From: a virus | Virus record (IMG/VR): IMGVR_UViG_3300025327_000478 | Span: 1-24,921 of that record | Direction: 5' to 3' (one strand) | Length of the DNA: 24,921 nt | Shown here: positions 1 to 24,921 of the stretch, piece by piece | Layout: every line of letters starts with the position of its first letter | Position numbering within the stretch: the stretch's first letter is position 1 | Made by a program: the position numbers and the translations under genes | Notes under the pieces: model-generated | Told to the model about the DNA's origin: nothing | The model's input: the letters and a program-made list of their open reading frames with translations, nothing else | Databases searched by the model: none

Positions 1-1827
1 CTCCACAGATACCAGGAGGAGTACGAGCGCATGGCCCGCCTGGACTGGACACCTCCCGGCGCACTAGGGCAATTTGCGTTCATCCGGGGGAGACCGTCTA
101 CTGCACCCTATGATGCCCTTCGGGGTGCGGTCAGGGCGATGGCGAACCTCCAGCCGAAGATAACCGTCCATCCGGCGACGGTTCTCAAGGCCATAAGGGG
201 GAAGGACGACAACAGCCTGGAGGCGAGGAAGCTGGCCAATCAGTGGGAGACAACGTTCCACTGGGTGCTGGACAGACTGATAAAGCGGTCGCCCACATTT
301 CTATCTGACATCGTCTGGTCTTCCGTGTTGTACCACGAGGTCAACGGGCAACCCATTCATCTCCCTACGCAGAAGAGGATTGCCGATACCCTCCGGGGGA
401 CAAAGGGCGAGGCGGCGATGCGGATGGGCGACTGGGGCGTGAAACTGGCAGACCCCAAGACGGTGGACGTTAGGTATTCGAACTACGGCACCGATGCGGT
501 TCTTTCGGTTGCACTGAGGGATGCCAGGTGGGTTTCGGAGTTCTGGGGCCACAAGGCTATTGCCGCGCAGATTGAGAAGAACCCCGACTTTGCCACAGAG
601 CCTTTCCTGGAGTGCGACTACGTCGATTACGAGAACCGCTTTGTGTGGGCTGTTCAGAGCAATTCGGTTAGCGAGATTGAGAACCTCAAGTACACATTGC
701 TTTCTCCGCAACCCTGGCTGGGGAGAGAGGTTCCCTTTCTGCCGTGGATCAACGTGGCGGGGGGAACGAAGATTGACTTGGCGCCAGAGCACCAGAGACG
801 ACCGTTGCTCTATCCGGTGTTACAGACGGGTGCCTGGATCAACGCCAACATCATGGGCACGATCATGCAGTCGGTAGCTGTTGCAGAGGCGGCCGCCGCA
901 AGGAACGTCGTGAAAGGTGCCGGGGCAGCGGATGTCGAGGTTGACCACGGAGAAATTGGCGGACGCATCAACCTTACTCCCTTCCAGACCTACGAGAGAG
1001 TGCAGCAACTTGGACTAGATCCTCAGATCAGGGAAATGTTCGATAGGACAGAAGATGCCATTCGCAGAGCGACGGTGGCGGATGTTCTGGTAACTGGGCA
1101 GCCGATGGGAACCGACCAGACGTTCGCCGGCTTCAACCTTCAGGTCATGCAGGCCCTTGCCTCTCTGGGGGATTTCAAGAACGTCGCCCAGCTATTTATC
1201 TCCCGACTACTGGAGCACATGCTCCTTCTGGCACACTACACCGGGGGAGAAATCTCGGGCTATGGCAAAGACGACAAGGTCTACACCATTGATAGCGAGG
1301 ACATCGACCCCGAGGGGATCTACATTGATGTGGAACTGACCACCGACGTTCCGGTGGACAGGCAGCAAAGAGTGAATGCGGCCATGAACCTGGCGAACTC
1401 GGAGAACCTTCCGATGTCGCCCCGATCTCTTCTGGAGTTCCTGGGAGTGACAGATCCCGAGGGTGAAATTAGGGACTGGATGAAGCACCGCGTCAGAATG
1501 GCCGATCTCATGGGCAAGCTGAAGAAGATCGAGCTGACAGTCTCCGGAGAGATCGAGCAGATGGCCGCCAAAATGGCACAGCAGATGATCCAGGACCAGA
1601 TGAAACAGCAGCAGGCTCCGGAGGGGGGAGAACAGATGCCGGGAATGATGGGCACCGGAAGCCCTCCCGAGGATATGATGGCCCCTCCGGGGATGCCCGG
1701 AGTTGAGGGACAAGAGGTAAATCCCGCCGCCGGGGGAATGCCCCCCGCCATGGCTAACCCGATGGGGAACACATTTGAAGGTCAGACGGGAATGAGTAGG
1801 GGCGGTCAAGAACTGGCGGGTCTCTAA
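1..1827 (+). CDS. Phage portal protein, probably 5'-partial
   Basis: Portal proteins form the ring at the capsid vertex through which DNA is packaged and ejected. The call rests on overall portal-like character: an N-terminal stretch RPSTAPYDALRGAVRAMANL followed by PKITVHP, a mixed alpha/beta core, a long helical segment near residues 330-410 (numbered from the ATG at 31), and a low-complexity Met/Gly/Pro/Gln-rich tail from about residue 520. Position as the first gene ahead of scaffold and capsid genes agrees. The frame stays open to base 1 and reads LHRYQEEYER before the ATG at 31, which looks like natural portal N-terminal sequence, so the true start is likely upstream of the window. However, AGGAGG at 14-19 could serve the ATG at 31, giving 598 aa. 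The terminase would be expected just upstream. It ends in a TAATG overlap with the next gene. Confidence 0.72.
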   Translation, partial: LHRYQEEYERMARLDWTPPGALGQFAFIRGRPSTAPYDALRGAVRAMANLQPKITVHPATVLKAIRGKDDNSLEARKLANQWETTFHWVLDRLIKRSPTFLSDIVWSSVLYHEVNGQPIHLPTQKRIADTLRGTKGEAAMRMGDWGVKLADPKTVDVRYSNYGTDAVLSVALRDARWVSEFWGHKAIAAQIEKNPDFATEPFLECDYVDYENRFVWAVQSNSVSEIENLKYTLLSPQPWLGREVPFLPWINVAGGTKIDLAPEHQRRPLLYPVLQTGAWINANIMGTIMQSVAVAEAAAARNVVKGAGAADVEVDHGEIGGRINLTPFQTYERVQQLGLDPQIREMFDRTEDAIRRATVADVLVTGQPMGTDQTFAGFNLQVMQALASLGDFKNVAQLFISRLLEHMLLLAHYTGGEISGYGKDDKVYTIDSEDIDPEGIYIDVELTTDVPVDRQQRVNAAMNLANSENLPMSPRSLLEFLGVTDPEGEIRDWMKHRVRMADLMGKLKKIELTVSGEIEQMAAKMAQQMIQDQMKQQQAPEGGEQMPGMMGTGSPPEDMMAPPGMPGVEGQEVNPAAGGMPPAMANPMGNTFEGQTGMSRGGQELAGL

Positions 1828-2081
1828 TGTACACCGAGAGAGAATACGACATCATGCTCCTGGAAGCCCAGGAGGAAAACGACAAGCTGATACAAGAAGT
1901 CGCCCTGGAACTATTAGGGAACAGGGCGAAGAGGATGGTGAAGAATGGCGAAATTGGCGGGGGGGACAACGCCTCCCAAGCCGGTCCGAACGCCCCCGAT
2001 CAAGCGGCCGCCGGTGCCGGTGGTAACGCCGCGGGGGGTGTTTACGCCAGGGGCCCAACCCCAGCCGTGGGTCAACCCTAG
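1827..2081 (+). CDS. Small hypothetical protein, overlaps next gene by 137 nt
   Basis: An 84-aa ORF that starts at the TAATG overlap with the portal stop. The first 45 residues are charged and helical (MYTEREYDIMLLEAQEENDK onward, with many Glu and Lys) and look like real protein. The remaining 39 residues are Ala/Gly/Pro-rich and lie in the region where the next gene, in the +1 frame, is also open. A run of seven G (1959-1965) sits where the character changes, so this may be the N-terminal part of a frameshifted fusion with the following gene rather than a complete protein. Function unknown. Confidence 0.5.
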   Translation: MYTEREYDIMLLEAQEENDKLIQEVALELLGNRAKRMVKNGEIGGGDNASQAGPNAPDQAAAGAGGNAAGGVYARGPTPAVGQP

Positions 2082-2730
2082 AGCCGCAGAGAGTGCGGCG
2101 ATAGGCCAGGCAGTTGCCGGGGCCTACCAGTCCCTATTTCCGGCTCTTCCGGCGGGGCAAAACGTGCCTGGTCGTGCCGGCATCGGCGGGGGGCGGTTGA
2201 TCCCGGTGGATACCTCTATCCCCACGGCACTCCGGACGGCTGGGCCCGCGTATCGCAGCGGCTTGCCCGCGGGCGCGGGGTTTACCGCGGGGCAGAGTGC
2301 ACTCGGAGAGACGCAGCGCATTATGACTGCCCGCTATGGCGCCCCCGCCGGTTGGCAGGCAGAGGCACAACGCAAGGGAGCCTCCAAAAATGTCGCAATG
2401 CAGGAAGCGCAACAGGATCGAGAGCGAGCTTATGTCCTTATGGCTCGTTATGGAATGGCCGCTCCCGAGTTGATACCTGGAACCTCTGCCTACCAGGAGC
2501 GGCAGCGTGTTCTTGCCGCCCGCTACAGCGCGAAAGCCCCCACTATTGCCACGGTGGGCGGACAAGCCAAGAGAAAACTTAGGCCCACTGTTGATACCGG
2601 CGGGTATGGCCAGGGGGACGGCGGGGGAGGCTACGGCGGTGGTGGCGGCGGTGGTGGCGGCGGTGGCGGGAGGGGCTATGGCGGCTATGGCGGCGGTAAT
2701 GGGCTAGTCAACTGGAGAATTGGGTACTGA
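1945..2730 (+). CDS. Pro/Gly-rich hypothetical virion-region protein
   Basis: 261 aa, function not recognised. The N-terminal 45 residues are rich in Pro, Lys and Arg. The middle holds three similar segments, RIMTARYGAP (about 125-134), VLMARYGMAAP (about 164-174) and VLAARYSAKAP (about 189-199). Residues 219-252 are an almost pure Gly/Tyr tract that includes an uninterrupted run of 12 Gly. The ATG at 1945 has GAAGAGGA 9 nt upstream. The gene overlaps the preceding ORF by 137 nt in another frame and ends in a TGATG overlap with the giant gene, so it is probably co-translated with it. The position between portal and a large internal-type protein suggests a minor head component; this is inference only. 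Confidence 0.6.
   Translation: MAKLAGGTTPPKPVRTPPIKRPPVPVVTPRGVFTPGAQPQPWVNPRAAESAAIGQAVAGAYQSLFPALPAGQNVPGRAGIGGGRLIPVDTSIPTALRTAGPAYRSGLPAGAGFTAGQSALGETQRIMTARYGAPAGWQAEAQRKGASKNVAMQEAQQDRERAYVLMARYGMAAPELIPGTSAYQERQRVLAARYSAKAPTIATVGGQAKRKLRPTVDTGGYGQGDGGGGYGGGGGGGGGGGGRGYGGYGGGNGLVNWRIGY
1959..1965 (+). other. G7 run at a reading-frame junction
   Basis: Seven consecutive G inside the overlap of the 84-aa and 261-aa ORFs. A +1 shift here would join the charged N-terminus of the first (ending EIGGG) to the body of the second (starting TTPPKP) into one protein of about 300 aa. It could be a slippage site or a homopolymer sequencing error; the sequence alone does not decide. Confidence 0.3.
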
Positions 2731-5700
2731 TGACCACTTCACAGGCGCCTCCTCCAAACACGCCGCGGGTAATCAAGACAGACAAGCCCACCGCGCGGGC
2801 CTCGCAACCATCCACGCAGTACCCGTGGCAGCAACCCGGCTTTACCCCTCGGGCGCAGCAAGTCCCAAACTATGAGCGCCTGACTGCAACCGAACGGTGG
2901 GTGATGGATCGTTTGCCCGGTATTGCGGAGAGCGGGGTGGGGCGCGCTCTGGAGTGGTTTAACAACACATGGGCCGGCAGGGCACTGCAATATTTAGACA
3001 TTGGGGCCGAAGGGGTTGAGCGGGGCATTGGCTTTGTTGCACAGGCCCTTGATGCAAACGCCCACGGCCAAGAGGCCTGGGACGATTTCCAGGCAAACGC
3101 CCGAGAGGCATGGTACGCGGGATCTCTTGCGGCCGACTTTGTTGGAAGTCCCACCGGGGATATGGTCCCCTATACCGTTGCCGGCGGAGGCGTTGGAGCC
3201 GTCGGTGGGGCTGTTCTGGGAAGTCTCGGTGGGCCCATCGGGACGTTCGCGGGCGGTCTTCTTGGCGCGGGCGTTGGAACGGGAATTGGCCTCGCCTTTC
3301 AGATGGGGGAAAATGGCCACGAGAGCGTGGCCTCCCTCGTTGAGTCTCGACGGCAAATTGCCGATCTGGTTCGGCAAGGCATGGACCCTGGCGATGCCCT
3401 AGTCCAAGTAAGGGACCAGATGTATGAGTCGCAAGGGGCACTGGCGCTTCGTTCCCAGATGAACGACCTATGGGTTCACTTGTTTGCAGACCCCATCAAC
3501 ATTGTTGCTGAGTTTATCAAACCAATTGAGGCTCTTGCGGTTCGCAGGATATTGTCTGTGGAGAGGGCCTTGCCCGACGAGGTGGCCGGGGTAGTGGCCG
3601 ATACGCAACGGTCTATTGATGCCGCCCGCGAGATCATGAGGACGGCCGAGACAGCCCAGAACGCCGAAGAGATTTCCAAGCAGGCTGGAGTAATCTCGGA
3701 CCTTACAAGAACCCTGGAATTGATTCAACAGGGTCCGCAGATGTCGCCCTGGCAACAGACACTACTTCGTATCGCCGGGAATATGGACTGGCCCACAGAC
3801 AGTGTTGCGGGGAGGTTCTTGAATTCCAGAGCGGGGCGGCTAATAACAGGACCGTTCCGACTCACGCGAGAATCTCGGGCTTACGCCTTCGTTGATACGA
3901 TTGAGACTAACCTGAGGGCCTATCTTCCCCAAGACTTCCAAGAGGCCATGCGGACGGTTCTTCGCGCCCGAGATGGCGTCTATAGTCCCCAGATCGCGCA
4001 CATGGTTGTGACAGCAGAGGGAAGGTATGTCCGCGGGATGATGAGTGGCCTGGGCGGCATAGCTCAGGACCTTCTTCATGCAAGAACGGCAGCGATGCCG
4101 GATCGCCGTTTACTGGAGTTGATGTCCACAGTTCTCGGGGAAGACGTCTACCGGGTTCTGGGACAAATGGAAAATGAGGCGCCCGCCCTCTTCCGGCGGT
4201 TCAATGAGGCATTGGCGCAAGTCCCCGATGGTCAAAGGATATTGGAACAGACGCTTAGGATCGGCAATCGTCAGCTTGGTGATTTCACCGCCGACCTCCT
4301 CAAGGGGATGCACGGCTCCCTTTCTGGAACGAACACCGTCACCGACGATCTGCTCAGGCTGGAGTTTCTGAATCGAGCAGCGGATATTGCCGCCCAGGCG
4401 GGTATTGCCAAGTTTGGTGTTCGGGCTAGGGGTACTCTTCTAGCTGCGGCGGATGCTATCAAGGCGGCCGAATCTCTTGCTCTGCTCCGGGCCGGGAACG
4501 TTGTTTACCCGCTGCGAAACTGGGTCAACAATGTTGTAACGATGATTGCCCGAGGTACTTATGCCGGGGGTGGCAGAGAGGCGATTGCTGACGTAGAGAG
4601 AATACTGGGCGGGATGCCAACCAGAATGCGTTCGGGAATGGGCATGGCCGGGCTGGCGGGAAATGAGGGCCTGAGTGCCGCCGAGTCCATTATCGCCCGG
4701 GCGTCCAGGGGAGAGCGGGGGTTCTGGAACCAAGCGAGGGACTGGATTTCTGGCATTCACTTCCCCGGAGACACAGGGGCCTGGGCCAGAAGGATTGAGG
4801 TCGGCGCTTCTCAGAGAGGCTACGCATCTGGCTTCCACCGCTTCTTCCGCCAGGGCAGGCGTGCCTTGTTACAAAACCTGGAGGATTTCGCTCCCGATGT
4901 GGCCAACAGCATTAGGGCCAGATATGGCGATGATGCGCTTCGGGCCGCGAACAACGCCATCCGTGGGGCCGGCACGGACGATGATATCCTGCGCGCTCTG
5001 GCCTCTACTGACAATATGCATCTGAACCTAGAGAACATCCTAGACTCTGCCAGCCAGCGGTTCGGGGCGCAGATCGACAACATTCTTGATGATTCCTTCA
5101 CGGCGCGGTGGGGTCCCGAGATTGAGCGGGCCGCAAGGGCGGGCCCAGCCGAGATCGACAATATTGTCGATAGAATGTGGGGAGAAGTACAAGACGAACT
5201 AGATAATCGCCTAGACGATAGTCTTCGGACGCTAACCGAGGAGGCAACAGAGAGGATTGCCGCCGAGGGACCGGGATCTTTCCCGGGTGTTTTTGGTGAT
5301 GCGGTAGACGAATTCTACGGTTCCTATGTCCAGGGTCACGCAATGACAATGGCCCGCGTCGGCGATCTGACCGACCTAAGACCAGAAGTTGCAAACAGAA
5401 TGATGGGCGTTCTGCTGGACCGAGAGCAGCGGTTTATGGCCCGCGGCTGGGGCCGCCTAGAGGCAAGGTTTCAGGGCATTGCCAACGGGGTCAGGCGAAT
5501 GAACGTGCCCGGTGGCGATGAGGTCATGACCTCGTTCCGACAATGGCGGGATGGCTGGGGACAGTTCTTTGAATGGCGCAACACAACCTGGCGGGAGTTC
5601 TTTGATGCCCGCGTGGCGGGACGGGCCCCGGCGTTGAGCTTTGACGAAATACGCTCAGCGGTGAATCGTCGCTATGATGACGTTGTGGCCATGGAGGCAG

Positions 5701-8700
5701 AGCGCCTACAAAACATTGATCGGCTGGTCGGCGGAATGCTTCCGGAGAATATGCGCCCCACATTTGCTGTATATAGGGATAGGGTTGCCGCGCTAAGGGC
5801 AGAACGGGCCACCATGATCCGCGAGTGGTTTGCGCAGGTAGATTCCATCCCCTACGATCAGAGACAGGCTGCCTATGCCGGTTTCTGGCGGCGGATGATG
5901 GACAACACCTCGGCCATTTCCGTCGAGGAGAAGATTGGTTCTCGTGCCGTGGCGGGGAATGCGGAGGCTGCCGCAACTTACCAGGACGACCTGATTGCTG
6001 CCAGCGTTCGTTCCGAAGAGGCAGTACGGGGAGCGCCGCTTTCAACTGCTGAGCAACGGCAGATTGTACTAGATAGACTGGCTCAGTATGGCAGACCTCA
6101 AGAGGAAGCCGACCTAGTAATGGGGCGGTTGCGCCAAGTGGCAAGACCTCCGGAACCGACGGCGGGGCTGGGGGTTCCGATGGATGCCGAGCAGATCGCG
6201 GCGCAAGCCGGCGTCATGACGGATGCACAGCGGTCCGCCATTGCGGCTCAAGACCTAACAACAATAGAGCAAATTCGCCCCATTCTGGCAGCGATGCCTC
6301 CGGCGCAGCGCCAGGCATGGCTAGTGAGGGAGAGCGAAAGCAGCCTTGCCATTGGCCTACAAGAGGGATGGATCACCGCCAGGGAGCTAAACGAAACCAG
6401 GGCGGGGCACAGACTCAACAATGTCTTTGTCACTCGGGGCGGGTGGATTAGGTGGGGCTTTGAGGAACTCAACGGAGAGCAGGTTCCCGTTCTGACTTTC
6501 ATCCGGGGGCGGCGACCCGGTGGATCCGATGTTCTACGGTCCTGGATGCGCCATAATGATGTCGCCGGTCACCGCATGTTTCTGACCAACGAACTTCTTG
6601 CCGACACCGTAAATGAGGCTGGCGAGACCGTAACTCGGGGCGACACCTTCTTTAGGAGAATGGTCAGAGAGGGCGCCGTAACGCGGCTCAGGGATTTGCC
6701 GCTCGTTTCTGGCGAGCAGAGGATACTGTTCCGCATGGGCGGAGAGGCACAAGAAGCCGCCCATCTTCCCGACTTCCACGCCTTTGTCCCCCGACAACTC
6801 TACATGGACACTGGTATTGATCAGATGTGGTATCTGAGGGGACAGCATGCTGTAGAGTCTATTCGGGATGCAGCCCTAGACCTACGGGGACGGCCACCGC
6901 TCAGGTTTGCCGACCTTGGCGAGGCAGAACAGCAAGCATTACGACGATGGATGTCACAGAGCCAGGTGCAGTTGGCCCAGGCCCGTTACATGGGAATGCG
7001 GGGCGCAGAGTTCACGCGCGATAGTGCTCTTCTAAACTACAACCGTCGGCACAACTACAACACCTTCCTCGGGGCAATCATGCCCTATGAGTTCTGGTTT
7101 ACCGAGTCCGCCCTGAAGTGGGCACTGCATTCCATCGACCGCCCAGAAATGCTCATGATCTATCTCAGAATGCAGCGGTTCTTGAACACCGCGTATCGGC
7201 CAGAACAGAACCTCCCCGCAAGACTTCGGGGGCAAATCCGTATCCCCATGCCCTTCCTGCCGAATTGGATGGGCGACAGCATCTTCGTAGATCCGATGCG
7301 GTTTGCGCTTCCGCTGGACCAGTTTACCTATCCCTTCGAGCAATATCAGCAACAGCAACAGCGCGATGATGGGGCAACAACCAGGGTTCTGGAACAACTG
7401 TTGAATGATGGCCAGATTGACCAGGCGGAATATCAAGAGGCTCTACAAACCAGACAGGGAACAACATGGGACAGGGCACAGGCATTGGCCAGACAGGATG
7501 ACGACGAGGAAAGGCTTAGTGCCTTCGATTTTATGTCCTTGTTCTCCTCGCCGCATGTTCCTCTCCAGTGGGCATACAACGCCGCCAGGGGAACTCCGGA
7601 GAGGATAGGCACCCTCCTTCCGCTTACCAGAAGCATCCGGGGTGTTACTTCGGCTCTTGGAATTGGCCCAGCGGGCGGGGTGAACATTGAGGGGAACATC
7701 CGCAGAGAACTTGGACTTCCCGAGTTTGACCGCTGGGACGACTATCGAATTGACCGGATGCTGTCCAACATGGTCGCTACGGGAGAGATCACGCTTCAGC
7801 AAGAGCGGGAGGCAATGATATCCCGAGAGGGTGAAGTGTTTGACCTGGCGGAACATAGAGCGGTACAGGAAATATCTGGCGGTCCAGGTCTTCTGGGCAT
7901 AGCGAGGTCCGTCTTTGGCATTCCTATTCGGGCCTATCCACCCGGAGAAGAGCACCTGCGGGAACTGCGAGACGAGTATGCACAAGCCTGGCAAGAGTAT
8001 GACGGTGGCGACATGCAGGCGGTCAATCGGTTCTTCGAGTCTCACCCAGAGTACGAGGCCAGAGTAGATTTGGGATACTGGAACAAGCCCGAGGAACGGA
8101 TACGCCGGTTTGCGGTTGATGAGATTTGGGATACCTGGAACTCCCTGCCGCAGTTGCACCAGAATGAGGTATCTGAGCAACTCGGTCCCTTGTTCCAGAA
8201 CGCGTTCCTGGACAGGAATACCAGAAGTTATGAATCCATCCCGAACGAGATGCTGGTTGCTTGGACCAGGGTCATGCGGGGCGATCCGCCCGGGACCCTC
8301 TCAACGGGGCCGGGCTGGCAAATTCCCCCGCTTGATCTAGCCCCCAGGGATGTAGCCTATAGGGCAAATGCATTCTACCAATCCCGTGATGCCTACTTCC
8401 CGCAGTGGAGAGACCTCCAGAGCGACTACTATCTCCTGGATGAGGGCTCCGCCCGGAGAGAATATCTGAGAGCCCACCCGCCATATGCGCAGTATCGGGC
8501 ATGGCGAACGGATTGGTTCATGCGCAATCCCGATGTTGTTCCCTACCTTACGGACAGGCCGGAGGACTATACCTACCCGAGCGAACAGGCGCTGCGGGAG
8601 GCGCAGGCAGGGCAACCATCGCTCCAGCCGGCAGAGTGGTATCAGGTTTTGGGCCCGAATATCTGGTCCCTCCTGGACGATAACCAAAACGGCGAGGCCC

Positions 8701-8807
8701 TTCCTGAAGTGGCCCGAAGGAGGCTGCAAGAGATAGCCGACCAGTACGGAACCACAGTTGACCACATTCTATCCGACATAGCACAAGGACTTGCACAAAC
8801 CCAGTAG
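2730..8807 (+). CDS. Giant (2025 aa) putative internal virion / DNA-ejection protein
   Basis: The largest gene of the window, starting in a TGATG overlap. Residues 1-45 are Pro/Gln/Thr-rich. Residues 149-189 (about 3174-3296) are a hydrophobic glycine-zipper segment with repeated GGxxG and GxxxG spacing, typical of membrane-inserting or pore-forming segments. The rest is mostly predicted helical and rich in Arg, Glu and Ala. An acidic stretch around residues 765-835 repeats LENILDS, IDNILDD, IDNIVDR and LDNRLDD. Near the C-terminus two similar segments occur, FFESHPEYEARVDLGYW (about 1767) and YLRAHPPYAQYRAWRTDWF (about 1910). No protease, lysozyme, ADP-ribosyltransferase or MuF motif was recognised. 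The combination of size, helix content, membrane-like segment and a place in the head module suggests an internal protein injected with the DNA, as known in podoviruses. A large polyvalent protein or a displaced tape measure are alternatives. Confidence 0.55.
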   Translation: MTTSQAPPPNTPRVIKTDKPTARASQPSTQYPWQQPGFTPRAQQVPNYERLTATERWVMDRLPGIAESGVGRALEWFNNTWAGRALQYLDIGAEGVERGIGFVAQALDANAHGQEAWDDFQANAREAWYAGSLAADFVGSPTGDMVPYTVAGGGVGAVGGAVLGSLGGPIGTFAGGLLGAGVGTGIGLAFQMGENGHESVASLVESRRQIADLVRQGMDPGDALVQVRDQMYESQGALALRSQMNDLWVHLFADPINIVAEFIKPIEALAVRRILSVERALPDEVAGVVADTQRSIDAAREIMRTAETAQNAEEISKQAGVISDLTRTLELIQQGPQMSPWQQTLLRIAGNMDWPTDSVAGRFLNSRAGRLITGPFRLTRESRAYAFVDTIETNLRAYLPQDFQEAMRTVLRARDGVYSPQIAHMVVTAEGRYVRGMMSGLGGIAQDLLHARTAAMPDRRLLELMSTVLGEDVYRVLGQMENEAPALFRRFNEALAQVPDGQRILEQTLRIGNRQLGDFTADLLKGMHGSLSGTNTVTDDLLRLEFLNRAADIAAQAGIAKFGVRARGTLLAAADAIKAAESLALLRAGNVVYPLRNWVNNVVTMIARGTYAGGGREAIADVERILGGMPTRMRSGMGMAGLAGNEGLSAAESIIARASRGERGFWNQARDWISGIHFPGDTGAWARRIEVGASQRGYASGFHRFFRQGRRALLQNLEDFAPDVANSIRARYGDDALRAANNAIRGAGTDDDILRALASTDNMHLNLENILDSASQRFGAQIDNILDDSFTARWGPEIERAARAGPAEIDNIVDRMWGEVQDELDNRLDDSLRTLTEEATERIAAEGPGSFPGVFGDAVDEFYGSYVQGHAMTMARVGDLTDLRPEVANRMMGVLLDREQRFMARGWGRLEARFQGIANGVRRMNVPGGDEVMTSFRQWRDGWGQFFEWRNTTWREFFDARVAGRAPALSFDEIRSAVNRRYDDVVAMEAERLQNIDRLVGGMLPENMRPTFAVYRDRVAALRAERATMIREWFAQVDSIPYDQRQAAYAGFWRRMMDNTSAISVEEKIGSRAVAGNAEAAATYQDDLIAASVRSEEAVRGAPLSTAEQRQIVLDRLAQYGRPQEEADLVMGRLRQVARPPEPTAGLGVPMDAEQIAAQAGVMTDAQRSAIAAQDLTTIEQIRPILAAMPPAQRQAWLVRESESSLAIGLQEGWITARELNETRAGHRLNNVFVTRGGWIRWGFEELNGEQVPVLTFIRGRRPGGSDVLRSWMRHNDVAGHRMFLTNELLADTVNEAGETVTRGDTFFRRMVREGAVTRLRDLPLVSGEQRILFRMGGEAQEAAHLPDFHAFVPRQLYMDTGIDQMWYLRGQHAVESIRDAALDLRGRPPLRFADLGEAEQQALRRWMSQSQVQLAQARYMGMRGAEFTRDSALLNYNRRHNYNTFLGAIMPYEFWFTESALKWALHSIDRPEMLMIYLRMQRFLNTAYRPEQNLPARLRGQIRIPMPFLPNWMGDSIFVDPMRFALPLDQFTYPFEQYQQQQQRDDGATTRVLEQLLNDGQIDQAEYQEALQTRQGTTWDRAQALARQDDDEERLSAFDFMSLFSSPHVPLQWAYNAARGTPERIGTLLPLTRSIRGVTSALGIGPAGGVNIEGNIRRELGLPEFDRWDDYRIDRMLSNMVATGEITLQQEREAMISREGEVFDLAEHRAVQEISGGPGLLGIARSVFGIPIRAYPPGEEHLRELRDEYAQAWQEYDGGDMQAVNRFFESHPEYEARVDLGYWNKPEERIRRFAVDEIWDTWNSLPQLHQNEVSEQLGPLFQNAFLDRNTRSYESIPNEMLVAWTRVMRGDPPGTLSTGPGWQIPPLDLAPRDVAYRANAFYQSRDAYFPQWRDLQSDYYLLDEGSARREYLRAHPPYAQYRAWRTDWFMRNPDVVPYLTDRPEDYTYPSEQALREAQAGQPSLQPAEWYQVLGPNIWSLLDDNQNGEALPEVARRRLQEIADQYGTTVDHILSDIAQGLAQTQ
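5154..5171. repeat. 18-bp perfect palindrome inside the giant gene
   Basis: ATCGACAATATTGTCGAT is identical to its reverse complement over all 18 bases. It encodes part of an IDNIVDR segment, one of several related acidic repeats, so codon constraint may explain it. Dyads of this length are also typical of repressor or recombinase sites. Confidence 0.4.
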
Positions 8808-8819
8808 TTGTGCTAAAAT
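8791..8819 (+). promoter_or_regulatory. Predicted sigma70 promoter for scaffold/capsid genes
   Basis: TTGCAC (8791-8796) and TAAAAT (8814-8819) are separated by exactly 17 nt, and TG at 8811-8812 gives an extended -10 element (TGCTAAAAT). It spans the stop of the giant gene and the only gap ahead of the scaffold gene, whose Shine-Dalgarno (GGAGG, 8829-8833) lies just after the expected start point. It would give the capsid genes their own strong transcription. Host sigma-factor preference is unknown. Confidence 0.55.
8793..8813. promoter_or_regulatory. Inverted repeat within promoter spacer (possible operator)
   Basis: GCACAA (8793-8798) and TTGTGC (8808-8813) form a perfect 6-bp dyad with a 9-nt centre that overlaps the -35 and abuts the -10. 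A third copy, GCACAA at 8781-8786, lies 12 bp upstream in direct orientation, although both GCACAA copies also encode Ala-Gln at the end of the giant protein. It could be a repressor or activator site or a weak hairpin. Confidence 0.35.
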
Positions 8820-8842
8820 AGTTGGCATGGAGGACAAACAGG

Positions 8843-9568
8843 ATGACCGCTAGTGTGCAGGACGCCTTTCCGGTGGTCGAGCCGGAACCGATGGGGCCGC
8901 CAGCCCCTGACGTTTCGGGCGGATCAGCGGATGCGGGTTCGGCAGCGACCGGCCCAGACGCAAGTGCTTTCGCTAAGGAGTTGGCCGAGGTAAAGGCACG
9001 TCTTGATAAGCTCCCCGATGACATCGATGCGAGGTTCAAGTCCGCCAAGGACAAGAGGTTCGCCAAGGTCGATGAAATCTACGAGTGGGTCAAGGCTGCG
9101 GGGGGAGACCCCAAGAAGATCGAGGACAAAATTGAGCGCCAGGCGCTCGTGGACCGATTGGAAGCCCTCGAAAAGCCAACTTCAAGTTCCGTCAGCGCTC
9201 CTGGCAGGGCGGCTGATGGGGACGCCGAGAGTAGAACGGCGAAATTCCTGAATGACCTGAAAGATGAGTCCGGAGTCGAACTAACCGACGAAGAGGTTCA
9301 CCAGATTTGGGACGGCAAACGCTATACCAACTGGGAGGACGCCTTCAGGGATGCCCGCAAGGCCGCTTTCAAGAAGGCCAAGGGCGAGAAGATCGGCGCC
9401 GGAGCCGTAGTCTTTGAGTCTGGCGTTGGCGTAACTTCCGCAACGGAAGATGAGCTGGCGCGGGAACTGAGAGACATCCAGGAGGGAAGACGCGGAAGCG
9501 CCATCTCACCTGAAAACAAGAAACGACGCGCTGAACTAAAGGCTCAACTCGCCTCGCAGAGGCGATAG
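8843..9568 (+). CDS. Putative capsid scaffolding protein
   Basis: 241 aa from the ATG at 8843, chosen over an in-frame TTG at 8822 because GGAGG lies 9 nt upstream of the ATG and the TTG would fall at or before the predicted transcription start. The N-terminus is Pro/Ala/Gly/Ser-rich and disordered-looking. Residues from about 35 on are strongly charged and helical (FAKELAEVKARLDKL, later EDELARELRDIQEGR), with a basic C-terminus ending ELKAQLASQRR. A disordered acidic start, coiled coil and basic helical tail, directly before the capsid gene, match phage scaffolding proteins, which guide capsid assembly and then leave. No protease motif was seen. No sequence signature proves it. Confidence 0.6.
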   Translation: MTASVQDAFPVVEPEPMGPPAPDVSGGSADAGSAATGPDASAFAKELAEVKARLDKLPDDIDARFKSAKDKRFAKVDEIYEWVKAAGGDPKKIEDKIERQALVDRLEALEKPTSSSVSAPGRAADGDAESRTAKFLNDLKDESGVELTDEEVHQIWDGKRYTNWEDAFRDARKAAFKKAKGEKIGAGAVVFESGVGVTSATEDELARELRDIQEGRRGSAISPENKKRRAELKAQLASQRR

Positions 9569-9825
9569 TGCCGCTCGATTGGATGCACCTAGAAGGCGAG
9601 GAGAAGGCGCAAGCCATCCTCGATGATATTGAGGGCCTGGAAGACGCCGAGGTTCAGTCACTCCTAGAGGAGTGGCGCGAACTGGAGGGCTCAGACGACT
9701 CTAAGTTGTCTGACCTGACGCGCCTTGCCCTTGATTTTCTTGCACGCAAGAGTGGTGCCCCAACGAGCCGAGAGCGGGCTAGAGCCAGCCTTCAGCGCCG
9801 AGGGGTAATAGAATGGCCTCCTTGA
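9568..9825 (+). CDS. Small acidic hypothetical protein before major capsid gene
   Basis: 85 aa with a GTG start in a TAGTG overlap with the scaffold stop. The sequence is acidic and helical (KAQAILDDIEGLEDAEVQSL) with a basic end (RERARASLQRRG). It overlaps the major capsid gene by 13 nt. An ATG at 9583 is an alternative start. Its place suggests a capsid-assembly or minor head protein, but no family was recognised. Confidence 0.55.
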   Translation: MPLDWMHLEGEEKAQAILDDIEGLEDAEVQSLLEEWRELEGSDDSKLSDLTRLALDFLARKSGAPTSRERARASLQRRGVIEWPP

Positions 9826-11060
9826 TCCAAACGGTTTCCTCGACTGCGGTGGGCGGGCAAAACCTTCCCAATTCAGTCAGGACCCAGTACATTGAGAACT
9901 ACATCGAAGCTGCCGAGATGGCGCGCGTCTACGACCAGATTGCTGCGCCCATTGGCAGAGACATGAGCAACCTTGCTCGTGGTTCCTCGGTGCAGGTTAA
10001 TGCCCTTTCGGACATGCAGCCTGGCACCTCGGCAATCTCCGAAGTCTCGGACATCGCCATGCAGGCACTCAGGGACGCGACCCTGAGCATCACCCCCACC
10101 AGCCGCGGCGAGGGCATTCAGTGCTCCGAGCTGCTTCTAAACCAGGCATACACCGACTACGGTGCCCAGCGGTTTGGGATCGTCGGCAAGGGGTTGATGG
10201 AAAGCCTTGAGGTTCTGGCCCGCGACGCGGCCACTCAGGGAAGTCTCGTCATCCGCCAGGGCGTTGCTGCCCGAACCTCACTTCTGGCTTCTGCAACGGG
10301 CCACCGGGCGACCGACGGCCTGTTCAGTGACGCCTCGACGATGCTGGAAACCCTCAAGTGCCCTGGCTTCAAGGGCATGGGCGGGGGTCGGCGCTGGGTT
10401 GCGATCATGCACCCGGCCGCCTTCCATGACATCCGCGAGGACGGAAACGTCCAGAACGTCGGCATCTACCAAGACAAGGGGATCATCCTCAATTATGAGT
10501 TGGGGAGCATCGGTCCATTCGCTCTCGTGAGTTCAGCCTGGGCGAAGGTCTTCGGTGGAGCCGGGGCTCCTTTGACTGATCCGGGTTCAGCGGTGTTCTA
10601 CACCCTGACCTCCTCGGTCAACGCCCTGGACAAGACCTTGGTCCTGTCCACGGTAACACACCTGGACACACCCACCAACAAGTGGCTTACCATCGGCACG
10701 CGAGAGACGGGCGATACGTCCTACCCGCTGAACGATCGGGTGCGCTTTGTGTCTCATGCCGCTGGAGTAGTGACGTTTGTTGGCGAGGCCTCCAACGGCG
10801 GGTTGCGCTTTGACCATGCCGCGGCCACCTGGGTCGGGAATGCCTCAGATGTGTTCCCCATCGTCTTCGGTGGACCGATGTCGCTGGCGAAGGTCTACGA
10901 GCCTTCGGTTGGCGAGTACGGCACCATCGTTGGCCCGAAGCGCGACGGCTCACTGGACCAGTGGGTCACACTCGGCTTCAAGTGGTACGGGAACTACGGC
11001 CGGATGAGCGAGAGCTGGCTCATGCGGGCCGAGGTTGCCTCGAGCGCAAGCGTCGCGTAA
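9813..11060 (+). CDS. Major capsid protein, N4-gp56 / HK97-fold type
   Basis: 415 aa, the size expected for an HK97-fold capsid subunit. Features that resemble the N4-gp56 family are the N-terminal RTQYIENYIEAAEMARVYDQ followed by IAAPIGRDMSNLARGSSVQV, the segment LRDATLSITPTSRGEGIQCS (about 86-105), a helix carrying LEVLARDAATQGSL, the strand WVAIMHPAAFHDIRED (about 195-210), and the C-terminal QWVTLGFKWYGNYGRMSESW. Residues about 252-350 are Thr/Val/Gly-rich and beta-like, and probably form an inserted surface domain between core segments. The start is supported by GAGGGG 7 nt upstream. It follows scaffold-like genes and is followed by a decoration-like gene, the usual order. Confidence 0.85.
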   Translation: MASLIQTVSSTAVGGQNLPNSVRTQYIENYIEAAEMARVYDQIAAPIGRDMSNLARGSSVQVNALSDMQPGTSAISEVSDIAMQALRDATLSITPTSRGEGIQCSELLLNQAYTDYGAQRFGIVGKGLMESLEVLARDAATQGSLVIRQGVAARTSLLASATGHRATDGLFSDASTMLETLKCPGFKGMGGGRRWVAIMHPAAFHDIREDGNVQNVGIYQDKGIILNYELGSIGPFALVSSAWAKVFGGAGAPLTDPGSAVFYTLTSSVNALDKTLVLSTVTHLDTPTNKWLTIGTRETGDTSYPLNDRVRFVSHAAGVVTFVGEASNGGLRFDHAAATWVGNASDVFPIVFGGPMSLAKVYEPSVGEYGTIVGPKRDGSLDQWVTLGFKWYGNYGRMSESWLMRAEVASSASVA

Positions 11061-11130
11061 CATAGTCTGGGAGGGTTCTCTTGAGGATCACATCGTGCCC
11101 GGCTTTGCAAAATGGGGTGCCCTCCCGGTA

Positions 11131-11151
11131 GGCTAGACTAAACCTCTAGCC
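11131..11151 (+). other. Hairpin upstream of decoration-like gene
   Basis: GGCTAG and CTAGCC pair perfectly around the 9-nt loop ACTAAACCT. The next gene's likely Shine-Dalgarno (GGGG, 11152-11155) begins directly after the stem. Farther out, GGGAGGG (11069-11075) and CCCTCCC (11120-11126) are also perfectly complementary, so the 103-nt gap after the capsid gene may be well folded. There is no U-run, so a plain intrinsic terminator is unlikely. Confidence 0.4.
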
Positions 11152-11163
11152 GGGGAAAAGACA

Positions 11164-11598
11164 ATGGCTGTTGGAACTAGCACGTACAAGGGTCTCGCCG
11201 TCCCCCTCAACGGGGAAGTCGAACTCAGACAAGACACTGCGGCAACCGACTTCGTCACCCTGAGTGGCGATGCCAGCATCAGTGGGGATTACCTCGTGTG
11301 CCGCACCGGATCGACCGAGGTGTTCGTAATCAACTCGGCCGGTGCCATCGCTGCGGGCTCAATCACTACCGGAGTAGGCGTGGCTGGACTGCGACTGGAT
11401 ACTCTAAAGTCGCTGAAGTTCTCCGCCCCCTACACCACGGCTCTGCCCACGACTGGGCTTGCCAAGGGTGAGATGTTCCTGGTGATCGCTTCAGGGACGC
11501 CGCAACTCGCCGTCCAAATCGCTGCTGCGAGCACGGTGAACGTGCTCAGGTACTTCACCGCCAATACGGCAACGTTCGGTCGGGCGAGCGCCTCCTAA
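11164..11598 (+). CDS. Putative capsid decoration / head surface protein
   Basis: 144 aa, small and beta-rich, with many Thr, Ala, Ser and Gly and few charges (TLSGDASISGDYLVCRTGST, then EVFVINSAGAIAAGS). It is the first gene after the major capsid protein, where small capsid-stabilising or decoration proteins are common. The segment LSGDASISGDYLV...FVINSAGAI also resembles short beta repeats of phage fibre proteins, so a head fibre is possible. The ATG at 11164 has GGGG 8 nt upstream. Hairpins lie on both sides of the gene, consistent with separate control or RNA processing. Family not identified; the role is inferred from position and composition. Confidence 0.5.
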   Translation: MAVGTSTYKGLAVPLNGEVELRQDTAATDFVTLSGDASISGDYLVCRTGSTEVFVINSAGAIAAGSITTGVGVAGLRLDTLKSLKFSAPYTTALPTTGLAKGEMFLVIASGTPQLAVQIAAASTVNVLRYFTANTATFGRASAS

Positions 11599-11615
11599 CA
11601 ACTGAATAGCCTGAA

Positions 11616-11644
11616 GGGCGGGGGCGCTAACCTCGCCCCCGCCC
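11616..11644 (+). terminator. Strong GC hairpin after decoration-like gene
   Basis: GGGCGGGGGCG (11616-11626) pairs with CGCCCCCGCCC (11634-11644) over 11 perfect base pairs around the loop CTAACCT. No U-run follows; instead GGAGGG, the Shine-Dalgarno of the next gene, begins at 11645. It may be a leaky terminator, an mRNA-stabilising 3' end for the abundant head-protein message, or a translational control element for the glycosyltransferase. Confidence 0.45.
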
Positions 11645-11653
11645 GGAGGGATA

Positions 11654-12745
11654 ATGCGAGTTTTTGTCGGCGGAGTATCATCGGAATACGCACATGGGGG
11701 TTGCGTAGAATCGTTCCTTACCATCAGATTGAGGCCCGGAGACGAGCGCAAGTACCAGTGGCGCACGCGCGGAGACATTGCCCGTACCGAACTCTGTGAC
11801 GAGTTTATGCGTCGCAAGGAGTTCGACGCCTTCTTCCTGGTGGACGTGGACATGCTGTTCGACCACGACATCCTGGAGAGGATGCGGTCACACGACCTAG
11901 ATATTGTCAGCGGGCACTACTTCCGCAGGCGCTTCAACCCAATGATTTCGATTGCCGAGGTCGGGGAATGGCCCTATGAGCCACTGTACGACATCCCCGA
12001 TGACGGGCTGATTGAGGTCTCGACCAGCGGTTTCGGCTGTCTGCTTATCAAGAGGAATGTTCTGGAAGCAGTACAGAAGACGATGGATCCCAAGGAGCCA
12101 ATCCTGGGAATGGGGCCCCTGCCCGAGATGACCAATGGTGATCGAGGCCCGTTTGGAGCAGACTTCGTGTTCTCCGCAAGGGCCAGACAATTGGGTTACA
12201 AGCACTGGGTGGATTGCAATCCCGTGGCGGAGGCCAGGCACGCGGCGACCGTGTTCTTGGACAGGAAACTGTACAAGAAGGTCCGTGACTGGCAGGTAGA
12301 GAAAGCCGCCGACCACTGGAACAAAATCTGGCAACTCAATCTGGAGGTTCATGGAATGGACGCAAAGACCGCCGACGCACGAGTGAAACAACTCCAACTG
12401 ATCCGCAAAGGCTTTGCCGATAGCTTGCGGGATTTTGAGGATCAGGCGGCGAACCTGCGCACCCGCATTTTCATCGTGGATGGGCAGATTGCCGAACGAG
12501 AAATTGACATACAGACAGCGCCGCCGGAACCAAAGACGCTGACGGCAGAAGACTCTCCGAAGCCGCTATTTCTGGGAAAGTTGCCCGTGTTCAACTCAGA
12601 GGAAGAGGCGAAGGCCGCCCTGGCGAATAGGGGCAAGGGACCAGAGGGAGAGAGCGAAGAAGAGGGTCAACGTCTTAGGGAACCGGTAGCCAAGAAAACC
12701 GCACAGGATTTCTTGGGGGCGCTAAACGATGGCTCGGCCTCTTGA
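11654..12745 (+). CDS. GT-A-fold glycosyltransferase with long C-terminal extension
   Basis: 363 aa. The first ~200 residues look like a GT-A nucleotide-sugar glycosyltransferase: RGDIARTELCDEFMRRKEFD leads to FFLVDVDMLF with a DxD motif (DVD, residues 64-66) that would bind the metal and sugar nucleotide. Then come DIVSGHYFRRR (83-93), STSGFGCLLIKRNVLE (123-138) and GADFVFSARARQLGY with WVDCNPVAEARHA (168-197), similar to the acceptor-site and metal-His region of GT2-like enzymes. Residues ~205-363 are an added helical, charged and then Pro/Glu-rich tail with no recognised domain. GGAGGG at 11645 serves the start. Its place next to capsid genes raises the possibility that it glycosylates the virion; it could instead modify host surface sugars. 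Confidence 0.68.
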   Translation: MRVFVGGVSSEYAHGGCVESFLTIRLRPGDERKYQWRTRGDIARTELCDEFMRRKEFDAFFLVDVDMLFDHDILERMRSHDLDIVSGHYFRRRFNPMISIAEVGEWPYEPLYDIPDDGLIEVSTSGFGCLLIKRNVLEAVQKTMDPKEPILGMGPLPEMTNGDRGPFGADFVFSARARQLGYKHWVDCNPVAEARHAATVFLDRKLYKKVRDWQVEKAADHWNKIWQLNLEVHGMDAKTADARVKQLQLIRKGFADSLRDFEDQAANLRTRIFIVDGQIAEREIDIQTAPPEPKTLTAEDSPKPLFLGKLPVFNSEEEAKAALANRGKGPEGESEEEGQRLREPVAKKTAQDFLGALNDGSAS

Positions 12746-13292
12746 GGTTATCAGGCACTGCTGCCTGGTAGGGACGAACCTTGAGCGCGCCGACCTGAGA
12801 TCCATGGACCTCAGGGGAGTGAACTTTACCAATTCAAACCTGCGTGGGGCAGACCTGTCCCACGCCGACTGTCGGGGAGCGATCTTCGTGAAGGCGGACC
12901 TCTCGCGGGCGTGCCTCTACAACACGAACTGCGAGGATGCGGACTTCAGCAACGCCGACCTCACCATGTCCTACCTACGGGCCACTAATTTCAACCACGC
13001 CACGATGTGGTGGGCATCCCTAAGAAGGGTGACGGCCAAGAGCGCCTTCTTCCTTGGGGCAGACATGACCGGCGTAGACATGGCTTACGGGTTCTTTCTG
13101 GGATCTAGGTTTGGGCCTCCTCTTTGCAAGGCCGACCAGATGCGGAATGTTGACAAGGCGGTCTTCCACTGGTACTGGAACCCCAAGGGAGGCATCCCAT
13201 CCTACGACCCGAAAGAGGGGTACGTGGATCTCTGGCACAGCGTCCTGGGGGGAATCTCCATCCAGGAGAATGCCGCGGCTAGGCCGAAATGA
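12729..13292 (+). CDS. Pentapeptide-repeat protein (copy 1)
   Basis: 187 aa. Residues ~13-132 are about 24 consecutive five-residue repeats of the A(D/N)LxX type (LERAD LRSMD LRGVN FTNSN LRGAD LSHAD ...), which fold into a right-handed quadrilateral beta-helix. The last ~50 residues form a non-repeat cap (NVDKAVFHWYWNPKGGIPSY, then DP) that closely matches the end of the second copy at 13723. Some pentapeptide proteins mimic DNA and protect gyrase, but many have no known role, and no function is assigned here. It overlaps the glycosyltransferase by 17 nt and has GGGGG upstream, and ends in an ATGA overlap with the coiled-coil gene. Confidence 0.85.
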   Translation: MARPLEVIRHCCLVGTNLERADLRSMDLRGVNFTNSNLRGADLSHADCRGAIFVKADLSRACLYNTNCEDADFSNADLTMSYLRATNFNHATMWWASLRRVTAKSAFFLGADMTGVDMAYGFFLGSRFGPPLCKADQMRNVDKAVFHWYWNPKGGIPSYDPKEGYVDLWHSVLGGISIQENAAARPK

Positions 13293-13726
13293 GACATCGC
13301 GCCCTTGAGTTGAGATTGCAGGAACTGGAAATGCAACTGGAGTTCCTGGTCAAACAGGTCAATGAGGCAAGAGCCTCCGGGGCGGAGAAGACCGTCATTG
13401 CCGAGCTGATGCTGAAGTACACCGATGTCGAGGCTCGGATGGACGAGATACATCTGTGGGAAAAGGCGGAGGAGCAGAACCCGCGGTATGGAACCCAGAT
13501 CAGAGTCAACGGGATGTGGCGCCCGAAGTTGCCGGAGTTTGGATCTCTGGAGAGGGCACTAGAGGCCATGAATTCCCCAACTGGGGGAGGACATTCGGCG
13601 GCGGCTGTGAGGGCGGCAAGGGAGTTTCGGTCCAGCGAGGACGCCAGGGAAACTGTCAGGTCCTTAGACGGTAGAAGCCCACTCGTTCCAGAGGAAGAAC
13701 GGAAGCCGTTCAACACGACGCTATGA
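13289..13726 (+). CDS. Small coiled-coil hypothetical protein
   Basis: 145 aa, started in an ATGA overlap. The first ~60 residues form a heptad-like charged helix (LELRLQELEMQLEFLVKQVN), followed by a mixed central part with YGTQIRVNGMWRPKLPEFGS and a polar, probably disordered end. It lies between the two pentapeptide-repeat genes and ends in another ATGA overlap, so it is likely made together with them and may bind one. No family recognised. Confidence 0.6.
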   Translation: MRHRALELRLQELEMQLEFLVKQVNEARASGAEKTVIAELMLKYTDVEARMDEIHLWEKAEEQNPRYGTQIRVNGMWRPKLPEFGSLERALEAMNSPTGGGHSAAAVRAAREFRSSEDARETVRSLDGRSPLVPEEERKPFNTTL

Positions 13727-14343
13727 CCAGCGTAGATAAGCGCCTGGAGCTGGCTTACAAGAGTTCCCTCGTCGGGGCGAACCTGGAGAGAGCGGATTTG
13801 CGTGGTCTGGATTTGCGAGGCATCAATCTGACCAGCGCCAACCTCCGAGGGGCCGATTTGTCGCAGGCGAACTTGTCGCAGGCGACGCTGATTAGGACTG
13901 ATTTGTCCAGGGCCAACATCCAGCGGGCGAACTTCGCCAATGCCGACATGACGGGCTGCGACCTTACGGGGACTTATGGCAGAGGGGCAAAGTTCTACAG
14001 GACCAAGTTGTGCCTTGCCTATCTGAGATATGCCCAGTTCAAGAACGCATTCTTCATTGAGTGTGATCTGACGTCGGCCGACTTCTTGAATAGCCTCTTC
14101 CTTGGGGCGAAGTTTGATGGCTCCAACACAGAGGGCGTGAAGAATGCCGATAGGGCCATCTTCCTGTGGTGGTGGTCGCCGCTAAAGACTGGGAAAATCA
14201 GCTACGATCCTCTACCGGGGTGGCTGCAACTGGACGAGAGCGTTACCGGGGTCGAGAGCGTTCGAGAGAACGCCGCCCGAGAGCGTGTTGAAGACTCCGT
14301 ACAGAAGGCGTGGGAGGTCATGGACGATGCCTCGAAAGCGTAA
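13723..14343 (+). CDS. Pentapeptide-repeat protein (copy 2)
   Basis: 206 aa and a clear paralogue of the product at 12729. Both begin their repeats with LVG(A/T)NLERADLR followed by LRG(I/V)N and LRGADLS. About 24 pentapeptide units cover residues ~16-137 (LERAD LRGLD LRGIN LTSAN LRGAD LSQAN ...). The C-terminal part again contains the shared cap: NADRAIFLWWWSPLKTGKIS leading to YDPLPGW, and SVTGVESVRENAARERVE. The repeats here are more regular than in copy 1. It overlaps the preceding gene by ATGA and the following coiled-coil gene by 17 nt. The function is unknown; the gene pair and shared cap suggest two subunits of one structure or two targets of one activity. Confidence 0.86.
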   Translation: MTSVDKRLELAYKSSLVGANLERADLRGLDLRGINLTSANLRGADLSQANLSQATLIRTDLSRANIQRANFANADMTGCDLTGTYGRGAKFYRTKLCLAYLRYAQFKNAFFIECDLTSADFLNSLFLGAKFDGSNTEGVKNADRAIFLWWWSPLKTGKISYDPLPGWLQLDESVTGVESVRENAARERVEDSVQKAWEVMDDASKA

Positions 14344-14656
14344 GGACCAGCCGGTTCCTCTGGAAGAACTGCGGTTCTCGGGGGATGCTAACCTCATTCT
14401 TGCCAGACTCAAGGCAGAATTGGCCGAAAGGGACAGGTACATCAATGTCCTGGAGAATAAGAACCTGGGTATGGAGAAGTGTGCCAATAGGGTCTGGGCT
14501 GCCCTGGAGGAGGCGGAGGCAATGGCTAATCGCTTCCCGCAGTTTGTCCAGGATGCCCTGAATGACCCGAAGAAGCACGCCTCCAGACTAGCCGAGGCGG
14601 CTCGCTATGGCAGGATCTTCCGGGAAGCGAAGGACGACTTCCAGAGACTCAGATGA
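14327..14656 (+). CDS. Small helical hypothetical protein
   Basis: 109 aa from the ATG at 14327, preferred over a GTG at 14285 because GGGAGG lies 9 nt upstream and the resulting 17-nt overlap matches the local style. The N-terminus is basic (MPRKRKDQPVP), followed by a helical, coiled-coil-like part (ILARLKAELAERDRYINVLE) and a basic end (RYGRIFREAKDDFQRLR). It follows the second pentapeptide gene as the other coiled-coil gene follows the first, though the two small proteins are not visibly alike. It ends in ATGA with the cytidylyltransferase gene. Function unknown. Confidence 0.6.
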   Translation: MPRKRKDQPVPLEELRFSGDANLILARLKAELAERDRYINVLENKNLGMEKCANRVWAALEEAEAMANRFPQFVQDALNDPKKHASRLAEAARYGRIFREAKDDFQRLR

Positions 14657-15366
14657 CTCGTGCGCAGAAGGTCCTCGGGGTTACGGCCGCCAGAGGGGGA
14701 AGCAAGGGAGTTCCTCGGAAGAACATCCGCCAGATCGGCGGCATTCCTCTGATTGCCTACACCATCCGAGAAGCCAAGAAGAGCCGTCTCATCAGTAGAT
14801 ACATTGTGTCTACGGACGACGATGAGATAGCCGAGGTTGCCCGCCACTATGGGGCTGAGGTTTTGATGCGGCCGGCGGAACTGGCCGAAGACCACACCCC
14901 CATGATTGCCGTGATGCAGCACGCCCTGAAATGGTGCGAGGAGGAAGAGGGGGAATGGTATGACATCGTGGCCGATCTCAGATGCACCAATCCTCTCAAG
15001 ACGGCCCATGACATCGACGGGGCAATAGAGAAACTGATCCACACCGGGGCGGATGGCGTTATCGGGGTTACAAAGTTGGACGACCACCACCCGGCACGGA
15101 TTAAGCGGGTCTTCGAGGATAGACTGATTGACTTTGCCTGGCCCGAGCCGCCGGCCGGATTGAGACAGGAACTGAAACCCGATGCCTTCATTCGCAACGG
15201 CAGCCTGTATGTGGTTCTTAGGGACGCACTTTTGGACGGCATTCTTCTTCAGGGCAGCGACAATCTTAGACCTTGGTATATGCCGCTGGAGAAGAGTGTG
15301 AACATCGACTCTGAGCTGAACTTCGTGTTGGTGGAGGCGCTCCTTGGACGCAACCGCCAGATTTGA
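14653..15366 (+). CDS. CMP-nonulosonate (sialic-acid-type) cytidylyltransferase family protein
   Basis: 237 aa, the normal length of a single-domain acylneuraminate cytidylyltransferase. These enzymes activate nonulosonic acids (sialic, legionaminic, pseudaminic) or KDO by transfer of CMP from CTP. Motifs: the CTP-binding loop AARGGSKGVPRKN (12-24), IPLIAYTIREAKKSRLI (31-47), STDDDEIA (53-60), RPAELAED (73-80), RNGSLYV (181-187) and VNIDSELNFVLVE (216-228). It is the first gene of the sugar cassette and starts in an ATGA overlap. A pathway partner, a NeuB-type synthase, is three genes downstream. The exact sugar cannot be read from the sequence. Confidence 0.85.
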   Translation: MTRAQKVLGVTAARGGSKGVPRKNIRQIGGIPLIAYTIREAKKSRLISRYIVSTDDDEIAEVARHYGAEVLMRPAELAEDHTPMIAVMQHALKWCEEEEGEWYDIVADLRCTNPLKTAHDIDGAIEKLIHTGADGVIGVTKLDDHHPARIKRVFEDRLIDFAWPEPPAGLRQELKPDAFIRNGSLYVVLRDALLDGILLQGSDNLRPWYMPLEKSVNIDSELNFVLVEALLGRNRQI

Positions 15367-16075
15367 CCTGGGAGACAGGGAGTACATCTTCACGGCCCCA
15401 ACGAGTCTCCAGTTCAAGACGGTCAAGAAGATCATCGACTCCTATTATGGAGAAGAGCGGGTCCGCAAGAGAATTGGCGATGTTCATCACATCGTTGATG
15501 TGGGTGCATGTATAGGAACGATGTCTCTTTGCTATACGACCATCTGGCCCGATGCGGAAATTCTAGCCATAGAGCCACATCCGCTGAACTTCAAGTATCT
15601 TGTGGAGAATTGCAAGGCGTTCAAGAACATCCATCCTGTGTGTATCGCCCTAGGCGACAAAGAGGAGAGAATACGCCTCGCCCTTCCATCTCCCGAGCAG
15701 CGCCCATTGTATCCGCAGTTCAGTAGGCTCGCCAATGTCGGCATGGCTTCTCGATACGGGAACTCCGATAACTACGTGGCCGAAGTGGATGCAGTAACCC
15801 TGGACAGTATTGTCGGGTGGGACGTGGACCTTATCAAGATCGACGTGGAGGGTTCGGAGGTTTCTGTTCTTCGGGGGGCAGAGAGGACCATCGAGGCCAC
15901 TCATCCGTTCCTGGTTGTGGAGGCCAGGGAGGAGAACCAGAAGATGGCGGGGGGGTCCCTCGAAGAGTTGAGCAACAGCCTGAAGAGGCTGGGCTACATT
16001 CACAGATGGCAATGGGGTGGCGATGCCTGTCTTCAACACCCGCTGAGGAAGCCGTTGTGGACACACTATTCATAG
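15344..16075 (+). CDS. FkbM-family SAM-dependent methyltransferase
   Basis: 243 aa. Class I methyltransferase signature: HIVDVGACIGTMSL (49-62) for SAM binding, AIEPHPLNFKYLVEN (75-89) for the acidic ribose-binding position, and the FkbM hallmark DLIKIDVEGSEVSVLRGA (162-179). Members methylate hydroxyl groups of sugars or polyketides; O-methylation of a glycan is the natural reading here. The start is TTG at 15344, with GGAGG 6 nt upstream, and a 23-nt overlap with the cytidylyltransferase gene. The next coding trace (a NeuB N-terminal stump) overlaps its end. Confidence 0.85.
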   Translation: MDATARFDLGDREYIFTAPTSLQFKTVKKIIDSYYGEERVRKRIGDVHHIVDVGACIGTMSLCYTTIWPDAEILAIEPHPLNFKYLVENCKAFKNIHPVCIALGDKEERIRLALPSPEQRPLYPQFSRLANVGMASRYGNSDNYVAEVDAVTLDSIVGWDVDLIKIDVEGSEVSVLRGAERTIEATHPFLVVEAREENQKMAGGSLEELSNSLKRLGYIHRWQWGGDACLQHPLRKPLWTHYS

Positions 16076-16113
16076 CCGAACTCGGCAGTATGCACAAGGG
16101 CATTGGAGGTTGA
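16057..16113 (+). pseudogene. N-terminal stump of a NeuB-type synthase gene
   Basis: An 18-codon frame from GTG 16057 reads FIAELGSMHKGI before a stop, and 10 of these 12 residues equal FAAELGSLHKGI at the start of the NeuB-type gene at 16741. Most base differences between the two are at third codon positions, so both were once coding. GAGGAA lies 6 nt before the GTG, and the frame overlaps the FkbM stop by 19 nt, as expected for a real gene in this operon. The rest of the gene is missing; the second glycosyltransferase follows at once. Seen: the homologous segment. Inferred: it is a remnant left by recombination. Confidence 0.6.
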
Positions 16114-16115
16114 TC

Positions 16116-16784
16116 GTGGAGATCGTAACGGCGGCAGACACGGGCTATTTTCGATATCTTCTGAGACTCGTGACGACGTCGCACGGCTGGTTGAACGTCC
16201 GGCCAGTTGTATACGATCTTGGCCTGACGGGGATTGAGTTGCTGGCATTGTCGATGATGGGCATTCAAACAAGAGGCGGGCCAAGGAAAATACCACGGGG
16301 CAGAGGTTATCCGCCAGGATATACCCCGAGGGCACTCCACAAGCCCCTTATACTCCTTGATTACTGCCGTCAATCTACAAGTGACATCATCTATATGGAT
16401 GCCGATGCGTGGATTGTCTCGCCATTCGAGTTCCCCATAAGGGGCATTGGCGTTACGCGCGTTAGAGACAAGGTTGTGGAAGCATACCTAGGATCACCAT
16501 TGGCGGACTATAGAGGTCCGCATCATTCTGGCGTTCTTTTCCTTGGCCATAACTCTCAAAGACTGCCCTTTCTGGGCGCCTGGGCCGCGGACACGCTTTC
16601 TGATTCCAGTCCCAGCGACAAGAAATCAATGAACAAAGTTCTGACAAACTATGACTTCACGGTTTTGGATGAAGACGAATGGAATGCAAGCACCATGTTT
16701 CCGATGACCAAAATATTCCACGCTCATGGAGGCCAGAGTGATGAACAGCGTGTTCTTTGCGGCCGAGCTGGGGAGTCTTCATAA
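16116..16784 (+). CDS. GT-A glycosyltransferase (GT8-like), second of the cassette
   Basis: 222 aa from the GTG at 16116, which has GGAGG 6 nt upstream; a TTG at 16110 directly abuts that site and is less likely. Motifs: MEIVTAADTGYFRYLLRL at the start, DIIYMDADAWIVSPFEF with DxD (DAD, about 95-97) for metal and nucleotide-sugar binding, then HHSGVLFLGHNSQRLPFLGA and a late IFHAHGG whose His could be a metal ligand. This order resembles GT8-type nucleotide-diphospho-sugar transferases. The last ~15 residues lie in the 44-nt overlap with the next gene and look unlike the rest, so the original end may have been lost. Base composition is lower in G+C than its neighbours (for example 21 of 60 in 16621-16680), which fits separate acquisition. 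Confidence 0.68.
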   Translation: MEIVTAADTGYFRYLLRLVTTSHGWLNVRPVVYDLGLTGIELLALSMMGIQTRGGPRKIPRGRGYPPGYTPRALHKPLILLDYCRQSTSDIIYMDADAWIVSPFEFPIRGIGVTRVRDKVVEAYLGSPLADYRGPHHSGVLFLGHNSQRLPFLGAWAADTLSDSSPSDKKSMNKVLTNYDFTVLDEDEWNASTMFPMTKIFHAHGGQSDEQRVLCGRAGESS

Positions 16785-17406
16785 GGGAATTGAGGCCCTC
16801 GCGTATGAGATGGTGCGGCAGGCAAAACTTGCGGGCGCGGATGCCGCCAAGTTTCAATTCGGCTGGCCACGGGGGGCAGGGCCGATCCGATGTTGGGCGA
16901 CAGATAATGCGGCAATCATACGTAAGTGGTGTGACTATTTCAACATAGGATTTATGGCGTCGGTATTCTCGTGGGAGGGATTGGCGACTGCGGAGTCGTC
17001 TGGAGTTGATTACATCAAGATGGCACACCCGGAGACATTCGCAAAGAACGCGAACGGAGAGGATTATGATAGGCTGCTAAAGCTCTGCTTTGCCAGCAAC
17101 AAGCCGGTCTTTGTGTCGGGCAATGTGGTGCCAGGGGCGACCTGTCTATACTGTATCCCGAAGTATCCGGTCTATCAACACGCCCTCAACCTTCCCGGGG
17201 ATTTTGGCTTTTGGAATGGGTACTCTTCGCACACGCCGGGGATCGAGGATGCGCTGGTGGCCATAGCCAGGGGTGCAAGGGCCATTGAGAAGCACGTGAC
17301 TCTGAATAAGGCGGATGAGAGTATCAAGGACAATCACTTTGCGCTCTCATTCGAGGAGTTTGCCGAGATGGTCCGCATCGGAAAGGCAATGGCGAGACTG
17401 TGCTAG
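16741..17406 (+). CDS. Short NeuB-type (N-acetylneuraminate synthase family) protein
   Basis: 221 aa from the ATG at 16741 (GGAGG 8 nt upstream; an in-frame ATG at 16726 has no good site). NeuB enzymes condense phosphoenolpyruvate with an amino sugar to form a nonulosonic acid in a TIM barrel. Family landmarks: AELGSLHKG (8-16), QAKLAGADAAKFQ (27-39), VDYIKMAHPETF (89-100), KPVFVSGN (121-128), CIPKYPVYQHALNL (138-151), GYSSHTPG (160-167), IEKHVTLNK (182-190) and DNHFALSFEEF (197-207). Usual members are about 340 aa; this one lacks the C-terminal SAF (antifreeze-like) domain and the stretch normally found between the S-x-G and the C-x-x-x-Y-P segments. Several usual residues differ, so activity or substrate may be altered. 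It pairs functionally with the cytidylyltransferase. Confidence 0.76.
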   Translation: MNSVFFAAELGSLHKGIEALAYEMVRQAKLAGADAAKFQFGWPRGAGPIRCWATDNAAIIRKWCDYFNIGFMASVFSWEGLATAESSGVDYIKMAHPETFAKNANGEDYDRLLKLCFASNKPVFVSGNVVPGATCLYCIPKYPVYQHALNLPGDFGFWNGYSSHTPGIEDALVAIARGARAIEKHVTLNKADESIKDNHFALSFEEFAEMVRIGKAMARLC

Positions 17407-18329
17407 CACACTGGAGCGCCCCCTACAGACCCCATTGGAAGATGTGGTCCTGGCCGTGCGAGACATCGTTCTGGGAGGTCTACGAGGCAAAAGACCTAGA
17501 GAAACTACTACCCATTGGGGTGTTGTACGCCAACCCAAATGCGCACTATGTTCTGGACATGGCCGCTCTGGAGATGCTGCCCGACCTCAAGATGGTTGTG
17601 ACGCCGTCTACAGGTAACACACACATCGACATGCTGGCTCTCAGAGAGGCGGGCGTTGAATTGCGGTCCCTGCTGGATGACAGGCCAGCTCTAGAGGAGA
17701 TCAGAGCCAGTTCGGAGTTCACGTTCCTGCTCATTCTGAATGCCCTACGCCGACTGGACAAGATGTTGCTATCCGGGGAGTGGAAGCGGGACGAGGAAAG
17801 CCTGCGAGGGCATGAACTATACGAGGCGATGATTGGGCTGGTGGGTTATGGAAGGATAGGCAAGAACATTGAGCGGTGGTGCCGGGAGTTTGGGGCCGGC
17901 GTTTACTGGTATGACCCCTATGATGAAGCGAGAGACCACATCTATCAGTCTAGCCCCCTGTGGCAATTCTCTAGTTGCCAGGTCGTGGTTCTGTGTTGTG
18001 CCCTGACGGCCGAAACCAGGGGGATGATTACCGGGCAGATGATCTACCGGATGAAGCCGAACGCAACCCTCATCAATACCGCAAGAGGGGAACTGCTGGC
18101 GGACGATGTTTACGACGCTCTCAAGAAGCGCCAGGATGTGACTGCCTGGTTTGACGTACTGCCGGGAGAGGCCAATGGCGGCCCGGAGCAGACCTACCTG
18201 GAACTGCCAAATGTCCATGTGACACCGCACATAGCGGGAACGACATTTGAGAGTCAGGAGAAGGCGGCGAGGATAGCCATGCGCTTGGCGGGGAGGTGGT
18301 TGGATGCCTACTGCAAAAGTCCAGCCTAA
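17400..18329 (+). CDS. D-2-hydroxyacid dehydrogenase (phosphoglycerate-dehydrogenase-like)
   Basis: 309 aa. It has the split substrate/NAD-binding organisation of the D-isomer 2-hydroxyacid dehydrogenases: TPSTGNTHIDMLALREAGVE (68-87), Rossmann loop GLVGYGRIG (146-154), WYDPYDE (170-176) after the strand that binds the NAD ribose, NTARGELLADDVYDAL (226-241) with the catalytic Arg, FDVLPGEA (251-258) and the catalytic His in PHIAGTT (276-282). No ACT or other regulatory domain follows. The start is GTG at 17400 with a 7-nt overlap and only a weak ribosome site, suggesting coupling to the NeuB-type gene. In this context it may oxidise or reduce a sugar-derived 2-hydroxy or 2-keto acid; the substrate is unknown. 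Confidence 0.82.
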   Translation: MLAHWSAPYRPHWKMWSWPCETSFWEVYEAKDLEKLLPIGVLYANPNAHYVLDMAALEMLPDLKMVVTPSTGNTHIDMLALREAGVELRSLLDDRPALEEIRASSEFTFLLILNALRRLDKMLLSGEWKRDEESLRGHELYEAMIGLVGYGRIGKNIERWCREFGAGVYWYDPYDEARDHIYQSSPLWQFSSCQVVVLCCALTAETRGMITGQMIYRMKPNATLINTARGELLADDVYDALKKRQDVTAWFDVLPGEANGGPEQTYLELPNVHVTPHIAGTTFESQEKAARIAMRLAGRWLDAYCKSPA

Positions 18330-18582
18330 GTGCTATGAGTTCGTGAAGGCTAGCAGACGGGACTTCAACGCCATCGAGGTAGACGGGAAAGTCCTCAAGA
18401 TGGGCAAGAAGACGGCCGCCTTCACAACGCACGATGCAACACTGGCAAATGAAATCAACGCCCGTTATGGGTGGCAGAGGGGCGCCACTGGCGACCTGAT
18501 CATGAATACCGTAGACACTCACCTTCGTCGGGTGAAGTTCTTTGTGATGCCGGAGCTTCCCTGGAAGCGAAAGAAGGAATAA
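18304..18582 (+). CDS. Small basic hypothetical protein
   Basis: 92 aa from the ATG at 18304, which has GGGGAGG 7 nt upstream and overlaps the dehydrogenase gene by 26 nt. Readable segments are CYEFVKASRRDFNAIEVDGK, then VLKMGKKTAAFTTHDATLA, and a basic end (ELPWKRKKE). It directly precedes the adaptor-like gene (TAA then ATG with no gap), so it belongs with the tail-connector genes rather than the sugar cassette. No family assigned. Confidence 0.6.
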   Translation: MPTAKVQPKCYEFVKASRRDFNAIEVDGKVLKMGKKTAAFTTHDATLANEINARYGWQRGATGDLIMNTVDTHLRRVKFFVMPELPWKRKKE

Positions 18583-19464
18583 ATGGCATTCGTTCTGAGC
18601 AACCTATTGCAGCAAGCATTTATCAGACTGGGCCAGGCGAACATCTCCACGGCCACCGGGGGCGCCACAACCTCGGTGGTCGACAGCAAGCAGGTTGGGC
18701 TACATGGGGACAATGCCTGGAAGGATGGCGCCTGCATCATCATAAGGGATGTCGCCGGTCTATCTGCCGCTCCCGAGACTGAGATTGCGCTGGTCACTGC
18801 GTACACCGACTCTACGGGGACGTTCACATCTGCCACCTCGGCGTACACCGTGGCTCCTGCGGATGGTGATACGTTCATGTTCGTCAACGACTTTTACCCT
18901 TTATTCACCATGAGGGAGTTGGCGAACTCCTGCTTACAGGCACTGGGTCCAATTCCCCTCATTGACAGTTCGATTACCACCGCCGCGGCCCAGACGGAAT
19001 ATACCCTACCCGTTACGGCGAAGAGGATGGCCCCGCTTCGGGTGGAGTACAACACCAAGGTTGGCGATGCCAACGACAACCAGTATGTCCCCATTGATAA
19101 CTATCGTATCGTTCCCGCGACTGCCGGAACGGCGGGGGTGATTGTCCTTCCGCAACTACCCACAAGTAGAACGGTTCGCATCTGGTACATGGGCGTCCAC
19201 CCGACGCTAACTGCGCACAGCAGCGCCGTGGCAGAAGTCATTGATCCCGAACTGGCAACGGCCCTGCTTGTCGAGAAGGCCCTGGAGTGGCAGAACTCCA
19301 GGCTTCAGGGAGGAGATGACTTCCTCCTTCAGCGGTGGAATGACCAGAAGCAGCAGGTAGTTGAGGCAAGGGCGAACTTCCCCATCTGGAAGCCGAAGAG
19401 ACGCCCGAGATTACTGGTGATCGGCGACTACGTGACAGAAGATGAGTTCACGCACCCAACATGA
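18583..19464 (+). CDS. Putative head-tail adaptor / connector protein
   Basis: 293 aa. The N-terminal ~110 residues are Thr/Ala/Gly-rich and beta-like (ATGGATTSVVDSKQVGLHGD, AYTDSTGTFTSATSAYTVAP). A helix follows (FTMRELANSCLQALGPIPLI), then a beta-rich central part with the strand VRIWYMGVHPTL, and a long C-terminal helix (ELATALLVEKALEWQNSRLQ, then a QKQQVVEARANF segment). A helical bundle with a beta barrel-like insert, one copy, and a place just before a large tail protein fit adaptor proteins that join the portal to a short tail. The evidence is structural feel and position rather than a strict motif. Confidence 0.5.
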   Translation: MAFVLSNLLQQAFIRLGQANISTATGGATTSVVDSKQVGLHGDNAWKDGACIIIRDVAGLSAAPETEIALVTAYTDSTGTFTSATSAYTVAPADGDTFMFVNDFYPLFTMRELANSCLQALGPIPLIDSSITTAAAQTEYTLPVTAKRMAPLRVEYNTKVGDANDNQYVPIDNYRIVPATAGTAGVIVLPQLPTSRTVRIWYMGVHPTLTAHSSAVAEVIDPELATALLVEKALEWQNSRLQGGDDFLLQRWNDQKQQVVEARANFPIWKPKRRPRLLVIGDYVTEDEFTHPT

Positions 19465-19490
19465 CAGGCGGTGACTTACGACCAAGGTGA
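19461..19490 (+). CDS. Nine-codon coupling mini-ORF
   Basis: ATG at 19461 overlaps the adaptor stop (ATGA), reads MTGGDLRPR, and its stop TGA overlaps the GTG start of the 790-aa gene (GTGA). The large gene has no good Shine-Dalgarno close to its GTG, so this tiny frame could pass ribosomes from one gene to the next. It may equally be chance. Confidence 0.25.
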   Translation: MTGGDLRPR

Positions 19491-21859
19491 GTGTAGGTCC
19501 CAAGATCAAGAACCCGACCCACGACTTAGCCCTAGAGGGAGACAACTTCCTATGGGGGCTGAAGCTGGACGGTGGCGTGCGGGGGATGCAGGAGATTTCC
19601 CAGTCTCCTTCCACGATGCTGATTGGCAGCGGAGGAAAGAGGTTCGGCACTGGTGATCCGACGTTCACCGAGATTGAGCAGTCTTCGTGGCATGGCGGGA
19701 GAGGTTCAGAGTTCTTCTCCGATGATGAGACCAGGTACCTAGACTCTTGGCAGGCGATGACCCGCATTCCGGGTAGGCTTCTCCCTCAGTTGCGGTGGGA
19801 CTTTGCGCCATGCACAACGCTGACGACGACGAGAACCGTAGACACAATACCGTTCGCCTCGCATTCGTGGAAGCAGCTCAGGGGTTCCACTCGATACATC
19901 GACGTGAAGTTCACGTCGCTCGGTTTGACGGCGGACAAGTGCTACATCTGGCTGCGCCGCAGAGGAAGCCCCGGAACCCTGACGCTGGAACTATGTGCCA
20001 ATCTCGGAGATGACACCCCGGCGCTCACCGCCTCTGCCCTCAAGTCCATAACTGTCACGACCTCGACAATTACCGACACCCTATCGCGGCTCTACGCCTT
20101 CGACTGGACGACCACGCAGGCCCTAACTGCCTCGACCGCCTATCATATCAAGATCTTCGGCGCATCCACGGACAACGCCGCCAACCATTGGGAGGTGGCG
20201 GTGGACGAGACCGGTTCTGCCTCCCTCACTGCCACGACTGACGGGACCTGGACGGCGGCATCCTTCAGCATGTACTTCCGCGTGGTTCCGGCAGATGCGG
20301 CGATGAAGTGGCACTTCTTCACCATCAGCGGCACATTCCACGCCATCAGCGAGAAGGACTCTGGAGACAGCACGCTATTCGAGTGGGATGAGACAAACGA
20401 TCTATGGGTTGCCGTTACCCTGGATGCGGGAGATGCGCTAAGCGGGACCGTCAAATCGGTGGCGGTTTCCAAGAACATCGCCCACTGCGCCAGGGGAACG
20501 GCGGGGGGATCTGAGACTATCTGGACGCTGACCAATGTATCTGGTACAGCCACGGGGCAGGACGATGCAACCGCCGCCAACGTTGCGGACCTAGTTCTGG
20601 CCTACAACGATCCCGTAGATGGGCCTCAGATAGCCAGATTTGAGAACAACAACTGGTACTGGTCACGGTCGGACGTGAAGGCGCTCAATACCGACCTCGT
20701 GTTTGGGACGGACGTGGAGTTCCCGCAGGGCTTCAATGCACTTGCGATGGCGTTCTACAACGACCAGGTGTGGGTCAGGACCACGGACGGCCTCCACTCC
20801 GTGAAGAACGACCGCCCCTCCCGTCTCGATGTTGGGCTGGATGCTGTGCTAGAGCCCTCGACCTCGGCGGGCGCGCTGCTTGCCAAGGACCTTTTCCTCT
20901 ATCTGGCATGGTCGTTCTCGATTGAGAGACTGTACGGCGGGACGCTGGACGACATAGGCCCCTGGAAGGGCGCCGGTCTACCAGATGGCAGGCAGGGAGT
21001 TGTCTCCTGTTTCTGCTCGGGCATTGGCGGTATCTACGTTGGAATAGACGGCGGCTCCGGAAATACATCGTCAGTCTTCTTCACCACAAACGGCAGGGAT
21101 TACGAGGAAGTGTTCCGCGCATTCGAGGCTGGACAGCGAGTTCGCAACATTGCCTACCAGCCACAGAATGGGACGACCAACCCCGCAAGATTGTGGATCA
21201 GCGTTGGCAGCGATCTGGTGTTCATTGCCCTACCAGACCAGTCCATGAATCCACTGCACGACTCCGACAGTCGGTTCGTCCACGAGTATTCCGTTACATC
21301 CCCAACGCATGACTTCGGGGCATCCCATCTGCCCAAGTTCTTCAGGGCGGTCGAGTTGTCGGCGGATAACCTGGGGGCGGAGTGTGATGTGGGGGTGGAT
21401 TACCAGATAGACAAAGACGTAGGCACATCTACCTGGGTAGAACAAACCACCCTATACCAATCACCCCACGACGTGGCCGACCTAAATATGGGCAACCGCA
21501 AGAAGCTGCGTTACCGCCTGCGCTGCAATACCTCCAATGCGGCCACCCCGCCCGCCGTGAATGCAGTGGTGGTTACCGGCTTTGCCAGGACGAAACTCAA
21601 GCGGCAGTGGAACCTGCGGGTAAAGGCGGCAGACCTCCAGAGAACCAGAACGGGCGGCAAAGACCACTCGTGGTCCAGCTTCTACGCCTTCATTCAGGAG
21701 GGGGCAAAGCAGGCGGACGACTTTGTGCTGCGCTCTCCAGAGGTAGAACTGGACGGCTTACACGTTGTTATGGATGCGCCGACGGTATTCAGGAAGTTTC
21801 AGAACACCATCCAGCGCTGGACCGGAGGCTCCTTTGCTCTCACCCTACGGGAAGCGTAA
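19487..21859 (+). CDS. Large tail protein, nozzle/hub-like
   Basis: 790 aa, rich in Thr, Ser, Trp and Asp with many short predicted strands and no coiled coil or membrane segment. The start NPTHDLALEGDNFLWGLKLD, then GVRGMQEISQSPST and EQSSWHGGRGSEFFSDDETR are followed by sandwich-like domains (residues ~100-270), a central region with repeated strand-turn patterns that could be a beta-propeller (~290-560), and a C-terminal part ending RKFQNTIQRWTGGSFALTLR. Size, beta content and place after the adaptor fit the tail nozzle of podoviruses or a tail hub protein. The GTG at 19487 is the only sensible start. It overlaps the nuclease gene by 26 nt. Confidence 0.55.
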   Translation: MSVGPKIKNPTHDLALEGDNFLWGLKLDGGVRGMQEISQSPSTMLIGSGGKRFGTGDPTFTEIEQSSWHGGRGSEFFSDDETRYLDSWQAMTRIPGRLLPQLRWDFAPCTTLTTTRTVDTIPFASHSWKQLRGSTRYIDVKFTSLGLTADKCYIWLRRRGSPGTLTLELCANLGDDTPALTASALKSITVTTSTITDTLSRLYAFDWTTTQALTASTAYHIKIFGASTDNAANHWEVAVDETGSASLTATTDGTWTAASFSMYFRVVPADAAMKWHFFTISGTFHAISEKDSGDSTLFEWDETNDLWVAVTLDAGDALSGTVKSVAVSKNIAHCARGTAGGSETIWTLTNVSGTATGQDDATAANVADLVLAYNDPVDGPQIARFENNNWYWSRSDVKALNTDLVFGTDVEFPQGFNALAMAFYNDQVWVRTTDGLHSVKNDRPSRLDVGLDAVLEPSTSAGALLAKDLFLYLAWSFSIERLYGGTLDDIGPWKGAGLPDGRQGVVSCFCSGIGGIYVGIDGGSGNTSSVFFTTNGRDYEEVFRAFEAGQRVRNIAYQPQNGTTNPARLWISVGSDLVFIALPDQSMNPLHDSDSRFVHEYSVTSPTHDFGASHLPKFFRAVELSADNLGAECDVGVDYQIDKDVGTSTWVEQTTLYQSPHDVADLNMGNRKKLRYRLRCNTSNAATPPAVNAVVVTGFARTKLKRQWNLRVKAADLQRTRTGGKDHSWSSFYAFIQEGAKQADDFVLRSPEVELDGLHVVMDAPTVFRKFQNTIQRWTGGSFALTLREA

Positions 21860-22286
21860 GACATTCAAGTACAAACTGCGCCCTCGTCCTCCGGAGATGC
21901 CGCTGAACAGATTGGCGGGGGCGAGTGAGACAGAGAGACTGACTGGCTTTGTGCATGGGAAAGAGGCGTCTGATCTGGAGGAAAGGTTTGCTCGGGCGCT
22001 GGATAGGGCGGGTAAGGATTACCGATTTGAGTATCTAGTTCTATCCAACATAGGACTTCCGGGCGAGGAGAACCAGATTGACTTTGTGGTGGATGACATC
22101 TACCCGGTGGAAGTTGACGGCAACTTCACGCACAAGTCGGCAGAGCAGAAAGCGCATGACCAACAGAGAGATGCCATCCTGAATGAGCAACTATCTGACT
22201 GGGGGTGGTATCCGATTGACCGCATTCCGGGGGACTTTCTGGAGACGCAGGAAGCCGCCAACCAGATAGTCGGGGAGAAATTCTAG
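21834..22286 (+). CDS. Putative PD-(D/E)XK-like endonuclease
   Basis: 150 aa from the TTG at 21834, chosen because CGGAGG lies 5 nt upstream and the frame then begins with a natural basic segment (KRKTFKYKLRPRPPE). Possible catalytic core: Glu in SDLEERFARAL (about 46-56), Asp in NQIDFVV (83), and YPVEVDGNFTHKSAEQKAHD (about 90-109) with the E-x-D pair at 93 and 95, resembling small restriction-like or Vsr/resolvase-like nucleases. The last part, GWYPIDRIPGDFL, also recalls such enzymes. A nuclease among tail genes could resolve DNA during packaging or be carried in a mobile position. The exact fold is not certain and the usual Lys after the E is replaced. Confidence 0.5.
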   Translation: MLSPYGKRKTFKYKLRPRPPEMPLNRLAGASETERLTGFVHGKEASDLEERFARALDRAGKDYRFEYLVLSNIGLPGEENQIDFVVDDIYPVEVDGNFTHKSAEQKAHDQQRDAILNEQLSDWGWYPIDRIPGDFLETQEAANQIVGEKF

Positions 22287-22597
22287 TGGGCCAAGTCCTT
22301 CCAACTCAGTACCAGGGCGAGAACGCCATCGTCCCGTGGGTTCTGTCCTTCACGTGGGCGGCGGAGGTTTCCGCTCCCACGTCTGTCACTGCCTACAAGA
22401 ACGGAACTGACGTGAGTTCGACGGTTCTTTCGGGGTCGAACAGCGTCAGTGAAACTAACCTGACGCTCAAGGCTTTGGGTTCTACCACGGGCGGAGAGTT
22501 GTACATCATTGATATTGTCGTTGCGGTGGACGGCGTTACCGATGAGTGGTGGCTGCCGGTGCAGGTGCTCAAAGAAACGACGGGCAAGACGACGTGA
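22286..22597 (+). CDS. Small beta-sandwich tail/fibre-type protein
   Basis: 103 aa with a GTG start in a TAGTG overlap. Residues ~14-95 form alternating strands (VPWVLSFTWAAEVSAPTSVT, YKNGTDVSSTVLSG, ELYIIDIVVAVDGVTDEWWL) typical of Ig-like or BppU-like phage tail domains. It lies in the run of small tail genes and ends in a GTGA overlap. The role, probably structural, is inferred. Confidence 0.55.
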   Translation: MGQVLPTQYQGENAIVPWVLSFTWAAEVSAPTSVTAYKNGTDVSSTVLSGSNSVSETNLTLKALGSTTGGELYIIDIVVAVDGVTDEWWLPVQVLKETTGKTT

Positions 22598-23127
22598 GCA
22601 CCACGGTTGTTGTTCCTGCCAGAGACTACATTATCCCAGTAAGCAAGGACAGGGACCGGACATATACGACGACGTACACCACGGGGCTACTGAAGATCAA
22701 TGCCACGGACTATCTGCTCATCAAGAACGAGACCCTGCTTGCGGAGATAGTGGTTGGCCCCTATGCTCTCCAGACATCCCTAGATAGTCAACCAAGCTCC
22801 CCCGATTATCTGGAGTTCCTGGTGGATGAAACGGCCGGATACACGCTGACCGTGACCGGCACGGATAACAACAATGTGGCCCAAACAGAAGTCCTCACTA
22901 TCGGCGCTCATGCCGGCGATCCGGTTCGCTACACAACCACAAAGATTTTCAAGACGGTGGATGTTAATGGCCTATCTCTAACGGCGTGCAACGGAACTCT
23001 TTCATGCGTGGCCAGAGATATGCTCATCCTCCAGGACACCTCCGGCACACCCATATTGGCGCCATCAGTTACAGTGCCATTCCGGGACTACACCATCCCG
23101 GTTCCCGAAAGGTTGACCAATGGCTGA
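22594..23127 (+). CDS. Beta-rich tail protein with matching N- and C-terminal motifs
   Basis: 177 aa, starting at GTG 22594 in a GTGA overlap with the previous stop. The body is Thr/Val-rich and beta-like (TYTTTYTTGLLKINATDYLL, AGYTLTVTGTDNNNVAQTEV). Residues 5-16 (VVVPARDYIIPV) and 159-170 (VTVPFRDYTIPV) are near copies at the two ends of the protein, perhaps edge strands that let subunits or neighbouring proteins join. It overlaps the next fibre gene by 8 nt. No family recognised; it is likely a minor tail protein. Confidence 0.5.
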   Translation: MSTTVVVPARDYIIPVSKDRDRTYTTTYTTGLLKINATDYLLIKNETLLAEIVVGPYALQTSLDSQPSSPDYLEFLVDETAGYTLTVTGTDNNNVAQTEVLTIGAHAGDPVRYTTTKIFKTVDVNGLSLTACNGTLSCVARDMLILQDTSGTPILAPSVTVPFRDYTIPVPERLTNG

Positions 23128-23848
23128 CTCTGAACTCCAGGATTTGACCGCAGATACCGCACCGGCATCCGGCGATGTTGTCTACGTCGTTGTTGACCCG
23201 GCCGGCACACCTCTGGCCCGGAAGATGACGGTCGACAATCTACTGAAGGCTATCAACATCCTGTCGGCGGATACGACACCAGGTACGGCCGACCTTGTGG
23301 TGACGATTGATGACCCGTCCGGAACTCCGGTAGCCAAGAAAGCCACCATCGCCAACCTGATGAAGGCGTGGTTCCTGGACTCGGAGGGCAACCCGGCGGA
23401 TGTTGTTACCCTGACATCCGCCGACGGGACGAGCACCTACGCTGCCCGGAGGGACCATGTTCATGCGCCAGCATTGATCCGCCATGTTTGCATCGAGGTT
23501 GTGGACAAGGACACTGCATTGACCACAGGGGATGGCAAGAAGGCATTCCATATTCCGCCTGACATAACGGGCTACAACCTAGTCTATGTCCATATGTTTT
23601 GTCTGACGGCCAGCAGCAATGGCATTCCCACTATTCAGGTGCGAAACCAGACAGACACCCAAGACATGCTGAGCACGAAGTTGACCATCGACCAGGGCGA
23701 GACGGACTCGAAGGATGCTACTGCGGCCGCCGTCATTGACACCACAAAGGACGACGTGGTGACGAATGACATCATCGCCCTGGACTGCGATGTGGCGGGT
23801 ACGGGCACAAAGGGCCTGTATGTAACGCTGGGGTTCCAGAAGCCATGA
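23120..23848 (+). CDS. Tail fibre protein with two N-terminal repeats
   Basis: 242 aa. Two ~36-residue repeats, LTADTAPASGDVVYVVVDPA (from residue 9) continuing GTPLARKMTVDNLLKA, and LSADTTPGTADLVVTIDDPS (from 48) continuing GTPVAKKATIANLMKA, match the short virion-attachment repeats often found in phage tail fibres. The segment TYAARRDHVHAP (106-117) carries an R-x-H-x-H-type turn common at fibre domain junctions. The C-terminal half is beta-rich and may form the distal domain. It lies between small tail genes and a glycine-rich adhesin-like gene and ends in an ATGA overlap. Confidence 0.68.
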   Translation: MADSELQDLTADTAPASGDVVYVVVDPAGTPLARKMTVDNLLKAINILSADTTPGTADLVVTIDDPSGTPVAKKATIANLMKAWFLDSEGNPADVVTLTSADGTSTYAARRDHVHAPALIRHVCIEVVDKDTALTTGDGKKAFHIPPDITGYNLVYVHMFCLTASSNGIPTIQVRNQTDTQDMLSTKLTIDQGETDSKDATAAAVIDTTKDDVVTNDIIALDCDVAGTGTKGLYVTLGFQKP

Positions 23849-24639
23849 CCTACGCAACCGGTGGTACGATTAGTGAAGTCGGGGGGAAACGCATCCACAC
23901 TTTCAATACCGACGACAACTTCGTTGTCAGCGTTGCCGGTGATGTCGAGGTTCTCGTCGTTGCTGGCGGTGGTGGCGGCGGAGTGGGCTATGGAGGCGGT
24001 GGAGGCGGTGGCGGTATCCAGTACAATGCGGCTTTTGCGGTAACGGTTCAATCCTATGCTGTCGTCAGAGGCAACGGAGGGGCGGAGGGTGGAAATCCGG
24101 GCGGAACAGGGAACAATTCCACCTTCTCCACCATAACCGCGAACGGGGGCGGTGGTGGCGGCGGTCCTGATTTAAATGGCGTAAATGGAGGATGCGGGGG
24201 CGGAGGCGGCGGTTCGGGCGCATCCTCAAAAACTGGGGGCACGGGGAATCAGGGCTACAATGGCGGCAATAACCAGCCGCAGGGAGGGGTCGGCCCCGCG
24301 GGCGGCGGTGGGGGTGGCGGATCGGTAGGGCAGAATGCGGCAGTGAACAATGCGGGGAATGGCGGATCAGGTGCGTCATATAGTATCTCTGGAAGTGCGG
24401 TTGCCTACGCGGGCGGCGGTGGAGGGGGAATCATTGGACAAACTGCCGGCACCGCGACGGATGGCGGAGGAGCAGGGAGCAATTCGACCACCGGGGCGGC
24501 GGGAACTGCTAACAGGGGCGGTGGCGGTGGCGGCGGCGGTGGCGGTACCGCCAGCGGTGGGGCAGGCGGAAGTGGTGTTGTGATTATCAGCTACATACCA
24601 ACCGCTGCTGCCGGTCAATCCATCATGTGGTGGTTCTGA
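23845..24639 (+). CDS. Glycine-rich tail adhesin-like protein
   Basis: 264 aa. After a 35-residue start (HTFNTDDNFVVSVAGDVEVL) the sequence is dominated by Gly tracts separated by polar loops (AGGGGGGVGYGGGGGGGG, NGGGGGGGPDLNGVNGG, GPAGGGGGGGSVGQNAAVNN), and ends GVVIISYIPTAAAGQSIMWW. Tail-tip adhesins such as phage S16 gp38 use polyglycine-II sandwiches to present variable loops to the host receptor, and phage glycine-rich fibre domains often begin with FxVVAGGGGGG. The likely role is host recognition. The stretches between Gly tracts may be the variable loops. It starts in ATGA and ends in TGATG with the next gene. Confidence 0.7.
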   Translation: MTYATGGTISEVGGKRIHTFNTDDNFVVSVAGDVEVLVVAGGGGGGVGYGGGGGGGGIQYNAAFAVTVQSYAVVRGNGGAEGGNPGGTGNNSTFSTITANGGGGGGGPDLNGVNGGCGGGGGGSGASSKTGGTGNQGYNGGNNQPQGGVGPAGGGGGGGSVGQNAAVNNAGNGGSGASYSISGSAVAYAGGGGGGIIGQTAGTATDGGGAGSNSTTGAAGTANRGGGGGGGGGGTASGGAGGSGVVIISYIPTAAAGQSIMWWF

Positions 24640-24921
24640 TGCCCACCAACGGTTCCCGCGTCACCCAGAAGCAGCTATTCGAAACCGTCATGGAACTCGA
24701 CGGTAAGCTATCATCCAAGATGGACAACATCCTGGCGCAGGTGACCTCGAACAGGGTAGCCAATGCGGGGGAATACGCCTGTCTCCAGGAGGGTCTCAAT
24801 AGCCTCAAGACACGCCTGGAGGGAAAGGGGGGCCTGATTGACCGGATAGACACAATCGACGGGAAGGGGGGACGCCTGACAGTCCTTGAGCACAGTGATA
24901 GGAAGGTTGGCTTCTGGGCCA
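24639..24921 (+). CDS. Coiled-coil protein, 3'-partial (possible lysis-module or tail protein)
   Basis: 94 codons are visible, running off the right edge. It starts at ATG in a TGATG overlap. The sequence is helical and heptad-like (KQLFETVMELDGKLSSKMDN, then LQEGLNSLKTRLEGKG and LIDRIDTIDGKG), ending DRKVGFWA at the edge. Small phage proteins with a coiled coil followed by a basic patch and a membrane segment (XhlA-like) often sit beside holin genes after the fibre genes, but the membrane part, if present, is outside the window. Confidence 0.6.
   Translation, partial: MPTNGSRVTQKQLFETVMELDGKLSSKMDNILAQVTSNRVANAGEYACLQEGLNSLKTRLEGKGGLIDRIDTIDGKGGRLTVLEHSDRKVGFWA

What the first reader, a model, noticed from the sequence alone, without database searches (positions are those of the whole stretch)
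11654..18329. Sugar synthesis, activation, methylation and transfer cassette inserted in a virion operon
Between the decoration-like gene and the tail-connector genes lie two GT-A glycosyltransferases, a CMP-nonulosonate cytidylyltransferase, an FkbM methyltransferase, a NeuB-type synthase and a D-2-hydroxyacid dehydrogenase, together with two pentapeptide-repeat proteins. All overlap and run with the late genes. The set could make and attach a modified acidic sugar to capsid or tail proteins, a virion-glycosylation system made late in infection. The enzyme families are recognised by motif; the target and timing are inferred.
Basis: partly seen in the sequence, partly recalled or inferred. Interest (0 to 1): 0.78.

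Follow-up and report, generated by a model that had tools for sequence, protein, structure and literature searches.

The report
Phage sialic-acid-like sugar cassette in virion operon
A tailed bacteriophage known only from metagenomes carries, between its capsid and tail genes, enzymes that look able to finish, activate and attach a sialic-acid-like sugar, probably to coat its own particles, and many other uncultured phages carry related genes next to their packaging genes.

Summary
11654-18329 carries ten tightly packed same-strand genes, including GT1, a CMP-nonulosonate cytidylyltransferase, an FkbM methyltransferase, a barrel-only NeuB and a D-2-hydroxyacid dehydrogenase. A syntenic complete podovirus (MW202608.1) has one unrelated ORF there. 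Corrections: GT2 (16110) is unproven; the NeuB lacks its SAF domain; precursor-making genes (PseB, PseC, Epimerase_2) are absent from the phage's contigs, so the path is partial. (1) GT1 relatives in 42 viral contigs sit in the same MCP-small ORF-GT-adaptor slot (38 with both flanks visible), with no sugar-supply genes nearby and an unrelated MCP. (2) The longer near-identical contig also has a pseudaminate-associated methylase (TIGR03587, above cutoff) and a weak Maf/MptE-like protein directly upstream of terminase. (3) In 23 NeuB-bearing viral contigs with a detectable terminase, 16 have NeuB 2.3-8.8 kb upstream of it on the same strand (5.9 expected). Best reading: late, cytoplasmic nonulosonate glycosylation of virion proteins, confidence 0.52. 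The main rival is host-surface modification, which is documented for prophage nonulosonate enzymes. Product, donor and acceptor are unproven. New variant of a known kind.

The parts
9813..11060 (+). Major capsid protein (flank of the insertion)
   Evidence: phrog_1357 major head protein E=4.7e-22; 48% identical to annotated MCP of MW202608.1
11164..11598 (+). Small protein in the head-decoration position (last gene before the cassette)
   Evidence: position only; MW202608.1 has an annotated 'head decoration protein' at this place; no sequence hit
11654..12745 (+). GT1: GT-A-type glycosyltransferase domain (res ~1-200) plus a ~160-residue charged C-terminal extension
   Evidence: relatives' Pfam Anp1 hit
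12729..13292 (+). Pentapeptide-repeat protein 1
   Evidence: PF00805 E=2.4e-36; 44% identical to protein 2
13289..13726 (+). Charged, probably helical protein of unknown function
   Evidence: no confident family; dN/dS 0.11
13723..14343 (+). Pentapeptide-repeat protein 2 (paralogue of 1)
   Evidence: PF00805 E=2.8e-34
14330..14656 (+). Small charged protein (ATG start at 14330; ORF opens at 14285)
   Evidence: no family; dN/dS 0.025
14653..15366 (+). NeuA/PseF-like CMP-nonulosonate cytidylyltransferase
   Evidence: PF02348 E=1.6e-23; best PDB hit CMP-Neu5Ac synthetase 6ifd E=5.7e-31; best NCBIfam PseF, 124 bits, below its 205.7 cutoff
15344..16075 (+). FkbM-family methyltransferase
   Evidence: PF05050 E=3.9e-20; TIGR01444 88 bits, cutoff 37.7
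16110..16784 (+). GT2: putative glycosyltransferase by DxD-like motif only; recently acquired
   Evidence: no hits; model failed; GC3 54% vs 63-77% for the other genes measured; absent from G002
16726..17406 (+). Short NeuB/PseI-like nonulosonate synthase, TIM-barrel domain only (start may be 16741)
   Evidence: PF03102 E=2.2e-21; residues E14 K42 Q44 K98 H169 E188 H190 D202 invariant in 30 viral sequences; SAF domain absent
17400..18329 (+). D-2-hydroxyacid dehydrogenase
   Evidence: PF02826 E=8.5e-36; closest solved: glyoxylate reductase 5aov E=2.9e-24; 'VGYGRIG', 'TARGE' and 'TPHIAG' motifs kept
18304..18582 (+). Small conserved virion-operon protein (first gene after the cassette)
   Evidence: homologue in same place in MW202608.1, E=1e-4
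18583..19464 (+). Head-tail connector/adaptor by position
   Evidence: homologue in MW202608.1 E=1e-57 at same place

Best explanation
The cassette is an accessory insertion in the late virion operon of a podovirus-like phage. It supplies, activates and attaches a nonulosonic (sialic/pseudaminic/legionaminic-type) acid, most likely to a virion protein in the cytoplasm during late infection. Proposed steps: the short NeuB condenses PEP with a host-made hexosamine precursor; the NeuA-like enzyme makes the CMP-sugar; methyltransferases (FkbM here, Pse_Me-ase upstream of terminase) methylate the sugar or a linked sugar; GT1 adds the protein-linked sugar, and either GT1, GT2 or the Maf/MptE-like protein upstream of terminase adds the nonulosonate. 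GT1 is the core, because homologues alone hold the same capsid-to-connector slot elsewhere; the supply genes are add-ons. Shown: gene content, insertion relative to a syntenic phage, purifying selection, the recurrent GT slot, the second locus upstream of terminase. Inferred: enzyme activity, donor identity, division of labour, late timing, virion acceptor.
For: Enzyme families. One strand, overlapping genes, no internal + strand promoter-like site and promoter/terminator counts at chance. MW202608.1 is syntenic from TerL to tail and has one ~165-179 aa ORF in place of the cassette. GT1 relatives: 38 of 42 viral contigs show MCP upstream and adaptor downstream of the GT (41 the adaptor, 39 the MCP; the rest mostly contig ends), 9 groups at 70% identity, and the MCP of that lineage (tested with MW202711) is not detectably related to the window's. 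G001 and G002 encode TIGR03587-type Pse_Me-ase (192 bits in G001, cutoff 112) and an MptE-like protein directly before TerL; an MptE-like protein also lies two genes from NeuA in L018. NeuB genes of other viral contigs lie upstream of TerL on the same strand (16 of 23 within 12 kb, expected 5.9). No membrane-spanning segment predicted in any cassette protein, which fits a cytoplasmic acceptor. Precedents: mycobacteriophage capsid and tail glycans (Freeman 2023, as cited in PMC12619734) and Maf transfer of nonulosonates to flagellin (PMC11339370).
Against: No glycan, activity or expression data. NeuB lacks the SAF domain that, from general knowledge, supplies a substrate-contacting Arg in cellular enzymes. 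No precursor genes. GT1 is of a nucleotide-sugar DxD type, not a known CMP-nonulosonate transferase, and the Maf/MptE-like match is below Pfam's cutoff with a failed model. GT1's relatives sit without NeuA/NeuB, so GT1's own donor need not be the nonulosonate. Prophage nonulosonate enzymes in Acinetobacter demonstrably act on host capsule (PMC12053666).
Confidence: 0.52

Rival explanations
1. Host-surface modification: the enzymes make or alter a nonulosonate that ends up on host LPS, capsule, flagella or S-layer, blocking superinfection or changing serotype; the place in the virion operon only sets late expression.
For: Prophage epaA/epaB convert pseudaminic acid on Acinetobacter capsule (PMC12053666); phage-encoded O-acetyltransferases act on nonulosonates of capsule (PMC6586298, title). 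GT2, FkbM and NeuB are exchanged between relatives, as expected when following host glycan variation.
Against: No integrase in any of the contigs (fragments), no flippase, polymerase, acyltransferase or membrane protein in the cassette; late expression gives little time to recoat a dying cell; GT1 homologues keep the capsid-to-connector slot.
Confidence: 0.25
2. The acceptor is another phage-made molecule: the pentapeptide-repeat proteins or other cassette proteins, or phage DNA, are what is glycosylated.
For: Two paralogous pentapeptide proteins and two small charged proteins are conserved within the cassette between GT1 and NeuA. Virus glycosyltransferases can hypermodify DNA (Pyle 2024, as cited in PMC12619734).
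Against: No base-modifying hydroxymethylase noticed beside it; GT1's phage relatives lack the pentapeptide genes.
Confidence: 0.1
3. A moron-type set of partly decayed or unrelated metabolic genes with no joint function.
For: GT2 composition and patchy presence; SAF-less NeuB; dehydrogenase with no known nonulosonate role.
Against: Invariant catalytic residues in NeuB, dN/dS 0.03-0.20 across the cassette including the dehydrogenase, overlapping genes, co-occurrence of NeuB with NeuA (51) or Pse_Me-ase (24) in 94 viral loci found by NeuB or NeuA similarity.
Confidence: 0.13

Closest known systems
Mycobacteriophage virion glycosylation (Freeman et al. 2023, as cited in PMC12619734 and PMC11256854; not held in full)
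   Same: Phage-encoded glycosyltransferases, glycan on capsid/tail proteins
   Different: Here the GT sits between capsid and connector genes and comes with nonulosonate synthase, cytidylyltransferase and methyltransferases; homology of GT1 to the mycobacteriophage enzymes was not tested; no glycan shown here
Bacterial pseudaminic/legionaminic acid pathways (PseB-C-H-G-I-F; Maf transferases, PMC11339370; Bacillus sps crust genes, PMC7439481)
   Same: NeuB/PseI-like and PseF/NeuA-like steps, Pse_Me-ase, possible Maf-like transferase
   Different: Early steps missing in this phage; NeuB barrel only; genes split between two virion-operon slots
Prophage epaA/epaB of Acinetobacter baumannii (PMC12053666)
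   Same: Phage-borne nonulosonate enzymes including a CTP_transf_3 domain
   Different: epaA/B epimerise host pseudaminate in capsule by lysogenic conversion; no NeuB, no place in a virion operon described
STIV A197 viral glycosyltransferase (PDB 2c0n)
   Same: GT-A viral glycosyltransferase, profile match to GT1 (E=3e-4)
   Different: Archaeal virus, no sugar-supply cassette known to me
Pse-type clusters before terminase in IMG/VR contigs (L021, L059, L110, L030)
   Same: NeuB with cytidylyltransferase and/or Pse_Me-ase, next to packaging genes
   Different: L021 and L059 also carry PseB- and PseC-like genes; the cluster is upstream of TerL rather than after the capsid gene

Membership tests
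NeuB/PseI nonulosonate synthase | PF03102 domain above curated cutoff | tested here: met
   76.9 bits vs 22.1
NeuB/PseI nonulosonate synthase | Catalytic/metal residues of the barrel (two His, Lys, Glu, Asp) | tested here: met
   E14 K42 Q44 K98 H169 E188 H190 D202 invariant in 30 sequences; equivalence to the known active site from general knowledge
NeuB/PseI nonulosonate synthase | C-terminal SAF (antifreeze-like) domain | tested here: not met
   Protein ends after the barrel (226 aa); many viral homologues are also 218-290 aa
NeuB/PseI nonulosonate synthase | Score over NCBIfam equivalog cutoff (NeuB_NnaB or PseI) | tested here: not met
   71.4 vs 399.65 and 65.7 vs 340.25 bits
CMP-nonulosonate cytidylyltransferase | PF02348 domain and 'RGGSKGxPxKN' nucleotide motif | tested here: met
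CMP-nonulosonate cytidylyltransferase (PseF equivalog) | Score over PseF cutoff | tested here: not met
   124.4 vs 205.7 bits
Pseudaminate-associated methylase TIGR03587 (outside window, G001) | Score over curated cutoff | tested here: met
   192.3 vs 112.05 bits
Complete pseudaminic/sialic acid pathway | PseB, PseC and UDP-sugar 2-epimerase present | tested here: not met
   No match in G000, G001, G002; same searches find PseB- and PseC-like genes in G007 and G030, and Epimerase_2 in G030; contigs may be incomplete
Maf/MptE-like (PF01973) transferase (outside window) | Score over curated cutoff, modelled fold | tested here: inconclusive
   19.9 vs 34.6 bits; model pLDDT 39
GT-A glycosyltransferase (GT2, 16110-16784) | Family or fold match | tested here: inconclusive
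   No hit; model failed
Phage virion glycosylation system | GT gene embedded with virion genes | tested here: met
   window, and 38 of 42 related contigs
Phage virion glycosylation system | Glycan on a virion protein | not testable with these tools
   needs mass spectrometry of virions

The most novel reading that the evidence does not exclude
A broad, unrecognised class of tailed phages makes or completes its own nonulosonic (sialic-acid-like) acids late in infection and coats virions with them, using two standing genome slots: nonulosonate genes before terminase, and a glycosyltransferase between capsid and connector genes. The window phage combines both.
Probability: 0.33. Interest if true: 0.86.

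Novelty: new variant of a known kind. Interest (0 to 1): 0.66.

Why it matters
Phage capsid glycosylation has been shown in few phages and its logic is unknown. A cassette that couples nonulosonate activation to a glycosyltransferase in the virion operon would give a testable system for why a phage glycosylates its particle (adsorption, mimicry of the host surface, shielding, stability). The recurrence of nonulosonate genes before terminase in viral contigs, with almost no counterpart in 50,697 deposited phage records, suggests that this trait is largely invisible in cultured phages.

Tried and rejected
GT2 structure prediction (single sequence, pLDDT 29) and the Maf/MptE-like protein (two sequences, pLDDT 39) failed, so no fold search was run. 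Genome-contig scans with NeuB and GT2 gave no bacterial relative, so donor and host are unknown. PDB hits of the MptE-like profile to pentatricopeptide designs were repeat artefacts. A tandem-duplication origin for pentapeptide plus small-protein pairs was rejected: the small proteins show no similarity. Defence-system membership: no PADLOC hit. Literature searches for viral nonulosonate clusters beside terminase found none, within an open-licence library only.
Full report
WHAT IS THERE. The window is a 24.9 kb virus contig whose genes run portal, a 2025-aa protein, a scaffold-position gene, MCP, a small decoration-position protein, then the cassette, then connector and tail genes. It is nearly identical to IMG/VR contig 3300025313_000076 (34.5 kb, here G001) and related to 3300025319_000423 (21.7 kb, G002). 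The ten cassette genes overlap or nearly touch. Families: NeuA-like cytidylyltransferase, FkbM methyltransferase, NeuB, D-2-hydroxyacid dehydrogenase, two pentapeptide proteins, and GT1, a GT-A-type enzyme by profile matches to viral A197 and Mnn9 and by a relative's Anp1 match. GT2 rests on a motif only.

AN INSERTION. The complete podovirus MW202608.1 is collinear with the window (TerL, portal, 2156-aa protein, scaffold, MCP, the small protein 18304, connector, tail, nuclease-like gene) but has a single ~165-179 aa ORF where the cassette lies. So 11654-18303 is an accessory block relative to that phage.

SELECTION AND MOSAICISM. Against G002 most genes are 93-97% identical in protein, with dN/dS 0.03-0.2; but FkbM is 61% and NeuB 71% identical, GT2 is missing, and the dehydrogenase is again 93%. 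Nucleotide identity drops sharply at about 15363 and recovers at about 17300. GT2 has GC3 54% against 63-77% for all other genes measured. The block that would set sugar identity is being swapped while GT1, the pentapeptide genes and NeuA are kept.

THE GT SLOT. A GT1 profile found 42 other viral contigs. In 39 the MCP is within 3 kb upstream, in 41 the adaptor gene follows, in 38 both are seen; the exceptions are mostly contig ends. They form 9 groups at 70% identity. The adaptor is SU10-type (PF24175). The MCP of that lineage (MW202711) has no detectable similarity to the window's, and none of the contigs has NeuA or NeuB nearby. So GT1 homologues occupy the same position in a different phage lineage, on their own. 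Ascertainment: patterns came from GT1 and two such phages, so this is not an unbiased survey.

A SECOND LOCUS. Upstream of the window start, G001 and G002 carry, directly before TerL, a methyltransferase that scores 192 bits (G001 copy; G002 copy 97% identical) against 'pseudaminic acid biosynthesis-associated methylase' (cutoff 112) and a 203-aa protein with a weak MptE-like (PF01973) match. PF01973 is, from general knowledge, the domain of Maf flagellin glycosyltransferases; a similar weak match lies two genes from NeuA in L018. MW202608.1 shows no match to either protein in its TerL-to-tail part, and its annotation upstream of TerL lists none.

A WIDER PATTERN. A NeuB scan of IMG/VR gave 179 relatives (80 kept), and a NeuA scan 28. 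Of 94 such loci with NeuB, excluding the window's phage, 51 also hold a NeuA homologue, 24 a Pse_Me-ase homologue. L021 and L059 carry PseB-like, PseC-like, NeuB and cytidylyltransferase genes just before TerL. In 23 contigs with a phrog_2 TerL, NeuB is on the same strand in 22, and 2.3-8.8 kb upstream in 16 (12 kb limit; random placement mean 5.9, 0 of 20,000 draws reach 16). Caveats: contigs are not all independent, and the idea arose from four of these loci, two of which (L021, L110) are among the 23. Deposited phages almost lack these genes: NeuB of the window 0 hits, Pse_Me-ase 0, NeuA 2, two other viral NeuBs 2-3.

HOW IT MOST LIKELY WORKS. NeuB keeps the conserved barrel residues but has no SAF domain, so its substrate or assembly may differ from cellular enzymes. 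PseB, PseC and Epimerase_2 are absent from the phage's contigs although the same searches find PseB- and PseC-like genes in L021's and L059's contigs and the epimerase in L059's, so a host hexose precursor is needed. No cassette protein has a membrane-spanning stretch and no integrase was found, which favours a cytoplasmic, lytic-phase acceptor, that is virion proteins. Which enzyme transfers the CMP-sugar is open: GT1 is of a nucleotide-sugar type; the Maf/MptE-like protein is a candidate. The FkbM enzyme and Pse_Me-ase may methylate the sugar. The dehydrogenase keeps typical motifs but has no known nonulosonate role; it could act on a 2-keto acid, which is speculation.

KNOWN OR NEW. Virion glycosylation (mycobacteriophages, cited in PMC12619734) and phage-borne nonulosonate enzymes that alter host capsule (PMC12053666) are known. 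I found no report of nonulosonate activation genes inside a phage virion operon, or of the terminase-proximal pattern, in the open-licence library. I rate it a new variant of a known kind. The host-surface rival stays at about one in four.

Noticed in passing
window 23849-24699 vs L003 17120-17750: Between the window and the 99.9% identical contig G001 the gene near the tail end is replaced: a 264-aa Gly-rich protein (phrog_2295-like) here, a different 199-aa protein there; looks like exchange of a tail-tip or receptor-binding module.
   Followed up: partly
window 21765-22286: Weak NERD/MTES_1575 restriction-endonuclease-like protein (E ~0.02) among tail genes, with a homologue at the same place in MW202608.1 (E=2e-26).
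   Followed up: no
window 2730-8807: A 2025-aa protein, homologous to a 2156-aa protein in MW202608.1; probably a giant internal virion or ejection protein.
   Followed up: no
window 1827-2081 and 1945-2730: Two ORFs overlap by about 137 bp in different frames; the first has a high dN/dS (0.43) against G002.
   Followed up: no
L127-L168: Conserved small gene (~100 aa, 'orf9555') between MCP and the GT1-type gene; a candidate acceptor or decoration protein for the GT.
   Followed up: partly
L018 (206 kb contig) 1244-11058: Large phage contig with NeuA, two NeuB genes, two Pse_Me-ase homologues, a polysaccharide pyruvyl transferase and an MptE-like protein together.
   Followed up: partly
L018-L095: Viral NeuB proteins come both as barrel-only (218-290 aa) and full-length (>310 aa) forms; barrel-only forms look common in phages.
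   Followed up: partly
window 12729-14343: Paralogous pentapeptide-repeat pair alternating with small charged proteins, conserved in G002; could be structural or acceptor proteins.
   Followed up: partly
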